Assembly (NCBI GenBank): GCA_903871875.1
Contig: CAIQIR010000093.1
Span: forward strand, 1 to 64,000
Reading direction: 5' to 3'
Source: an uncultured Schlesneria sp.
GTDB lineage: Bacteria > Planctomycetota > Planctomycetia > Planctomycetales > Planctomycetaceae
DNA: 64,000 nt
Shown: positions 1-64,000 of the stretch, piece by piece
Layout: every line of letters begins with the position of its first letter
Numbering within the stretch: position 1 is the stretch's first letter
Notes under the pieces: generated by a model
The model's input: the letters and a program-made list of their open reading frames with translations, nothing else
Databases searched by the model: none
What the model was told of the DNA's origin: nothing
Position numbers and translations under genes: made by a program

Positions 1-473
1 CACGCATTTTGGCGGCTACTCATCGATCTCATACACAAAAACCAATGTCAGCCGCGAAACCCGGCTCCGGTTTTCATCTGAATCGACGCACCCCGTCCGC
101 GGAAAATCAGCCGGGCCTTTTTTCAGGGACGACTAAATAGGTCGAGGGAATTGCCAGCGAGTGCCGGTCACACAAATGAGAATTTGTGAAAAATGCCGGG
201 AAACCGGCGAATTGGCCGTCCCAAACCCACCTTGTACGATTTCAGAACTCTGGAAAACCGTCACAAGATGATCGTTATGATTGGGGTAACAAAAGCGACG
301 AATGCGCCGCTTTTTCGTCTTGTTGCGACCCCTGTCGCCGTCTGTTTGGAACCACTGCGGAACCTGAACAAATGAATATGTTTGTCGATGAGGCCGACCT
401 GGCGACCCGAAAGGTCGGAAGAGCCCGATCTGAGAGTGGGATTCCGCATCAGCACCGGTTCTCGGCGGAACGC
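1..473. other. Left-edge stretch, no gene recognised
   Basis: No reading frame here has a recognisable family motif, signal peptide or ribosome binding site. The open frames on both strands look like chance frames in GC-rich DNA. The stretch lies downstream of the minus-strand pyrC-lnt pair and holds one terminator-like hairpin (195-208). Another imperfect hairpin lies at 55-74. Whatever gene lies further left is outside the window. Confidence 0.5.
185..208 (-). terminator. Possible intrinsic terminator of the pyrC-lnt pair
   Basis: Read on the minus strand, a perfect 5-bp GC stem (GCCGG/CCGGC) with a 4-nt loop is followed directly by ATTTTTC. It lies about 265 nt beyond the lnt stop codon in the right orientation. 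The stem is short, so this is only a plausible terminator. Confidence 0.4.
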
Positions 474-2306
474 TTAAGCCGTCGCACGGCGGGGCAAGAA
501 GGCTGTCGAGGCGACCATTAACGTGGCCCCCGCGCACATCAACGCGAACCAATCGCCATACCGCACATAGAGACTGCGACGAGAGTCCAACGGGATGGTA
601 TGGATCAATGCCGCGTTCAGCTGTTTATACCACGCACCCGTTTTCGGATCGCGAGCGCTGGTTCGTGGTGGCTTATCGGCGTTTTTCCGAGCGTCCCCGT
701 CGATGAATTGATCGGGTTCGCGAATCGCACCGTCACCATCAATCACGGCCGAAATCCCTGTATTCACCGCACGAATCAGCGGCGTGCGACACTCCACCGC
801 TCGGAATGAGGCTGTGATCAGATGCTGGTCGAGCTCGCTAGAGCCGTGGAACCAGCCATCGTTCGTGATGTTAACCAGGAAATCAATCGGGGCCCCCTGT
901 TCCGACTCGGAACCGGCCGCGACAATGCTGCGGACAAGATGAGGCACGGTGTCTTCAAAACAGATGATCGGCGCCAGTCGCCAACCGCCGTATTGAAACA
1001 CGGCTGCTGACTTGCCGGGTGTCAGGCCACCGGCATCGCGGTAAGGGCTGAACGATTTCATCCAGGGCAAGACATCCAGCAGCGGGATATATTCCCCGAA
1101 CGGAACCAGATGCATTTTGTCATAGCGACCGGCCAACCCCTCGGTGGGGCTGACAAAGGCGGCCGAATTGTGGGTCACAATCCCGTGTTCATTGGCTTCC
1201 ACCGCGTTAATGCCATAAATCAACGCCGCTCCCGAACGCTGGCTTTCTTCGGCCAGAACCGAACGCACCGTCAGATCCTTCCACATTTCCGGCTTGACGG
1301 CAGGAGCCAATTCACGCAGTTGCTCGTCGCTCAGGTCTCCTGAGACCGACAGCAACGGCCAAGGGAACATGGCTTCCGGCCAGACAATGATCTGGGGCTG
1401 TTCGCGGACGGCATACGAATTCAAACGCAGGTGCGTCAGATAGATTTCATCCGGCTCAACCGGCTCTTCCCGTAACGACGCGGTAAAGTTCCCCTGGATC
1501 AGGGCGACGCGCGGCCCCGGTTGAAAATCCGCCTGAGATCGACGCACGTAGCCGTATCCCAAGGTCGCTGCAAACAGGGCCAGCGTGGCCGTGACTTGGA
1601 CCAACTGAGACAATGTCAGCCCCGACGCGGTCGTCGGTCCGGTCGATGCGAGCACCAGCCGCAGGCGAATCAGCCACGTATGAGGCACCATCAGGGCGAG
1701 TGCCGAGGCGGACATCACGATCACAAAGCTGACGCCGTATGCCCCGACCAGGTCGCTGATCTGAATCAGTTCCAGCCAGCGATACTGCGAATGAGCCAAA
1801 AAGTACCAGGCGAATCCCGTCATCAGATGAGCGCGTAAGAATTCAAAGCCGGTCCACACGATCGGAGCGGCCAGGACCAGCGGGATTGACCAGCGGTGAA
1901 CGGCCACGCGTGAAATGGCCACAAATGCGACCGCATACAGGGCCAGATAGCCGGCCAAAGCGGCCCAGGCCAGATACATCGTCGGATCGCCCAGCCGCAT
2001 CCATTGCAGCATGGCCAATTGACTGACCAGCGTCCCGGCATAAATGGCGGCATACATCCAGTGGGTTCGCTGTTCGATCCGCACCAGCAGCAGCAGTGGC
2101 AACGGGGCAATCCAGGCCAGCGGACTGGCATTCACCGGCGTGAAGCACAGCCACAGCAGCAATCCGGAAAGCAAGGACATGCCCAGCGCGCCAAGAACGC
2201 CCACGCGAGCCGTCGCCTGTTTTCGCACCGATCGTGCCGAGGCGATGATCTCGCGTACCGACCGATCTGCCTCTTGCCGCTTCTCTTTCATTGTGCCCGC
2301 AGCCAT
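474..2306 (-). CDS. lnt: Apolipoprotein N-acyltransferase
   Basis: Transfers an acyl chain from a phospholipid to the N-terminal cysteine of diacylglyceryl-lipoproteins, the last step of lipoprotein maturation, in the inner membrane. The N-terminal ~250 residues are a series of hydrophobic helices. The rest is a nitrilase-type (CN hydrolase) domain, ending in a last membrane helix. The triad is visible by comparison with E. coli E267/K335/C387: Glu in VWPEAMFPW, Lys in [12 protein letters not shown], Cys in PIICFED. I chose the ATG at 2306 because GGGAGG lies just upstream. An alternative TTG at 2360 overlaps the pyrC stop as TTGA and would add 18 residues. A polar insert of about 30 residues before the last helix is longer than usual. 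Probably co-transcribed with pyrC. Confidence 0.93.
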
Positions 2307-2356
2307 TTTCGCGTCCCTCCCTGGATTGCCGAATCGCTGAAAGTTAATACAACGCG

Positions 2357-3718
2357 TCAACTGTGGGAAGCCGATGTTTCCAAACCCGACGGCTTTTCCG
2401 CCCAGTAACCGCCGCGGGCATGATCGAACTGGATCTCTTGACCGCGAACCGTTTCGTCAAATTGACCCTCATGAAAGACCGTTTGCCCGTTGACGAAGGT
2501 GCGGACGGCCCATCCCTGCAGCGTGACCCCATTCCAGGGGCTCCAGCCACATTTTGTCTGCTGGTTTTCGTTGCGAACGGTCTGTTTCTTATGCAGATCG
2601 ACCAGCACCAGATCCGCGTCATATCCTTCGGCGATGCGGCCTTTGCCGACCAGATCCCAAACCCGGGCGGGGGCGTCGCACATCCAGTGCACGACGCTTT
2701 CCAGCGAGCAAATTCCGGCGTTGACGCTGTCGAGCATCAGGGCCAGCGAATTTTCGACGGCCGGCAAACCCGACGGTGACTGGGGATACGGCTGTTGCTT
2801 TTCTTCCAGCGTGTGCGGGGCGTGATCGGTGGCGATGACCTGGATCCGACCGTCTTTGAGTGCTTTCCACAGGCCTTCGTTGTCGGCCGACGTCTTGATC
2901 GACGGATTCATCTGCACCAGGGAACCCAGCCGCTCGTAGTCGTCGATGTTAAAGAACAGATGGTGGGGACAGACTTCGGCCGTGATCAATCCCTGCGGAG
3001 CCCGCAACAATTCGGTCTCGGCCGCTGTCGACACATGCAGGACGTGAAAGCGATGGCGATGTCGAATCGCCAGATCGAGCGCCCGCCTGGTGGCGATCAC
3101 CGCTGCGGCTTCGTCACGGATCCGTGAATGATCCTCGTAGGTCGTTCCCCCGCCCAGGCGAAGACTGTTGGCTCGGACGGTCGCTTCATCCTCGCAATGT
3201 GAGCAAATCGGCAGCGTCGTCTCGGCGAAGATCCGTTCCAATGCGTCCTGATTGTCGACCAGCAGATCGCCCGTGCTGGAACCGATGAAGATTTTGATAC
3301 CCGGCGTGCGAGTCGCCCGCTTCAGTTCGTCGAGATTGTGCGGCGTCGCACCGATGTAAAAGCCATAGTTGACCAGGCACTTCTCGCTGGCCAAGGCTAA
3401 CTTTTCTTCCAACTTGGCCTGGGTAATTGTGGCGGGCTTGGTGTTGGGCATTTCCAGGAACGAGGTCACGCCGCCCTTGGCACAGGCCCGAGTGGCGGTG
3501 CGCAGATCTTCTTTGTGCGTCAGGCCCGGGTCACGAAAATGCACCTGATCGTCGACTACGCCCGGGATTAGCATCAGATCGTCGGCACGAATCACTTCGT
3601 CGGCACTGGCCGTCTGAGGCGGATCGATCCCCAGAATCTTGCCATTTTCGATCAGCAAATCGACTCGCGCCTGACCGCTGGGAAGCACACATGTCGCACC
3701 GGAAATTCGTGTTCGCAC
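2357..3718 (-). CDS. pyrC: Dihydroorotase (amidohydrolase superfamily)
   Basis: Interconverts carbamoyl-aspartate and dihydroorotate in de novo pyrimidine synthesis; cytoplasmic. The 453-residue length fits the class I amidohydrolase barrel. Visible elements: [10 protein letters not shown] near residue 58, the MPNTKPAT loop, [10 protein letters not shown] with the candidate carboxylated lysine, the SHCED, HVLHVST and CPHHLFF histidine segments, and the catalytic Asp in IATDHAPHT. The first metal ligand segment reads Asp-x-Gln-Val-His where the common form is HxH; I recall this variant from a known subfamily of bacterial dihydroorotases, so activity is likely kept. GTG start, weak ribosome binding site. 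It is followed directly by lnt, an otherwise unrelated membrane enzyme. Confidence 0.88.
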
Positions 3719-3905
3719 GGGAATGTCTCGTTAGTTGTCCAAGGGATCGACAAGTGTTTTTCTTCGGATGGAATCAGTGCCATCGTCAGGTGTGACGCGG
3801 TCGATCGTCGCTGTCAGGTGGTCGGGAGGCGGGGCTGGCTGACCAATTTTAATGCGGGCAGGTGGTGGGATAATCTCTCGTACTCAATTTCAACAAAAAA
3901 AGCTG

Positions 3906-5102
3906 TCAGGGCGTTTCTGGATCTGTGACCACAACGGCGGTTCCCACGCGGATGTTTCGGATCTGGACCACCGAGCCGTGGTTTTGCAGTCCCAAAAAAC
4001 CTTTTGTCTGACGCAGGGCCAATAAGGGGTGTTCATCGGCCGAGGTCTTGGCCACGCGAACACCATTATGCCAAGTGGTGATCTGCTGACCGCGGCAATT
4101 AATTTCCAGCGAGTTCCATTCACCCAGCGGCCGCGTTACGCGCGGCTGGGCCCCGGCAAAATCATAGATCGAGGCGGAATACTGGAAATCCTTCAGGTCG
4201 GCATGTTCCGGAGCCGTGTCATCCAGGATCTGGATTTCGAGGCCCGCGGGGGGCAGCGAGTCGTTCTCGCGATGATGATTTCCATCTTCCGGCACGCGAA
4301 TGTAAACGCCGCTGTTGGTGCTGCGCGACGCGAGATAGTCCAGCCGCAGATTGAAATCGTCGTATTCTTCCAGCGATCGCAGCCACTGTCCCTTCTTGCC
4401 CGTACAGCCCAAAATTCCATGCGTCACGTACCAGCAATTTTCGGTCGCGTCGCCCACACGCGCCCAGCCCGTGGTATCGCGGCCGTTAAACAAGGAGGTA
4501 TATCCGAGTTCCACGACTTCGATGTTTTTGAGCAGGAATTGGCCACCCTGCGGAACTTCGACCTGAAAGCCCAGCCAGCCGTCGAGAATCGTCAATCCCG
4601 TGGCCTGCCACGCGTTCTGGCCGTTGACCCTGAGCGACGCCGTCGGTCCGACGACGCGCAGGTCGAACGTGTTCCATTCGCCGGCCGGCTTGGCGAGCCC
4701 CTTGCTTTTCGCTGCCTCCAGATTGGGAATATTGCCTTCGTGACCATCCAGTAAATTCACTTGATAGCCCGTGCGAGGGAAGGGCATGCCGTCGCGCGAT
4801 GATCGGAGATAGATCCCCGCGTCGTACTGTGTTGCCTGCAATGCCTTCCACTCCACATGCAGCTCAAAATCGCGCAGGCGAGAATCGTGCCGTAACCAGC
4901 CCAGGCCTGACTTCAATCGCAGGCATCCGTCAACGACGTCGACCTCGCACCCATTCTCGGCCGTCCAGCCGTTCAGCGACTTTCCATCGAACAGCGCGTG
5001 ACGAAACCCGACCGGCTCGGCGGCCAGCAGGCTGCGACTCGTCATACCCCAAGTCAGGGTGGCCAAAGCCAGGCAAGCGAAGTTCAGAGGTGATCTTGTC
5101 AT
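3906..5102 (-). CDS. Secreted protein with two DUF1080 (3-keto-disaccharide hydrolase) domains
   Basis: A leader of about 28 residues ending LLAAEP marks it for export. Two jelly-roll-like DUF1080 units follow, roughly residues 32-200 (starting at FRHALFDGKSLNGWTAENG) and 205-390 (starting at YTSLFNGRDTTGWARVG). Each carries the family's usual GVYIR or GIYLR, GLEIQILDD and GEWNSLEI-type strands. DUF1080 domains are abundant in planctomycetes, and some members hydrolyse 3-keto-glycosides produced by oxidoreductases of the Gfo/Idh type. I chose the ATG at 5102; a TTG at 5114 is possible. Substrate cannot be read from the sequence. Confidence 0.85.
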   Translation of the reverse strand: MTRSPLNFACLALATLTWGMTSRSLLAAEPVGFRHALFDGKSLNGWTAENGCEVDVVDGCLRLKSGLGWLRHDSRLRDFELHVEWKALQATQYDAGIYLRSSRDGMPFPRTGYQVNLLDGHEGNIPNLEAAKSKGLAKPAGEWNTFDLRVVGPTASLRVNGQNAWQATGLTILDGWLGFQVEVPQGGQFLLKNIEVVELGYTSLFNGRDTTGWARVGDATENCWYVTHGILGCTGKKGQWLRSLEEYDDFNLRLDYLASRSTNSGVYIRVPEDGNHHRENDSLPPAGLEIQILDDTAPEHADLKDFQYSASIYDFAGAQPRVTRPLGEWNSLEINCRGQQITTWHNGVRVAKTSADEHPLLALRQTKGFLGLQNHGSVVQIRNIRVGTAVVVTDPETP

Positions 5103-5230
5103 GCAGAGTCTCAAATCTCACAGAAGCGGCGGTCAGGGGCGGACGAATGAAGTGCCGGCATTGTGGTGGGCGGACGGACACAGACTCAGCGGTGACACAA
5201 CTCCGCTGTCGTCCACTGGCCAAAACACGA

Positions 5231-5662
5231 CTACACTCGCATGCGGTGGATCAGGATCCGCAGCTGCGTTTCAAGTTCCTCGGGCGGTGCCGCATGGTTG
5301 AAATGCAACCAGACGCTGTAGAGCACTACGGCACCGATAATCAACGTGGCCAGGCCCAGGCACGACCTGGCCAACGAAGGGTTCCGACGTGCCACGATCT
5401 GTGTGAGCACGCAGGCGACGATTGTCATGGCGGCTTTGAAATAGGCCATCCCTTCAATCCCCCAGCGGTCCAGAAAATACTTTGCGAAGGGATTCGATTC
5501 GATAAACGGGACGTCATCACGATCCAACAAACGATAGGTCATAATCACATCGAGCGCACTGACCACACACAGAATCAGCGTTTCTTGCGGGAGGAGAATG
5601 AATTCCCGCTTCGAGGACGATGCCGCTTCGGTCTTCAACGAATCTGAATCCGATTTCGCCAT
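5231..5662 (-). CDS. Small integral membrane protein, DUF5658-like
   Basis: A 143-residue protein with a polar N-terminus (about 25 residues) and three hydrophobic segments at about 27-46, 72-92 and 98-118. The pattern 'LSALDVIMTYRLL...ESNPFAKYFLDRWG' resembles the DUF5658 family of small membrane proteins, whose function is unknown. AAAGGA lies 9 nt before the ATG, which supports the start. It is only 36 bp from the end of the upstream LamG gene on the same strand, so the two may be co-transcribed. Confidence 0.7.
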   Translation of the reverse strand: MAKSDSDSLKTEAASSSKREFILLPQETLILCVVSALDVIMTYRLLDRDDVPFIESNPFAKYFLDRWGIEGMAYFKAAMTIVACVLTQIVARRNPSLARSCLGLATLIIGAVVLYSVWLHFNHAAPPEELETQLRILIHRMRV

Positions 5663-5698
5663 TGGCCGTGTCCTTTCTTGCCAGCGCGTTTCCGCCCG

Positions 5699-8600
5699 TT
5701 ACTTGCCGGGAACGACTTTCAAATTGACGGCAATTTCCGGAACAAGCAAGTGACCGGCCGCCGTGACGTTCAGTTTGACATTGGCCACCGGCGTTTCCGC
5801 TTCAACTTTCGGAGCTCGCACGATCAACTCGAACGAGCTTTGTCCGGCGAGAATGTGACTCGCCTGAACCGTGTATCCCGCCGGCAGTCCGACCAGCGTC
5901 ACGTCGACGGGGCCGGTGAAGCCCGCGGTACGGTTGAGTTGGCCTGTCAACTTGTGATCGACTTCACCGGCTAGCGTTTGCGAGGCGTCGTCGACCTTCG
6001 GCGCGAGGGCGTTTTTGATTTCGACATGTGCCGGCTGAGAATAGGTCGTGGCGAGGACTCGATCCGAATAGGCGTGTGATAACGCATCGGCCCGGATCTC
6101 GAAATCGATGACGGGTTCCACGACGTCTTGGGGGATCGTCAATTGCACCGAAGTCTGGCTGGCGTCGGAAGGAAGCAGGATTCGTGGCGTTGCCGTCACG
6201 ACGGGAAAGTCGCCGGCGGCGGGATTATTGCGATCTCGCTTACGCACTGGCTCCGTCGATTCGAGCGACAACCGGACCGGCAAACTGGCTGAAGGAGGGC
6301 CGGCATGGCGGCTGACAATCACGCCCAGGTCGAATGGGACCCCGCGGAAGAGGACCGTCGGTAACTGCTGTAACTCGACCGTCAACCCGACGGGAGCTGT
6401 CGTGCCGACGCCCAGGGTATCGGTGAACGTGGGAGCCACCGTTCCGGTTTGCAGTCGGGCGGTGTGGCGCAGCACAGGATCCTTGCCGATCGATTCGCCA
6501 ACCAGCCGCAGCATGGCCGGAGCTGCGCCTGTGGGGGTTCCGCGGCGAGCCAGTTGCAGCAGGACCTTGCCCTGAACGTGCGGGGGAATTTCATCGGGAG
6601 TGACCGTGACACCGGCGTCGCCCAGAATGCTGAGTTTAATCGGACCGGCATAGCCCTCGCGCGTGATCTGAGTTTCCACCATCACCGAACCGTCGGCGGG
6701 CAGATTCACTGTGGGGGTGTTCAAAAGCAGAGAAAATCGAGGTTGATCGGCCGGTTCAATCACCAATCGGTAAAACGATCTCGTATCACCGCGGCCAAAC
6801 AAGTCCCGCACTTGCACCAGAAACTGAGACAGTCCGGCCGGGACTGTGAACTCCAACGTGGGATCGCCCACGGTCGGTTGATCGCTGGTCATCGCGATCA
6901 GTACGCCCTGGGGATGACTTAACAGACGCAATTCGCCTTCCAGGGGTGAACCCAACGAATCGGACTGCAGCGTGAATTTCAATTTGTGTCCGGCCGTCAC
7001 GTTCAGCAGGTAGCGGTCTTTTTCCCCCTTCTGCGAAATCCGTCCGCTGACGGCAATCTGTTTCAGCGGCGATTGGTTGAACGAGGCGTCAATCGTTTGG
7101 GGCACCCCTTCGGCGGACGGTCCGGTTTCGACGAGTTCCAGACCACGACTGAGTGGTACCACGGGCAGAGCACCAGCGAAACCGGTTTCCAACCCCAGGG
7201 CGAGCGAACCGGACGTGCTGTCGTTGGGCACCGTAAGCTGACCGGCCAGTTTTGTGCCGGGGGCAAATCCACTGCCGACCGGTTCCACTTCCACGGCGCC
7301 GGGTGACGCGGCCGCAGGCAGCAGACCGTCGATCAACTTCAAATCGCCCACTTTCAATCGGAACGGATTCGTTCCCGGCGCGTTGAAAGTCAGATCGTGC
7401 AGTTCCACGGTATAGAGTCCGTCCGCCGGCAGAATCAACTCGGCCCGCGAATCGCCGCGCAACGAGTTTTGTCCCCAGCCGATCGTCAGGGGACTGCCCG
7501 ACGGCGACTTGATTTCGATCACGGGATTGGCCGGTCCGCCCAGCCGCTTCAATTCGACATCGACCACCAGTCGCTGCCCCTGTTTCCCCGCGACATAAAC
7601 CAGCTGTTGTTGTCCGCCCGCCAGGCTGCCGAAGAACGCCGCCGGCAACTCGGCCGGTTTGTCGGGCGAACTTCCGATCGCGAGTTGGGGCAGTCGATCG
7701 ATGGCCAGTGCCACCGATTTCGTGATGCCCGTATCGGATTTAATCCAGAAGGGATAAATGCCCGGCACCGTCTCGGCCGGGACGGTCGCATTCACCACCA
7801 GGCGATTGGCCGCCGAACCATCCACGACATTGAACTGCACCTCGCCCAGTGGGAAGACGGCAACCGGATTGGAACCCCAATTGCTGCCCGTCACGGTCAA
7901 TTGTGTTGTCTGCCCGACTTGCAGGCCCGGTTGCGACAGGCTGCCAATCGTGGGCACGACGGGGGCGACGGCCTTGTCGGCGGCCATCAGGTCTTTCACA
8001 TTCGCGCCGGCCACTTCCAGGAACAGCTGTTTGACTTCCTCGGCCGAGAGTGCGCGAGGGAACAGTCGGAAATCGCCCAGCACACAACTGGTGAATTCGA
8101 TGGTCGGTTCGCTGCGCCCGACCGTCAGCGGAAGCTTGTTCAGCAATCCCGCCAGGTTGACGTCCTGCGTCCAGGCCTCGTTGCCGTTGACGAAACCACG
8201 AGTCGCCGACTTGGGAACCACCGGTTCGCCGTTGATAAAGTACTGCATGCGCACGTCGTCCACGTCGGTGTCGGCGTCCTGGCCCGGTGCATCGCCCGCC
8301 AGAAAGGTCACGGTCACATAAGTCAGTTTCCGAAACGGAACGGCGTCTTTCGTACTGTAGGTCGCGACACGATAGTCGGCGCCGTCGTGGACATAGACCT
8401 GAAAGTTGTCGTTCTGCATCTGAAAATTGATGCCGTAGTTGGCCGAGAATTTGCCGTCGCTGGTGCCGCGTTTGGCGAACAGGCCGTGATAGGTGGCATC
8501 GGTCAGTTCGGTCAGGTTCACGCAGAACATACTGAGCGTGATCCCCTGCGGGGCGCTGACATCGGGGCTGTCGGCAATCTCCAGACATTGCTGGCGGGCG

Positions 8601-8857
8601 GCGTCGAGTTGCACGGCCTTTTGACCGATCTGATTCCAGAAGGGACTGGGAATGCGAGCGGGGCTGTTGACGAGATTTCCTTCGTCGGCCGCCTGCCCGA
8701 CAGTGGCGGAATCTTTGGTTGGCCCCGCGTCTTCACCGAACGTGAAATGCACGACGGCCTGGGCACCGATCGGAGCGGGGGGATCTTGCGCCACGGCCAT
8801 TCTGGCCAGTAACGTCAACGAGACAACCAGAACAAACGGACGAGCAGCGGTCGACAT
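5699..8857 (-). CDS. Large secreted LamG/concanavalin-like protein with PPC-like and beta-sandwich domains
   Basis: A predicted signal peptide (cleavage near MAVAQD) is followed by a LamG/concanavalin-A-like lectin domain (about residues 35-290). That domain contains VHFTFGEDAGPTKDSATVG and a C-terminal FRLFPRALSAEEVKQLF, which is typical of LamG tails. An IPT/TIG-like segment follows (about 305-390), then repeated pre-peptidase C-terminal-like and immunoglobulin-like sandwich units to residue 1052. No catalytic motif is visible, so it is probably an adhesive or structural protein at the cell surface or outside it. I chose the ATG at 8857, with GAGGA 11 nt before it, over a TTG at 8866. Confidence 0.78.
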   Translation of the reverse strand: MSTAARPFVLVVSLTLLARMAVAQDPPAPIGAQAVVHFTFGEDAGPTKDSATVGQAADEGNLVNSPARIPSPFWNQIGQKAVQLDAARQQCLEIADSPDVSAPQGITLSMFCVNLTELTDATYHGLFAKRGTSDGKFSANYGINFQMQNDNFQVYVHDGADYRVATYSTKDAVPFRKLTYVTVTFLAGDAPGQDADTDVDDVRMQYFINGEPVVPKSATRGFVNGNEAWTQDVNLAGLLNKLPLTVGRSEPTIEFTSCVLGDFRLFPRALSAEEVKQLFLEVAGANVKDLMAADKAVAPVVPTIGSLSQPGLQVGQTTQLTVTGSNWGSNPVAVFPLGEVQFNVVDGSAANRLVVNATVPAETVPGIYPFWIKSDTGITKSVALAIDRLPQLAIGSSPDKPAELPAAFFGSLAGGQQQLVYVAGKQGQRLVVDVELKRLGGPANPVIEIKSPSGSPLTIGWGQNSLRGDSRAELILPADGLYTVELHDLTFNAPGTNPFRLKVGDLKLIDGLLPAAASPGAVEVEPVGSGFAPGTKLAGQLTVPNDSTSGSLALGLETGFAGALPVVPLSRGLELVETGPSAEGVPQTIDASFNQSPLKQIAVSGRISQKGEKDRYLLNVTAGHKLKFTLQSDSLGSPLEGELRLLSHPQGVLIAMTSDQPTVGDPTLEFTVPAGLSQFLVQVRDLFGRGDTRSFYRLVIEPADQPRFSLLLNTPTVNLPADGSVMVETQITREGYAGPIKLSILGDAGVTVTPDEIPPHVQGKVLLQLARRGTPTGAAPAMLRLVGESIGKDPVLRHTARLQTGTVAPTFTDTLGVGTTAPVGLTVELQQLPTVLFRGVPFDLGVIVSRHAGPPSASLPVRLSLESTEPVRKRDRNNPAAGDFPVVTATPRILLPSDASQTSVQLTIPQDVVEPVIDFEIRADALSHAYSDRVLATTYSQPAHVEIKNALAPKVDDASQTLAGEVDHKLTGQLNRTAGFTGPVDVTLVGLPAGYTVQASHILAGQSSFELIVRAPKVEAETPVANVKLNVTAAGHLLVPEIAVNLKVVPGK

Positions 8858-9019
8858 CGGTGGCAATTCCTCGGGCGGGAGTATCTCGTTGTGGTCGGCT
8901 GGGTGCGAAATTTTATTCTAAGGAGGTCAGGGACCTATTTAAAGTTGCTTATGGAAAACCGGCCCCGATTCCCGCCGGTCCGTCACCGCGGCGGCAGTGG
9001 TCGAGTGGGTGCAAATTCG

Positions 9020-9310
9020 TTGGTCAACATCCCTGATTTATTGTGTTTTCCCGCCCTTTTGGAACAAAACAGAGAGCGGCTATGTTTCCCGCTCCGCATT
9101 CTGGTCTTCCTTCTGAGGCACTTCTTCGCGGCTGATCGCCTCGGTAAATGTTAAAATAGGCAATTGCCTGTTTTTTTAAAACCGGATGATCAACATTGAT
9201 CAACATTGAGCAAGTTGGACCAACACCCCTGTTTTGTAGGCTTTCATCGACGTTTCTCGTCTGATCGAGTTTGAACAACATTGATCAACATCCCTATTTC
9301 ATTGCGTTTC
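9020..9310. repeat. Three degenerate ~30-bp direct repeats with TTGRYCAACAYCCCT core
   Basis: Copies start at 9020 (TTGGTCAACATCCCT), 9215 (TTGGACCAACACCCCT) and 9281 (TTGATCAACATCCCT). Copies 1 and 3 also share an ATTTxATTGxGTTT continuation. Between them, at 9188-9207, GATCAACATT occurs twice in tandem. Spacing is irregular, which argues against CRISPR. The function is unknown. Confidence 0.5.
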
Positions 9311-9332
9311 GTGAGAAGTCTCTGTTTCCCGC

Positions 9333-9350
9333 CGGGACGGCAACGTCCCG
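9333..9350. repeat. Perfect 7-bp hairpin with GCAA tetraloop
   Basis: CGGGACG, loop GCAA, then CGTCCCG. A GNRA-type loop on a GC-rich stem would be very stable as RNA. No T-run follows on either strand, so it is not an obvious terminator. Confidence 0.45.
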
Positions 9351-10102
9351 AATTTGGTGTCGCGACAGGTTCCCGGCCGGCCCACGAACGCACGACCAAA
9401 CCCGGACGTCAGCAGACGTGGCTGTTCGTCGAAGCGGTATGAGGCTCGTGGTGGGGGCAGACCCCAATCCGCCAAATGAGCAAATAACGCTATTATGGCG
9501 TGGCGACAGTGTGTGTCAAGGTGTAACTGTCGCTTTCGTGGCGCTTTCGAGAAAATTGTGGCACTGCTGCTGAGTCTTCGAAGCAGCACCTGTCTCGGGA
9601 AAGAATGGTTCGCCGATTGGCGATCCGTGGTTTGCCGGTGCCGCCCGAAAGAAATCGGACAGGGAGATGGAACCAAGCGCCCTTCGTTTCCCGAGCCGAC
9701 ACCAGTTTTTTGCGAGAATGAGCAACCCCAGTGCTGCGGTACGATTCGACCAAGGGGGCTGTGATGTTCGTTTGGCTCGAATTGAGCGCCCATTGACCCA
9801 ACAGAGCGCCGCCCGCACGGCGGTGAGGTATTCATCGCGAATGATGTTCGTTTCAGGTCTTGGTTCAGAAAAGGGCAACAGTCTGTTGCCCAATTTCGGC
9901 AAACAATTTTTCACGAAACGACTTCGTTCGTAATCGATTTTCACGAACGATAAGCGTTTTTCATCTGTCGTATTTGGATGGGTGCGAACACTGCCCAGGC
10001 AAATCAAGCTGCGGCCCGACGCAAATCGGGAACCATCAGGTGGCGCGAAAGTGCGGGATCGTATTATCAATCAATGGGTTGCCACTGATTTCCCCCTTTC
10101 AT

Positions 10103-10136
10103 CTTGTAAGAAAAACACCCCTGTTTTTCTTACAAG
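10103..10136. repeat. Perfect 15-bp inverted repeat, 4-nt CCCC spacer
   Basis: The arms are CTTGTAAGAAAAACA (10103-10117) and its exact complement (10122-10136). A further T-G and A-T pair could extend the stem to 17 bp. It lies about 140 nt before the start of the AbiEi-like gene. AbiEi family regulators are known to bind inverted repeats in their own promoter, so an operator is possible. A cruciform or RNA hairpin is the alternative. Confidence 0.6.
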
Positions 10137-10274
10137 GTGCTTTGAGTATCTGCCGGATGAAACAAAAGAAATCGCTATTTATGAGCCGTATCCCCGCCGC
10201 CGTTTCCGCAGTGTTGTCAAGTTTTACAGCAAAAAAACTTGACCGTTGCTGTTTTCAGGGCGATAATCGGTAGC

Positions 10275-10958
10275 ATGAAAGCCAACAAATTGAAAACTCA
10301 AAATGCGGGAACGACCGCCGGCATGGTTCGCAGGCAAATCGAGGCCAGCGGCGAGCGTGTCTGGCGGTTGGTTGATTTCCATGGCATGCCGTTTATGGCA
10401 GTGGCCCAGACGCTCTCGCGTATGGCAAAGAAGGGGATAATCCAACGGCTCGGTAAGGGGTTGTATTATCGACCGCGCGAAACGGCCTTTGGTCTCAGCA
10501 AGCCCAACACCACACAGATGCGATCGCTACCGGTTTACGGGCGGCACATTTTCCCTGCAGGCATTGCGGCGGCAAATTTGCTCGGCTTCACCACACAGAA
10601 CGCGGCGACAGTGGAAGTTGCGACTGACGGTTCGAGTCTGCCTCGACAGATCGTCGGTCAAGAAACCGTAATCCATACCAGGCGCCCCGAGGCCTGGCGG
10701 GTGCTATCCGAGTCGGACGCCGCACTGCTTGACTTTCTCCGGAATCGGGGTGAGTTGAGTGAACTGTCTCCTGAGAAAACCGTCCAGAGACTACTCGATT
10801 ACTTCTGTGAGCCGGGCCGCTTCAATCGCTTATTCAAGGTTTCGGCCGGAACGATCGCTTTGAGTACCGACAGAATTTTGCAGGAACTGGTGACGTGCGC
10901 AATCGTGTCTTCGTCGAAGCCGGATCAGCCAGCGGCAGAGAGCCAACGGAGCGTGTGA
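10275..10958 (+). CDS. AbiEi-like antitoxin/regulator (DUF6088 family), C-terminus altered
   Basis: In AbiE type IV toxin-antitoxin systems this partner represses its own promoter and neutralises the nucleotidyltransferase toxin. Residues 20-65 form a winged-helix region (MVRRQIE...AVAQTLSRMAKKGIIQRLGKGLYYRP), typical of the DUF6088/AbiEi N-terminus. The following IAAANLLGFTTQ...DGSSLPRQIVGQETV block and the RLLDYFCEPGRFNRLFKVSA segment also match the family. After about residue 192 the family resemblance stops and an unrelated tail runs to the stop. This is where the DNA passes into a toxin-gene fragment in another frame. I read this as a deletion that removed the true end of the antitoxin and the start of the toxin. 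Start chosen at the ATG 10275; no strong ribosome binding site. Confidence 0.75.
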   Translation: MKANKLKTQNAGTTAGMVRRQIEASGERVWRLVDFHGMPFMAVAQTLSRMAKKGIIQRLGKGLYYRPRETAFGLSKPNTTQMRSLPVYGRHIFPAGIAAANLLGFTTQNAATVEVATDGSSLPRQIVGQETVIHTRRPEAWRVLSESDAALLDFLRNRGELSELSPEKTVQRLLDYFCEPGRFNRLFKVSAGTIALSTDRILQELVTCAIVSSSKPDQPAAESQRSV

Positions 10959-11441
10959 AAATTCAGTCTTATGTGGGCCAGTTTCTCGGACAGACTGGAA
11001 TAAGTCTCGGGGCAGACGACGAAGTTGCATTTGAAATGCGGCTGCTGCATTTTCGGCGGACGTTCGTGGAAAAAATGTTCGCGATTCACGGAAAAGTCGA
11101 GGCGTTCAAAAAAACGGGCCGGCCGATCGGAGGGTACGCCCGACATTTTTACGACCTGTACTGTCTTTCGGATCGTCCAGAAGTTCTGGCGATGCTTCAA
11201 TCTGGCGAGTACGACAACATCAAAGCAGATTACGACCGGATCAGTACTGAGTTCTTTCACAAGAGCTATGTACCGCCGCCCGATATGACGTTCTCCAAGA
11301 GTGATGCGTTTCCCGTCACCTGATCTGTCGGTCGCATTGGCGAGAGAATTTGAGTCTCAATGCAGAGTTCTTTGCTTCGGGGAATTCCCGACGTGGGAGG
11401 AATTTCAGAGACGCATCGCCGCGCTTCGGGCGATGCTGTGA
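10850..11441 (+). pseudogene. AbiEii-type nucleotidyltransferase toxin remnant, 5' deletion plus frameshift
   Basis: AbiEii toxins are nucleotidyltransferases of about 280-300 residues. Only the central and C-terminal parts remain here: the NRVFVEAGSASGREP segment, LLHFRRTFVEKMFAIHG and GGYARHFYDLYCLSD, all typical of the family after the catalytic domain. The N-terminal part, with the GS...DxD active site, is absent. The open frame stops at 11323 soon after MTFSKSDAFP. The next frame continues with family-like sequence (CRVLCFGEFPTWEEF) to a stop at 11439-11441, so one extra base (or two lost) near 11310-11315 has broken the gene. The GTG at 10895 is unlikely to be a real start. The left boundary is approximate. 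The toxin is almost certainly inactive. Confidence 0.75.
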
Positions 11442-11893
11442 GGGTGTCCGACGTCTTTGACCTTCGCCATCAGGAGATCGTGGTGGCCCCAGGGAATGGA
11501 CCAAAGCAGGGAATCGGCATTCCATTCCGATTTCGCCACAAGCTGTGGCACTTCTTCGGACGTTGCCAATTTCGCCACAGCTTGTGGCGAAAAGTCCGCA
11601 GGACGCGGGTACGCCCGGTAGAAGGCGACCATCCGGTCAATGTTTCGCTCTGAAAATCCTTTGATTTCAGGCAGTTCATTTTGCAATTCATGGGACAGTC
11701 GGGGAATGATCGCTGCGCCCCAGCCCTGTTGAGATTGCCGAGCGGCGAGCACTTGGCCGACGTCCCAATAAAGTCGAACTAATTCGGCGTTTACAGCCAA
11801 GACTGCCCGCGTTTGGGATCGTTGAATACGAGACTTGATTTCCTTCAAGAGTTCGGGAAAGTCGGTAGGCACGCGGAGATCTGTGTTACTCAT
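11405..11893 (-). pseudogene. Truncated DUF1016 N-terminal domain protein (PDDEXK nuclease family)
   Basis: The full-length family (YhcG-like) is about 340-370 residues: an N-terminal DUF1016_N domain and a C-terminal PDDEXK nuclease domain. Here only the N-terminal domain is present: FPELLKEIKSRIQRSQTRA, NAELVRLYWDVGQVLAARQ, IKGFSERNIDRMVAFYRAYP and LLWSIPWGHHDLLMAKVKD. Family similarity ends at KVKD, near 11452. The last residues to the stop at 11405 are read antisense to the end of the AbiEii remnant. GGAGG five nt before the ATG at 11893 is intact, so an N-terminal fragment could still be made. No piece of the nuclease domain is visible nearby. Confidence 0.75.
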
Positions 11894-12426
11894 CCGCACC
11901 TCCAGTGTAGAGTAAACAATGCTTCACTGAAGGTCTCCTGCGGAAATCGAAGCGACGATCATTGGCTGGTTCATACGTTCAGTCTCGCCCGTATTTTAAT
12001 GCAGATGATTCGTCTTCCCGGATAACATCCAGGCAAGTCGAAGTCAACAATGGTGAACGGATAGCCCTCCTACACACTTAGCTCCAGATCATCTGGCATG
12101 CAGTTGTTGAATTGTCCCAGCGGAAATCAGGGGCGTTGTCCCGCGATTCGCCTCGAGTCCAAATGCCGGAGCTTACCTCTCCGCTTCGGGAAGCGGAAAT
12201 TCTGATTTACCTGTTAATCGCGAAAAGTGGCTGCGGTTCGTTCTGGGCAGGACCTTTTTTTGTCTTGGTCGAAGCCTTTTGCGTCGGGAAATGGGTGCAA
12301 GAAGTTTCCGCCGGGGAATTCTCGACAAACTGCCACGATGGTTGATGGCGGTCTCGGGTTGGATGCCTGGTCCTGCTGACCACTTCATTTAATGACTGAC
12401 CACCTGGCTAAGGAGGCTTTTTGCTC
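11894..12426. other. Intergenic stretch between DUF1016 remnant and sigma factor
   Basis: No credible gene is seen. A short inverted repeat CCAGAT-C-ATCTGG lies at 12084-12096. The ribosome binding site AGGAGG of the sigma factor is at 12411-12416. Promoters for both divergent genes must lie here, but I could not place one with confidence. Confidence 0.5.
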
Positions 12427-13425
12427 ATGATTTCTCTTTCGTGTGGAGCGGGGACTCGCGACTGTCGTCGTTCGCAAAGCGTTGCGTCGCATTTGTCCAA
12501 CGAGGGGACGTCTGGTTCGCACGGGTCGGCGAAACTGATCGAACAGACTCGACAATTGATGGAACGAACGATCGAATTCGTCGCGGATCCCGATTTCGAA
12601 TGCGCGGGTGCGGTCAAGCGGATTCAAGCTCTGCGTCCTGCGTCGCTGGACACTCCGCCCGAACGGACGCCCTCCGAACCGGGGCGAGCCTTTGTCTCGG
12701 GACTGGTCCAGGCCCCGCTGCTGACCCCGGAAGAGGAGCGGTACTTATTCCACTGGATGAATTTTTTGAAAGCGCGGGCCGAACGCAATCGGCGGCGACT
12801 GGATCTGGGGCGGCCGGTTCGATCGTTGGTCGATCGGATCGCGGCCGATCTGGACGAGGCGAACCGGGTGCGGAATCAGATCATTGAGGGAAACCTGCGG
12901 CTGATCGTGGCGATCGCCCGAAAGCTGACCGATTCCGTCGAGCAGATGTCGGAGTTGATCAGCGAAGGGATGATGCCACTGATGCGGTCGGTCGAGTTAT
13001 TCGATATCCGGCTGGGAAACCGTTTCAGCACCTATGCCACGTGGGCGGTGCGAAATCAGATGCTGCGGCATTTGAAACGGGCTCGGCTGCATCCGACGTT
13101 GTCGCTGTATGCGGGGCGGTTCCCCGAGGAAGACGCCCCCTCATTGGAGAATCTTCCCGATAAGCGCCCGCCGACAGAACGGGACGAAGTTGATTCGCGG
13201 CGTCACCAAACGATCGTCTGGCGACTGTTGTCGTCGCTCTCCGAGCGAGAACGGTTGGTCGTGACGGCTCGATTTGGACTGGAAGGCCAGCCGCATGGGC
13301 AAAGCCTGGCGATGATTGCCGGACAGATGAATCTGAGTAAAGAACGTGTGCGGCAGATCGTCTTGGATTCGCTGTCGAAGTTGCGGGCCGGGATGACGCC
13401 CGATGAATTGGATCCCATCAGCTAA
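12427..13425 (+). CDS. Sigma-70 family RNA polymerase sigma factor
   Basis: A 333-residue sigma factor. An N-terminal stretch of about 90 residues is poorly conserved. A region 1.2-like segment (LLTPEEERYLFHWMNFLKAR) follows, then region 2 with NLRLIVAIARKLTD, ELISEGMMPLMRSVELFD and FSTYATWAVRNQM (core binding and -10 recognition). Region 4 is at about residues 265-325, with LSERERLVVTARFGL and a helix-turn-helix ending LSKERVRQIVLDSLSKL. Region 3 is reduced. This is nearer to the RpoD/RpoS class than to ECF factors, but the -10 helix is divergent, so it is probably an alternative factor. AGGAGG precedes it; the TTG at 12421 is another possible start. The next gene, on the other strand, is csrA. 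Confidence 0.9.
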   Translation: MISLSCGAGTRDCRRSQSVASHLSNEGTSGSHGSAKLIEQTRQLMERTIEFVADPDFECAGAVKRIQALRPASLDTPPERTPSEPGRAFVSGLVQAPLLTPEEERYLFHWMNFLKARAERNRRRLDLGRPVRSLVDRIAADLDEANRVRNQIIEGNLRLIVAIARKLTDSVEQMSELISEGMMPLMRSVELFDIRLGNRFSTYATWAVRNQMLRHLKRARLHPTLSLYAGRFPEEDAPSLENLPDKRPPTERDEVDSRRHQTIVWRLLSSLSERERLVVTARFGLEGQPHGQSLAMIAGQMNLSKERVRQIVLDSLSKLRAGMTPDELDPIS

Positions 13426-13462
13426 GCAGACCGCCGGTTGGCCGGTGTGCTGCTGCGACCGA

Positions 13463-13783
13463 TCAGGAGATGGCTCCCACGCACATCATCATGTCTTCGA
13501 CTTCAACCGCATGTTCCTCGCACAGATCGAAGTAACACTCGTCCTCCGAGAGTGACTCTGAGGTGCTTTCGATTTCTCGTTGCAGGCCGGCGTGTCCGTG
13601 ATCCGCTCCGACAGCGACCGCGGGGGCGGTGGCGAATTCGGTCAGTTCGGCTCGCAGAACGCGGACATGCGCTGGGGCTTCGATGCCCAGCTTGACCTTC
13701 CCTTTGCCGGTCTGAATCACCTTGATCACGATGTCATCACCAATCTTGATCGATTCCGCAAGTTTCCGAGTGAGTACCAGCAT
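13463..13783 (-). CDS. csrA: Carbon storage regulator CsrA with acidic C-terminal extension
   Basis: CsrA binds GGA motifs in mRNA leaders and controls translation. Residues 1-50 are a canonical core: MLVLTRKLAESIKIGDDIVI, KVKLGIEAPAHVRVLRAEL, with the key arginine of the RNA-binding face in VRVLRAEL. The protein continues to 106 residues, whereas most CsrA proteins have 60-75. The extra half is rich in Asp, Glu, Ser and Cys and ends in MMMCVGAIS. The ATG at 13783 has AAGGA 8 nt before it; a GTG six nt earlier is possible. It is convergent with the sigma factor, 37 bp apart. Confidence 0.93.
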   Translation of the reverse strand: MLVLTRKLAESIKIGDDIVIKVIQTGKGKVKLGIEAPAHVRVLRAELTEFATAPAVAVGADHGHAGLQREIESTSESLSEDECYFDLCEEHAVEVEDMMMCVGAIS

Positions 13784-14371
13784 GGTCACAATCCTTTTTT
13801 GTTGAAACGAATCTGATCTCAGATTCAGCGGGGCAACTGTGTCAGGTGGTCGACAGTGACCGTCCCGACAACGAAAGGGGCTATACGCAAGCCCGATGCC
13901 AGATCGTGAAGCGACGCCGTTGATTCTTCGCGATTGGTACGCAGATAGCCTGTTTTATAGGGGTTGTCGCGAGGTCGCGGCGATCCGCCAGAAATTCTCC
14001 GCCAACGATGTCAACATCAGTTTTGGAAGAGTTACAACCGCCAGACAAAAGCGGAAGGAAAGGCTTACTGCAGGCCCATCACTTCACGGCGTTTTCTGCC
14101 GGTTCAGTATTGGCGATTGTGGGTGTCGAGACCGTGGTGAGTTCGCTCCACGTGGCCTTGCCCGTAGCCGATCGGCCGCGAATATTGCCAGCGGCGTGAA
14201 GCAGCCGGAAGCCACGGGATTAAGGAGCATCGAGGCGACAACGTTTTATGGCAGGGGACAACGCTTCTGACAGAGTGGAGTCGACTGGCACCGTTTTTTT
14301 CTTCGGAATTGCGGTTCGGTCGTGATCCGCTTTATGATCATTTGTCCATTTCTCCAGCTGCAGGAATTCTG
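13784..14371. other. Intergenic stretch upstream of csrA and of the beta-propeller gene
   Basis: I see no supported gene. A 63-codon frame at 14008-14199 has a hydrophobic middle but no ribosome binding site or recognisable motif. A 124-codon frame at 13896-14270 looks like a chance frame. Promoters of the two divergent genes are expected here. Confidence 0.5.
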
Positions 14372-15655
14372 ATGTCGGGCCCAATTCAGCAATCTCGTGG
14401 CGCGGTGACGCCCGTTGTTCTTCGCCGCACGTTTCTGGCCCAGGCGGCAATTTTGCCGTGGGCGATCAGTCGGTCGTGGACCTGGGCGGCCGAGGGCGCG
14501 TCGGGCGAACAGAAAAATCGCTTCTTCTTTACCTCGCAGGGAAAAACGGCCATTACGAACGCCGACGGCACGGAGCTGAAATACCTCAGCTTCGATGCGC
14601 CGGGACAGGCGACCTGGCAACCCGGCTCCTGCTTCAGTGACGGCCGTCGCGTCGTGGTGCTGAGTATGGAGCCGCGTCGCGATGGTCCGGGCCGGCCTTT
14701 CGAAGAATATTACACTCAGACACCGACTCATCTCTGGCAATACGATCTGCAGACGGGCGCGCTGGATGAAATCTGTCAGCAAGATCGCATCGCGCCGTTC
14801 ACGACGCCGGCCTTATTACTGTCGGACGAACGGTTGCTGATTCAGGTCGTGAAGAACAAAGTCGGACAGATTTTCAGCGTACGTCTCGACGGTAGCGATC
14901 CCAAAGCATTCACCAAAGCGGGAGAAGGGCTGCCTTATGGCCTGAGTCTGAGTCCGGATGGCAAACGAGTGGCATTTCATCTGGCGTCTCCCAAGGGTTA
15001 TCAGGTTTGGACCAGCGACCTGGAAGGCGGCGATCGGATTCAGGTGGCCGCTCAGCCTGGGCATCTGTACTTCGGCACGCAATGGTCGCCGGACGGCCGC
15101 TGGGTGCTGTATGTCGATTGTCTGCACCAGAACGATCCGGGGCACGATTGGGCCGATGTTTGCGTCGGTCGACCCGACGGATCCGAACACCGCGTGTTGA
15201 CGACGGGACAATCAATGTGGTTTGCGGCGACCTATGGCGGTCCGAAGACGCGTGGCAGCGGTTCGAATGTGCCGAGTTGGACACGTGATGGCCGGATTCT
15301 GTTTCCGCAGCGGACCAAGGATGCCAAAGTCGCTTGGGAATACCGCGTCGGACAGCCGGATCTGGATCACTTCAATCGCGACTTCAAACCTGAACTGGCC
15401 AAAGGGGGCGTACAGATCTGCCGCCTGGATCCCGATCGCGGCTCGATCGAGCCGGTCACTCCGCAACAGGACGGGGTGTGGGATTTCCGAGCTTCACAAT
15501 CGACTGACGGTCAGCAGATTGCCTTCTGCCGCGCGGCGACGGGGGAACCGGCGGCCATTTGGGTGATGGACAGTGACGGTCAGAACGCCCGACTGATCAC
15601 GCGCGGTATCGATGATCTCGGGGCCGATCATCCGCGTTGGATTCCGTCGCACTAG
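14372..15655 (+). CDS. Exported TolB-like/WD40-like beta-propeller protein
   Basis: A 427-residue protein with a twin-arginine-like leader (VLRRTFLAQAAILPWAISRS, residues 16-35). TolB-type propeller blades follow, recognised from repeats such as GLSLSPDGKRVAFHL, GTQWSPDGRWVLYVD, VPSWTRDGRILFP and AIWVMDSDGQNARLITRG. It probably folds as a six- or seven-bladed propeller outside the cytoplasm and binds a partner or oligosaccharide. No catalytic residues are evident. AGGA six nt before the ATG at 14372 fixes the start; upstream in-frame ATG codons lack one. Confidence 0.8.
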   Translation: MSGPIQQSRGAVTPVVLRRTFLAQAAILPWAISRSWTWAAEGASGEQKNRFFFTSQGKTAITNADGTELKYLSFDAPGQATWQPGSCFSDGRRVVVLSMEPRRDGPGRPFEEYYTQTPTHLWQYDLQTGALDEICQQDRIAPFTTPALLLSDERLLIQVVKNKVGQIFSVRLDGSDPKAFTKAGEGLPYGLSLSPDGKRVAFHLASPKGYQVWTSDLEGGDRIQVAAQPGHLYFGTQWSPDGRWVLYVDCLHQNDPGHDWADVCVGRPDGSEHRVLTTGQSMWFAATYGGPKTRGSGSNVPSWTRDGRILFPQRTKDAKVAWEYRVGQPDLDHFNRDFKPELAKGGVQICRLDPDRGSIEPVTPQQDGVWDFRASQSTDGQQIAFCRAATGEPAAIWVMDSDGQNARLITRGIDDLGADHPRWIPSH

Positions 15656-15892
15656 CCGCGTCCGCCGGTGATGCGAATTGAATTCGATCGTTCGATAACA
15701 TCAGTTTTTCCCGCCGTGATTCCCACGGCATTTGATTCGTTCAAACAGTACAAGTCGTTGATCGACGGGATTATGGTCAAAAAATAATCCGGTCCGTTCC
15801 CATAAATCTCGTCGAAAGATCACGTCGCCCAAAAGTCGACGGTTTGTTGTTGCGCGTAGAGTGACCGTTCATCCTGTTCAGGAACCACTCGA
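15656..15892. promoter_or_regulatory. Upstream region of zinc-ribbon/sulfatase pair with inverted repeat
   Basis: A 7-bp perfect inverted repeat GGATTAT/ATAATCC with a 9-nt AT-rich spacer lies at 15768-15790, about 100 bp before the zinc-ribbon gene. It could be an operator for the two-gene unit. No -10/-35 pair could be assigned with confidence. Confidence 0.3.
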
Positions 15893-16981
15893 ATGACAAT
15901 TCAGTTTGACTGCAAAGATTGCGGAAAATCGCTGAGGGTCAAAGATGAAAAAGCGGGCCGCAAGACGCGGTGTCCGGCTTGCAACGCGGTGATGACGATC
16001 CCCGAGTTGGATGCGGACGACGAAGGGCTGGGGGATGACCTGCTCGACGAACGTCCCACACCGGCCAAAAAGCGTTCGACCAGTTCGACCAATGTGCGAC
16101 AGTCCAGTCGTTCCGAGGAGGGCGACGGTACTGATCCGTGGCCGGAACGGAAAAAAAAGAAGTCATCAAAACAGGACACGCCGATTGCCGAGGAAGGTGG
16201 GATTCCCGCCTGGGCGGTTGTCGTCGGCTGCTGCGCGCTGGCGGTGTTGTCGATCGGAGTGGGAGGTGTCTTGGGCATGAACTTTGGTTACGGAGCTCGC
16301 TCGAAGACGGCGGTGGCCGAATCGAGTGAGGCCGGAGGTGGCGAGGGCGCGGCCGCTGCGGACAAGGCGCCCGCCGCTAAGCAGGGTCCGCAATTCGTTT
16401 CCACGGAGACGGTCAGCGACATTGGCAAATTCAAGATGAAGTGGGAGATGCCTCCCAAATGGACTCAGGAAAGTGAATTGGAAGATGGCGTCTGGCCGTG
16501 GTTTCATATGAAGGGGCAGGGCCAGGAAATTCGACTCGCGTCGAATCGGTCGCTGACCGAGACGGCAACCACGATGACCTCGATTGGGGGATTTAAGGAC
16601 CGTCTAATGACGGCGCATTCGATCCGCGTCGCCAAGCTGGAGGCGGAGTACACCGACTACGTCGAAACCAAGCCCCAGTTCTACCAGGGGAAGAAATGCC
16701 TGGTGGTCTGGTCGGACTATGAATACAAAGGCGTCTTCAGCAAGGGTTATGGGATTCGCTGTACAATTCCCGGGGCTCGACTGCCCTGTTCGCTGAAAAT
16801 GGAATGCAGTCAATCGGCTCGCGACAAGTGGCGGCCAATCATTCAGTATGTTGCAGGAACGGTGAGTTTCGAAAGCATCAAAAAGAAAAAGCCAGATGAC
16901 AAAGGCGTTCCTGCGGTGGATGGTGCGCCGGCGGACGATGACGCAGCCATGGCGGACGAGGGAGAAGACGAACCACAATGA
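15893..16981 (+). CDS. Zinc-ribbon, single-pass membrane protein
   Basis: An N-terminal zinc ribbon (residues 7-34) has two CxxC pairs: FDCKDCGKSLRV and TRCPACNAVMTIPE, the planctomycete type seen in many signalling proteins. A charged linker of about 75 residues follows, then a transmembrane helix (about 107-130, AWAVVVGCCALAVLSIGVGG). An outer domain (about 165-335) with two Trp-rich strands (KMKWEMPPKWTQESELEDG) follows, and the tail is acidic. The zinc ribbon would be cytoplasmic and the C-terminal part outside. Its stop overlaps the sulfatase start (ATGA), so translation is probably coupled. The C-terminal domain is not recognised. Confidence 0.8.
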   Translation: MTIQFDCKDCGKSLRVKDEKAGRKTRCPACNAVMTIPELDADDEGLGDDLLDERPTPAKKRSTSSTNVRQSSRSEEGDGTDPWPERKKKKSSKQDTPIAEEGGIPAWAVVVGCCALAVLSIGVGGVLGMNFGYGARSKTAVAESSEAGGGEGAAAADKAPAAKQGPQFVSTETVSDIGKFKMKWEMPPKWTQESELEDGVWPWFHMKGQGQEIRLASNRSLTETATTMTSIGGFKDRLMTAHSIRVAKLEAEYTDYVETKPQFYQGKKCLVVWSDYEYKGVFSKGYGIRCTIPGARLPCSLKMECSQSARDKWRPIIQYVAGTVSFESIKKKKPDDKGVPAVDGAPADDDAAMADEGEDEPQ

Positions 16982-18456
16982 GATTTTGTTCATCGCTGTC
17001 CGTGGCATGCGCGACGGGGTTGTGTTGCCTGCTGGCCTGTGTGTCCACCGGCAGCGCCGCGGAGACGAAACCCAAGCCGCCGAATATCATCTTTCTGATT
17101 ACCGACGATCAGGGGTTTGGAGACATCTCGGGCAACGGCAATCCGATTCTCAAAACACCGAATCTGGACCGACTGCGCGCGGAAGGGGTTCGCTTCACCG
17201 ATTTTCAAGTCAGTCCGACCTGTTCTCCCACGCGTTCCGCGTTGATGACGGGCCGGCATGAATTTCGAAACGGCGTCACTCACACCATTTTGGAACGTGA
17301 GCGACTGACGCCCACGGCCACCACTGTGGCGCAGGTTCTCAAAAGTGGCGGATATACCACTGGCATTTTTGGTAAATGGCACCTGGGTGATGAACCGGCC
17401 TATTGGCCGAACAAACGTGGCTTCGACGAAATGTTTATTCACGGGGCGGGCGGGATCGGTCAATCCTATTTTGGCAGCTGTGGAGATGCGCCAGGAAATA
17501 CCTATTTCGATCCGATGATCCTGCACAACGGGACGTTCGAAAAGACGAAGGGTTATTGCACGGATGTGTTCTTTGGGCAGGCAATGCAATGGATCGAAGC
17601 GGTGAAGGGCACCCGCCCGTTCTACTGCCAGATCGCCACAAACGCACCGCATGGGCCCCTGCAAGTGCGTCCAGAAGATGAACGCCGCTACGCCGACAAG
17701 GTGAAAGATCCCAATGTGGCCAAGTTCTTTGGCATGATCGCCAATATCGATGACAATCTGGGAACACTGCTGGACAAACTGCGGCAGTGGGACATCGAAC
17801 GCGACACGCTGGTGATCTTCATGAACGACAATGGCGGCACGGTGGGTGTGCCGGTGTTCAATGCCGGGATGCGAGGTCAGAAGGGAACTCCCTGGTTGGG
17901 CGGGACGCGGGCATCGTCGTTCTGGCGCTGGCCGGGAACGCTGGTCCCGGCCGACGTCGATCACCTGTGTGCCCATGTCGATTTCTTTCCCACGCTGGCG
18001 GAGATCGCCGGGGTTCCGTTGACCGGGGAAGTGCGTCCGCAGGTGGAAGGGCGCAGTCTGGTCCCGCTGCTGAAGAAGTCCTCGTCGGAATGGGCCGAAC
18101 GATCGCTGTTCACGCACGTCGGACGCTGGCCCAAGGGAGCGAATCCCCAGGAATACAAATACCGACAATGCAGCGTGCGAACGTCGCGCTGGCACTTGGT
18201 CGGTGTCGACCCCGAGGGAAAAAAGGCCTGGCAGTTGTTTGACTTGAAAGCCGATCCCGGCGAAACCACCGACCTGTCGAAGCAAAACCCCCAGGTCGTC
18301 CAGCAAATGGATGTCATGTACGACGCCTGGTGGGACTCGGTTCAGCCACAGCTGGTGAACGAGACGGCTGTCGGTCCCGCGGAGAATTCGTTCAAAACCG
18401 TTTTCGAATCGCAATTTGGCCGTCCGAACGCGGCGGCCGACAAAGCGACTCCGTGA
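16978..18456 (+). CDS. Secreted type I sulfatase (arylsulfatase family)
   Basis: Hydrolyses sulfate esters, probably on polysaccharides, outside the cytoplasm. A leader of about 28 residues is followed by the metal-binding NIIFLITDDQGFGD strand. The formylglycine motif is CSPTR with Cys82 as the residue to be converted, followed by SALMTGRH. HLGDE and TNAPHGPL (family His/Lys region) and the second metal segment IFMNDNGG follow. The C-terminal subdomain ends WQLFDLKADPGETTDL. Length (492) is usual. Activity requires a formylglycine-generating enzyme, not found in this window. Its start overlaps the zinc-ribbon gene. Confidence 0.92.
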   Translation: MRFCSSLSVACATGLCCLLACVSTGSAAETKPKPPNIIFLITDDQGFGDISGNGNPILKTPNLDRLRAEGVRFTDFQVSPTCSPTRSALMTGRHEFRNGVTHTILERERLTPTATTVAQVLKSGGYTTGIFGKWHLGDEPAYWPNKRGFDEMFIHGAGGIGQSYFGSCGDAPGNTYFDPMILHNGTFEKTKGYCTDVFFGQAMQWIEAVKGTRPFYCQIATNAPHGPLQVRPEDERRYADKVKDPNVAKFFGMIANIDDNLGTLLDKLRQWDIERDTLVIFMNDNGGTVGVPVFNAGMRGQKGTPWLGGTRASSFWRWPGTLVPADVDHLCAHVDFFPTLAEIAGVPLTGEVRPQVEGRSLVPLLKKSSSEWAERSLFTHVGRWPKGANPQEYKYRQCSVRTSRWHLVGVDPEGKKAWQLFDLKADPGETTDLSKQNPQVVQQMDVMYDAWWDSVQPQLVNETAVGPAENSFKTVFESQFGRPNAAADKATP

Positions 18457-18588
18457 TCCCAACGGAATTTCTGCGGACCGTTATTCGCGAAGCGGTTGGA
18501 CGACGCTATCTTGGGGCGGTTGCCACCAGCGAACCTGTTGATTGGCCGTACCGGCCAATGACCGTCAGGGATCAGAGGAAGAACTCGT

Positions 18589-19332
18589 TTGCGTTCCGAT
18601 TTCACTTTTGCGCTGACGTTTCTCGCGATCGCAGTCGCTTGTCCCTGGCTGGCTGCACGTCGCGCAGAATTGCCGTTCGTGATGTGGCCGGCGGTCGCTT
18701 TTCTGACGGTCTCGTTGGCCTATTTCACTGGCCGCGTCGAGTTGTTCGGAAAACGTTCCGACGGATCACGACACTGGCTGGCGACGCTGATCCTGCTGCC
18801 CTACCTGGTTCTGGCACGCGTTGTCTGGCGGCTGCAACTGGCTTTTTCCCGCGAACCGGCGGCCGATGTGGTCAACGATCAATTGATTGTCAGTCGTCGG
18901 TTGCGTCGGCACGAACTTCCCGCGGATGTGTCACTGATTTGCGATTTGACGTCCGAATTTCTCGATCCCCGGTCAATTCGCGAGGCACCTGGTTATTTCT
19001 GTTTTCCGATCCTTGACGCGTCCGTTCCTCGTCCGCAGGATTTGGCTCGTTGTCTGTCGCAGCTCAGGCCGGCTGCGGGGACTCGGGTGCTGATTCACTG
19101 TGCGAAAGGTCATGGTCGAACCGGACTGGTCGCTGCGGCCTGGCTACTGGCCACGGGAACCGTGACGTCGATCGACCAGGCACTGGCTCTGTTGCATCAG
19201 GCGCGGCCGGGCCTTTCCTTGAATCAACAGCAGCGGAAGTTCCTGGTCGAAATTCAATCGATGTATCACAATCCCGCCAAACCAACCTCAGGTGCTGATG
19301 GGGCTGGCGAATCTGATGCCAACAAATTGTGA
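18589..19332 (+). CDS. Membrane-anchored dual-specificity/tyrosine phosphatase
   Basis: The N-terminal 80 residues hold two or three hydrophobic segments (about 5-21, 30-46, 64-80). A phosphatase domain of the dual-specificity type follows, with the P-loop HCAKGHGRTG: catalytic Cys171 and Arg177 in the HCx5R signature. An upstream Asp in FPILDASVP may be the general acid. A substrate protein, phosphoinositide-like lipid or PGP-type lipid are all possible; membrane anchoring by the N-terminus resembles phosphatidylglycerophosphatase-like PTPs. The TTG start at 18589 has GAGGA 9 nt upstream. The next gene encodes a membrane protein 12 bp away. Confidence 0.82.
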   Translation: MRSDFTFALTFLAIAVACPWLAARRAELPFVMWPAVAFLTVSLAYFTGRVELFGKRSDGSRHWLATLILLPYLVLARVVWRLQLAFSREPAADVVNDQLIVSRRLRRHELPADVSLICDLTSEFLDPRSIREAPGYFCFPILDASVPRPQDLARCLSQLRPAAGTRVLIHCAKGHGRTGLVAAAWLLATGTVTSIDQALALLHQARPGLSLNQQQRKFLVEIQSMYHNPAKPTSGADGAGESDANKL

Positions 19333-19344
19333 CCCGATAAGGTG

Positions 19345-19878
19345 ATGTCTGTGAAGTCTCTCGAAAAAAAAGCTCCGGTGCCGTTTGATACGCTGTATTT
19401 GCTGCGGATCGTCGCATTGCTGGCGGCTCTGGCCGGCGTGACAACCGTGGTGATGATTTCTGGCCGGTTCGCGCCGCCAACGGGTACGTTCCGAGTGGGC
19501 GCGAAGAACTCGCCGGCCCCGGACCGATTTTTTCTCAGTCTGCGGCAAGAGGCGAACGAGCAGGGCGCGATCCTGACGTATTCCTCAAGCTATCCGAAGT
19601 GGTTTTATGATCGAGCCGAGATCGGTGATCAGATCGTGGGACGCTATTGCCATTTCCAGCTGTATCGCGACGACCGCTGGCAGGCAATGTACATTCCGTG
19701 GCAATTGTTGCTGGCGAGTCTGATGACCCTGATCTGGTGTCTGCCGCTGCTGCTCTGGTTGCGAAGGCCGAAGACGCCTTACAGTCGGATGCTGCTGGGA
19801 CTGGCCATGGCGAGCGAACTGACGTCGATCGCCTGCTTTCTCTGGCTGGTCGGTGAGGCTTCTTTGCGGGCGAAATGA
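19345..19878 (+). CDS. Membrane protein of unknown function
   Basis: 178 residues with a hydrophobic helix near 20-42, an extracytoplasmic-looking middle region (about 45-110), and two more helices at about 116-138 and 150-170. No family is recognised. It follows the phosphatase gene on the same strand by 12 bp, so the two are likely co-transcribed. The start is uncertain between GTG 19342, ATG 19345 and GTG 19351; AAGG at 19339-19342 would best serve the last. Confidence 0.6.
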   Translation: MSVKSLEKKAPVPFDTLYLLRIVALLAALAGVTTVVMISGRFAPPTGTFRVGAKNSPAPDRFFLSLRQEANEQGAILTYSSSYPKWFYDRAEIGDQIVGRYCHFQLYRDDRWQAMYIPWQLLLASLMTLIWCLPLLLWLRRPKTPYSRMLLGLAMASELTSIACFLWLVGEASLRAK

Positions 19879-19888
19879 TCTTGAGCGT

Positions 19889-19915
19889 CGTGATGGCCGT
19901 GATGGCCGTGTTGGC
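19889..19915. repeat. Three tandem 9-bp units, CGTGATGGC
   Basis: Two exact copies and one with a single change (CGTGTTGGC), in the gap between two convergent genes. It may be a slippage product of no function. Confidence 0.5.
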
Positions 19916-19988
19916 CTGTCAGGTCGGGGGCGGCCTGCGCGATCGACAGGTGACCGGTGCAGACCACTGGTGGGTGACAACGAATCGC

Positions 19989-21353
19989 TTAGCCGTTGGC
20001 GAGCAGTTCCCGCAACGGATTGGCCGCACTGTCGACGATGCGAATCGGCTGACCGTCGGCGGCGAGATTCTGCTTGGCGGGGTTGATGCCCAGTGCCAGG
20101 GCGACCGTGGACAGGAAGTCTGGTACGCTCACGGGGCGGTCATCGACGGTCATGCCGTCGGCGCTGGTGCGGCCGAGAGTCTGTCCGCCCTTGATGCCGC
20201 CACCCGCCAAAACTGTCGACCAGGCTCCAGGGAAGTGATCGCGCCCGTCGGCCGTGTTGATCACTGGAGTGCGACCGAACTCGCCCATCCAGACGATCAA
20301 GGTTGAATCCAGCAGGCCCCTGGTTTCCAGGTCCGTAATTAACTGGCTCCAGCCGCGATCAAGATTGGCGCTCAATTCCTGCACACGTGTGAAGTTCTTT
20401 GCGTGAGTATCCCAGTTTTGATTTCCGCCGCCTAACGTGACTTCGACAAAGCCGACGCCACGTTCGACCAGTCGTCGTGCCAGCAGGCAGCCTTGTCCGA
20501 ATGGATCATTGCCATAGGCCTCGCGCAGGGCGGCAGATTCCTGCAGCAGATCGAAGGCACTGGCCGATTCGGGATGCATCAATCGCAGGGCGCGATCGTA
20601 GGCAATGCGGTGGCTTTGCGCGACCGCGTCCGGCTGGCGGATCGAAAAATCCTGTTCGAGCGCCTGAAGCAGTTCGGCACGGGATTCCATCTGGGCTCGT
20701 GCGACTCCACGGGGTGGCAACAGGTTTTCAACTCGCAACAAGGGCTGCGAGTCGGTTTCGGAGTTGGTGGCCCCGGTCGTGGGGTTGGGACGCAATACCA
20801 GTGGCGCGAAGCGGGTGCCCAGAAATCCGGGTTTGTACGCGAGGGACAAATTTGGCGGAGGGTCAATGTTGATGAACGAGGGTATGGACAATCCCGCAGG
20901 GGAATTCTCGTTCGCGACCAGCGACCCGAATGTGGGATAATCGACATTGATGCGGCGCTGATAACCGGTATGCATGTGAACCGTCGCCCGTTCATGATCG
21001 CCTTCCTTGGTACTCATCGAGCGGACGATGGCCAGGTGTTTGGCGTGCCGGGCCAAGTTTGGCAGATGCTCGCTGAGTTGGATTCCCGGTACGGTGGTCT
21101 CGATCGGTTTGAAGGGCCCACCGTTGGCGTGACCGGGCTTGAGATCGAACGTATCGAGTTGGCTGGCGCCGCCCGACATCCACAACACGATGCAGGCGCG
21201 ATGAGCGGGTGTCGCTTGAGCTCGTGCCGAACCTGTTCCGAGGGCCAGAGAGCCAATGGCCACGGACGCGGTTCGCCCCAGCCAGTCACGTCGGCTGAGC
21301 AAGGGCCCGCCGCCAGCGACTTCGTGGCGGATTAAGTGTTGTAGACTCATCAT
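19989..21353 (-). CDS. DUF1501 family exported protein
   Basis: DUF1501 proteins belong to the alkaline phosphatase/sulfatase-like fold and are usually encoded next to DUF1549/DUF1553 proteins in planctomycetes; their activity is unknown. A twin-arginine leader (SRRDWLGRTASVAIGSLALG) is followed by the family's CIVLWMSGGASQLDTFDLKPG and SMSTKEGDHERATVHMHTG segments. GCLLARRLVERGVGFVEVTLGG and IVWMGEFGRTPVIN come later. CAGGAG just before two consecutive ATG codons (21353 and 21350) supports the start. It is the third gene of an apparent operon led by the ECF sigma factor gene. Confidence 0.88.
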   Translation of the reverse strand: MMSLQHLIRHEVAGGGPLLSRRDWLGRTASVAIGSLALGTGSARAQATPAHRACIVLWMSGGASQLDTFDLKPGHANGGPFKPIETTVPGIQLSEHLPNLARHAKHLAIVRSMSTKEGDHERATVHMHTGYQRRINVDYPTFGSLVANENSPAGLSIPSFINIDPPPNLSLAYKPGFLGTRFAPLVLRPNPTTGATNSETDSQPLLRVENLLPPRGVARAQMESRAELLQALEQDFSIRQPDAVAQSHRIAYDRALRLMHPESASAFDLLQESAALREAYGNDPFGQGCLLARRLVERGVGFVEVTLGGGNQNWDTHAKNFTRVQELSANLDRGWSQLITDLETRGLLDSTLIVWMGEFGRTPVINTADGRDHFPGAWSTVLAGGGIKGGQTLGRTSADGMTVDDRPVSVPDFLSTVALALGINPAKQNLAADGQPIRIVDSAANPLRELLANG

Positions 21354-21444
21354 GGGACTCCTGAAAAGAAGGGCCGTACTCAATCATTCCCCAGCAGGAT
21401 GCTCGCGTGGGCTCATGATCGAGACCCTGGCGGCACCGGCTGTG

Positions 21445-24400
21445 TTAATGGTTCGACATGAATTCACCGCTATTCAGCAATGCCCACAGCAGGTCGGCGA
21501 ATGCCGTGGATCGCTGCTGAGGTTCGGGCCGGCGATTCAAATACTGCAGCATGCGTGCGGATTCCTCCGGGCGAGGTGCCCGTGACAGTGTGGCGAAGTA
21601 GAGTGTTTCGACTCGTTCTGACAGGCTTGATTGATTGTCGGAAATGACTCCGTCGAGCAGTTCGTCGCGGCGGGCGTGTGTCAGCTTTTCCAGGAACGAG
21701 CCGTTCATCAGCGCCAGGGCATCCAGCATCGATGTCTCGGTTTCGGTCTTTGGGCCGGCGGGACCGAAGCGACTGGCCAGATCGACCAGGGCCGGTGCGC
21801 CCCGCCGATAAAACATCGATCTTTTGTTCGTGGGGACGATGTGTTGGCCAAAGCCGGATGCACGGCCGACGCTGTCGAAGAATTGTTCGGTGGTCAGGCT
21901 GCGGACGGGCATCTTCGCCAACAGTCCGATGCCGCGCTGGCTGTCGTGCGTCAGCCGGCTGGTGCGCTGATAGGCGCGACTCGACAAAATGGCTTGGGCC
22001 AGGAATTTGAGATCGAAGTGATGCTCTTGGAAGCGTTGCGCGAGCATGTCGAGCAGATCCAGCCGACCGCTGGTATGCCCGCCGTTGACGTCATCCAGGG
22101 GCTCGACAATTCCGGCACCGAAGAAGTTTCCCCAAATGCGATTCGCCGCGGCGCGAGCGAAATAGGGATTGTCCGGTGCGGTAATCCAGGCGGCAAGATG
22201 CTCACGTGCCGAGACATCGTCGCTGCGCGTGGGTTCACTGCCGTCGAGAAACCGGGCGGCGATCAGTGTATCGGTGCCGGGCAACTTCAGACGATCGATT
22301 CCTCGGTCTTCGCCGAAAACTCTGGCCAGGCCAATTTCGGCTGCAGGGGCAGTTCGGACTCCGGAAAAGAAGGCTGCAAAGCCCCAGAACTGTTCTCGTT
22401 TCCAGGACGCGAATGGGTGGTCATGGCATTGAGCACATTCGAGTTGAATCCCCAGGAACAGTCGCGAGCAGTCTCCTGCCAGTACTGCCGGCGCCAGGTC
22501 GTCTTGACGGAAATAGTAAGCCAGCGGGGTGCCAGACAATTCGACCGGCAGCGTGCCGGGTCGCTGTTCCCGCTCGTCGGGCAGGGGCATGGTGAGCAGC
22601 TCGCGAATCATTTGATCGTAGCGGCGATTGTCGCGCAAGCAGCGTGCCAGCCAGTCTTCCAGCGATGGCAGCAGTGACGAAGATCTCAAGCGGAAATCAC
22701 TGCGTTGAGGTGGCCCCAGCAGGACGGCGCGCCACAGATGCATTTGATGCTCGATGTATTCCGGGCGGTTCAGCAGTCGTTCAATTTGCAGCTGACGCTT
22801 GTTGGCTGCGGGATTGTCGGCAAAATCCTGGGCTTCGTACGCCCAGGGAATCCGTCCGATCAAGTCCAACGTCACGCGTCTCAGCCATTCGCTGTCGTCG
22901 GCGGGCGGAGCCGGGACGACTCCCGCTGCGTCCCACTGGGCTTCGATCAGCCGGTCAATCTCGGCGGCAACGGCGATGGCGTCGGGGTCAATCGGAGCCG
23001 TCGGGGGATTGTTGTGGCGATCGGTCACCACCGGCACTTGTTCATTGGTCGGTGCTGCGGGGGAATTTTGCTTATTCGCGCCTGCGTTGACTGTTGTGGG
23101 AGACGTGGCAGGGAGCTCGGTCGAATTTGAGGTTGGAGCTGCAGCCGCGAGACGATCGAGTCGTCGTAGGGCGCTGGATGCGACTCGTGCGCAGGGATTG
23201 ATGTCGTTCTCTTGTGCCAGCTTGGCCAAGACTCGTCGTGCCTCAGCGTCGCCGATCCGTTCCAGCAACTGAACGCCGCGAACGGTCGTCACCTTGAAGG
23301 GCGAGGCGGGTTGTCCGTGAATCGCGATCAGCAGTGCATCCAGACGCTGACGGAAGGTGTAAGATGTTCGCTGGATGCGAGCGCGCCGCAACGCCAGTTC
23401 GGCCAGATCGCCCAGCGCGGTGAGATCCTGGATCGCGTGCTGGCGCACTTGACCTTGGTGATGGTCCAGATTGTTGATCGACGTGGTGATCAAATCGAGT
23501 TGGATGGGTGTCAGCGGTCGAACATTCGCTTCGACCAATGGGACGGCCAGTTGAGGATGTTCGGCCAAACGGTCGATGGCGTGTTGCGCTGCGGCGGCAT
23601 CGGCGCCACAAAGTGTGTTCCAGAGGGATTGGCCATCTTCGGTTGTGACGATTGCGGACGGGATGACGTCTGGCGAAGGAGTTGGCAGCGTGTTCCACGT
23701 GTAGGCCATCGAGTCGAAGCCTGCGGAAACGCCCAGTCGTCCGTCTGCGGTGAAAGCAATCGATTTGACGACGGCTTCGTGGTCATTCAATCTGGCGAGC
23801 TCTTGCCGTGTGACGACTTCCCAGATGCGGATCGTGTGAAGACCGCGAGAGGATGTGGCGAGTATTGTGCCGTCTCGCGACAGAGCGACTGCCGTGACTT
23901 CACTGGTCTGAACGGGAAACTGTGCTGCGAAGGGACCGCCTGACTCGGCATCCCAAATGATGATCTCGCCCGAGGTATCGGTGGAGAGGATTCCTCGACC
24001 ATCGGCCGTGTACTGAATTGTCCGCACATCGCCGTGATGAGCGGAAAAGCGAAGTAGTTCCTGTCGGTGGGGGATGTCCCAGATACAAATTTCTCCGAAG
24101 CCGATTTTTCGCGGCAACACCGTTGCGAGTCGGCGGCCATCGGGAGAAAACGCAGCGTATCGCGATCCGCTGGATGCGGGGGGAAGCGAAGGTAATTCGT
24201 GACCGGTGGCGACATCCCAGATTTGCACAGGAATGGCGGCAGACGTACCTCCCGAAGCGATGGTCTGTCCGTCGGGGGCAAAGAGCGCCCATGAGATCTC
24301 GCCGCGTTTCGTCTGCAGGTGATGTTCGGCCTGCCCGGATGGCAAACGCCAGAGACGGATGCCGTCGAAACCGACCGAGGCGAGCCGTGTTCCGTTCGGA

Positions 24401-24756
24401 TCGATATCCAGGCCGACGATACTTCCTTCATGGCCGGTCAGTTCAGCCACTTTCTCGCCCGTCTTTGTGTTCCAAAGTTGCAGATGAGATCCTTGATCGC
24501 CGGTGACGATCGTACTGCCGTCCGGTGTGATCGCCACGGCGAAGATCCCGTCACCATGTTCCATTCGCGTCTTCAGGGACAGCGAGTGTGGAACGGGATT
24601 TGATGATGTGACGCTGGGATCCCTGGTCACTCCTGCTGCCGGTTGCGCTTCCAGCTGTTGCTGGGAACGGCAGAGCAGGGGTGGGCCGGCGACTGCCGCA
24701 ACGGTGATTGCGGCAGCTAGCACCCAGGGGAGCGGTCGGCGAATGGGAAATGGCAT
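21445..24756 (-). CDS. WD40 propeller fused to DUF1549-DUF1553 (PSD1-type, c-type haem motif)
   Basis: A 1103-residue exported protein. After a leader (about residues 1-30), seven WD40 blades span about 55-365 (for example AVAITPDGSTIVTGD, IRLWRLPSGQAEH). A helical linker (about 370-545) and a low-complexity Ser/Thr/Pro/Asn stretch follow. DUF1549 begins near 590 (AAEIDRLIEAQW...RVTLDLIGRIP). A CAQCHDHPF motif at about residue 774 fits covalent c-type haem. DUF1553 fills the C-terminus, with ANRIWGNFFGAGIVEPLDDV and LRELLA-like elements. Such proteins are a planctomycete hallmark with no assigned reaction. GGAG precedes the ATG. It lies 61 bp after the ECF sigma gene and 91 bp before the DUF1501 gene. 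Confidence 0.9.
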   Translation of the reverse strand: MPFPIRRPLPWVLAAAITVAAVAGPPLLCRSQQQLEAQPAAGVTRDPSVTSSNPVPHSLSLKTRMEHGDGIFAVAITPDGSTIVTGDQGSHLQLWNTKTGEKVAELTGHEGSIVGLDIDPNGTRLASVGFDGIRLWRLPSGQAEHHLQTKRGEISWALFAPDGQTIASGGTSAAIPVQIWDVATGHELPSLPPASSGSRYAAFSPDGRRLATVLPRKIGFGEICIWDIPHRQELLRFSAHHGDVRTIQYTADGRGILSTDTSGEIIIWDAESGGPFAAQFPVQTSEVTAVALSRDGTILATSSRGLHTIRIWEVVTRQELARLNDHEAVVKSIAFTADGRLGVSAGFDSMAYTWNTLPTPSPDVIPSAIVTTEDGQSLWNTLCGADAAAAQHAIDRLAEHPQLAVPLVEANVRPLTPIQLDLITTSINNLDHHQGQVRQHAIQDLTALGDLAELALRRARIQRTSYTFRQRLDALLIAIHGQPASPFKVTTVRGVQLLERIGDAEARRVLAKLAQENDINPCARVASSALRRLDRLAAAAPTSNSTELPATSPTTVNAGANKQNSPAAPTNEQVPVVTDRHNNPPTAPIDPDAIAVAAEIDRLIEAQWDAAGVVPAPPADDSEWLRRVTLDLIGRIPWAYEAQDFADNPAANKRQLQIERLLNRPEYIEHQMHLWRAVLLGPPQRSDFRLRSSSLLPSLEDWLARCLRDNRRYDQMIRELLTMPLPDEREQRPGTLPVELSGTPLAYYFRQDDLAPAVLAGDCSRLFLGIQLECAQCHDHPFASWKREQFWGFAAFFSGVRTAPAAEIGLARVFGEDRGIDRLKLPGTDTLIAARFLDGSEPTRSDDVSAREHLAAWITAPDNPYFARAAANRIWGNFFGAGIVEPLDDVNGGHTSGRLDLLDMLAQRFQEHHFDLKFLAQAILSSRAYQRTSRLTHDSQRGIGLLAKMPVRSLTTEQFFDSVGRASGFGQHIVPTNKRSMFYRRGAPALVDLASRFGPAGPKTETETSMLDALALMNGSFLEKLTHARRDELLDGVISDNQSSLSERVETLYFATLSRAPRPEESARMLQYLNRRPEPQQRSTAFADLLWALLNSGEFMSNH

Positions 24757-24817
24757 GGGAATACAAGCTCCAATAGAGACCTGTCTTTGACCTCGCCTGA
24801 CGTGACCTCAACCGGTT

Positions 24818-26443
24818 TTAGAAATCGCTCGCGGTATCTCCAGCGGCGGGAGTAATCCAGGGCCGCAGATCGGCCTCGGCGATGTCTTTGCCCAGAAATC
24901 GTGCGCTGCCATCGCCGATGCACAAGCCGAATCCCTCTTTGAAGATGCCGCCCAATTTCGGCAAGGGCTTTTCCGTGTCGTAGACGATGTCGGCGGGTTT
25001 CGTCCACGGGACCGGCGTTCCCGCTTCGACGATCAGGATCGTTTTGCTGAGTCCATCGGTGACTTTATCGAAACGCATCCCTTCGGTGCCGTCGAAGGGG
25101 GTCCCCTTGCCAGTGAAGACTTGATAGAACGTTTGATCGGGGAACTTGTCGCGCAAACCGGGGGCGGCGAAGATCTCGGGCATTTTTGACAGCAGCGTCT
25201 TGTTGTGCGGACTGTCCCACGGTTCGTCGAGTTTGAACTGTCTGTAGAGCTTGTCCTGGTCGAGATAGGGCAGCAGCATTACTCGCCAGCTGAGCAGCGG
25301 TTTGTTCCCTTTGCCATACAGGGCTGCGGCGGGAAGGGAGCCTTGGCCACTCGCGTAGTTGTGCATGGCCAGTCCCAGATGCCTCAGGTTTTGCATCCCT
25401 TGTTGCCGTAACTTTTTATGAGCGTCTTTTTCCTTGTCGATCTGTTGGTCTTCACCACCTTTTGGGGCCGTCGCCGTCGGGGCCGTTTCGGCCTTGTCGT
25501 TTTGGGCGATTTCCGTGTTCGGTACTTTCGGTGTCGTCGGCTTCGGACCGGCGGCGACTTGAACCGCTTTGTCACCGCCAGGTGTTGCCAGGGCTCGCTG
25601 CATGACCACAGCGGACCCTGTGGCCGCCACGCCGCCAGCCAGTAGGATCATTCCCGAGATTTTCAATTTGGTAATGAACATTGCTTTCAAGACTCCTTGA
25701 GTTAATGCCGCCGTTTGTGTGGAGACAATTCCACTGATCAAAGCTTGCCCCGAGGCGGCGAGTGTCAGTGCCTGGACCGTGGAACTCGCGAGGGCCACGG
25801 GGACTTCCGCCACCGCTTGCTGAGTCAATAAACCGGTGATCGCCGCGGTCGACAGCACGACGCCGCGTCGCTTCAATCGCTGATGCAACATTTCTCGAGC
25901 ACGCTCCAGGCGGCCCTTCAGCGACCCCAGCGTCCAACCCAGGTGCTCGGCAGCTTCTTCCCGTCCCTCACCTTCCAGACAGCACAGGATCAACGGCAGG
26001 CGGAATCGTTCGGGCAGCTGACAAAGCTCTTGATGAATCAGGCTGACCGTTTCTTCGTCGGCGGGAACAAAGGGGGGAGCGGTCGGATTCATCTCAATAC
26101 CCGTGCCTTCACGTTTCTGTCGCCAGGAGGATTGCGATCGGGATTTATTCGCGACGCGATGAGCGACGCCGTGCAGCCAACCTGCCAGGGACGTGAGGTG
26201 CCCCAGCGAACTGGCTTTCTTCAGCAGCACCAGGAACGTCGCTTGAAAAGCATCCGCTGCATCGTGTTCATTCCTCAACACGCCGCGGCACACGCCCATC
26301 ACCAGCGAACCATGCCGGGCTATGATTTCGGACATGGCTTGCTGCTCGCCGTATTCCGAGAACAGTTTCAGAAGTTCCAAGTCTGTCAGGCTGGGATCGA
26401 TGATCAGCGGCGGCGATGAGGCTGGGTGTTCGACGTTATTCAT
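24818..26443 (-). CDS. ECF sigma factor fused to a transmembrane helix and DUF1559 domain
   Basis: Residues 20-100 are sigma region 2 (LELLKLFSEYGEQQAMSEI, DAADAFQATFLVLLKKASSL, LAGWLHGVAHRVA), and about 135-200 are region 4 (LPERFRLPLILCCLEGEG, HLGWTLGSLKGRLERAREML). An amphipathic linker and a hydrophobic helix (about 257-280, ISGMILLAGGVAATGSAVV) follow. The C-terminal 200 residues match DUF1559, with NLRHLGLAMHNYAS, LLSWRVMLLPYLDQDKLY and the closing IGDGSARFLGKDI. DUF1559 is usually found in pilin-like exported proteins, so this protein would place a sigma factor inside and a sensor-like domain outside the membrane. No clear ribosome binding site. First gene of a three-gene unit. Confidence 0.9.
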   Translation of the reverse strand: MNNVEHPASSPPLIIDPSLTDLELLKLFSEYGEQQAMSEIIARHGSLVMGVCRGVLRNEHDAADAFQATFLVLLKKASSLGHLTSLAGWLHGVAHRVANKSRSQSSWRQKREGTGIEMNPTAPPFVPADEETVSLIHQELCQLPERFRLPLILCCLEGEGREEAAEHLGWTLGSLKGRLERAREMLHQRLKRRGVVLSTAAITGLLTQQAVAEVPVALASSTVQALTLAASGQALISGIVSTQTAALTQGVLKAMFITKLKISGMILLAGGVAATGSAVVMQRALATPGGDKAVQVAAGPKPTTPKVPNTEIAQNDKAETAPTATAPKGGEDQQIDKEKDAHKKLRQQGMQNLRHLGLAMHNYASGQGSLPAAALYGKGNKPLLSWRVMLLPYLDQDKLYRQFKLDEPWDSPHNKTLLSKMPEIFAAPGLRDKFPDQTFYQVFTGKGTPFDGTEGMRFDKVTDGLSKTILIVEAGTPVPWTKPADIVYDTEKPLPKLGGIFKEGFGLCIGDGSARFLGKDIAEADLRPWITPAAGDTASDF

Positions 26444-26879
26444 TGTGTCGTCATCGTTTGCAAATAAAGGGCGGAGCGCTTCTGGCGACGATCTGCTCGA
26501 GACAAATTGCCGCGCGAAAGCCGTCCGGACGGGTGTTGAATCCTGGCGTTCGAAAGGAATCGCACGTCGTTACAGTCATAATGCCGTTCGCGGGGCAAAC
26601 GGCACACTTTTTTTCCGGCAATCTCAAATTGCGAAAATGGGCAGAGGGGAAGGGGCTCGAACTCAAGCGGGATTCGTTGCGAGCGTCGATTCAAAGAATC
26701 GTGAGTGTTACCGACGAACCGGCCCTCAGTCCCGGAAGAAACGCGGTGACCGCGCGGTCGGGGGTCCGTGCCGTCATGCGGACAGTGATTGGCCGGACCA
26801 CTGTTTCCAGAATCCCGATGCTTCGCCATCGAAAGGCGCAGGCGGTGCAACCGTGGGCGACCGCGCGGACCGCCGTGGT
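26444..26879. other. Upstream region of the ECF operon
   Basis: No gene is seen. A 12-bp palindrome GACCGCGCGGTC lies at 26748-26759, and a near copy (GACCGCGCGGAC) at 26859-26870. The operon promoter should lie near 26450-26550 on the minus strand, but no consensus is clear. Confidence 0.4.
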
Positions 26880-27917
26880 TTAGCGAAGGACTTCCAATTG
26901 TGGCAGCACCTTTTTCAATTCTTTCAGGCCTTCGTCAGTGGTCTTGGTTTGGCGAAGATCCAGCTTGGTCAACAATTCAAAGCGGCTGATGACGGTGAAA
27001 ATCTCGTCCGTGCATTGGGTGTGGGCAAGCACCAGTGAGGTCAGGTTCTTGAGTTCAGCCAGCTCGCGTACTCCTGCGTCGCTGACCTTGGTGTTGAACA
27101 GGCTGAGTGTGGTCAGAGACGTCAGTTTGCCGACTTCTTTTAAGCCCTCGTCCGTGATCTTCGTACCGCTGAGATTCAGTGTGGTGAGCGTCGTTGATCC
27201 ACTAATTTCTGGCAACCCTTCATCGGTAATCTGGGTCCCGAATAAAATCAGGCTGGTGAGCTGGGGCAGGCCGCCGATTCTCTTCAATCCGGCATCCGTC
27301 ACCTCGGTATCGCCCAAATTGAGAGTCGCCAGATTCGTCATTCCATCCAGCACCTTCAGGCCGCGGTCGGATATCTTCGTCCCGTCGAGTTTCAACGTTA
27401 TCAGGCTCGTCAGTTCGCGGATTCGCGCCAGGCCGGCGTTCGTAATCGCCGTGCGAGAAACATCGAGCGTCGTCAGATTTTTCAGTTCTCCGATTTCCTT
27501 CATGCCGAGATCGGTCAATTTGATGCCGCTGCAGGTCAACGAGGTGAGGCCGGCCACGCTGCTGATGATGCTGATGCCTTCGTCCGTTACTTTCGAATTT
27601 GCGAGATTGAGCGTTGTAAGATGTTTCGACTTGTAAACTCCCTTCAGTCCGCCGTCGGAGGCCTTGGTTCCCGAAAGATTAAGCGTCTGCAGATTCGGAA
27701 ATTGCTTCAGCAGGACCAGATACCGGTCGTTCACCTTTTGGCTGCCGGCAAAGTCGACTCCAATCACCGGATGTCCTTCGAGTTCGAAATCTCTGGTGAT
27801 CTTGCCACCCATTTGCTCCATCCGCTTCAAGACCTTGGTGTAGGCCGGATCGTCTTCCGCGATCGCGAGCCTGCTCAAGAACAGCGGGATGACCAACAAC
27901 ATCAATCGACAGCGCAT
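26880..27917 (-). CDS. Secreted leucine-rich repeat protein 1
   Basis: A signal peptide (about 20 residues, ending AIAED) is followed by 11 complete leucine-rich repeats of 23-24 residues and a partial one. The consensus is LTxLxLxxTxITDxGLKEIxxL, as in NLTTLDVSRTAITNAG and TLTTLNLSGTKITDEG. The fold would be a solenoid used for protein or glycan binding outside the cytoplasm. A paralogue lies directly upstream on the same strand. No catalytic or transmembrane segment besides the leader. Confidence 0.88.
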   Translation of the reverse strand: MRCRLMLLVIPLFLSRLAIAEDDPAYTKVLKRMEQMGGKITRDFELEGHPVIGVDFAGSQKVNDRYLVLLKQFPNLQTLNLSGTKASDGGLKGVYKSKHLTTLNLANSKVTDEGISIISSVAGLTSLTCSGIKLTDLGMKEIGELKNLTTLDVSRTAITNAGLARIRELTSLITLKLDGTKISDRGLKVLDGMTNLATLNLGDTEVTDAGLKRIGGLPQLTSLILFGTQITDEGLPEISGSTTLTTLNLSGTKITDEGLKEVGKLTSLTTLSLFNTKVSDAGVRELAELKNLTSLVLAHTQCTDEIFTVISRFELLTKLDLRQTKTTDEGLKELKKVLPQLEVLR

Positions 27918-27961
27918 TGTTTCGCCTGAGTAAAGAAGATCCGAAAACGGGACTGGAAAAT

Positions 27962-28009
27962 GCTGCCATCGGTACGGCAGCGATCTGCTGACGGTCTCGT
28001 GGCGAGACC
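27962..28009. repeat. Two successive hairpins between the LRR genes
   Basis: GGTCTCG/CGAGACC with a 3-nt loop (27993-28009) and GCTGCC/GGCAGC with an 8-nt loop (27962-27981). They lie between the stop of LRR gene 2 and the start of LRR gene 1. Neither is followed by a T-run, so they may stabilise or attenuate a shared transcript. Confidence 0.4.
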
Positions 28010-28056
28010 CGCAATTTTGCTCAATCGTCGTCGCCTGTACAACGCTAACCGCCGCT

Positions 28057-29241
28057 TTATCGAGTGACTTCCAGCCGGGGATGCGATTGCTGAAGCTTTT
28101 TGACCGCCCCGGCGGTGACTTTGGTTCCGGTGAGGTCGAGATGAGCGAGGTGCCTTAGCCCTTTGATCTCTTTTAACCCGGCGTCGGTGATAGACGTTTT
28201 GGAAACGTCCAACTCTGTCAGATTCAGCAGCTTGCCAATCTCTTTCATGCCGCGATCGGACAGTTTTTGTACGCTTCCCAGGTCGAGGGACGTCAGATAA
28301 GTGAGTTCACGCAGGTCCTTCAGATACATGTCAGCGGTTTGCGTGTCGTGCAGCGAGAGCCGCGACAGATTTTTGAGATTGCCGAGATCCTTGAGTCCAG
28401 TGCCTGTGATGCGGTGGTTGTTTCCCAGTGCGAGCGACTTCAGCTTTTTGAGCTGCCCCAGTTTCTTCATTCCGCTGTCGGAAATCCGTGTTCCGCTGAG
28501 ATCCAGCGACAAGAGATTCGCGAGCACATCGATGTCTCGCAGGCCTTCATCGGTGATTCCGGTCTGATCCAGGTCCAGCCTGGTCAGTCCCGTCAGGTTG
28601 CGAAACTCTTTCGTCCCCGCATCTGTGATCTTGGTGCTGCTGAGATCCAGCGTCGTCAGGTTGGAAAGTTTACCGATTTGTCGTAGCCCGACATCGGTCA
28701 CCGGGGTGTCCCAAAGGTTCAGAGTCGTCAAATTCCGCAGTTTGCCAATGTCTTGCAGGCCATCATCCGTGATCTGAGTTTGGCCCAGCCCGAGCGTGGT
28801 GAGATTTTTCAGCTGATAACTGTCTCTCAATCCGTCATCCGTAATCGGCGTGTTGCTCAGGACCAGCATGGTCAGTTGTTTCAGTCCTTTGATCTCTTTC
28901 ATCCCGGCATCGGTGATTTGAGTCTGACCGAGAACCAGAGTTTTTAAATTCGTCAGTGCACCCACATCTCGTAGCCCGTCATCCGTGATCTGGGTGCCTC
29001 GCAGGTTCAGTGAGACCAGGCTGGGGAAGGCCTTCAGTCGCGGAGTATCACGATCGCCGAACTTGGTGCTCTGCGGAAAGATCAGGCCAATCACAGGACG
29101 AGCTGATAGCCGATCGTTGCGGGTGATTTTCCCACCCAACCGCTCGATGGTCGCAATCGTCTGCGCCTCGTCCTGCGCCATGACAAATGACGGGACCAGA
29201 CTGACAACGACAAAAGCCCAGAATAAACGAGATGCCTGCAT
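28057..29241 (-). CDS. Secreted leucine-rich repeat protein 2
   Basis: Paralogue of the neighbouring LRR protein, with a signal peptide (LFWAFVVVSLVPSFVMAQDE) and about 13 repeats plus a partial one (NLKTLVLGQTQITDAG, NLTTLDLSSTKITDAG, HLAHLDLTGTKVTAGA). Both proteins share a pre-repeat motif with a 'GGKITR...PVIG' core, so they arose by gene duplication followed by changes in repeat number. I chose the ATG at 29241 since the leader begins there; a GTG at 29280 would add 13 residues. Confidence 0.86.
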   Translation of the reverse strand: MQASRLFWAFVVVSLVPSFVMAQDEAQTIATIERLGGKITRNDRLSARPVIGLIFPQSTKFGDRDTPRLKAFPSLVSLNLRGTQITDDGLRDVGALTNLKTLVLGQTQITDAGMKEIKGLKQLTMLVLSNTPITDDGLRDSYQLKNLTTLGLGQTQITDDGLQDIGKLRNLTTLNLWDTPVTDVGLRQIGKLSNLTTLDLSSTKITDAGTKEFRNLTGLTRLDLDQTGITDEGLRDIDVLANLLSLDLSGTRISDSGMKKLGQLKKLKSLALGNNHRITGTGLKDLGNLKNLSRLSLHDTQTADMYLKDLRELTYLTSLDLGSVQKLSDRGMKEIGKLLNLTELDVSKTSITDAGLKEIKGLRHLAHLDLTGTKVTAGAVKKLQQSHPRLEVTR

Positions 29242-29532
29242 TGTTCGTCGATTCTGCGAAAGGCCGAAAACGGAGTTCACGGACGGGATCTCAAAACCGG
29301 TGTGGTTGTTTTCTTCCGGTTGGTGGGGATCATCGCTGTTTCATAACCACCTGTCATCAACGAACGGTATCTCGGAAGGTCATGAAAAAGCTGTCATTGA
29401 CGACATAAAGACATTTTGACAATGTATTGCCAGGTATCAGAACCAGACAAGACCGATGTTGACCGACGGCTTCCGACTCGGCATTCACAAGTCTGTCCGT
29501 TGATTCTCGTCTCGAAAAAGTCAGTGAAAGTC

Positions 29533-30060
29533 ATGGGGCAATTCTTCCACGGATGGCGACGGAAGTTGGGGCTCACAACCCTGCTGCTGGCATTGGCGTT
29601 TTTGGCCGAGTGGGGCCGTAGTCATCAGTTCATGGATCTCGCCTACCTGCGGACCGGCCCCAAGACGGCACAAATGGTGGTCTCGGATCGCCGGGGAATG
29701 GTCTGGATTGGCCTGTTTGACCCGGACGAGATCAGCTTGTCTGAAAGCTTCTGTCATAGTCAGAAGGCGGTGCCGCGAGGCATTCTTGAGGATCTTACGA
29801 CCGAATGGCACTGGGAATGGTACGGTTTTCAGCGGGGTCACGGCCGGGAAAAACAATCGGACTGGGGTGGCGGCGGGGAATTGGGCACCGACCAAATGCT
29901 GCCGGTCGCCGGGTCATCGTCGGTGGCCACGATTTTGATCATTCCCTGTTGGGCTTTCATTTTGCCGCTGACACTTTGTTCGGGGTATCTGCTGTTGCAT
30001 CAATCACGATGCGTCAGTTCCCGGAAAAATGCCGCATTTTGTGCGGAACCTCAGGCGTGA
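29533..30060 (+). CDS. Small planctomycete membrane protein ('MGQFFHGWRRK' family)
   Basis: The N-terminus MGQFFHGWRRKLGLTTLLLA, with a helix at about 12-29, is a pattern I recognise from many small planctomycete membrane proteins of unknown function. A middle domain of about 110 residues contains TEWHWEWYGF. A second helix (about 138-160) and a short cytoplasmic-looking tail follow. The start at 29533 is preferred over an open upstream extension because it matches this family start. Confidence 0.65.
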   Translation: MGQFFHGWRRKLGLTTLLLALAFLAEWGRSHQFMDLAYLRTGPKTAQMVVSDRRGMVWIGLFDPDEISLSESFCHSQKAVPRGILEDLTTEWHWEWYGFQRGHGREKQSDWGGGGELGTDQMLPVAGSSSVATILIIPCWAFILPLTLCSGYLLLHQSRCVSSRKNAAFCAEPQA

Positions 30061-30284
30061 ATCGGTCTCTTTTTTGGATGTCGAATGAGGTCATCGCGGC
30101 ACCGGACGCGCTCGGCGCTCTTCTGGAATTTTCGAGAGCGTGAGGTCTGAAAAGCGACCTCTGTTACCGACGGGAATTCGCGAGAAAGATTCCACCGCGA
30201 TCAGTCCCATTCCTGGCACCCGTCTGATAAGGTCTAGCCCTCATGGACAAACCCAACGCGCTCGCTTTTCAGGAGTAATAAAAA

Positions 30285-32369
30285 ATGCAGCGTTCTCGAT
30301 TTCTGGTGATGTTGTGCGGGATGGCACTGCACGCTGGCTTCGTCTGCCCGGCGATTTTCGCGGACGAAGGAATGTGGCTGTTCAACAATCTTCCTCGCAA
30401 GCAACTTGCGGAAAAATACAAATTCGACCCGACGGCCGAATGGACTGACCATGTGATGAAATCATCAGTCCGGTTCAATTCGGGCGGATCGGGTTCGTTC
30501 GTCTCGTCGACGGGGCTGGTGCTGACCAATCATCATGTCGGTGCTGACACGCTGCACAAGATCAGCACGGCCGGACATGATTACTACAAAGAAGGCTTTT
30601 GGGCCAAGACTCACGCCGAGGAACCGAAGGCTCCAGACCTGGAACTGAATGTTTTGCAGTCGATTGAAGACGTGACCGGTCGCGTGAACGCCGCTGTCAA
30701 GCCCGAGATGTCCTCGTCGGAAGCGTTCGTGGCTCGTCGTGGCGTGATTTCGACGATCGAGAAAGAGTCGTTCGACAAGACCGGGCTGCGCAGCGACGTG
30801 GTCACGCTGTACCAGGGAGGCCAATATCACCTGTACCGCTATAAGAAATACACCGACATCCGTCTGGTGTTCGCCCCCGAGTTCGAGATTGCGTTCTTCG
30901 GCGGTGATCCTGACAACTTTGAATACCCGCGCTACGATCTCGACGTCTGTCTGTTCCGCGCGTACGAAGATGACAAACCGGCCAAGATTGAGCACTTTCT
31001 TAAGTGGAGCAAGTCCGGCGCGATTGACGGTGAATTGGTGTTCGTCTCGGGGCATCCCGGTAAAACCGATCGGCTGAATACGGTGGCGGCGCTCAAGTAC
31101 ATCCGCGACGTGCAGGCGCCAGCGATGCTCGATTGGCTGCGTCGACGCGAAATTATGTTGCAGCAGTTTGGCGAACGTAGCGAAGAGCAGTCTCGGATTG
31201 CAAAAGAAGATCTGTTCGGTGTGCAGAATTCCCGTAAGGCGTACTACGGTCGGATTGCGGGCCTGCAGGATCCCGAGATCCTGGGCCGAAAAGAGGCGGC
31301 CGAACGAGCGATTCGAGCCAAGTTCGACTCGGATCCTCAAATGAAGAAATCCTATGGCGATGCTTGGGAGAAGATTGAGCAAACGCAGAAGACCCGCCGC
31401 GAAATTGGCGTGCAGGTCAACGTGCTAGAGGGAGCTCGTGGATTTAATTCGACTGTATTCAGCATCGCGCGAACGCTCGTTCGCCTGGCAGAAGAAAATG
31501 AAAAACCAAATCGTGAACGGTTGCCCGAATTTAGCGAAGCGGCTCGTGACTCGTTGGAGTTGGGGTTGTATTCCACCGCGCCAATTTATGACGACCTGGA
31601 ACTGGCCAAGCTGACCGACAGTCTGGGGTATTTGCTTGAGAAACTGGGCGGCGAAAATCCGTTGGCCCAGAAAGTGATGAACGGAAAGAATCCAGCCGCT
31701 CGTGCGGCCGAGTTGGTCGGGGGAACCAAGATAAAGGACGTGGCTGAACGCAAACGAATTGCTGCTGGCGGCCGAAAAGAAATCGCCGAATCCAAGGACC
31801 CGCTGATTGTGCTGGCTCGGCTGGTTGATCCCGAATCGCGGGCGATTCGCAAGAAGCTCGAAGAACAGGTGGTGGAAATCGAGCGACAAGCCTATGCGCA
31901 GATTTCTCGGGCTCAATTCGAGATGCACGGGACGAGCACCTACCCTGACGCGACCTTCACGTTGCGACTGTCTTATGGCCCCGTCAAAGGCTATGAAGAA
32001 AACGGCAAAACGATTGACCCGTTGACGACGATGGGCGGCGCGTTCCAGCACGCTACCGCACACGGGAATCGATCGCCTTGGAAATTGCCGGACAGCTGGC
32101 AAAAACACGAGGGCGATATTGATCCGAAAACTCCCTACAACTTTGTCTCAACTTGCGACATCATCGGCGGGAATTCGGGCAGCCCCGTGATCAACCGCGC
32201 AGGGGAATTCGTGGGGATCATTTTCGATGGCAACATCCAGTCGCTGGTCGGCGACTTCGTGTACGATGAACGTCAGAATCGAGCCGTGTCGGTCCATTCC
32301 GCCTCGATTATCGAATCGTTGAAGAAGATCTACGGAGCCGCTCCTTTGGCCGAGGAACTGGGGCACTGA
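30285..32369 (+). CDS. S46 family serine peptidase (dipeptidyl-peptidase 7/11 type)
   Basis: Removes dipeptides from oligopeptides outside the cytoplasm, to judge from the S46 family. A signal peptide (about 26 residues) is followed by DEGMWLFNNLP, a family signature. The chymotrypsin-like part has the catalytic His in LVLTNHHVGADTL (residues 83-84). The nucleophile is in IIGGNSGSPVINRAGEFVG (Ser near 629), with the downstream GIIFDGNIQSLVGDFVYD. An inserted helical domain sits between about 270 and 550. Length 694 matches the family. AGGAG lies 9 nt before the ATG. Substrate preference cannot be read with certainty. Confidence 0.92.
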   Translation: MQRSRFLVMLCGMALHAGFVCPAIFADEGMWLFNNLPRKQLAEKYKFDPTAEWTDHVMKSSVRFNSGGSGSFVSSTGLVLTNHHVGADTLHKISTAGHDYYKEGFWAKTHAEEPKAPDLELNVLQSIEDVTGRVNAAVKPEMSSSEAFVARRGVISTIEKESFDKTGLRSDVVTLYQGGQYHLYRYKKYTDIRLVFAPEFEIAFFGGDPDNFEYPRYDLDVCLFRAYEDDKPAKIEHFLKWSKSGAIDGELVFVSGHPGKTDRLNTVAALKYIRDVQAPAMLDWLRRREIMLQQFGERSEEQSRIAKEDLFGVQNSRKAYYGRIAGLQDPEILGRKEAAERAIRAKFDSDPQMKKSYGDAWEKIEQTQKTRREIGVQVNVLEGARGFNSTVFSIARTLVRLAEENEKPNRERLPEFSEAARDSLELGLYSTAPIYDDLELAKLTDSLGYLLEKLGGENPLAQKVMNGKNPAARAAELVGGTKIKDVAERKRIAAGGRKEIAESKDPLIVLARLVDPESRAIRKKLEEQVVEIERQAYAQISRAQFEMHGTSTYPDATFTLRLSYGPVKGYEENGKTIDPLTTMGGAFQHATAHGNRSPWKLPDSWQKHEGDIDPKTPYNFVSTCDIIGGNSGSPVINRAGEFVGIIFDGNIQSLVGDFVYDERQNRAVSVHSASIIESLKKIYGAAPLAEELGH

Positions 32370-32447
32370 TCGGTGTTCGAGGTAGAAGTCCAGCAACGCT
32401 GGTGTTCGAAGCGGGAACAGACCGCCGTTTAAAGGCCGCAACCCACC

Positions 32448-33104
32448 ATGAGACCCCTCAGTCGATTGGCGTTGATTATCCTCAGCACGGCAATCTATTT
32501 GGGATCGGCGATCTGGGGCAGCGGCGACCCGACGGCGTTCTTTTCGCATCCGCCGCTGGTGGCCCTGAGTCTGACGCTGGCGGTCTTGGTGGTCGTTTCG
32601 TTCCTTGCTGGTGGAAATCTTGGCTCGGGTGTCCGCGAAGATCGGGGAAATCGCTGGGTGCTCGGCGTGTTCGCGGTCATCGGATTATTGGATGGTTTTC
32701 TGCCCGCCTACACCGACCGGATGGAATGGGGGACGCTGGACGGAGATGTCGTCCGCTGGATCGGCGTCGGGCTGTTCTGCGTTGGCGGTGCGCTTCGTCT
32801 GTGGCCGGTGTTTGTTCTGGGTGATCGTTTCAGCGGTCTGGTGGCCATTCAACCGGGGCACACGTTGGCGACGGATGGCGTCTATCGATTTATTCGACAC
32901 CCCAGCTATCTGGGGTTGTTGATCAATTCGCTGGGTTGGGGTTTGGCGTTTCGTTCCAGCGCGGGTGTGTTGCTGACTGTGCTGTTGCTACCCCCGTTGC
33001 TGGTTCGCATTCAGGCGGAAGAAGCCCTGTTACGGACGCAGTTTGGTGCCGAGTACGACCAATATTGTGCCCGAACCGCTCGACTGATTCCCGGTGTCTA
33101 TTAG
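32448..33104 (+). CDS. ICMT/PEMT-like membrane methyltransferase family protein
   Basis: A 218-residue membrane protein with about five hydrophobic helices. The C-terminal half has the isoprenylcysteine carboxyl methyltransferase-like motif GVYRFIRHPSYLGLLI and the following EEALLRTQFGAEYDQYCARTARLIP, the S-adenosylmethionine-binding end of the family. Bacterial members are widespread and their substrates mostly unknown (lipids or small molecules are plausible). It follows the S46 peptidase gene by 78 bp on the same strand. Confidence 0.85.
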   Translation: MRPLSRLALIILSTAIYLGSAIWGSGDPTAFFSHPPLVALSLTLAVLVVVSFLAGGNLGSGVREDRGNRWVLGVFAVIGLLDGFLPAYTDRMEWGTLDGDVVRWIGVGLFCVGGALRLWPVFVLGDRFSGLVAIQPGHTLATDGVYRFIRHPSYLGLLINSLGWGLAFRSSAGVLLTVLLLPPLLVRIQAEEALLRTQFGAEYDQYCARTARLIPGVY

Positions 33105-33128
33105 ACGCAGTCGTAATGTCGAACGGGC

Positions 33129-34775
33129 TTAGCGGAAGTACCAGCACATCCCCAATGTGCAGACGATCAACAGACCGGCCCACAGTTTGTCGTTCGCCCA
33201 CCACGAACGACGCGCCTCATCGGGACGTGGTTGTTCCTTGCGAAAACGGGTCCAGGTGAATTGTTCGCGAGTGGTGTCGCGTTCGGCTTGGGTTGTCAGA
33301 CTGACGACCATCACCACGCCGTAGCAAGCCAGCGTCACCAGGCCGGCGCGATGGAAGGCTTGCAGGTCATGTTCGAAGCCCCATCGGGCCATTCGTTCGA
33401 ACAGAATTGAGAAGCAGGGGCCCGCCAGAATACACAGAAAGGCCGCCGTCCGCGTCACATACGGTTGCAGCATCCCCGCGACATAGGCCACGATCACACC
33501 CGGCACCAGGTAGGCATTGTAGTCGGCCATCCGGTTGAAAATGCCGCCTTTGGTCTGGCCGAAATACAGCGAAAGCCAGATTGCCAATCCGACCATGAAC
33601 ATCATGGCGCCTCGACCGACCCAGATCAGTCGGCGTTCGCTGGCATCGGGACGAAGATATTTTTTGTAGATATCGAACGTGAACAGCGTCGCGGTCGAAT
33701 TCATCATCGAGTCAATCGTCGAGAGAATGCCGGCGACCAGTCCGGCCATCACCAGCCCCACCAATCCGTAGCCGGCCGGCAACAGTTCACGAGTCAACCC
33801 GGCAAATGCCGTATCGCTTTCCGTTGCGGGGTCGATCGCCAGGATGTATCCGGCCGCCATTCCCGGCACGATGCACAAAAAGGGAATCAGCAATTTGAAG
33901 AATCCCGCCGCGATGGTGCCCATCCGTGCGTCCCAATCGCTACGTGCGCCGAGTGTTCTTTGCACGATGAACTGGTTGGTCCCCCAGTAATACAGGTGCA
34001 TCACCATCAAGCCGCTAAGCACGCCACTCCAGGGGAGCTCCGGGTGATCGGCCGCGAAAAAGACATGAAACTTTTCGGGTTGTTTTTGCAACAGGCCCGA
34101 AAGGCCGCCCACATTGGGATGCCAGATCGCCAGGATCGCTAGTAATCCGCTGCCAACCAGCAGCAGTACGCTTTGTACAACGTCGTTGAAAATGTCCGCT
34201 TTCAGGCCGCCGTAAAAGGTGTAAGCGGCCGAAACGGCGGCCAGCAGGCAGATGGCCAGTTCGTAGTTGATGGCGTATGGCGAATCGGCCGTCAGCGTGG
34301 CGACGGTCAGGGCTCCCAGGATCATTGTGCCGACCATCTGGATCAGCAGGAAAGCCATGTTGGTGATCGAGTACAACAGGCGGCAGCGGTCATCGAATCG
34401 TCGGCCGAGATATTCCGAGAGCGTGTACAGGCCCATGCGGCGATAGAATGGCAGAAAAAAGTAGCACAGCGTCAACAGCCCAAAGATGGCACCGAATTCG
34501 AAATTCGCCTGAGCGAATCCTTCCTTTAGCCCAGCTCCCATCATGCCGACCATATGATGCGAGCTGATATTCGTACCAAAGATCGAACCGGCCACGGCCC
34601 ACCAGGCGACCGTCTTACCCGCCAGGTAATAGTCGCTGGTATCTTCTTCCTTGCGTCCGATCCACATGCCGAATCCCGTAACGCCCACGACGCTGCCGGC
34701 CAGGATCAAAACGTCCAGCCATTGCAGGGGAATACTGGACGATTGAGCCAGTAGAGTGATCGCAAAGTCGGGCAT
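33129..34775 (-). CDS. Sodium:solute symporter (SSS/SLC5 family)
   Basis: An integral membrane transporter of 548 residues with about 13-14 helices, probably driven by sodium, taking up a sugar or organic acid. Family features: GRKEEDTSDYYLAGKTVAWW, the unwound first helix region FGTNISSHHMVGMMG, FLPFYRRMGLYTLSEYLGRRF, and the VAGILSTIDSMMNSTATLFTFDIYKK segment, which is typical of the conserved sodium-site helix. The ATG at 34775 has GGAAGG about 6 nt upstream; longer forms to 34895 lack hydrophobic logic. The neighbouring secreted esterase is divergent. Confidence 0.9.
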   Translation of the reverse strand: MPDFAITLLAQSSSIPLQWLDVLILAGSVVGVTGFGMWIGRKEEDTSDYYLAGKTVAWWAVAGSIFGTNISSHHMVGMMGAGLKEGFAQANFEFGAIFGLLTLCYFFLPFYRRMGLYTLSEYLGRRFDDRCRLLYSITNMAFLLIQMVGTMILGALTVATLTADSPYAINYELAICLLAAVSAAYTFYGGLKADIFNDVVQSVLLLVGSGLLAILAIWHPNVGGLSGLLQKQPEKFHVFFAADHPELPWSGVLSGLMVMHLYYWGTNQFIVQRTLGARSDWDARMGTIAAGFFKLLIPFLCIVPGMAAGYILAIDPATESDTAFAGLTRELLPAGYGLVGLVMAGLVAGILSTIDSMMNSTATLFTFDIYKKYLRPDASERRLIWVGRGAMMFMVGLAIWLSLYFGQTKGGIFNRMADYNAYLVPGVIVAYVAGMLQPYVTRTAAFLCILAGPCFSILFERMARWGFEHDLQAFHRAGLVTLACYGVVMVVSLTTQAERDTTREQFTWTRFRKEQPRPDEARRSWWANDKLWAGLLIVCTLGMCWYFR

Positions 34776-35095
34776 ATCGGCCTTCCACGGATGTCGGAGG
34801 TGTGACGGCGTTCGAGTGAATAACGGTCCCGAATGCGGTACTGCTGGGGCCTCACGAACGAAGTTCAGCCACTTCGGCTGCGCAGGAAATGGCACTGTCG
34901 CGCCGAGCGGAAGGGGATCGAATCGTGATTCCGTTTTTGCCGAGCTTGCGAAACTTCATCAGAAACGTCAACGATAGCGGCCTTGTTTGTCCCCATGACA
35001 TTCTGCAGGCATGCTGGTGATCGGCTGGGGTGCCTCTTTATTTTCGATGTGGTCCACGTGGACTCCCCCACGGAACCATTTTTTCTCGGAGAACA
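34776..35095. promoter_or_regulatory. Divergent intergenic region with a 12-bp palindrome
   Basis: This is the shared upstream region of the symporter and the secreted esterase. GTCCACGTGGAC at 35052-35063 is a perfect palindrome 33 bp before the esterase start, a possible operator. I see no gene here. Confidence 0.35.
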
Positions 35096-35821
35096 ATGAT
35101 GAAGAACCACCTCGTGCTGACGCTTTTGCTGCTCACGGCTGGCTTGAGACTGAACGATGTGCTCGCAGAGGAGTTACCGCAGACGGCGGCTCGGCTGGAT
35201 GTCCAAATCCGAGTGCAGATGGACTATCTGTTGTATCTGCCTGCCACCTATGACCAGCAGAAGGCATGGCCATTGCTGTTGTTCCTGCATGGATCGGGCG
35301 AGCGGGGGAACAATCTGGAACTGGTGAAGGCTCACGGCCCTCCCATGTTAATCGCGGAAGGGAAGGCCTTTCCGTTCATTGTGGTCTCGCCGCAATGCCC
35401 CGAAGGTCAATCATGGGAGCCAATTGAACTGATTGCATTGTTGGATGATCTGGAACGCAAGTACAAGGTCGACCCCGACCGCATTTATGTGACCGGTCTG
35501 AGCATGGGTGGTTCCGGATCCTGGCGGCTGGCAGCGTATGCACCGCAGCGTTTGGCGGCGATTGCGCCAATTTGTGGTGGTGGTGAACCGTACTGGGCGA
35601 AACGGATCGGTCAGTTGCCGGTATGGGCATTTCACGGAGCCAAAGATACGGCAGTCTCGTTGGAGCGAACGCTGGCCATGGACGAGGCGCTCAAGAACAA
35701 CGGCGCGCATCCGAAATTGACCATTTATCCCGAAGCCGACCACGACTCGTGGACCGAGACTTATAACAATCCCGAGTTTTACGATTGGTTATTGCTGCAA
35801 CGACGTCCCCGTGAGAAGTAG
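35096..35821 (+). CDS. Secreted alpha/beta-hydrolase (esterase/carboxylesterase)
   Basis: 241 residues with a leader of about 24 residues ending VLAEE. An alpha/beta-hydrolase fold follows: the oxyanion region LFLHGSGERGNN, the nucleophile elbow GLSMGGSGSW (Ser136), Asp184 in HGAKDTAVS and His216 in PEADHDSW, giving a complete Ser-Asp-His triad. The family resembles dienelactone hydrolase/feruloyl-type esterases, and the substrate is probably an ester on a polysaccharide. GGAG precedes the first of two ATG codons. Confidence 0.87.
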   Translation: MMKNHLVLTLLLLTAGLRLNDVLAEELPQTAARLDVQIRVQMDYLLYLPATYDQQKAWPLLLFLHGSGERGNNLELVKAHGPPMLIAEGKAFPFIVVSPQCPEGQSWEPIELIALLDDLERKYKVDPDRIYVTGLSMGGSGSWRLAAYAPQRLAAIAPICGGGEPYWAKRIGQLPVWAFHGAKDTAVSLERTLAMDEALKNNGAHPKLTIYPEADHDSWTETYNNPEFYDWLLLQRRPREK

Positions 35822-35868
35822 GTCCGATACAGGTGACAATGACCCAATTGGGCACGTCAGTCGACGAC

Positions 35869-36819
35869 TTAGGCATCCGAGGTCATCTGGTGATCGATCT
35901 GGCAAATCGACGCGTCCTCGTCCTCTTGATGTTCGAATTGCACTTGGTTACGGCCTAGACGCTTAGCCTGATACAGCAAGCTATCCGCAGCAGCGATCAA
36001 TTCATCCGACTGACGAATGTTGAGACCATCGAAGCAATGGACTCCCAAACTGACTGTGATCGGAATGGGATTTGAATCAAACATGACGGGGGTTGCTGCA
36101 GTGATCTGGCGAACCCGTTCGGCTGCTGCGACCCCATCTTCCAGGGATGCACGCGTCAAAATCATCGCGAACTCTTCTCCGCCGTAGCGAGCGAGAAGTT
36201 CGCCGCTGCGTAAGACCGATTTCGCGCGGCGGGCGAATTCGACCAGTACCGCGTCGCCGGCCAGATGACCATAAGTATCGTTGACCGATTTGAATCGATC
36301 CAGATCCATCAGGATCACGCACAGCGGTGAACTTGAGCGGTACGATTGAATGATCTCGCGATCCATCACCTCGAGAAAATACCGCCGGTTGTAGACTGAG
36401 GTCAGCCCGTCAGTGGTCATCATCTTGAACACCACTTCGTGGAATTGGCCTTCAATTTGGTCTGATTTCAGGTATTTGAAGATTTGGTTCCCGAAACGAA
36501 CTCGATCGCCATTCTTCAGCAATTCGCGGTGGACCAATCGCCGTTCGTTCAGGAATGTGCCATTCGTACTTTGCAGATCGGTGACAAAGTGATCGTCGCC
36601 TTCCCACTCAATTGCGGCATGTTGGCGCGAAACCGAATCGGCGCTCAATCGCAAAGAACAACCGGAATCGCGTCCGATGGTCAATTTCTCTGCGGCCAAA
36701 TCAAGCGGCTTTTCCACACCCTCCAAGGGATAAATGCGAACCAGCAGGCAAGAGGTCGTCGCGGCCGAATGGACCACTCCGAAAGACCGAGAAAGGCGAG
36801 TTGTGCGAAATGTGACCAT
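35869..36819 (-). CDS. FHA-domain diguanylate cyclase (FHA-GGDEF)
   Basis: Residues 25-115 are a forkhead-associated domain, with LTIGRDSGCSLRL, VSRQHAAIEW and DLQSTNGTFLN, which binds phosphothreonine peptides. Residues 140-300 are a GGDEF domain with DGLTSVYNRRYFLE, MDLDRFKSVNDTYGH and the active motif YGGEEF, which makes cyclic di-GMP. The position of the inhibitory site reads RSGE rather than RxxD, so product inhibition may be weak. The start at 36819 is supported by GAGG four nt upstream. It lies 92 bp after a Ser/Thr kinase gene on the same strand. The kinase may phosphorylate a ligand for the FHA domain. Confidence 0.93.
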   Translation of the reverse strand: MVTFRTTRLSRSFGVVHSAATTSCLLVRIYPLEGVEKPLDLAAEKLTIGRDSGCSLRLSADSVSRQHAAIEWEGDDHFVTDLQSTNGTFLNERRLVHRELLKNGDRVRFGNQIFKYLKSDQIEGQFHEVVFKMMTTDGLTSVYNRRYFLEVMDREIIQSYRSSSPLCVILMDLDRFKSVNDTYGHLAGDAVLVEFARRAKSVLRSGELLARYGGEEFAMILTRASLEDGVAAAERVRQITAATPVMFDSNPIPITVSLGVHCFDGLNIRQSDELIAAADSLLYQAKRLGRNQVQFEHQEDEDASICQIDHQMTSDA

Positions 36820-36911
36820 GATACCTCGAGGAGAAATCGCCGGGTTGCCGAAGGGGGTTTGCAAAGTTCCGTGGGCTGGTGTCGCTGATATCAATTCTCG
36901 TTGTGATCCAG

Positions 36912-38285
36912 TCACCAGACACGCAGGTGGTATTGCGGTGAACGAATGGGGTACTTGCGCGAGACCGGGACACCCTCGTCTTGAACGCTGACAATCTTGG
37001 GCGGCAAATGGGCCTCGGGGTCCTTCTGCACCACTGCGGCCGGATGATTGTCTGCAACGGAAACGTCGTGCGGGAGGTGGTAAGTGAACACGCTGCCTGC
37101 AGCGATTGCAGTGGAAGCCATCAGCAATCGTGTTCGTCGTCGAAAACCTGTAAATCGAGTTTTGCCTGGACTAAAATTGTCTCGAAATTGTGGCGTATTC
37201 ACGGCTGGCGAGACGGCTAATGTGGCGACTCCGGTCAGCTGTGACAGATCTGCTTTGGCGGAGAAAGAGGTCAATTCTTCGGCGACTTCTTGAGCGGTCT
37301 GAATCCGATTATCCGGTGACTTGGCTGTCATGCGTTCGATCAATGTCACCAGTTTTGTCGGGACGTTGGTCGGCACTCGATTGAGCCAATCCGGCCGATC
37401 GAACAGATGTCCCTTCAGCTTCGCCGCCATGCTGGAATAACGTGCGTCCGCATAAGGCGGTTGTCCGCTCAAGAGATACAACAGCGTACATCCCAGGCTA
37501 TAGAGATCACTTCGCGCGTCCGCCTGACTGGCATCTTGCGCCTGTTCGGGAGCAATAAAATCCAGCGTTCCCAGCATGTGACCGTTGAGTGTCAGCCGAC
37601 CGTTGATGGAAGCATTTCGTACCAGGCCGAAGTCGAGTATTTTGACGATGCCCGATCGGTCCAGGATCAGATTCGACGGCTTGATGTCGCGATGGAGGAA
37701 TCCTAATTGATGCGAATAGGCCAGTCCAAGTGCCGTTTGGCGAATCAGTTCACTGGCGTTCGCGGGAGGGATGGATCCGTGGCGTTCCACCAACCGATCA
37801 AAATCCTCTCCCTCCGCCAATTCCGTGACCAGGTACTTCATGTCATGAAACGAGCCTGCATCGACGGCATTCACGATATTGGGATGCTGGAATTGTCCCA
37901 AGGCCAGCACTTCCTGATCAAAGCGGGCTTGGGCTTCGGCGATGCCGACGACGTCTGCCGCGATGAATTTGATTGCGAATTGTTTGTCGAGGTGAATATG
38001 TCTGGCAACAAAGACCGCTCCCATGCCTCCTTCACCGATTTTGCGACCGAGGGCGTATTGCCCCAGGGTTAAGCCAGTCAAATCCTCAGCCGTGAGATCG
38101 TTCAGGCAAACGTCCCGTGAACCGAACTGGGGAAGGGCAGTGTTTCCCGGTATTTGAGATGCCGCACTGGCATCGTGCCAAGCCGCCGGATCGCGGTCGG
38201 CATTGGGCAATGATGTCCCCATCGCACCAACATGCAAATTGCGTGTCAGTCGAGGAGCACCAAAGTTCGCGGATGGTTCGGACAT
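36912..38285 (-). CDS. Ser/Thr protein kinase, membrane-anchored
   Basis: Residues about 68-335 form a bacterial Hanks-type kinase: glycine loop GRKIGEGGMGAVF, lysine in FAIKFIAAD, catalytic LHRDIKPSN, DFG in KILDFGLVRN and an APEQAQ loop end (FIAPEQAQDASQAD). A predicted helix near 388-405 (LLMASTAIAAGSVFTY) anchors it, leaving a short tail outside. Most of the kinase would be cytoplasmic. The start is uncertain (ATG 38285 versus TTG 38321); neither has a strong ribosome binding site. It is followed by an FHA-GGDEF gene on the same strand, which suggests a kinase-to-cyclic di-GMP link. Confidence 0.92.
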   Translation of the reverse strand: MSEPSANFGAPRLTRNLHVGAMGTSLPNADRDPAAWHDASAASQIPGNTALPQFGSRDVCLNDLTAEDLTGLTLGQYALGRKIGEGGMGAVFVARHIHLDKQFAIKFIAADVVGIAEAQARFDQEVLALGQFQHPNIVNAVDAGSFHDMKYLVTELAEGEDFDRLVERHGSIPPANASELIRQTALGLAYSHQLGFLHRDIKPSNLILDRSGIVKILDFGLVRNASINGRLTLNGHMLGTLDFIAPEQAQDASQADARSDLYSLGCTLLYLLSGQPPYADARYSSMAAKLKGHLFDRPDWLNRVPTNVPTKLVTLIERMTAKSPDNRIQTAQEVAEELTSFSAKADLSQLTGVATLAVSPAVNTPQFRDNFSPGKTRFTGFRRRTRLLMASTAIAAGSVFTYHLPHDVSVADNHPAAVVQKDPEAHLPPKIVSVQDEGVPVSRKYPIRSPQYHLRVW

Positions 38286-38739
38286 GGTGTTGAAAAAAGC
38301 TGAGGCCGGGATTGGTTTCAAGGCTCATCGAGAGCGCTCGACGGCTTTTAAGAGCGTAGATCATGAATCCCCAACTTCGAATTTCCGCCACGATTAAAAA
38401 AACATCATTCTGATCGGAACAACGAATCTTCCCGAATTTCCGATTGTAGGAGACTAACAAACCCTGAATTGACCCCATGATGCCCCTGACCATTCCATCT
38501 TTGGTGTTGCGGAAGGGCTCGCAGGGTGGCTCGACCGGACGATCGTCCGGTCCTGTTCGCGGTTCTGCATTTTATTGGATCGGGTCACAGGCCCGAATGG
38601 ATGGAGCGAAGCCCCGGTTCGAGTGGTGGTTTTGAGGATCCGGCGTTGTGTTCAAGCTGCGTTTGCCGTGCAGGCTGCCTTTCGGAGCGGGGTCTTGTAT
38701 TATGCCCTCTTCCACGTTTTATCCTGAGAGGACTTGATC
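38286..38739. other. Divergent intergenic region with a 20-bp palindrome
   Basis: Contains GACCGGACGATCGTCCGGTC at 38533-38552, a perfect 20-bp palindrome, about 190 bp before the Gfo/Idh gene and 250 bp before the kinase gene. It is long enough for a dimeric regulator site. I see no gene here. Confidence 0.4.
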
Positions 38740-40017
38740 ATGCATTCGCCGGATCGTCGTCAATTCCTGCAGTCGACCACACTCGCGTCGGCAGCGGCGA
38801 TGGCCCCCTGGTTGTTCAATGCGGTTTCGGCGCAAGAAAGCACCGGTCGTGACTTGAGAGTCGGCATCGTGGGAACGGGCCGGGGCATGGTACATGCGAA
38901 TGCGGCGCTGAACGCTCAAGGGATCTCACTGGACTATGTGTGCGACGTCGATCAGAAACGGTTGGCACTGGCAATGAGGACGGTCGAGGGGCGGGGTGCG
39001 AAACCGAAAGCGATTACAGACCTGCGGCGGATGCTGGACGATCCGAAATTGGATGCGGTTTTTATAGCGACTTGCAATCACTGGCATGCTCCGGCCGCGA
39101 TCCTGGCCTGTGCCGCCGGCAAACATGTTTATGTCGAGAAGCCCGGAAGTCACAACGCCCGTGAAGGCGAACTGCTGGTTCAGGCCGCGCGTAAATATCA
39201 ACGCGTGGTTCAAATGGGAAACCAGCGACGGACTTGGCCCGGCATTCGGGAAGCGATCGCAAAACTGAAAGAGGGAGCGATCGGGAAAGTCTTGTACGCC
39301 CGCTGCTGGTATGACGCCAATCGGCAGTCAATCGGTCATGGCAAAGTCGTTCCCGTTCCCGATCACCTGGATTATTCGCTGTGGCAGGGACCGGCACCGG
39401 AACGTCCCTATGTCGACAATCTCGTGCATTACAACTGGCACTGGCGCTGGCATTGGGGCGGCGGCGAATTGACCAACAACGGAATCCATTCGTTGGACTT
39501 AGCTCGCTGGGGATTGGGGGTCGACTATCCGACGAAAATCAGCTTTTTGGGCGGCCGCTACCATTTTGACGATGATCAGGAAACTCCCGATACAGGCGTT
39601 GCCGTATTCGACTTCGGCGACAAGGGATGCAGTTGGGAGTGCAGTAGTTGTCTACCCCGCAAAGATGAAAAGCACAGCATGGTGATCTTCTATGGCACCG
39701 AAGGCACGCTGCACATCGTGGATCCCGGTTATCGTATTTACGACCCCAAAGGGGACGAGATCGGAAAGGGCACGGGCTCCGGTGATGTGCAGGACCATAT
39801 TCAGAATTTCTTTAACGGCATTCGCCATGGCGAACCATTGAATTCCGAAATTGAAGAAGCGCAGAAGAGCACGCTGCTGTGTCATCTTGGAAACATCTCT
39901 TACCGGCTGAATCGGATGATAAAGTTTGATCCGAAATCAGTCCGGATCGTTAGTGATAGCGAGGCGGATGCTTTGTGGAGTCGCGAGTACCGCCCCGGTT
40001 GGGAACCGACGGTGTGA
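38740..40017 (+). CDS. Exported Gfo/Idh/MocA family oxidoreductase
   Basis: A twin-arginine leader (PDRRQFLQSTTLASAAAMAP) is followed by a Rossmann NAD(P)-binding domain (VGIVGTGRGMVHANAAL), then VEKPGSHN with the family's conserved Lys-Pro, and a C-terminal alpha/beta substrate domain (from about residue 175). The family oxidises sugars, often at C3. The Tat leader implies folding with cofactor before export, as in glucose-fructose oxidoreductase. GAGAGGA precedes the ATG at 38740. Confidence 0.9.
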   Translation: MHSPDRRQFLQSTTLASAAAMAPWLFNAVSAQESTGRDLRVGIVGTGRGMVHANAALNAQGISLDYVCDVDQKRLALAMRTVEGRGAKPKAITDLRRMLDDPKLDAVFIATCNHWHAPAAILACAAGKHVYVEKPGSHNAREGELLVQAARKYQRVVQMGNQRRTWPGIREAIAKLKEGAIGKVLYARCWYDANRQSIGHGKVVPVPDHLDYSLWQGPAPERPYVDNLVHYNWHWRWHWGGGELTNNGIHSLDLARWGLGVDYPTKISFLGGRYHFDDDQETPDTGVAVFDFGDKGCSWECSSCLPRKDEKHSMVIFYGTEGTLHIVDPGYRIYDPKGDEIGKGTGSGDVQDHIQNFFNGIRHGEPLNSEIEEAQKSTLLCHLGNISYRLNRMIKFDPKSVRIVSDSEADALWSREYRPGWEPTV

Positions 40018-40128
40018 AACGGCTTCGATCTTCTCGGACAAATCACGCCGTAGCCGACGTTTGTGGCTGGGAATGGCCGCTTTTCGACGGAGACTGCGCC
40101 GACACCAATTTCACAAGGAACTATCGCC

Positions 40129-40749
40129 ATGAACGAATTCGAAGGCTCGCCGAAAACCTGGCCTCCCTTGGGGATGCCGACGGGGAGCGTCCGTGCGTTG
40201 TTGACGCTGATCCTGGTGGCTGTGGTGGTCACGAATATGGCTCGTGGAAACGATATTGCGGAAAGTGAGCAGTTGCTGTGGATCGAGACGCTGTTAATCG
40301 CCCTGTCGCACTACTTCACTGCGCGTCGCTTCGTGGAATTGCCGCCTGAAGTACTGCGTCAACTGGAAGATGATGGCGTGATTGATCGCGAACGTCATCC
40401 CTTATTCTTGCCTCGCAATTCGATCCGAATCCTCATCGTCGGTGCGTTTGCCTGGTTGGCATACTACCTGTATACGAATCATCGCCTTTTCGAACACCAT
40501 GCCGCATCGTTGATGGCAATGCTGGGGGCGTTCTTGCTGGGAGCCGTTGTGCGACGGGTTTGCCGCTGGTGGAATTGCCGTCGCCCCAAACCGGTATCTG
40601 GAACGTGGGGTGATTTGAAAGCGCTGGTGGTTCTGTTAGCGATGCTTGCCGTGGCGATCCCCGAGTTTCTGGGGTCACCCGATGTGTTGCATCCCGCGTT
40701 TCATCGGGCTGCCTTGGGACTGATGCTGTTCTACTTCGGTTCGCGGTAA
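40129..40749 (+). CDS. Membrane protein of unknown function
   Basis: 206 residues. Four or five hydrophobic helices are visible at about 20-38, 101-118, 126-146, 160-178 and 185-204. No family motif is recognised. AAGGA 9 nt before the ATG at 40129 supports the start. It follows the Gfo/Idh oxidoreductase by 111 bp on the same strand and ends 10 bp from a convergent gene. Confidence 0.65.
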   Translation: MNEFEGSPKTWPPLGMPTGSVRALLTLILVAVVVTNMARGNDIAESEQLLWIETLLIALSHYFTARRFVELPPEVLRQLEDDGVIDRERHPLFLPRNSIRILIVGAFAWLAYYLYTNHRLFEHHAASLMAMLGAFLLGAVVRRVCRWWNCRRPKPVSGTWGDLKALVVLLAMLAVAIPEFLGSPDVLHPAFHRAALGLMLFYFGSR

Positions 40750-40759
40750 CCATTGTTTA

Positions 40760-43069
40760 TCACGGGGGCGGCGGTGCGGGTTGGCGCGGATGAATCGCGC
40801 CAATTTGTTCCAAAGCCTCTGGCTCCTTCAAGCTGGCGATCCACTGCTCAAGCAATTTGAGGGCATCGGTATCGACGACTTTCGAAGCGATGTGCGGCAT
40901 GCGTCCCAGTCCGATGATTTTCATCCGTGCGAGGATCAACGAACGATCTGGTTCGCCCGGCGCTACGATCTTGGGATCGTTCAATTGGAACGTTCCCTGG
41001 CCGGGCCGGACGTTGACGGCGAAAGTCTCGGCCAGAGGAATTGATGCTTGCAGATCGAATTCGGCATTGCCACCACCCCATTTTCGATGGCAGTGGGCAC
41101 AATTGGCGTGGAGGTAGGATCTCGCCCGCAGATGCAGGTCGGCTGTCGTGTCGTGATAGTCGACTAAACGAGGTAGTTCTGCGGGTGGTTTGGGCAGTCT
41201 CTCCTGAAAGATCCCCAGTTGGTCTAGGACGGCCAATTGGTTCGCAGAACGCCCGTCGTAGTCATGAGCTTTATTCATCTGCAGCGTCGAGACGCCCAAG
41301 GCATATTTCGCGGCCATGTTGTGGCACAGTGTGCATTCGGTTCGACTGGGAAACCGCCATGTCAACTCGCGTCGGCCGCCGGGGGCTTGTGAGTCCTTGA
41401 TCATAAACGAACGATCGAGTCCTTCCGCAGCGAGCAATTCGGCATCCGTCTGCTCTGCGTTCCAGACGTAGGTATATCCCGACCAGAACTGAGCCCCGTA
41501 TTGGTCATCGTTGCCCGGCATCTTGCGAAACTTCAGCAGCCGGGTCTCCAGTCGTTGGCGGCTGGCAGGGTTTCCCGTTTCCAATTCGATGGAAAATGTT
41601 TTGATCAGCACCGTGCCATCGGGAAACCGCCAGCCCCGATCGGCGTAATCGGGGCCGTGCGGATAGGTAACCGTATCGAATTCGATTTTCGAATCACCCG
41701 GCAAAGCCAGAAATCGCTCCTTCTCGGCACCGTCGGACCAGAGCGGCGCGTTGACGGAATACGGAATCAGTCCCGTCGCCGGTTGAAGTTCTTTGGTTGA
41801 TGCGAAGAGGCCCGTCTCGCTCAATTTGCGAGGAAAGGGGCGCGTTTCGACGTGAGCGGTCGCTTTCACCAGACGATGAAATCCGCCACCGGCGAAGTCC
41901 ACCAGATAGACATCGCCGGTCGTGTCCTGGGCGAACTCGACGATTCGAATGTCGGTATCTGTCAACTGGCGGCTTTCGGTGACTCGGGTACCGTCGACTC
42001 GCAACGACCACAATTTTCCCGTGTCGTAATCGCCGTAAAGATAGGCGTCTTTCAATTCGGGCAGGCGATTCGACTGATAGACATAGCCACCGGTCAACGA
42101 GCGAAAGTCCGAATGAGGATGTTCGAGGATCGGCGGGATGAAATCCGTTGGGCCCTTGGGACGCTCTGGACGGAACGGGTGCGATCCTTCATTGACGCTC
42201 CAGCCGTAGTTCCCACCACGTTGGATCAGGTAAATCATTTCCCACAGATCCTGGCCCACTTCGCCGGCCCATAAGCGACGCTGATTGTCGAAACTGAATT
42301 TCCAGACCTGGCGTAGACCGTAGGCCCAGATTTCGGGTCGGGCGCCGGCTGTTTCAACGAACGGATTGTCCGGCGGAATCGAATACGGGCCACCGCTATC
42401 GGCGTGATCGACATCAATGCGAAGCATCGAAGCAAGCAAGTCGCCAAGGTTTTGGCCGGTCAGAAAAGAATCGGCGATGCCGCTGCCGTCACCCGTCGCC
42501 ACATAGAGATAGCCATCAGGTCCGAAACGCAGGCAACCGCCGTTATGCCCACCGGCCGGCCATTCGATGATGACCCGTTCGGTTTTGAGGTCGGCAACTA
42601 ACGGCCCATTCGGGGCGACGTGAAATCGTGATAGCCGGGTACCATTGGCGACCGAGGGGGCGTCGTCATGAATGTAGGTGACATAGAAAAATCCATTCTG
42701 GGCAAAGTTGGGGTGGAACGCGACGGCATAGGTCACTTTTTGAACGTCGAGGAGCATTTGTGGCTCGGCGACATCCTGGCGAATTTCAAACGTGAAAATC
42801 TTGCCGGGGCGTGTTGCCACACCGAATCGCGAATGGCCGGGAACGAGACCGACCGACAGCGGTTCAAAAAATGTGAGTTTCGGGAAGGCTCGTTCGGTCG
42901 TGTACGGATCGGGTGGTTCAGGCGTCCCGTGGATGTTGCCGGTGGTCCACAAGGTTCGCTGCTGAAGATTGAACGGTGGACGAGATGACGTCGGATCAGC
43001 AGCGACTGCGGCGACGCCCAGCAACAGTACGGTGACGACGACACTCGGGCCAAGACGGACCAGGAACAT
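40760..43069 (-). CDS. Glucose/sorbosone dehydrogenase-like propeller with C-terminal CxxCH motifs
   Basis: 769 residues. A leader (to about residue 24) is followed by a six-bladed beta-propeller of the glucose/sorbosone dehydrogenase (PQQ-dependent sugar dehydrogenase-like) family, about residues 50-380. It is recognised from TYAVAFHPNFAQNGFFYVTY, GGHNGGCLRFGPDGYLYVATGDGSG and GGNYGWSVNEG. The C-terminal half contains CTLCHNMAAKY and CAHCHRKWGGG, two CxxCH haem c motifs far apart. Electron flow from a sugar oxidation site to a c-type haem is plausible. GAGG precedes the ATG. Confidence 0.85.
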   Translation of the reverse strand: MFLVRLGPSVVVTVLLLGVAAVAADPTSSRPPFNLQQRTLWTTGNIHGTPEPPDPYTTERAFPKLTFFEPLSVGLVPGHSRFGVATRPGKIFTFEIRQDVAEPQMLLDVQKVTYAVAFHPNFAQNGFFYVTYIHDDAPSVANGTRLSRFHVAPNGPLVADLKTERVIIEWPAGGHNGGCLRFGPDGYLYVATGDGSGIADSFLTGQNLGDLLASMLRIDVDHADSGGPYSIPPDNPFVETAGARPEIWAYGLRQVWKFSFDNQRRLWAGEVGQDLWEMIYLIQRGGNYGWSVNEGSHPFRPERPKGPTDFIPPILEHPHSDFRSLTGGYVYQSNRLPELKDAYLYGDYDTGKLWSLRVDGTRVTESRQLTDTDIRIVEFAQDTTGDVYLVDFAGGGFHRLVKATAHVETRPFPRKLSETGLFASTKELQPATGLIPYSVNAPLWSDGAEKERFLALPGDSKIEFDTVTYPHGPDYADRGWRFPDGTVLIKTFSIELETGNPASRQRLETRLLKFRKMPGNDDQYGAQFWSGYTYVWNAEQTDAELLAAEGLDRSFMIKDSQAPGGRRELTWRFPSRTECTLCHNMAAKYALGVSTLQMNKAHDYDGRSANQLAVLDQLGIFQERLPKPPAELPRLVDYHDTTADLHLRARSYLHANCAHCHRKWGGGNAEFDLQASIPLAETFAVNVRPGQGTFQLNDPKIVAPGEPDRSLILARMKIIGLGRMPHIASKVVDTDALKLLEQWIASLKEPEALEQIGAIHPRQPAPPPP

Positions 43070-43367
43070 TCCGCACCTCGCGCCAGATCAAAGAAGGAAT
43101 TGGAGGAGATTCGCCGTCAGAACGACGCGTGCCTATTCTAGCCACGCGGAATGCCGACAGCCAAACCAACCCTTTCTGGACCCGATCAAGCGTCGCCACG
43201 ATACGGTCGAACAGACCTTGCGCCGTGTTCCCGTTTCATCCGATCAGGGACACCATCGCGCCGAATCGTTCGCGATGGTGTCCCTGATCGCACTATGATG
43301 TCGCTCGCAGTGTGTACGATCGATATGATCGGCTTCGTTCCTTCGTCAGTCGGACGCACGACCCGTG
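43070..43367. other. Intergenic region with a long stem-loop
   Basis: It holds the 20-bp perfect inverted repeat at 43241-43290 (separate entry). Open frames here on both strands are artefacts of that palindrome and of GC-rich chance frames. I see no gene. Confidence 0.45.
43241..43290. repeat. Perfect 20-bp inverted repeat, 10-nt loop
   Basis: The left arm CGATCAGGGACACCATCGCG (43241-43260) is matched exactly by its complement at 43271-43290, with loop CCGAATCGTT. No T-run follows on either strand. It lies between two minus-strand genes. It could be a mobile repetitive element, a processing hairpin or a protein-binding cruciform. Confidence 0.7.
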
Positions 43368-43568
43368 CTATGCGGCGTTGCGAGATCGTGGCTGACGTCG
43401 CGCCAGAGATTCGGAGGATCGGTGGTTCGATTCCGAACTGGTGTCTGGAGCGGCAAACACGCGCGAACAATGCGGACAGGTGATCGTGACGAACACGAAC
43501 GAGAGCAAACGCAATTCGGGAATTTTGCTGACACGTGCGTTGTCCATTTCGCAATGCGGGCATTTCAT
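43368..43568 (-). CDS. Mini zinc-ribbon protein (66 aa)
   Basis: A short protein starting MKCPHCEMDNARVSKIPE, with a second CxxC pair in TITCPHCSRVFAAP. The two CPHC motifs about 30 residues apart fit one zinc site, as in small planctomycete zinc-ribbon proteins. A Ser/Arg-rich tail follows. AAGGA lies about 7 nt before the ATG, which supports translation. It is 257 bp downstream of the CCA-adding enzyme gene on the same strand. Role unknown. Confidence 0.62.
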   Translation of the reverse strand: MKCPHCEMDNARVSKIPELRLLSFVFVTITCPHCSRVFAAPDTSSESNHRSSESLARRQPRSRNAA

Positions 43569-43825
43569 GGTGATTTCCTTGATGTTGAAGTCCTACCTGA
43601 AGGCCGCGATCAATCGCCTTGCCGGATTTGGTGTATCGACGCCGGTGCGAGCACGACTGCACTCGGAACACTTGCGATCTTGGCAGAGACAAAGTTCGCG
43701 CCCTGCCAGCCGCGAAAATCGACAAGACATCGCCAATTAGATTTTTTGATCGGATGCTCAAGTCCCGCGTCGCTTTTTCGGGATTGCATCGGCGGTTCAT
43801 GCCGATTGCTGCGAGGGTCGCGGTT

Positions 43826-45070
43826 TCATTTCTTGTTCCACTCGGCTTGCGCCAGTTCGAGAGCGGCATCGCGATGACTGACTTCCAGATTGAGTTGCGC
43901 GTCGCGAACGATTTCGAGGACAGATTTAAATCGCGGGCCGGGACGTAATCCCATTTGAATCAAATCGTCTCCCGTCACGAATGGCGGCGGGTCAATGACT
44001 TCACGCGGAGTCTGGGCCAGGAATGCGTCGCAGAATTGGACCGGTTCCAGGCTGGAGGAGGTTGCCACTCGATCGGCCAAGAGCAACTGCAATAAATCGG
44101 TATGGTAAGGATGCGCGAGGCATCGTTTGAGCGCCGCCAGATTGATCCGGGACGCGTCATCCAGATCGGATTGATGGGCCACCAGCCAGACGGTCCGATC
44201 GGTTTCCTCATTCGAAAGCTTCAGTCGCCGACAGATGTCGTGGACAACCGGCTTGGCCGGCAATGATTTCAGCAAGGCCGCCAATGCCAATTCGAATGAC
44301 GGTTGGGACAGCAACTCGAGCCGTCGCAACGTGTCGGTCCACTCTGGCTGTCGTGAGAGCGTATCGAGTTCCGGGAAAATGATTCGGAAAAGCCGCACGT
44401 CATCGGCCAATTCGATCGCTCGTCGACGATAAGGGTCCGTTAGCATTCGTTTCAGTTCTTGAGCTATTCGTTCGGCACTGACGACGATCAACTCGGAAGA
44501 CATCTGACGAATCGCATCCGCAGTGACAGCGTCAAGCGAAAAGTTCAATGTGGCAGTGAACCGGACGGCTCGCAGCATTCGCAACTTGTCTTCGCGAACC
44601 CGATCGTGTGGATCGCCGATGGCGCGGACGACCCGCGCTGCCAGATCGGCTTCGCCACCGACAAAGTCGAACACTTTTTCGTCGATCGGGTCAAAGAACA
44701 TGCCATTGATGGTGAAGTCGCGCCGTCGGGCGTCTTCTTCGGGCGTACAGAAGGCGACGCTTTCGGGGCGTCGGCCGTCAAGATAATTTCCTTCCGTGCG
44801 GAAGGTGGCCACCTCGACGTGACCCGCCTTGCGCGGTCCGATGACCACAATAACACCAAAGTTGGCGCCCACGGCCAGCGTTCGCTGATGGCCAAAGATC
44901 GCCCGTACTTGGTCTGGCAACGCGGTCGTCGCGACGTCGTAATCTTTCGACACACGTCCCAGCAATAAATCTCGAACGCAACCGCCGGCAAACAGCGCCT
45001 GATGCCCGGCCGCGCGCAGTTTAGCGACGACTTCGACCGCAAAATCACGCTGACGAGAAACGCCCGTCAT
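43826..45070 (-). CDS. cca: CCA tRNA nucleotidyltransferase (class II)
   Basis: Adds or repairs the CCA end of tRNA. The head domain has the signature AGGCVRDLLLGRVSKDYDVAT with Asp43 and Asp45 as metal ligands. EVATFRTEGNYLDGRRP follows, then RRRDFTINGMFFD and the neck region DPHDRVREDKLRMLRAVRF. The C-terminal helical body (about 200-410) ends with LELAQAEWNKK. The 414-residue length is usual. It could also be annotated as a poly(A) polymerase-family protein, but the motif set favours CCA addition. ATG at 45070 with a weak GAGAG upstream. Confidence 0.9.
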   Translation of the reverse strand: MTGVSRQRDFAVEVVAKLRAAGHQALFAGGCVRDLLLGRVSKDYDVATTALPDQVRAIFGHQRTLAVGANFGVIVVIGPRKAGHVEVATFRTEGNYLDGRRPESVAFCTPEEDARRRDFTINGMFFDPIDEKVFDFVGGEADLAARVVRAIGDPHDRVREDKLRMLRAVRFTATLNFSLDAVTADAIRQMSSELIVVSAERIAQELKRMLTDPYRRRAIELADDVRLFRIIFPELDTLSRQPEWTDTLRRLELLSQPSFELALAALLKSLPAKPVVHDICRRLKLSNEETDRTVWLVAHQSDLDDASRINLAALKRCLAHPYHTDLLQLLLADRVATSSSLEPVQFCDAFLAQTPREVIDPPPFVTGDDLIQMGLRPGPRFKSVLEIVRDAQLNLEVSHRDAALELAQAEWNKK

Positions 45071-45299
45071 AAAAAGTTGCTCTCGCAATCAAGTGGGTGA
45101 TCGACTGAAGGCCATTCCAGAGGCCGAATGCCGACCGTCTGACGCAGGGTTTCGTAACCGGAAAGACTACACGGCCGGATCGGTCGCGACAATTCGGTAT
45201 GATTTTGCCGTCGGTTGCGTGTCGCGATCCGTGATTGCCGCCGATGTTCCTCGTCAGCAACTCACCCCGATGAAAATCGCGTACGGCGAGATCAGTTCG

Positions 45300-47879
45300 T
45301 TACCGTTCGATGAAGTCCGTGTTGTCCTGTTGAGTGAGCATGGAGTCCGTCCAGCTGGGATCGACGCTGCGGCAGCATTCGGTTAATCGTTCGGCCGTTT
45401 CGCGAAGTTCTTCCTGCCAGGCAATTGGGTCGACACCAACTGGTGTGACCTGACGGAATTCGTCGAGCAGCAGCACCATCTTCAACAGATGGCGGAAGAT
45501 CAGCCCTTCTTGGCGGGTCAGATCGCGACTGGAGACAAAATTGAAAAAGTTACCGTTCCAGTTCAGCAGCAATTCGGTTGCGACCATGACCGGCTGCACC
45601 GAGACATCGGTGACGTCGGGATATTCAGAATCAAACAGCATCCGCATTTTTTCCACGAGGGCAGGCGCATACTTACGTTCTTCCGGCGGAACATCCCGAT
45701 CGAATTCGGGATAAAGATCACCGGCCGCAATCAATCCTCGTTGCACGATTTCCATATCCAGTCGCTCGGTGGCGAGCGGTCCGGGTGGAAGCCGGAATGG
45801 GGGCGGAACGCGCACGTGGCGGATTAGGGCCCGCGGCAATTCCAACACACTTTCGAAAATCAACATGCGTTCGGTCCAGTCGGCGATGCCGAGATGCTCC
45901 AGCAGGAACATGCCATAGACCGGATTGACACTACGGAACGCGAACAGCTGTTCCAGGCGATCTGTCGGCTCGGCGATCAGTGGGCGATAGCGATTTTTTT
46001 CTCGTTCTTCGGCTGCGCGATCAATTTTTTTGCCCGTTTTCTCTTCGTGCTTCTGATCGACGGCTTTTTGCAATTGTTTGGATAGCCAGGTCGATTTGGG
46101 CGCTTCGTCGGGTGGGGGTACGGCCGGGGCGTCTGCTTTTGTGACACTGGGTGGCGGTGGAGGTTCGGGCGTCAACTTGACGAAATCGCCGGCATGCAGC
46201 GAGAGCAGCATTCGCTCGAGATGGCGTTCACCGGCATCCAGTTGTTTCGGATCCATCAATCGCTTTTGGACGAGTTTGCGCAGACGTTCGACTTCGGGTG
46301 ACAGCTGCAGCATATAGGCCAACAGTCGCCACGGCAGCGGACCGCGGCTGGCTAGATCTCCTGGCGTGGCAAATCGCAACTTTTCGAATTGCTGTTCGTT
46401 CCAGTATTGCCGGTTGGGATTACGCGTAGGCATCTTTTTCTTGAGCGCTTTTTTGGCGCGAATCAAGTTGAAGTCCTTCGTGTTTTCCGGGATCGAATCG
46501 AATTGTTCGCGCCAACGCAGGATCTTGACATCGTCTTCGTGAGCCAAGGCATACACGTGGCCCTCCGTGTCGAATTGCGGTCGACCGGCGCGACCAAAAA
46601 TCTGGTGGGCGGAACTGGGGTCGATCAACTTCAGATCACCGGGTTTGCCTTTCATCAGCGATGGCAGCACCACGGATCGTGCCGGCAGATTGATGCCCGC
46701 CGCCAATGTTTCGGTGCAGACGCAAATCGTCAACAGCTTCTTCTGGAACAATTCTTCCACGACGCGTTTGTAGCGGGGGAGCAATCCCGCATGGTGCACG
46801 CCGACACCGCGCATCAACAGTTGCTTGAGTTTCGGACCGACGCCTTTGTTCCATTCGTAACGATCGAGAGCGGCGACCAGTTTTTTCTGCTGACCGCTGG
46901 CCAGCATGGCTTTGCCCTTCAGCTCTTCCGCGACGTTCCAGCACTCGTCGCGGTTGAAACAAAAGACCAATGCAGGAGTCTTGCGGTTGGTCTCGTCGCC
47001 GGCGGCCATCTCTTCAAGGTGATCCGTCAGTAGTTTGTCGCTGATCCAATGGAATTGCAGAGGCACGCGCCGGTCTGAACTTTGGACCAGATCCAGTTGT
47101 CGATCGTGAGTCTTGTTGCACCACGAGATGAACGTTGCCGCATTGCCAATCGTGGCCGAGAGCAGCAATAGCCGGATATGCTTCGGCAAGAGTGCCAGCG
47201 AGAACTCCCAGACGATACCGCGTTCGGGGTCCGAGAAATTATGGAATTCGTCCATCACAACGGCTGACACGCGATCGAAATCGAGTGCGAGCGGAGTCTG
47301 GGGATTGGTGGGGCTGGTCGTGTTTTCTTCCAGTTCCTCGACGACTTCGTCGTCCCAGCCGATCAGATCCGTGTAGGAATGCAGTCCGCCCGCATGATCC
47401 TTGGCGGCCATCGATTTGAGGTGATCGGCCGCGATCTGGCGAACCTTTTCGGCTTCCGCCTCTTCGTGGGCCGCCCAGTGCGAGGTCAGTAAGCGATTCA
47501 GTAGAATCTCGGCGACGACCACCAGGACATTCGCTTGAGGATTGACGCGTCGGTTTCCCGTGACCAGTCCCACTTGTTCGCGCCGGAATCCCCAACGTTC
47601 AGCCGAATCCTGCAGTTCGGTAAACTTCTGATCCGTCAGCGCGATCAGCGGAGTGGTGTAGTAGATCGTTTGCCCGGTGTGCAGCGCCTCAAACGCCGCG
47701 GCTTCGGCAATCAGCGTTTTTCCCGTTCCCGTGGGGGCACTGACCATGACGCCGTGAGTGGTTTCGAACCACGCCATCAGCGCTTCTTCTTGCACGGGAT
47801 AGGGGACATAAGGCAGCGAATCGAGATATCTGAGCGCCAAATCGTCGCGTGAAATCGTTCCGGGGGGCTGGTCGTTCAT
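45300..47879 (-). CDS. Ski2-like DEAD/DEAH-box helicase
   Basis: 859 residues from the ATG at 47879. A RecA-like pair of domains carries the Walker A segment SAPTGTGKTLIAEAAA, the VVMDEFHNFSD box (DEFH), the LLLLSATIGN motif III, TETLAAGINLPA and IFGRAGRPQFDTEGHV (motif VI). This pattern resembles Ski2/Mtr4-like and bacterial DEVH helicases. The C-terminal half (about 480-850) has a charged linker and helical domains of unknown detail. An RNA-processing or DNA-repair role is possible. A GTG/ATG start up to 47948 would add 23 residues. Confidence 0.88.
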   Translation of the reverse strand: MNDQPPGTISRDDLALRYLDSLPYVPYPVQEEALMAWFETTHGVMVSAPTGTGKTLIAEAAAFEALHTGQTIYYTTPLIALTDQKFTELQDSAERWGFRREQVGLVTGNRRVNPQANVLVVVAEILLNRLLTSHWAAHEEAEAEKVRQIAADHLKSMAAKDHAGGLHSYTDLIGWDDEVVEELEENTTSPTNPQTPLALDFDRVSAVVMDEFHNFSDPERGIVWEFSLALLPKHIRLLLLSATIGNAATFISWCNKTHDRQLDLVQSSDRRVPLQFHWISDKLLTDHLEEMAAGDETNRKTPALVFCFNRDECWNVAEELKGKAMLASGQQKKLVAALDRYEWNKGVGPKLKQLLMRGVGVHHAGLLPRYKRVVEELFQKKLLTICVCTETLAAGINLPARSVVLPSLMKGKPGDLKLIDPSSAHQIFGRAGRPQFDTEGHVYALAHEDDVKILRWREQFDSIPENTKDFNLIRAKKALKKKMPTRNPNRQYWNEQQFEKLRFATPGDLASRGPLPWRLLAYMLQLSPEVERLRKLVQKRLMDPKQLDAGERHLERMLLSLHAGDFVKLTPEPPPPPSVTKADAPAVPPPDEAPKSTWLSKQLQKAVDQKHEEKTGKKIDRAAEEREKNRYRPLIAEPTDRLEQLFAFRSVNPVYGMFLLEHLGIADWTERMLIFESVLELPRALIRHVRVPPPFRLPPGPLATERLDMEIVQRGLIAAGDLYPEFDRDVPPEERKYAPALVEKMRMLFDSEYPDVTDVSVQPVMVATELLLNWNGNFFNFVSSRDLTRQEGLIFRHLLKMVLLLDEFRQVTPVGVDPIAWQEELRETAERLTECCRSVDPSWTDSMLTQQDNTDFIER

Positions 47880-48118
47880 GCCGCCATGATATCCGAATTG
47901 AGCAAAGAACGCCGCAGCGGGCGGTCTTTCGAGATTGATCGCCCCCAATTCTCCCTAGAGCAATCGAATTCGTCGGATTATTCGCCGGCGAAACTTGGCA
48001 GACATCCCGGTTTCCAGGTAAGAATTTGTAGCGGCCCCGGCCAGATTTCGATATAGTCAGACATCCTGTCGTTAATTCGGGCGGGACGATTTACCCTCAA
48101 TACCGCGATGACCTGCGT

Positions 48119-49624
48119 ATGAAAGTTGATCAAACACATTTGAAGACCGCGGCGCGAGCCGGTGGCATCCGTCGGCGATTGGTGGTGGCCATCGGACTGC
48201 TGACGGTCTTTGTTGGGCTGGGCGGCGGGTCGATTTATCTGTTTCGTGGCGATGGAAATCCGCAGGTGATCACGCGCCGGCCGATCGTTGGTGAATTTGC
48301 GATTGATATCGTCGAACGTGGCGATGTGGAGAGTTCTTCCAATACGGAATTGAGATGCGAGATTTCGTCCGCCGAGGGTGTACGAATTCTCGAAATCGTT
48401 CCGGAAGGAACAATGGTGAATCCCGGTGATGTAGTCGTGCAACTGGATGATTCCACCATTCGCAAAGATCTGAACACTCAGCGAATTACCGTCAACACGG
48501 TCGATGCCGCCTATAGCAAAGCCAAGAACGAGTACGACGCGGCGTTGATTGCTCGGAAAGAGTACGAACTGGGCATGTTCGTTCAGGAAGAACAGAAGCT
48601 GGAAAGTGAACTGTTCGTGGCCGAAGAGCAATCGCGTCGCGCAAAGAACTCTTACGGCCATAGCCGCACTCTGGCCGCTCGCGGATACATCACCGATTCG
48701 CAACTGGAAGGCGATCGATTTGCGGTCGACAAGTTTCAGAAAGACTTGGATGCTGCGACAACCAAATTGCGTGTGATTCGCGACTTTACCCGGCCCAAGA
48801 CGCTGAAGAAACATGATTCAGATATCAAAACGGCCGAAGCGACGGCGGCGGCCGAGAAGGCCAAGTACGAAATCGAAGTCGAGAAACTGGCCAATCTGGA
48901 AAGTCAGCTGCAAAAATGCGTAATCAAGGCGGCATCGGCCGGTCAGGTGGTGTATCACAACCCTAACCGTTGGCGCGACGATGAATTCACCGTTCGCAAA
49001 GGGAACCGCGTTCGCGAACGGCAAGTGATCGTCAAATTGCCAGACATTGGCAAGATGCAGGTCAAAACGAAGATCAGTGAAGCGCGCGTCGATCGTGTGA
49101 AACCCGGGATGGAGGCGACGGTTCGCATCGAAGCCATTCGAGGATCGGAATTAAAGGGCATCGTCAAGACTGTCAACGCCTACGCGTCGGACGACAACTG
49201 GTTCAATCCCAATACCAAGCAGTACGATGCGATCATCACCGTCAACGAACCGCCTGAGACACTTAAGCCTGGCATGACGTCACAGGTTTCGATTCGAATC
49301 GAAACGCAGGCCAACGTTTTACAGGTTCCCGTGCAATGCGTGGTCGAGCGAAGTGCCAAGCATTACGGTGTGATTCGCGAACCGTCGGGTAAGTTGGCCC
49401 TGCGTGAGTTGCTGATCGGTTCCACCAACGAAAAGTTCATTATCGTGAAGGACGGGATCACTCCCAACGACGATGTGGTAATGAATCCCCGCGCCCATCT
49501 GGCTCGTGTTGGTTTGAAGGACGCTGACGACGCTACAAGTCCCGACAAAGCCAAGGAGGATTCGAAATCGAAGAGTCCTGCCACACCGGTGGCCGGGCAA
49601 GCCGCTGGCCAGAACGCGTCGTGA
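48119..49624 (+). CDS. HlyD/MacA-family periplasmic adaptor protein
   Basis: 501 residues. A single N-terminal helix (about 19-41) is followed by a biotinyl-lipoyl-like half (SSAEGVRILEIVPEGTMVNPGDVVVQLDD), a long coiled coil (about 130-260, with heptads rich in Glu, Lys and Ala) and the second lipoyl half. Beta-barrel and membrane-proximal domains follow (KISEARVDRVKPGMEATVRIE). A tail rich in Lys, Ser and Ala ends at a GTGA overlap with the permease gene. It links an inner-membrane transporter with an outer-membrane channel. Confidence 0.9.
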   Translation: MKVDQTHLKTAARAGGIRRRLVVAIGLLTVFVGLGGGSIYLFRGDGNPQVITRRPIVGEFAIDIVERGDVESSSNTELRCEISSAEGVRILEIVPEGTMVNPGDVVVQLDDSTIRKDLNTQRITVNTVDAAYSKAKNEYDAALIARKEYELGMFVQEEQKLESELFVAEEQSRRAKNSYGHSRTLAARGYITDSQLEGDRFAVDKFQKDLDAATTKLRVIRDFTRPKTLKKHDSDIKTAEATAAAEKAKYEIEVEKLANLESQLQKCVIKAASAGQVVYHNPNRWRDDEFTVRKGNRVRERQVIVKLPDIGKMQVKTKISEARVDRVKPGMEATVRIEAIRGSELKGIVKTVNAYASDDNWFNPNTKQYDAIITVNEPPETLKPGMTSQVSIRIETQANVLQVPVQCVVERSAKHYGVIREPSGKLALRELLIGSTNEKFIIVKDGITPNDDVVMNPRAHLARVGLKDADDATSPDKAKEDSKSKSPATPVAGQAAGQNAS

Positions 49625-50955
49625 GTGCTCCGATGTGGAATATGCTGGGGCTGTCGTGGAGTAGCCTGAAAGGGTTGTTTCTGCACCCTTTGCGATCGAT
49701 GCTGACGATCCTGGGAGTGGCTATCGGCGTTGCCAGCGTGATCTGGCTGTTGGCGATCGGTGAGGGAATCGGTCAGGCGGTCCAGAAGCAGATCGAAGGG
49801 CTGGGGGCCGACAACATCATCGTGCGGTCGATCAAGCCGCCGGCCGAAACCAATGCCGGTCGACGAGGGATTTTTCCTTATGGGATCACTCGCGATGACA
49901 TGTCTCGATTGATGGAAACGTTGCCAACATTGAAGCGGGCCGTACCGATCCGGGAAGTTCGTCGCGAATTCCGCTATGCCGATCGACTGGTTGACGGACG
50001 AATGGTCGGCTGCGTTCCGGAATATGCCGAGATTGCTCGACTGGAAATCGATCGGGGACGTTTTCTGACGCCTCTGGATAATGACGAACGTCAAAACGTC
50101 TGCGTGCTGTCCGCCGAGACGGCCGATCGACTATTTCCGTACGAAGATCCACTAGGCAGATCGATCCGGATCGAGAGCGACTATTACCGAGTGGTGGGTC
50201 TGGTCAAACCGCGTGCTCCCTCGGCCGGGATCGGTGGTTCGATGGAGGCTCAGGATTTTTCTCGCGACGTGTATGTTCCGATTCAAACGCTGTGGCTGCG
50301 CGTGGGCGATATCGTCTTCACGATGCGTAGCGGCTCATTTGAAGGTGAACGTGTGCAATTGAGCCAGATCACGTTGCAGGCGATCGATGTGGCGCATGTC
50401 GTGGAAACAGCCGAAATCATCAAAGCGACGCTCGTCCCTCATCATCCGCACGGCGACTACGGCATTACTGTGCCTTTGGAATTATTGGAACGTGCGCGGG
50501 CGATGCGATTGATGTTCATGCTGTTCCTGGGAATCATCGCCATTATTTCTTTGCTGGTCGGCGGCATTGGCATCATGAATATCATGCTGGCGACGGTGAC
50601 CGAACGAACTAGGGAGATCGGGGTTCGCCGGGCCTTGGGAGCGAAGCGAGGCGACATCACGCGTCAATTCTTGCGTGAGACTATCCTGTTGTCGGGAATG
50701 GGCGGCACGGCCGGAGTCCTGGCGGGCCTGGCCTGTGGACCATGCATCAATCTGATGCGCTGGAGCATCGAGAAAGCCGTTCCGAATGTGATGTCGCAAA
50801 TGCCCGATGTGATTCGCACCATGGAACCGACGATCGTGAATTGGTCGGTGCCGCTGGCCTTTGCGATTTCGGTCATCGTGGGTGTCGTGTTCGGACTTTA
50901 TCCTGCGATGCAAGCGGCCCGTATGGATCCCATTGAAGCGCTGCGTCACGAATGA
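49621..50955 (+). CDS. MacB/FtsX-type ABC transporter permease
   Basis: 444 residues with helix 1 near 25-47 (LRSMLTILGVAIGVASVIWLL), a large periplasmic domain (about 50-290), and three C-terminal helices (about 292-325, 352-374, 413-435). The motif TERTREIGVRRALGAKRGDI is typical of the MacB permease family. It lacks its own ATPase domain, and no ATPase gene lies next to it. The GTG start at 49621 overlaps the adaptor stop; an ATG at 49633 is an alternative. It is convergent with the TolC-like gene, 11 bp apart. Confidence 0.9.
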   Translation: MSAPMWNMLGLSWSSLKGLFLHPLRSMLTILGVAIGVASVIWLLAIGEGIGQAVQKQIEGLGADNIIVRSIKPPAETNAGRRGIFPYGITRDDMSRLMETLPTLKRAVPIREVRREFRYADRLVDGRMVGCVPEYAEIARLEIDRGRFLTPLDNDERQNVCVLSAETADRLFPYEDPLGRSIRIESDYYRVVGLVKPRAPSAGIGGSMEAQDFSRDVYVPIQTLWLRVGDIVFTMRSGSFEGERVQLSQITLQAIDVAHVVETAEIIKATLVPHHPHGDYGITVPLELLERARAMRLMFMLFLGIIAIISLLVGGIGIMNIMLATVTERTREIGVRRALGAKRGDITRQFLRETILLSGMGGTAGVLAGLACGPCINLMRWSIEKAVPNVMSQMPDVIRTMEPTIVNWSVPLAFAISVIVGVVFGLYPAMQAARMDPIEALRHE

Positions 50956-50966
50956 CGGGTCGATGA

Positions 50967-53666
50967 TTATTTCTCTGCGGGAGGATCCTCGGGGAAGGGC
51001 AACTCGAGTTCCGGGGCTTCGGGCGGCAAGTCTCCGGGAGCTAACTGGAGGAGGGGTGATTCTCCGTTCAGATCCTTCGGATGCAGCGGGTCGGGGCAGG
51101 TTTCGTAGTAACGGGCGATCAATGCCTCATTGGTGAGCGGCCCCGGATCAATCCACATCCCTTGATCGTCCAGTCGCATCGTGCCCATGTTGAAATCTAA
51201 TCGTCGCCGCTGGCTCTCGTAATCGCCCCAGGTGAAAATAAAGGCCTGCTGTGTGTTGAACAGATTTTGCAGGGCGTCGACCAGGTCGCGGGCAATCGTG
51301 GGTGACGCTGTTGCCGTCTTGCCGTCGACCGCCGGTTTTTCAGGTTCGATCAGTTTCAAATGCGCAACGTCCGTTTGGGTAATCGCGACATCGACGGCCA
51401 GCCTTCGCAGTTCGACGTTCAATTGATCGACGCGAATCTGCCGTAACAAGGCGCGCACGTTGAAGTGAATCTGATCACGATATTGCATCGCCATGCGGCG
51501 CGTCTGCTGATACTCGATCAACGATTCTCGAAAGACGTTGCGCTGAAGAACTCGGGTCAAAGGAGGATCGAGTGTGACGCCCGCAGCTAGCGTCCCGTTG
51601 GTGCCGCTGAATTTGATCGGATTATTTCCCGTCGTGCCGAGGTTACCCGAGAGATTCACCGTGAAGTTGGTGCGCAATGCGTTAGCGTTGTAGCGAATCA
51701 GACGCCATGAATCGACGACCGAAGCCTTGTAGTTCATCCAGTCCGCACGCTGTGACAGCGCCACTTGAAACGCCGTCTCGGGAGAGACGTTGCAGGGGAT
51801 GATCGAGATGCCATGCAGCCGGGCGCGGGCCTGTAGCAGGGATAGCTCCAACAGCGACGATGACAGACGCGCCAGAATTTCTTTTTCGGCGTGCAATAAG
51901 TCGTCGGTCTCTAGCTCGGTTTCGTGCTGAAGGTCATCGACCTTCTTGGCCAATGTGGACAACTCGTCATAGACGCGGCTGTGATCTTTTTGCAGCGTGG
52001 CCGCTCGTTCTTCCATTGCTTCGGGGGTCAACGCGCGATTATCGAATTCGTTCTCTTTGAGTTCCGGAAATTCGGCCAGTTCTATCAACATCTTTCGTCG
52101 TTGTGGCAGTCCCTGTTGGACGACGAGCAGGTCTTCCGTGACTTCGTCGATAAACTTGCGCACTCGCTCGCCACAGTTTTTCACGGAATTGTCGGACGAG
52201 ATCGGCGTCCCATGGACTTGGGCTGTCGCTAAAGATTCCAGTCGATCTCCGACTTGTTCCTGTAATCGCGTTAAGTCGGGATCGATCAGGTTAAATCGAT
52301 CAAAAAATTCCCCGCGAATTTCCAGCGGCACATTGGGTGGTAAACCGAGTGTCTGAATCTTGTAATTGTCTAGCGAATTCTGATAGGCCATCACATTGTT
52401 CAGCAACAGACTTTGTGCTTCATAGTAGGCTTGGCGTGCCAGATCGACTTGATAACGGTTCTCAAGTCGACCCGCTGCGAACGAGGCTTCCAGTTGCAAC
52501 CAGGTATCCCGCAGTCGCGAATTGCGAGCGCGGTAATTTCGCAAAAGTTGCTGCGTCTGCAGGAATCCCACATAGCCGCCGGCACCTCCGGGGGATACGC
52601 CAGCATTCGAAATGTTGGCATTTCCCGAAAGTCCTGAGATGGCACCGATTCCACCGAAGCCACCGACGCCGACCCCGGTGAAACCGGTCAAACCCGATCC
52701 GCCTTCTAGTCCCCCCGCGCGCTGCAGTGAGCTCTGGTTGGGATCTCCCAACGTCACGGTCAAGTAGAATCCCTGGCGATAGCGTTCATATTGCCTCACA
52801 TTGAACAGCATGTTTCGCTCCGCACGGGTCAGCAGTTCCATCACGACGGGGCGACCGGCCATCTGCAAGAGCGGTTGCGATAAGGTGAAATTCAACAACG
52901 ACGAATTGTAAGTGGTTTGACCACCGGAAAACTGCCAGACAACCGAATTTGCGGCTCCCACCATCAGGCTTCCGCCCCTAGTGAAAAACTGGGTCAAAAA
53001 CGGATTAGTTGTACTGGAGATCGTGCTGGACGGACCGCCTGAGACCTGAGAACCCAGTCCCAAATAATTGGCGGAATACCCGCCGTAAAATTGAGTGTTA
53101 AAACCAAACCGTTGAGCCGTGACGTCCAGCGCCGACAGATAGAGAGTTTCCAATTGCATTTGAAAATCGCGGGAATTCAGCCGCGCCAATTCAACGATGC
53201 TGCGATGATCAGCGCGGATTTTGCCATCTTCGTCGAAGGGCAAAAACGACTGGTAGTCGTTGACTTCAACATCATCGAGGACTCCGTCTTTGTTCCAATA
53301 CGGCCAACCGCGATGACCATCGACGGATTCCATCAGGCGATGGGAATCAGGGTCGTCAGGTGGCATCGGTGGGCGATCGGCATCGGTCGGATCGTACAAA
53401 CGTGATCGAGGATCGATGGCAATATCGAGTCCCGGCATTTGAAACCGGGGATTCGCAGTGGCTGTACTGACCGCATCTGAAACGGCAGCATCGGCCTGTT
53501 TGCGATAGTGAGTTCTGGTACACCCGGCAGCCACCAGGCCACAAACGATCAGGGCGATGACCACCGCCACTCGCACGCGAGGAATGACGCTGTGTGCTCC
53601 GCGTCGCGACGTCGGCTTGGATCGTTCCCGGGGCATCGATTCACTGCTCGCTGTTCGATGCAACAT
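50967..53666 (-). CDS. TolC-family outer membrane efflux lipoprotein, oversized
   Basis: 899 residues, against about 450-500 for TolC. A leader ends in a lipobox (LIVCGLVAAGC), so the N-terminus is probably lipidated. The protein is rich in long helices (SRLRDTWLQLEASFAAGRLENRYQVDLARQ-type segments) and has two TolC-like repeats, with a glycine-rich insert near residue 310-350 and a coiled stretch about 540-625. It is the likely outer-membrane partner of the adaptor-permease pair, although it lies on the opposite strand. The start at 53666 is chosen without a strong ribosome binding site; 53636 is possible. Confidence 0.82.
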   Translation of the reverse strand: MLHRTASSESMPRERSKPTSRRGAHSVIPRVRVAVVIALIVCGLVAAGCTRTHYRKQADAAVSDAVSTATANPRFQMPGLDIAIDPRSRLYDPTDADRPPMPPDDPDSHRLMESVDGHRGWPYWNKDGVLDDVEVNDYQSFLPFDEDGKIRADHRSIVELARLNSRDFQMQLETLYLSALDVTAQRFGFNTQFYGGYSANYLGLGSQVSGGPSSTISSTTNPFLTQFFTRGGSLMVGAANSVVWQFSGGQTTYNSSLLNFTLSQPLLQMAGRPVVMELLTRAERNMLFNVRQYERYRQGFYLTVTLGDPNQSSLQRAGGLEGGSGLTGFTGVGVGGFGGIGAISGLSGNANISNAGVSPGGAGGYVGFLQTQQLLRNYRARNSRLRDTWLQLEASFAAGRLENRYQVDLARQAYYEAQSLLLNNVMAYQNSLDNYKIQTLGLPPNVPLEIRGEFFDRFNLIDPDLTRLQEQVGDRLESLATAQVHGTPISSDNSVKNCGERVRKFIDEVTEDLLVVQQGLPQRRKMLIELAEFPELKENEFDNRALTPEAMEERAATLQKDHSRVYDELSTLAKKVDDLQHETELETDDLLHAEKEILARLSSSLLELSLLQARARLHGISIIPCNVSPETAFQVALSQRADWMNYKASVVDSWRLIRYNANALRTNFTVNLSGNLGTTGNNPIKFSGTNGTLAAGVTLDPPLTRVLQRNVFRESLIEYQQTRRMAMQYRDQIHFNVRALLRQIRVDQLNVELRRLAVDVAITQTDVAHLKLIEPEKPAVDGKTATASPTIARDLVDALQNLFNTQQAFIFTWGDYESQRRRLDFNMGTMRLDDQGMWIDPGPLTNEALIARYYETCPDPLHPKDLNGESPLLQLAPGDLPPEAPELELPFPEDPPAEK

Positions 53667-54032
53667 CCGCTGGAACTCACCCTATCCGCGAAATCTCAGG
53701 ATGTTGACCGTCGGCGGCATTCGTCCGCCCACCGACAAGCCTTCGTCCAGGTTGTTAGACCTGGAAACCGACCGAAGTCAGACATGTTGTCAATATCGGA
53801 GATCGCGCTGTTCAACTTAACGGGTTTGGCGGTTATCCAGCATTTCCACGTCGTGTTCGGCGGTTGCTGCCGATGGTCGAGTGGGGATGGTGGAACGAAC
53901 TGCGATTAGCGAGTGCCAAGATTCATTTCGAGCAAAAGAAAAACCCGAATGCGGCGTCGCTCGCGGCGCCACATTCGGGTTTGGTCTTCGAATGAAGATT
54001 TGCTGTGACCAAATGTAGGTCACGGCGAAATA
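53667..54032. other. Intergenic region between the TolC-like gene and an exported protein gene
   Basis: Holds a strong minus-strand terminator (53930-53982) for the gene to the right. The remainder must carry the promoter of the TolC-like gene; I could not place it. No gene seen. Confidence 0.5.
53930..53982 (-). terminator. Intrinsic terminator of the exported protein gene
   Basis: On the minus strand, arms AAACCCGAATG (53972-53982) and CATTCGGGTTT (53941-53951) pair perfectly, with an inner GGCG/CGCC pairing. The stem is followed by TTCTTTTGCT. The element begins about 50 nt past the stop codon at 54033. Confidence 0.8.
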
Positions 54033-54665
54033 CTACTTGTTGGCGATGGAAAACGACGCCGAATACTTCTTGTGCAACGTCAGCTCCAGATTCGCCTTCT
54101 TGTCCTTCGCGCCATTGACCTTGATGGCGAGAGTCTTGTCGCCCGCCGAATCTGCCAGGCCGAATTGGGAGTTGATGACCGGCTTTTGGTCTGCGCCGAA
54201 TGCGTACAGTCGCCAGTCGTCACCTTCGACGTGTTTCACGGTTACCAACAGACAGACTGCTTCTCGCTTTTCTCCCTCGCCGTTGTCGAACTTGACGGAC
54301 CGCAGCTTTTTGGCGTCGACCGGCTGGCCGTTGATCACCGGGGCGTAGCAGGGTGACATAAACAGGTAACACAGGCCGCTGCCGCATTCGGTTTCCACCG
54401 CGGGATCAACGGTCCCTTCTTTCAGTCCTTTGGCCGGCACGATGATGATGCCGTCCTGACCGGAACGCAGTCCCGAGGCTTGTGAAGGATCGACGTCAAA
54501 CTTGGTCTGCCGCTCTTGGTTTTCCTTGTTGAACAGTTCGCTGAGATGCTGCGCGAACAATTGAGACATCTCGGCCGCCATCGGTTCCAGGTCGTCGGCG
54601 TGACCAACTGAGCCCAATCCCAGCAGTGCAAACAGAGTCGCGCAAACCCAAGTCGTACGAATCAT
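54033..54665 (-). CDS. Exported protein of unknown function
   Basis: 210 residues with a signal peptide (WVCATLFALLGLGSVGHADD). The mature part begins with a helical stretch (about 24-60). A domain follows with a cysteine-containing hydrophobic stretch (VETECGSGLCYLFMSPCYAP: four cysteines in 20 residues) and beta-rich sequence to the end. The spacing GSGLC and SPC could form disulfides. No family recognised. The gene stands alone with its own intrinsic terminator. Confidence 0.65.
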   Translation of the reverse strand: MIRTTWVCATLFALLGLGSVGHADDLEPMAAEMSQLFAQHLSELFNKENQERQTKFDVDPSQASGLRSGQDGIIIVPAKGLKEGTVDPAVETECGSGLCYLFMSPCYAPVINGQPVDAKKLRSVKFDNGEGEKREAVCLLVTVKHVEGDDWRLYAFGADQKPVINSQFGLADSAGDKTLAIKVNGAKDKKANLELTLHKKYSASFSIANK

Positions 54666-54912
54666 GGTGTCAAATCTCTCACTAAATAAGGTGTTAAATC
54701 AGCAGGTCGGAGCCCCAAAGGACCGGGGAGCAAACCGAACGTCACCGGGAATCCATCGATCAGTGATCGAAGACCAGCAGAACCACCCCACACGGGGGGA
54801 TTCCGAGTCACAGTGTTTTCAGGAAGGCGACGCCTACGGAAATTACCCTCGCAATTCGCCGCCGGTTTCAGGCTCTCTGGATTGGCTCTGCAGCGATTTA
54901 CGCGCTGACGGC

Positions 54913-56136
54913 TCACTGCGCTGCCTGAATCCATTCCTCGTTGAAGTGGGCATGCTTGATCGTCTTGAGATTGTCACTGTAAGTGACATGTAGTGAGCCG
55001 TCGATTGCTTGGATCACCGACGGATAGTCGAACCGCGTATCGGGAATATTTTCCAGATGCCGTGTCCAAGGCCATGTTTGACCGTCATCGGTCGAGATCG
55101 ACACCGCTAGACGATCGCGAGGATCTCGCTCTTTGTTGTTGTAGACCATCACCAGATGACCATTTCGCAGACGCAGCGCTTCGATACCGGATCCCAGATG
55201 AGGCAGAGTGGTCAACGTCACGTCAGACCAGGTGATGCCACCGTCCAGCGAATCGCTTCGTTTGATCCTTCGCGCCGAATCGCCATTGCGGAAGAACGCA
55301 CTGAGCTTGCCATCTGGAAATTCCACCAGCGTTGGTTGAGTCAGTCCCGCTTCGGGAACTGGGTTGGAAAGTGTCCAGGTTTCACCGCCATCATGGGTCA
55401 GGGCCATCGCAGCAACGTTAAAGTTTTCGTTGGACAGGGGCACGATCAATGTTCCGTCACTGAGGATGAACGGGTGTACGCGGGGCATCCAGCCGAGCCG
55501 CGAAGTCAGTGGCTGGTTCAAGAGTTCCTTGGTTCGATTGCGGATCTTCTCCAATTGAGCGGGATTTCGATCTGATTGTTTTTCGATCGCGGCGAATGAC
55601 GTGTCGAGTACCGTGTTGATGCCCAGGGGATGCGGGATCAAGATATCCTCTTTACGCCAGATCGGGCGGCCTGGTTTTAGGTAGTCAGACGAGATTTGGT
55701 ATCGCAGCAGGCTGCTGCCCCAAGACCAGTCCGGCACTCCCAGTAGCGTTGCTCGGAACAGCCAGAGTTGACCGCTTTTGTCGATTACCATACAGGGATT
55801 ATTGTCCGCGACGCCAAAGGAATCGGCCATCACAAAAGCAGGTTCCCAGCTGGTAGCTCCCGCAGGTTTCCGCGCCCCGCCGATGCGGACGTCGTCACTT
55901 TTGTCCTTTTGTTTGTTGAACGCCGGCTCTGGCAACGGCGTTCCGTTTTCGTACCAAACGACGCGCAGGTCGCCATTCGGGCATTCGACAATGCACGAGG
56001 CATGCACGTGTCCGTGATTGCCGCTTGCCGGATCAAATATCACTTCCGCTTCGTACAGCGGGTCGGCCGCGAGCGAGTGATGGCACAAGCCGATCATGGT
56101 CCAAGCGAAAAGCAGGGCTCCAGTGCGATACGTCAT
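54913..56136 (-). CDS. Secreted sialidase-like (BNR/Asp-box) protein
   Basis: 407 residues with a leader of about 21-24 residues (ending SLAADP). Three Asp-box repeats mark a six-bladed sialidase propeller: LTHDGGETWTLS, SLDGGITWSD and STDDGQTWPW. NGDLRVVWYENG and HPFILSDGTLIVPLSNE are family-like. Members include sialidases and other exo-glycosidases or sugar-binding propellers; the catalytic set is not proved here. The ATG at 56136 has GGAG nine nt upstream; the ATG at 56145 sits directly on GGAG and is less likely. Confidence 0.85.
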   Translation of the reverse strand: MTYRTGALLFAWTMIGLCHHSLAADPLYEAEVIFDPASGNHGHVHASCIVECPNGDLRVVWYENGTPLPEPAFNKQKDKSDDVRIGGARKPAGATSWEPAFVMADSFGVADNNPCMVIDKSGQLWLFRATLLGVPDWSWGSSLLRYQISSDYLKPGRPIWRKEDILIPHPLGINTVLDTSFAAIEKQSDRNPAQLEKIRNRTKELLNQPLTSRLGWMPRVHPFILSDGTLIVPLSNENFNVAAMALTHDGGETWTLSNPVPEAGLTQPTLVEFPDGKLSAFFRNGDSARRIKRSDSLDGGITWSDVTLTTLPHLGSGIEALRLRNGHLVMVYNNKERDPRDRLAVSISTDDGQTWPWTRHLENIPDTRFDYPSVIQAIDGSLHVTYSDNLKTIKHAHFNEEWIQAAQ

Positions 56137-56475
56137 GGAATTCATCTCCGATTTCGACACGGAGCAGCACCGACATCCTGGCCGGTAAATGCCGCAGTAC
56201 AGCTGTTGAATCGTATGGGGTCGTCGGCAGTGCCGCCATGCCGCCGCCGTAAATCAAGCGGGCTGACGGCACGACTTCGACGCTATTGAGGCCGCAAAAC
56301 CAAGCTGAAGCGGTGTTGAACTTCTGAAGCGTCCGGGCTCAGGTATTCAAAAAGGGGCCTTGTTAGACCATTTGTATGCCCCGCGCGCTGGAGGGTGATC
56401 TGGGCGGCAATCAGCCGATTATTCCGTCCGCTTTGACAAAAGTCGCCTGAATTTGCTTTTCCTATCTTGCCTCCT

Positions 56476-56504
56476 TTGCCGATCCATATAAAGTATCACA
56501 TATT
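56476..56504 (+). promoter_or_regulatory. Candidate sigma-70 promoter of the alkyl sulfatase gene
   Basis: TTGCCG (56476-56481) and CATATT (56499-56504) have a 17-bp spacing; each matches four of six consensus bases. It lies about 80 bp before the start codon. A second TATAAA at 56513-56518 lacks a good partner. This is weak support. Confidence 0.28.
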
Positions 56505-56540
56505 GAGTCGTGTATAAATAGTTGTTGGTAAAAAATTGAG

Positions 56541-56564
56541 AGAAAAAAACTGCCGCTGGCAGTT
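56541..56564 (-). terminator. Terminator-like hairpin on the minus strand
   Basis: AACTGCC, loop AGC, GGCAGTT on the minus strand, followed by a run of T residues and CTCTC. It is an intrinsic-terminator shape, but it sits 22 bp before the alkyl sulfatase start on the opposite strand. It would stop antisense transcripts entering the sialidase side. It could also fold in the 5' leader of the plus-strand mRNA. Confidence 0.5.
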
Positions 56565-56585
56565 GGATTCGAGTCGGAAACTATT

Positions 56586-58748
56586 ATGGCATTGCAACAT
56601 CGAACCGTATTTGTCTATTTCGTTCTGGGGTTGGCTGCTGGACGTGTTTTGGAACTACCCGACCGAATTTATCCAATTGCTGCGTCTTTGGGGGAGGAGT
56701 TGATCGCCAGTGCCTTGCCGGCTGCAACGCTGACATCGTCCCCAGCCCCATTGCCAATCCCCACAGGTCGCTCGGACGTCACGAACGATCCGCTGTCGAT
56801 GGCGCCGGTCGTGTCGCCCGTCGTCTCGGGACGCAAGCCGGCATCAGCGGCAACTCGGCAAGCCCAGGCAAACGTGGCAGACCAGTTAGATCTGTCGGAC
56901 AAGCAGGATTTCGAGGACGCCCAGCGAGGCATGATCGCTCCGCTGCCCAATGGCGGCGAAGTGCGGGACGCGGCCGGTCGAGTCGTCTGGAATTTGGCGG
57001 AACGGGCCGTGGCGTCAATCGATGAGCCTTGTCCGGAAACCGTGAATCCCAGTTTGTGGCGACAGGTTCAACTACTGGGGATTGGTGGATTGTTTCAGGT
57101 GAGTGATCGGATCTATCAAGTTCGCGGTCTCGACCTTGCGAATATCACCTTCATTGAAGGGGAAACCGGGCTGATTGTCATCGATCCGCTACTGAGTACC
57201 GAAACGGCTCGTGCGGCTCTCGAACTCTATTATCAGCATCGTCCGCGGGTCCCCGTACGTAGTGTGATCATTACGCATAGTCATCCCGATCATTTTGGTG
57301 GGATTGCCGGAGTCGTGACCGTCGAACAGGTGGCGAGTGGCGAAGTTTCGATTGTGGCTCCGAAATATTTTCTGGAAGAAGTTGTCAGCGAGAACGTGCT
57401 TGCCGGAAACGCGATGCAGCGACGAGCCGGATATATGTACGGCAGCCTGCTGCCGAAAGGGCCGCAGGGCGACGTTGGCAACGGTTTAGGACTGGGGACA
57501 TCGTCGGGGACCACATCACTGCTCAAACCGACCGACAGTATCAGCCAGACGGGCGAGGTGAGGGTCCTGGATGGACTGACATTTGAGTTTCAATTGACAC
57601 CCGGCAGTGAAGCGCCCGCCGAAATGCATTTGTATATCCATGAATTGAAAGGCTTGTGTCCGGCAGAGAACGCGACGCACACCATGCACAATCTGTATAC
57701 GCTGCGTGGCGCCAAGGTCCGCGATGCACGCGCATGGGCCAACTATCTGCAGCAGTCGATCGATCTCTTTGGACATCGGACCGAAGTGCTGTTCGCGCCG
57801 CATCATTGGCCCGTCTGGGGATCTGAGCGGATTGTGACGCACCTGACTCGTCAGCGTGACTTGTACAAGTATATTCACGATCAAACACTGCGAATGGCCA
57901 ATCGCGGTTACAACATGCTGGAGTGTGCTGAACAAATCAAGCTGCCCGCTGAACTCGAACGATATTGGTCGAATCGCGGCTACTATGGCTGCCTCAATCA
58001 GAACGTGAAGGCGGTCTGGAATTTCTATCTGGGATGGTTTGACGGTAATCCCGCTCGACTGCATCCATTACCGCCCCGGGAAGCGGGTCTCAAATATCTC
58101 GAATACATGGGAGGGATTGAACGCGTCTTGGAAAGGGCTCGCGAATCATTCGACAACGGTGAATACCGCTGGGTCGTTCAAGTGCTGGATCATGCCGTGG
58201 CGGCCGAACCGGAACATTCCGGTGCGCGTCGGCTACTGGCGGACGCACTTGAGCAGCTGGGATACCAGGCCGAATCGGGGCCGTGGCGCAACTTCTATTT
58301 AACGGGCGCTCAGGAATTGCGTGACGGAGTTCAGTCACGTGATTTACCGATGATGGAATCGTCTCAATCAATCGCCGCATTGCCGCTGCCGGCGATCTTC
58401 GATTCGCTGGCGGTCCGATTGAACAGCGCACGCGCGGCTGACCAGAACTTGACCGCCAACTTCCATTTCACGGATACCGAAGAGCGGTATGTACTGACGT
58501 TGAAGAATGGGGTGCTGAATCATTTCGCGGATCGGCAACTTGCCGAGGCGGATTGTACTGTCCGCATCTCTCGGCCTGTGTTCGACGAAATCCTGGACGG
58601 ACGCAGCAGTTTTGCCCGTAAAGCATTCCAGGGTGAAGCCCGCGTCGGAGGCAGCCCGCGGAAGCTGCAGCAATTGTTTCAACCGATCAGGCCGTTCGAG
58701 CCATGGTTCGACGTCATGTTGCCTCGCCCTCAAGACAATGACCTGTGA
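56586..58748 (+). CDS. Exported SdsA-type alkyl sulfatase (metallo-beta-lactamase fold)
   Basis: Cleaves sulfate from alkyl sulfates such as SDS, to judge from the family. Residues 190-450 are the metallo-beta-lactamase domain, with THSHPDHFGGIAG (zinc ligands), ELKGLCPAENATHTMHN (the family's ligand segment) and the following FAPHHWPVWG. The dimerisation region occupies about 480-590 (NCH helices, GGIERVLERARESFDNGEYRWV). The SCP2-like C-terminal domain (about 605-715) contains LKNGVLNHFADRQ. The N-terminus has a hydrophobic leader, although cleavage is unclear. An unusual low-complexity segment (about 45-100) precedes the domain. The ATG has GGAA upstream; the next gene overlaps its stop. 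Confidence 0.9.
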   Translation: MALQHRTVFVYFVLGLAAGRVLELPDRIYPIAASLGEELIASALPAATLTSSPAPLPIPTGRSDVTNDPLSMAPVVSPVVSGRKPASAATRQAQANVADQLDLSDKQDFEDAQRGMIAPLPNGGEVRDAAGRVVWNLAERAVASIDEPCPETVNPSLWRQVQLLGIGGLFQVSDRIYQVRGLDLANITFIEGETGLIVIDPLLSTETARAALELYYQHRPRVPVRSVIITHSHPDHFGGIAGVVTVEQVASGEVSIVAPKYFLEEVVSENVLAGNAMQRRAGYMYGSLLPKGPQGDVGNGLGLGTSSGTTSLLKPTDSISQTGEVRVLDGLTFEFQLTPGSEAPAEMHLYIHELKGLCPAENATHTMHNLYTLRGAKVRDARAWANYLQQSIDLFGHRTEVLFAPHHWPVWGSERIVTHLTRQRDLYKYIHDQTLRMANRGYNMLECAEQIKLPAELERYWSNRGYYGCLNQNVKAVWNFYLGWFDGNPARLHPLPPREAGLKYLEYMGGIERVLERARESFDNGEYRWVVQVLDHAVAAEPEHSGARRLLADALEQLGYQAESGPWRNFYLTGAQELRDGVQSRDLPMMESSQSIAALPLPAIFDSLAVRLNSARAADQNLTANFHFTDTEERYVLTLKNGVLNHFADRQLAEADCTVRISRPVFDEILDGRSSFARKAFQGEARVGGSPRKLQQLFQPIRPFEPWFDVMLPRPQDNDL

Positions 58749-59401
58749 ATCTTTCGCCAAAGATGATCATGAACACAACACTCTTCCCTTGGACTTCACG
58801 TTTCGGACGGCACCGAATGGCCGGCCGACGGACAAGCATCGGCCTGATTCTGGCGTTATTCGCGAACCAAATCATGGCATGCGATGTTTGTTTGCGTCTG
58901 CCCGGGGTTCCGTTTGAGATTGATCATCCGGCGGCCATCGAAGTCGCATTGGCTACCCGAGCGGAAGCAGAGCAGGGAAGTCTGGATTTGAATCCAATGG
59001 TCAGACAAGTACTGTCGGCCGACCGCCATTTACCGGCTCGATTGGACGATTTCTCGCCGCGACAGCTGGTGATGTTGTGGTCACAAACGCGCCCAGCGAA
59101 AAATCACCTCGCCTTGCGTTTCACGGTGGAACTGATTTTCGTCGACACCGATCGAATTTGCCGTGTTGATGTCCGTTTTGGTGAAGTCCTGGATAGCGAT
59201 CCGCGTAGCGGTCCTGCCGACCTGCGCATGATCACTTCTAAAGCGGGATTCTTTTGTCTGCTGGACAAGGGGCTGGAAATTTGTCTGCAGCGAAAACTGA
59301 TCGTGGTGGAATCGGAAATTGCGGAACACCAAAACGGACTGGCGCGACTGTTCTCGACGTCACAGAAAGCGAAAGACTCCAGCGAAATCGCGGGGCTGTA
59401 A
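58745..59401 (+). CDS. Putative exported lipoprotein of unknown function
   Basis: Begins with a GTG at 58745 that overlaps the alkyl sulfatase stop (GTGA), so translation is probably coupled; ATG codons at 58763 and 58769 are alternatives. A leader ending LFANQIMACDVCL fits a lipobox with Cys as the modified residue, followed by a second CxxC cysteine. The mature part (about 170 residues) is rich in charged residues and has no known family. Its position suggests a partner of the sulfatase or its anchoring. Confidence 0.6.
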   Translation: MNLSPKMIMNTTLFPWTSRFGRHRMAGRRTSIGLILALFANQIMACDVCLRLPGVPFEIDHPAAIEVALATRAEAEQGSLDLNPMVRQVLSADRHLPARLDDFSPRQLVMLWSQTRPAKNHLALRFTVELIFVDTDRICRVDVRFGEVLDSDPRSGPADLRMITSKAGFFCLLDKGLEICLQRKLIVVESEIAEHQNGLARLFSTSQKAKDSSEIAGL

Positions 59402-59449
59402 TTTGGCGGACAAGTCCGAGTTCGGTCAGATGCGTCCCGGGGTTTCGTC

Positions 59450-60913
59450 TCAGATCGACCAGCCGCTACGGTACTCTCGCTTCAAGTATTGATTGGCATC
59501 GAAAGCGTTCGTAAATCGCAGCTGAGGACCGTCCCATTCCAGCAGTTTTCCCGCTCGAATTGCCACGTTGCCCAGCAGGATTGTTTCCGTCAGCATGCCC
59601 GCAAAGTCGAAATTCGAGTAGGCCATTTCCGGGCGGTTGGCCTTAATCGCGGCGATCCACTCCCGTTTCATCCCTTCATCGCCGCCGCCGTTGCTCGGAA
59701 GGATCTGAGGGCCACCGGTCAATTTTTCGGTCGAACCCGAATCGGTGATAATGTAGGCTTCCGATCCATTTTCATCAGGTGAGAATAAGACCGCTTTATC
59801 ACCAATCAGGAATGAACCGCTCGAGACATCCTTCAGTTTGTTGTTGACGTCTCGGTACATCCATTTGTGGCTCTCGAAGAAGATCGAGACACCCTGATCG
59901 GTCTTCTTGGCGCCCGGAACGAGTTCAGGGCCGGGTAGAATTTTTGTCTGGCCATCCTTGCTGCCTTCGTACCAGACAAATTTGACCGGCCCCAACGCTT
60001 CACGCGCGGGGAAATGGAACGTGACTTTGGCCCAGCCAGGATAAGTTTCAGGGTTCCTCGGTTCGTTTTCGGCCACGACCGTCGAGGGATAACCCAGCTT
60101 CAGGGCTCGGAAGGCCAGGTTGGCAGTATGGCATCCCATATCGCCCAGTGCACCTGTGCCGAAATCCCACCAGCCTCGCCAACTGAAGCGGTGGTATGTG
60201 CCTTTCTTGTTATCGCCAGGATTGCCGTGGTGGTAGCCGCGGAAAGGGGCGGGGCCGAGCCATTCGTCCCAGTGCAAATAACTCGGTACAGGATCAACGG
60301 TCGCCGGACGGGCTGTGATCAGCGGTGACTGCGGCCAGACCGGACGGTTTGTCCAGACGTGGACCTCTTTGACCTGTCCGATGATGCCGCTTTGAACTGC
60401 TTCGACAGCGCGACGCAGACCGTCGGCAGTCGATCCTTGATTTCCCATTTGGGTACAGACCTTCATTTTACCCGCGGTCTGACGCATCTCGCGAGCTTCC
60501 CAGACTGAATATGTCAGTGGCTTCTGGCAGTAGACGTGCTTGCCGAGATTCATCGCATGCAGGCTGGCAATCGCGTGAGTGTGATCCGGCGTGCTAACGG
60601 TGACCGCATCAATGCTTTTGCCCATTTCGTCGAACATCTTGCGGAAATCAAAATACCTTTTGGCCTTTTCGAATTGCTGGCCCTTGGTATTGAGAATCTC
60701 ATCATCGACGTCGCACAGCGCAACGATATTGCCAAACTGACCGGCCTGAGTGGTGTCGCCCGATCCCTTTCCACCGACTCCGATGCATGCAATGTTAATC
60801 TGATCGATTGCGGCGTTACTTTCCGGAAGCGATACGCCTCCGTAGGCCCAGGCTCCAACGCCGATCATGGCCGACTGCTTGAGAAAATCACGTCGACTTC
60901 GAGACTTTTGCAT
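59450..60913 (-). CDS. Exported Gfo/Idh/MocA family oxidoreductase 2
   Basis: A twin-arginine leader (RSRRDFLKQSAMIGVGAWAY) is followed by a Rossmann domain (INIACIGVGGKGSGDT), DYVTVSTPDHTHA-like spacing (TVSTPDHTHAIASLHAMN), YCQKPLTYSVWEAREM and a C-terminal substrate domain. That domain contains GDMGCHTANLAFRAL and WDFGTGALGDMGCHT, typical of family members. It differs from the first oxidoreductase in this window, so they are not recent copies. GGAG precedes the ATG at 60913. Probably oxidises a sugar in the periplasm. Confidence 0.9.
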   Translation of the reverse strand: MQKSRSRRDFLKQSAMIGVGAWAYGGVSLPESNAAIDQINIACIGVGGKGSGDTTQAGQFGNIVALCDVDDEILNTKGQQFEKAKRYFDFRKMFDEMGKSIDAVTVSTPDHTHAIASLHAMNLGKHVYCQKPLTYSVWEAREMRQTAGKMKVCTQMGNQGSTADGLRRAVEAVQSGIIGQVKEVHVWTNRPVWPQSPLITARPATVDPVPSYLHWDEWLGPAPFRGYHHGNPGDNKKGTYHRFSWRGWWDFGTGALGDMGCHTANLAFRALKLGYPSTVVAENEPRNPETYPGWAKVTFHFPAREALGPVKFVWYEGSKDGQTKILPGPELVPGAKKTDQGVSIFFESHKWMYRDVNNKLKDVSSGSFLIGDKAVLFSPDENGSEAYIITDSGSTEKLTGGPQILPSNGGGDEGMKREWIAAIKANRPEMAYSNFDFAGMLTETILLGNVAIRAGKLLEWDGPQLRFTNAFDANQYLKREYRSGWSI

Positions 60914-61266
60914 GAGGTCACTCTCCGAGGATTCAGACTGACAACAACAACGGCAGCATCGCACCGCGTCTCGATGTTACCCAATTTGTTGTTTGATTTC
61001 CTCTTTTTCAAGGGCGTCGTCAGGGCGAGGCGACTTGTTGCGAAAGAGGCGGCAGACATCGGTGCCGTGATTGGGGGACTTCGTCGCCATGAGCCGTCCC
61101 AAACAACGCGTGCAGAACCGATTTCCGTTCGATGTCGATCGAGCCTCAATCGGACGTTGGGATTCGGTGAGGGCGAGAAGTCGCTCGTGGACGCAAGTGT
61201 CTCGCGATATGCTCAAGACTCGTTATCGAAATCAATCGTTCGGTCCTTCACTTCAGGGAGAGCGTG
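60914..61266. other. Divergent intergenic region
   Basis: Upstream of the second Gfo/Idh gene and of the helical-toroid-like gene. Nothing specific recognised: no clear promoter, operator or gene. Confidence 0.4.
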
Positions 61267-63096
61267 ATGGCAGTTTTCGGCGGCGGGTGGCGACATTTGA
61301 AAACGGGTCTCTTGGTTTGTTTGACGCTGTCCTTCGGCACTATGTCGACGTTGGGCGACGGGCCAACGATCGTCGTCGAATCACACTTGTCCCCCCCGAC
61401 CTGGGCGCTGCTGGAACGCGAGCTGATACGGCAGAACGCCGAAGCGTGCCGCGAGTTCTTCGAGAAATACTTCGACGATCGCGGATGGTTGTTGTGTGTC
61501 GAGCGGTGGGGCGGCGATGACGGTCCGGATGATGCAATCGAAAATTGTCTCGACTGGCCCATCTTGCACGCACTCGGAGGTAGCGATGATGTTTTACGCA
61601 TGTATAAACGAGTGTGGGAGGGGCATTTGCGACAGTACACGCTGGCGAAGACCGTCGATGTACCGTTTGCTCGAGACGGCATGTACTTCAAAGAATTTCC
61701 CGTGATGATGGACTGGCTGCACAATGCAGAAGGGCTGGTTGTCTTCAACTTGCAGGGACTTTCGGATCCCAATGACTCGCCATTTGCCAATCGAGTGCAA
61801 CGTTATGCCGGCTTCTATCTGAATGAAGACCCGGGAGCTCCCAATTATGATGCGGAACACAAAATCATTCGCAGCATGTTCAATGGCAGCCGAGGACCGT
61901 TGCTACGCAAGGCCACCGGTCTCGATTGGGCCGGTGATCCGATTCAGATCGAGAATCGCTTTCGGCCGGGACATGGCGAATCGACCTACGCGCAGATGCT
62001 GGAACATTTCAAAGACTACAACGACACCGTCGGTGACCATCCTCAAAATCTGAAGGCGACGACACTGGCCTGGAATGCCTATGCGTTGACTCATGACGAA
62101 AAGTATCGGCGTTGGCTGCTCGAATATGTCGATGCCTGGCGCGACCGAATGATTGCCAATGGGCACATCATTCCAACGAATATCGGGCTGGATGGCAAAG
62201 TCGGCAGCGCCGCTGGCGATCATTGGTGGGGTGGGGTCTATGGCTGGGGTTTTACCGTCTATGATCCCGGCTCCAAAAAAATGGCCAGTCGCAATCAGCA
62301 TGAAGCGGGTATCCAGGGCTTTATGAATGCGTTTGCGTTGACCGGTGACGATCGGTATCTCGATCCGTGGCGAAAGCAGATTGATGCCGTGAACGCTAAT
62401 CAAAAAGTGGAAGGCGGAATGGTTCTTTATCCGCGCATGTATGGTGAGAAGGGGTGGTATGACTACACTCCTGCCAAATATTCGGCGGGCGCTTTGGAAA
62501 TCGCCTACCTATCGATGAAGTCCGACGACTTGGCACGCGTCGCCGAGAATGCGTGGATCGGGTACCTCGGTGGGAAGAATCCAGGCTTTCCCGAACAAGT
62601 TCTGCGTGACGATCTGGCCCGCGTCGGAAAGCAGGTGCGCGGGATGCGCAGCGACAAATCAACGCCAGACACTCGACTGGCTGACGATCCGATGGCCTTC
62701 AATCCCGCGAGTGTGGCTTCGTTGATTCAGTTGGCATTGGGGGGATTGCATCCGGGCCGAAGCGGATCGGCGCTCTTTTGCCGCTTGCGGTATTTCGACC
62801 CCGTCGGCCGCCGGGCAGGCTTTCCCGAGGGAGTGGCGGCGTTGATTGATGACATGACGAATGACCAGATGTCAGTGACGCTTGTTAACGTGAACCAGCT
62901 GGAATCGCGTCGCGTGATCGTGCAAGCGGGCGGGTATGCCGAACACCAAATTCGGACTGTACATGTAGGTGACAAGTCGGTTTCGATCGATGGCAGCCAT
63001 TTTGTGGTGGAACTGGCTCCTGGAGCGGGAACTCGATTGACGCTCTCGATCAAACGGTATGCGAACCAACCGACAATTGCCTTTCCCTGGAATTAG
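61267..63096 (+). CDS. Secreted protein, possibly alpha/alpha-toroid glycan-active, function unknown
   Basis: 609 residues with a leader of about 30 residues (LLVCLTLSFGTMSTLGD). The body (about 40-480) has helix-rich sequence with many Trp and Tyr residues and motifs such as CVERWGGDDGPDD, MYFKEFPVMMDWLHN, NLKATTLAWNAYALTHDEKYRRWL and DHWWGGVYGWGF. These resemble (alpha/alpha)-toroid glycoside hydrolases or polysaccharide lyases, without a family that I can name. The last 120 residues look like a beta-sandwich. GGGAG precedes the ATG at 61267. Many acidic pairs (GDDGPDD) could be catalytic. The next gene is a sugar-nucleotide epimerase. Confidence 0.65.
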   Translation: MAVFGGGWRHLKTGLLVCLTLSFGTMSTLGDGPTIVVESHLSPPTWALLERELIRQNAEACREFFEKYFDDRGWLLCVERWGGDDGPDDAIENCLDWPILHALGGSDDVLRMYKRVWEGHLRQYTLAKTVDVPFARDGMYFKEFPVMMDWLHNAEGLVVFNLQGLSDPNDSPFANRVQRYAGFYLNEDPGAPNYDAEHKIIRSMFNGSRGPLLRKATGLDWAGDPIQIENRFRPGHGESTYAQMLEHFKDYNDTVGDHPQNLKATTLAWNAYALTHDEKYRRWLLEYVDAWRDRMIANGHIIPTNIGLDGKVGSAAGDHWWGGVYGWGFTVYDPGSKKMASRNQHEAGIQGFMNAFALTGDDRYLDPWRKQIDAVNANQKVEGGMVLYPRMYGEKGWYDYTPAKYSAGALEIAYLSMKSDDLARVAENAWIGYLGGKNPGFPEQVLRDDLARVGKQVRGMRSDKSTPDTRLADDPMAFNPASVASLIQLALGGLHPGRSGSALFCRLRYFDPVGRRAGFPEGVAALIDDMTNDQMSVTLVNVNQLESRRVIVQAGGYAEHQIRTVHVGDKSVSIDGSHFVVELAPGAGTRLTLSIKRYANQPTIAFPWN

Positions 63097-63446
63097 AAGC
63101 CTGCCGACGAAGCCGAATATCCAGCGGAATCCATTCCGCTACTTAACCGTTCTCGCACGACATGGTCCGAGACGTGTCCGTGCAACCCACTCGCCTCGGA
63201 ACGGATTCTCTTTGCCGTCTTTCAACCCAATCCGATTATTCCGGTCGTAACGATTACGGTTAGTCTGAGGTGTTTTTTCTTCACGTTGTCTTTCTCCCGT
63301 TGCCTTTCGGACGCACCTGACATCAACAATTTGATGCTAGGTTTCCACGTGGATGACGTATGCAGCGTTCTTTGCGCCTTGATGAAGGGCAAAGGGCTTG
63401 GGCGGCTATGCGTTCCAACGATTGAGTCCATTTGAGGAAAATAGAA
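63097..63446. other. Intergenic region upstream of the epimerase
   Basis: No gene seen. A short inverted repeat CGTAA-CGA-TTACG lies at 63246-63258. The ribosome binding site GAGGA (63434-63438) precedes the epimerase. Confidence 0.4.
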
Positions 63447-64000
63447 GTGACAACTTATCTGGTCACGGGTGGTGCCGGTTTTATCGGTTCGCATCTGACA
63501 ACGAAACTTGTCGAATATGGACACCAGGTTCGTGTGCTGGACAACTTAAGCACGGGATCGCTGAAGAATCTGGCGCATCTGGGAAACCAGTTTGAGTTCC
63601 TTCAAGGGGATTTGTGTGATCGCCAGGCCGTTGCTCAGGCCGTTAAAGATGTGGAAATCATTTTTCATGAAGCCGCATTGGCCTCGGTACCGCGTTCGGT
63701 AGAGCATCCCTTGGACACGCACGAGGCGTGCGTGACTGGAACGATCAATCTGTTGGATGCGGCTCGGCATGCCGGTGTCCGTCGAGTCGTTTATGCGGGC
63801 TCGAGCAGTGCCTATGGCAACCAGAAGACCATGCCCAAACATGAAGGTCAGGTGCCTCAAGTCCTGTCACCTTACGCGGCTGCGAAATTGGCCGCCGAAC
63901 TTTACTGCGAAGCATTTGCTTCGACCTACGGCTTGGAAACGGTTCGATTGCGCTACTTCAACGTGTTCGGACCTCGCCAGGATCCCAACAGCCCTTATTC
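63447..64000 (+). CDS. NAD-dependent sugar-nucleotide epimerase/dehydratase (SDR), right end cut
   Basis: An extended short-chain dehydrogenase. The NAD motif [12 protein letters not shown] opens the protein, followed by [13 protein letters not shown], the [15 protein letters not shown] segment, GSSSAYG (catalytic Ser/Thr position) and SPYAAAK (YxxxK). [17 protein letters not shown] at the edge is typical of the WbpP/GalE-type 4-epimerases acting on UDP-N-acetylglucosamine or UDP-glucose. The GTG at 63447 has GAGGA eight nt upstream. About 184 codons are present, and the rest lies beyond the window. Confidence 0.88.

Follow-up and report, generated by a model that had tools for sequence, protein, structure and literature searches.

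The gene described here raises the question of what a sigma factor does with a DUF1559 domain joined to its C-terminus, on which side of the membrane that domain sits, and whether the genes that follow belong to the same system. It lies in the window, the whole stretch of 64,000 nucleotides that was analysed, and the features of the gene and its product are listed below.

24818..26443, minus strand: sigma-helix-DUF1559 fusion gene, 541 aa (open frame from ATG, Pfam, collinear relative)
25859..26398, minus strand: ECF sigma domain, regions 2 and 4, residues 16–195, with C52 and C154 (Pfam, cysteine counts, structure matches)
25664..25858, minus strand: helical linker, residues about 196–260 (profile matches, AlphaFold2 model)
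25592..25660, minus strand: hydrophobic helix, residues about 262–284, predicted N-in/C-out (hydropathy, comparison of fusions)
24821..25411, minus strand: compact DUF1559 domain, residues 345–541 (Pfam, alignment, AlphaFold2 model, weak type IVb pilin matches)

Gene architecture

A single open frame of 541 codons with an ATG start runs from 26443 to 24818 on the minus strand, and in the encoded protein sigma-70 regions 2 and 4 come first, then a single hydrophobic helix and last a DUF1559 domain of compact form, the extension C-terminal to the sigma part being about 346 residues long. The original prediction placed sigma regions, a membrane helix and a "full" DUF1559 domain in one frame; the single frame and all of the parts are there, as seen from Pfam and hydropathy, and the GDGSARFL motif that it named is present in the DUF1559 domain, but "full" is inexact for a compact domain only about 200 residues long. 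Because the closest relative, L031 of the same-genus genome G007, carries the same fusion as a single, collinear frame (53% identity over the alignment), a frameshift artefact is ruled out, as is a chimera joining unrelated domains, and the check for a frameshift that had been proposed at the outset thus found none.

The window genome is 7.6 Mb in size and contains 71 DUF1559 matches, among which only the window gene was found fused to a sigma domain. A search for the fusion architecture across genomes, also proposed at the outset, covered 397 genomes of the class and a named genome collection, and recovered 29 distinct sigma-helix-DUF1559 fusions, from the window's own family as well as from the Isosphaeraceae and the Gemmataceae; the view of the fusion as a unique gene is therefore rejected. 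Rather than a singular oddity, the finding is a repeatedly occurring variant within a known group of sigma factors, and the general class, ECF57 with its fused C-terminal extensions, is already described. We found no paper linking DUF1559 to a sigma fusion, which is weak evidence given the partial coverage of the literature.

The sigma domain and its relationship to ECF57

The sigma part matches the Pfam models Sigma70_r2 at residues 41–107 (32.9 bits, cut-off 24) and Sigma70_r4_2 at residues 136–186 (32.0 bits, cut-off 25.7), as well as the general ECF model of NCBIfam, TIGR02937 (45.8 bits, cut-off 42.9). Region 3 is absent and, with regions 2 and 4 both above the Pfam cut-offs, the protein is an ECF sigma factor; the sigma parts of a full-length AlphaFold2 model also match ECF sigma factors structurally. 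Each of the two regions contains a conserved cysteine: C52 in region 2 is present in 26 of the 29 fusions and C154 in region 4 in all 29, both are present in all 18 other membrane-ECF relatives, and neither cysteine is seen at these columns in short ECFs from the same loci.

The group that shares these features is ECF57, which has WP_015250107.1 as its representative. Passages of a review describe ECF57 as a planctomycete group with a Singulisphaera (Isosphaeraceae) representative and with C-terminal extensions in which WD40-like repeats are prevalent, but not universal; the same passages note two conserved cysteines, for which a possible link between regions 2 and 4 was suggested, and a reducing cytoplasm that disfavours a disulphide (PMC8999054). 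The window protein has a cysteine in each sigma region and a long C-terminal extension, and WD40-extended members (L206, L037, L130) occur within the same sigma tree. Because the C52/C154 pair is conserved and the WD40-extended members share the tree, our best reading is that the gene belongs to ECF57 or is adjacent to it, an assignment made from the described features of the group.

The DUF1559 domain

DUF1559 is among the largest of the planctomycete protein families and is without an established function; Planctopirus limnophila has 68 paralogues, two of which are essential (PMC10632474). In the window protein the Pfam match (PF07596) covers residues 346–421 with 79.7 bits against a cut-off of 23.3, and spans model positions 9–87 of 268. 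The match is partial because the domain is of the compact form, which aligns end to end with 59 relatives and shares 41–54% identity with solo relatives. A hydrophobic N-terminus precedes the domain in 91 of the 98 solo DUF1559 relatives, and by its sequence the domain belongs to an exported protein family. No prepilin cleavage motif was found in the fusions or in solo relatives of this DUF1559 subtype, and the histidine of the H-X9-DG motif is replaced by phenylalanine (F501), such that the window domain has neither the prepilin-like N-terminal helix nor the H-X9-DG motif of the long form. With no prepilin motif and with F501 in place of the histidine, the domain is not expected to form pili by the usual route, and assembly into a pilus via a prepilin peptidase is rejected for the subtype.

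An AlphaFold2 model of the domain (mean pLDDT 96) has a long N-terminal helix (construct residues 2–32), followed by strands and short helices. A Foldseek search of the PDB with this model gave no match below an E value of 1; in a VIA-align comparison limited to Foldseek's own candidates, the only rows with Z of at least 2 were the type IVb pilins CofA and TcpA, with low scores (Z 3.3, 2.8 and 2.3, with 108, 100 and 117 residues aligned and rmsd of 3.8–4.4). These low-scoring matches fit a pilin-like head, and the modelled domain may be pilin-like in fold. The pilus-like partner suggested in the original prediction is a weak idea in view of the missing prepilin motif, although the fold may be pilin-like.

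Membrane helix, topology and activation

The linker that follows the sigma domain is conserved in many members of this membrane-sigma family, and its helices, which lie between region 4 and the membrane, have pLDDT values of mostly 77–90 in the full-length model. The most hydrophobic 19-mer of the window protein (residues 262–280) is preceded by three lysines and is moderate in its hydrophobicity, with a mean Kyte-Doolittle value of 1.81. A hydrophobic helix is found between the sigma and DUF1559 parts in all 23 of the fusions scanned (mean values of 1.64–2.29), nearly all of which have at least one Lys or Arg within the 15 residues ahead of it. The pLDDT falls to 35–60 at the end of the helix and in the stretch on to the DUF1559 domain, so that the arrangement of the two halves relative to each other is not predicted. 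The placing of the sigma part inside and of DUF1559 outside is supported most cleanly by the fusion L089, of which residues 288–792 align with the exported protein L036 (49% identity over 515 residues); L036 has a signal-peptide-like start, and the sigma-helix module of L089 occupies its place. The DUF1559 domain probably sits outside the membrane, and the original prediction of a sigma factor held to the membrane by a single helix, with its DUF1559 domain probably beyond the cytoplasm, agrees both with the recurrence of the helix in every scanned fusion and with the membership of the domain in an exported family.

On balance we favor the view that this is a membrane-anchored, one-component sigma factor of the ECF57 type, with an outward, compact, headless pilin-like DUF1559 domain as its input, and we infer its topology, input role and activation as follows. 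The sigma regions would lie in the cytoplasm, the single helix would cross the membrane, and the DUF1559 domain would face outwards, where it could bind a ligand or a surface partner, or could be misfolded or lost. Such a change would switch on the sigma part, most likely by cutting and release, or alternatively by a change of shape relayed via the linker helices and the cysteine pair. By analogy with IutY, cutting could be by a site-2 protease, for which the M50 genes present in the window genome are candidates; in passages of the ECF review, IutY (ECF243) is a fused sigma factor freed by Prc and RseP proteolysis, and it provides a precedent for release (PMC8999054). The WD40-PSD1 and DUF1501 genes downstream would be plausible co-transcribed genes. 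Pfam detects no anti-sigma domain, either zinc-finger or FecR-like, in the window protein, in contrast to the sigma/anti-sigma fusions released by proteolysis (IutY, ECF48/52/53), and no cleavage site was identified in it.

A shape change without cutting is the main rival to proteolytic release. The tether would be real, and the outer domain would reshape a membrane-bound sigma part, via the linker helices or a cysteine bond, that works at the membrane. The conserved cysteines of regions 2 and 4, the link suggested for them in the ECF57 passages (PMC8999054), and the pLDDT values of the linker helices are all consistent with this, but the same source notes that a reducing cytoplasm disfavours the disulphide, and it is proteolysis that frees IutY, the membrane-fused example that has been characterised; we regard activation without cutting as rather unlikely. 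If the favored reading of an anchored sigma factor with DUF1559 as its input is true, the cell would detect something outside and turn on genes directly in response, and the question of what DUF1559 senses or binds would become a reporter assay.

The downstream genes

Two genes lie in line downstream of the fusion gene, as the original prediction described.

21445..24756, minus strand: exported WD40-PSCyt2(DUF1549)-PSD1(DUF1553) protein (Pfam, in line downstream)
19989..21383, minus strand: DUF1501 protein (Pfam, usual downstream partner of PSCyt2-PSD1)

All three genes are on the same strand, with gaps of 61 bp between the sigma-DUF1559 and PSD1 genes and 61 bp between the PSD1 and DUF1501 genes; no terminator-like or promoter-like matches were found in the two gaps, and from this layout an operon is likely. 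We note that the window PSCyt2-PSD1 protein has a WD40 propeller in the same chain, whereas its closest relatives, at about 550 aa, often have WD40 encoded by a gene of its own immediately upstream. Two leucine-rich-repeat genes in a row precede the sigma gene on the same strand (26880–27917 and 28057–29280), the first of which is confirmed by Pfam. Elsewhere in the window are HlyD-like and MacB/FtsX-like genes with a 4 bp overlap (48119–50955), a probable export pair, and an alkyl sulfatase gene of the metallo-beta-lactamase fold (56586–58748).

The original prediction went further, in that a conserved unit of sigma-DUF1559, PSD1 and DUF1501 would be an undescribed surface-signalling system. 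In a rival reading built on it, the sigma factor would control both exported proteins of such a unit. The same order does occur in the window, G212 (L061) and G241 (L089/L125), but only in these three, and a PSD1 gene is next to two of the 24 other fusions compared to none of 108 control genes, a recurrence that is slightly above the controls in a comparison that is rough, since the loci were picked by similarity. An ECF-PSD1 pairing has also been noticed before, in that the Rhodopirellula ECF RB10049 was suggested as a regulator of the PSD1/PSC2 gene RB10051, its neighbor by locus number (PMC2754498). Against such a unit, the G007 orthologue, which is both the nearest and from the same genus, has neither PSD1 nor DUF1501 within about 8 kb, and its neighbors are on the opposite strand. 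Secondly, while DUF1501 is downstream in most of the loci with the closest PSCyt2-PSD1 relatives (about 33 of 40), the gene upstream of PSD1 varies among these 40, with WD40 genes in eight, exported DUF1559 genes in two (L088, L102) and a sigma-DUF1559 fusion in one (L089), and other neighbors are thus usual for the PSD1-DUF1501 pairs. Thirdly, the PSD1 tree puts the genes of the window, of G212 and of G241 at three different positions and not in one clade, and the arrangement was therefore most likely assembled more than once, apparently independently. An inherited three-gene unit is rejected on the G007 locus, the neighborhoods of the other loci and the PSD1 tree, and we consider a single conserved signalling unit to be improbable.

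Recurrence and exchange of outer domains

Family f2 is tied to the Isosphaeraceae (Singulisphaera sp. GP187) and f3 to the Gemmataceae (by matching contigs), and Tautonia sociabilis and Zavarzinella formosa each have a sigma-DUF1559 fusion. G007 encodes a second and more divergent sigma-DUF1559 protein, L032, which forms a well-supported group (100/97) with L031 and the window protein. The DUF1559 label needs about eight changes in the sigma tree, at least three of them forced by well-supported branches, and in the domain tree the fusions and the solo DUF1559 proteins are interleaved, with at least four changes forced. A single origin of the DUF1559 fusion is unsupported by these trees, which are most simply explained by outer domains having been captured repeatedly. 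There is further variation within the fusions, as L068 has a TIGR03067 domain ahead of the DUF1559 domain. The L055 frame (6486–11837) runs several hundred residues past DUF1559, and by eye only the added residues resemble repeated carboxypeptidase-regulatory-type domains.

Eleven other sigma genes found by the same search in the window genome are also long frames (567–898 aa), most of which carry outer parts other than DUF1559. The outer part of L191 is CarboxypepD_reg, and the extension of L200 (C147 of the window genome, 4264–6189, minus strand) has a weak match to the secretin/TonB N-terminal short domain (STN). This STN-like extension recalls TonB-type surface signalling. L192–L199 have an unassigned outer region, about 400 residues long, after which come another hydrophobic segment and an Arg-rich tail at the C-terminus, which suggests a two-pass topology for L192, L193, L194, L195, L196, L198 and L199. 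The combination of a sigma part, one helix and an outer domain recurs across planctomycetes with a wide variety of outer domains, and the fusions document a sigma factor group gaining new outer sensors via repeated domain capture. A broader proposal, possible if somewhat doubtful, is that the ECF sigma-helix module is an exchangeable head that has repeatedly replaced the signal peptides of exported planctomycete proteins, making a surface protein its own transcriptional reporter; the DUF1559 fusions would be several independent cases, and in three lineages the reporter would have come to precede, and may control, a PSD1-DUF1501 pair that is exported.

The weakest alternative, that the helix does not span the membrane and the whole protein is cytoplasmic, with DUF1559 as an extension that binds a ligand inside the cell, comparable to the SnoaL domain in ECF41, fits the moderate hydrophobicity of the window helix, but is very improbable in view of the helix in all 23 scanned fusions, the signal-peptide-like starts of solo relatives, the sigma-helix module that replaces a signal peptide in L089 compared to L036, and the second hydrophobic segment and Arg-rich C-terminal tail of the window genome's own paralogues.

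Comparison with known systems

Four known systems are close to the window protein. Exported planctomycete DUF1559 (PF07596) proteins have the homologous domain, at the 41–54% identity given above for solo relatives, and differ in that the window form is compact and C-terminal, without a prepilin N-terminus and with F501 for the H-X9-DG histidine. SCO4117 (ECF52) of Streptomyces coelicolor likewise joins a sigma factor to a transmembrane segment and an outer domain, but it is actinobacterial and has a carbohydrate-binding domain, and the ECF52 group has a zinc-finger anti-sigma part. IutY of Pseudomonas putida (ECF243), a sigma factor fused to a membrane anti-sigma factor, combines the sigma part, the membrane pass and the outer part within a single chain, as the window protein does; the window protein differs in having no anti-sigma or FecR-type domain and in its ECF group, and no TonB-dependent receptor is seen beside its gene. 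ECF57 differs in its extension, for which WD40 repeats are mentioned in the review where the window protein has DUF1559, and in the membrane helix of the window protein, of which the passages of the review on ECF57 make no mention (PMC8999054). In the cysteines of sigma regions 2 and 4, the long C-terminal extension, the Isosphaeraceae representative and the WD40-extended relatives recovered here, it is ECF57 that the window protein resembles.
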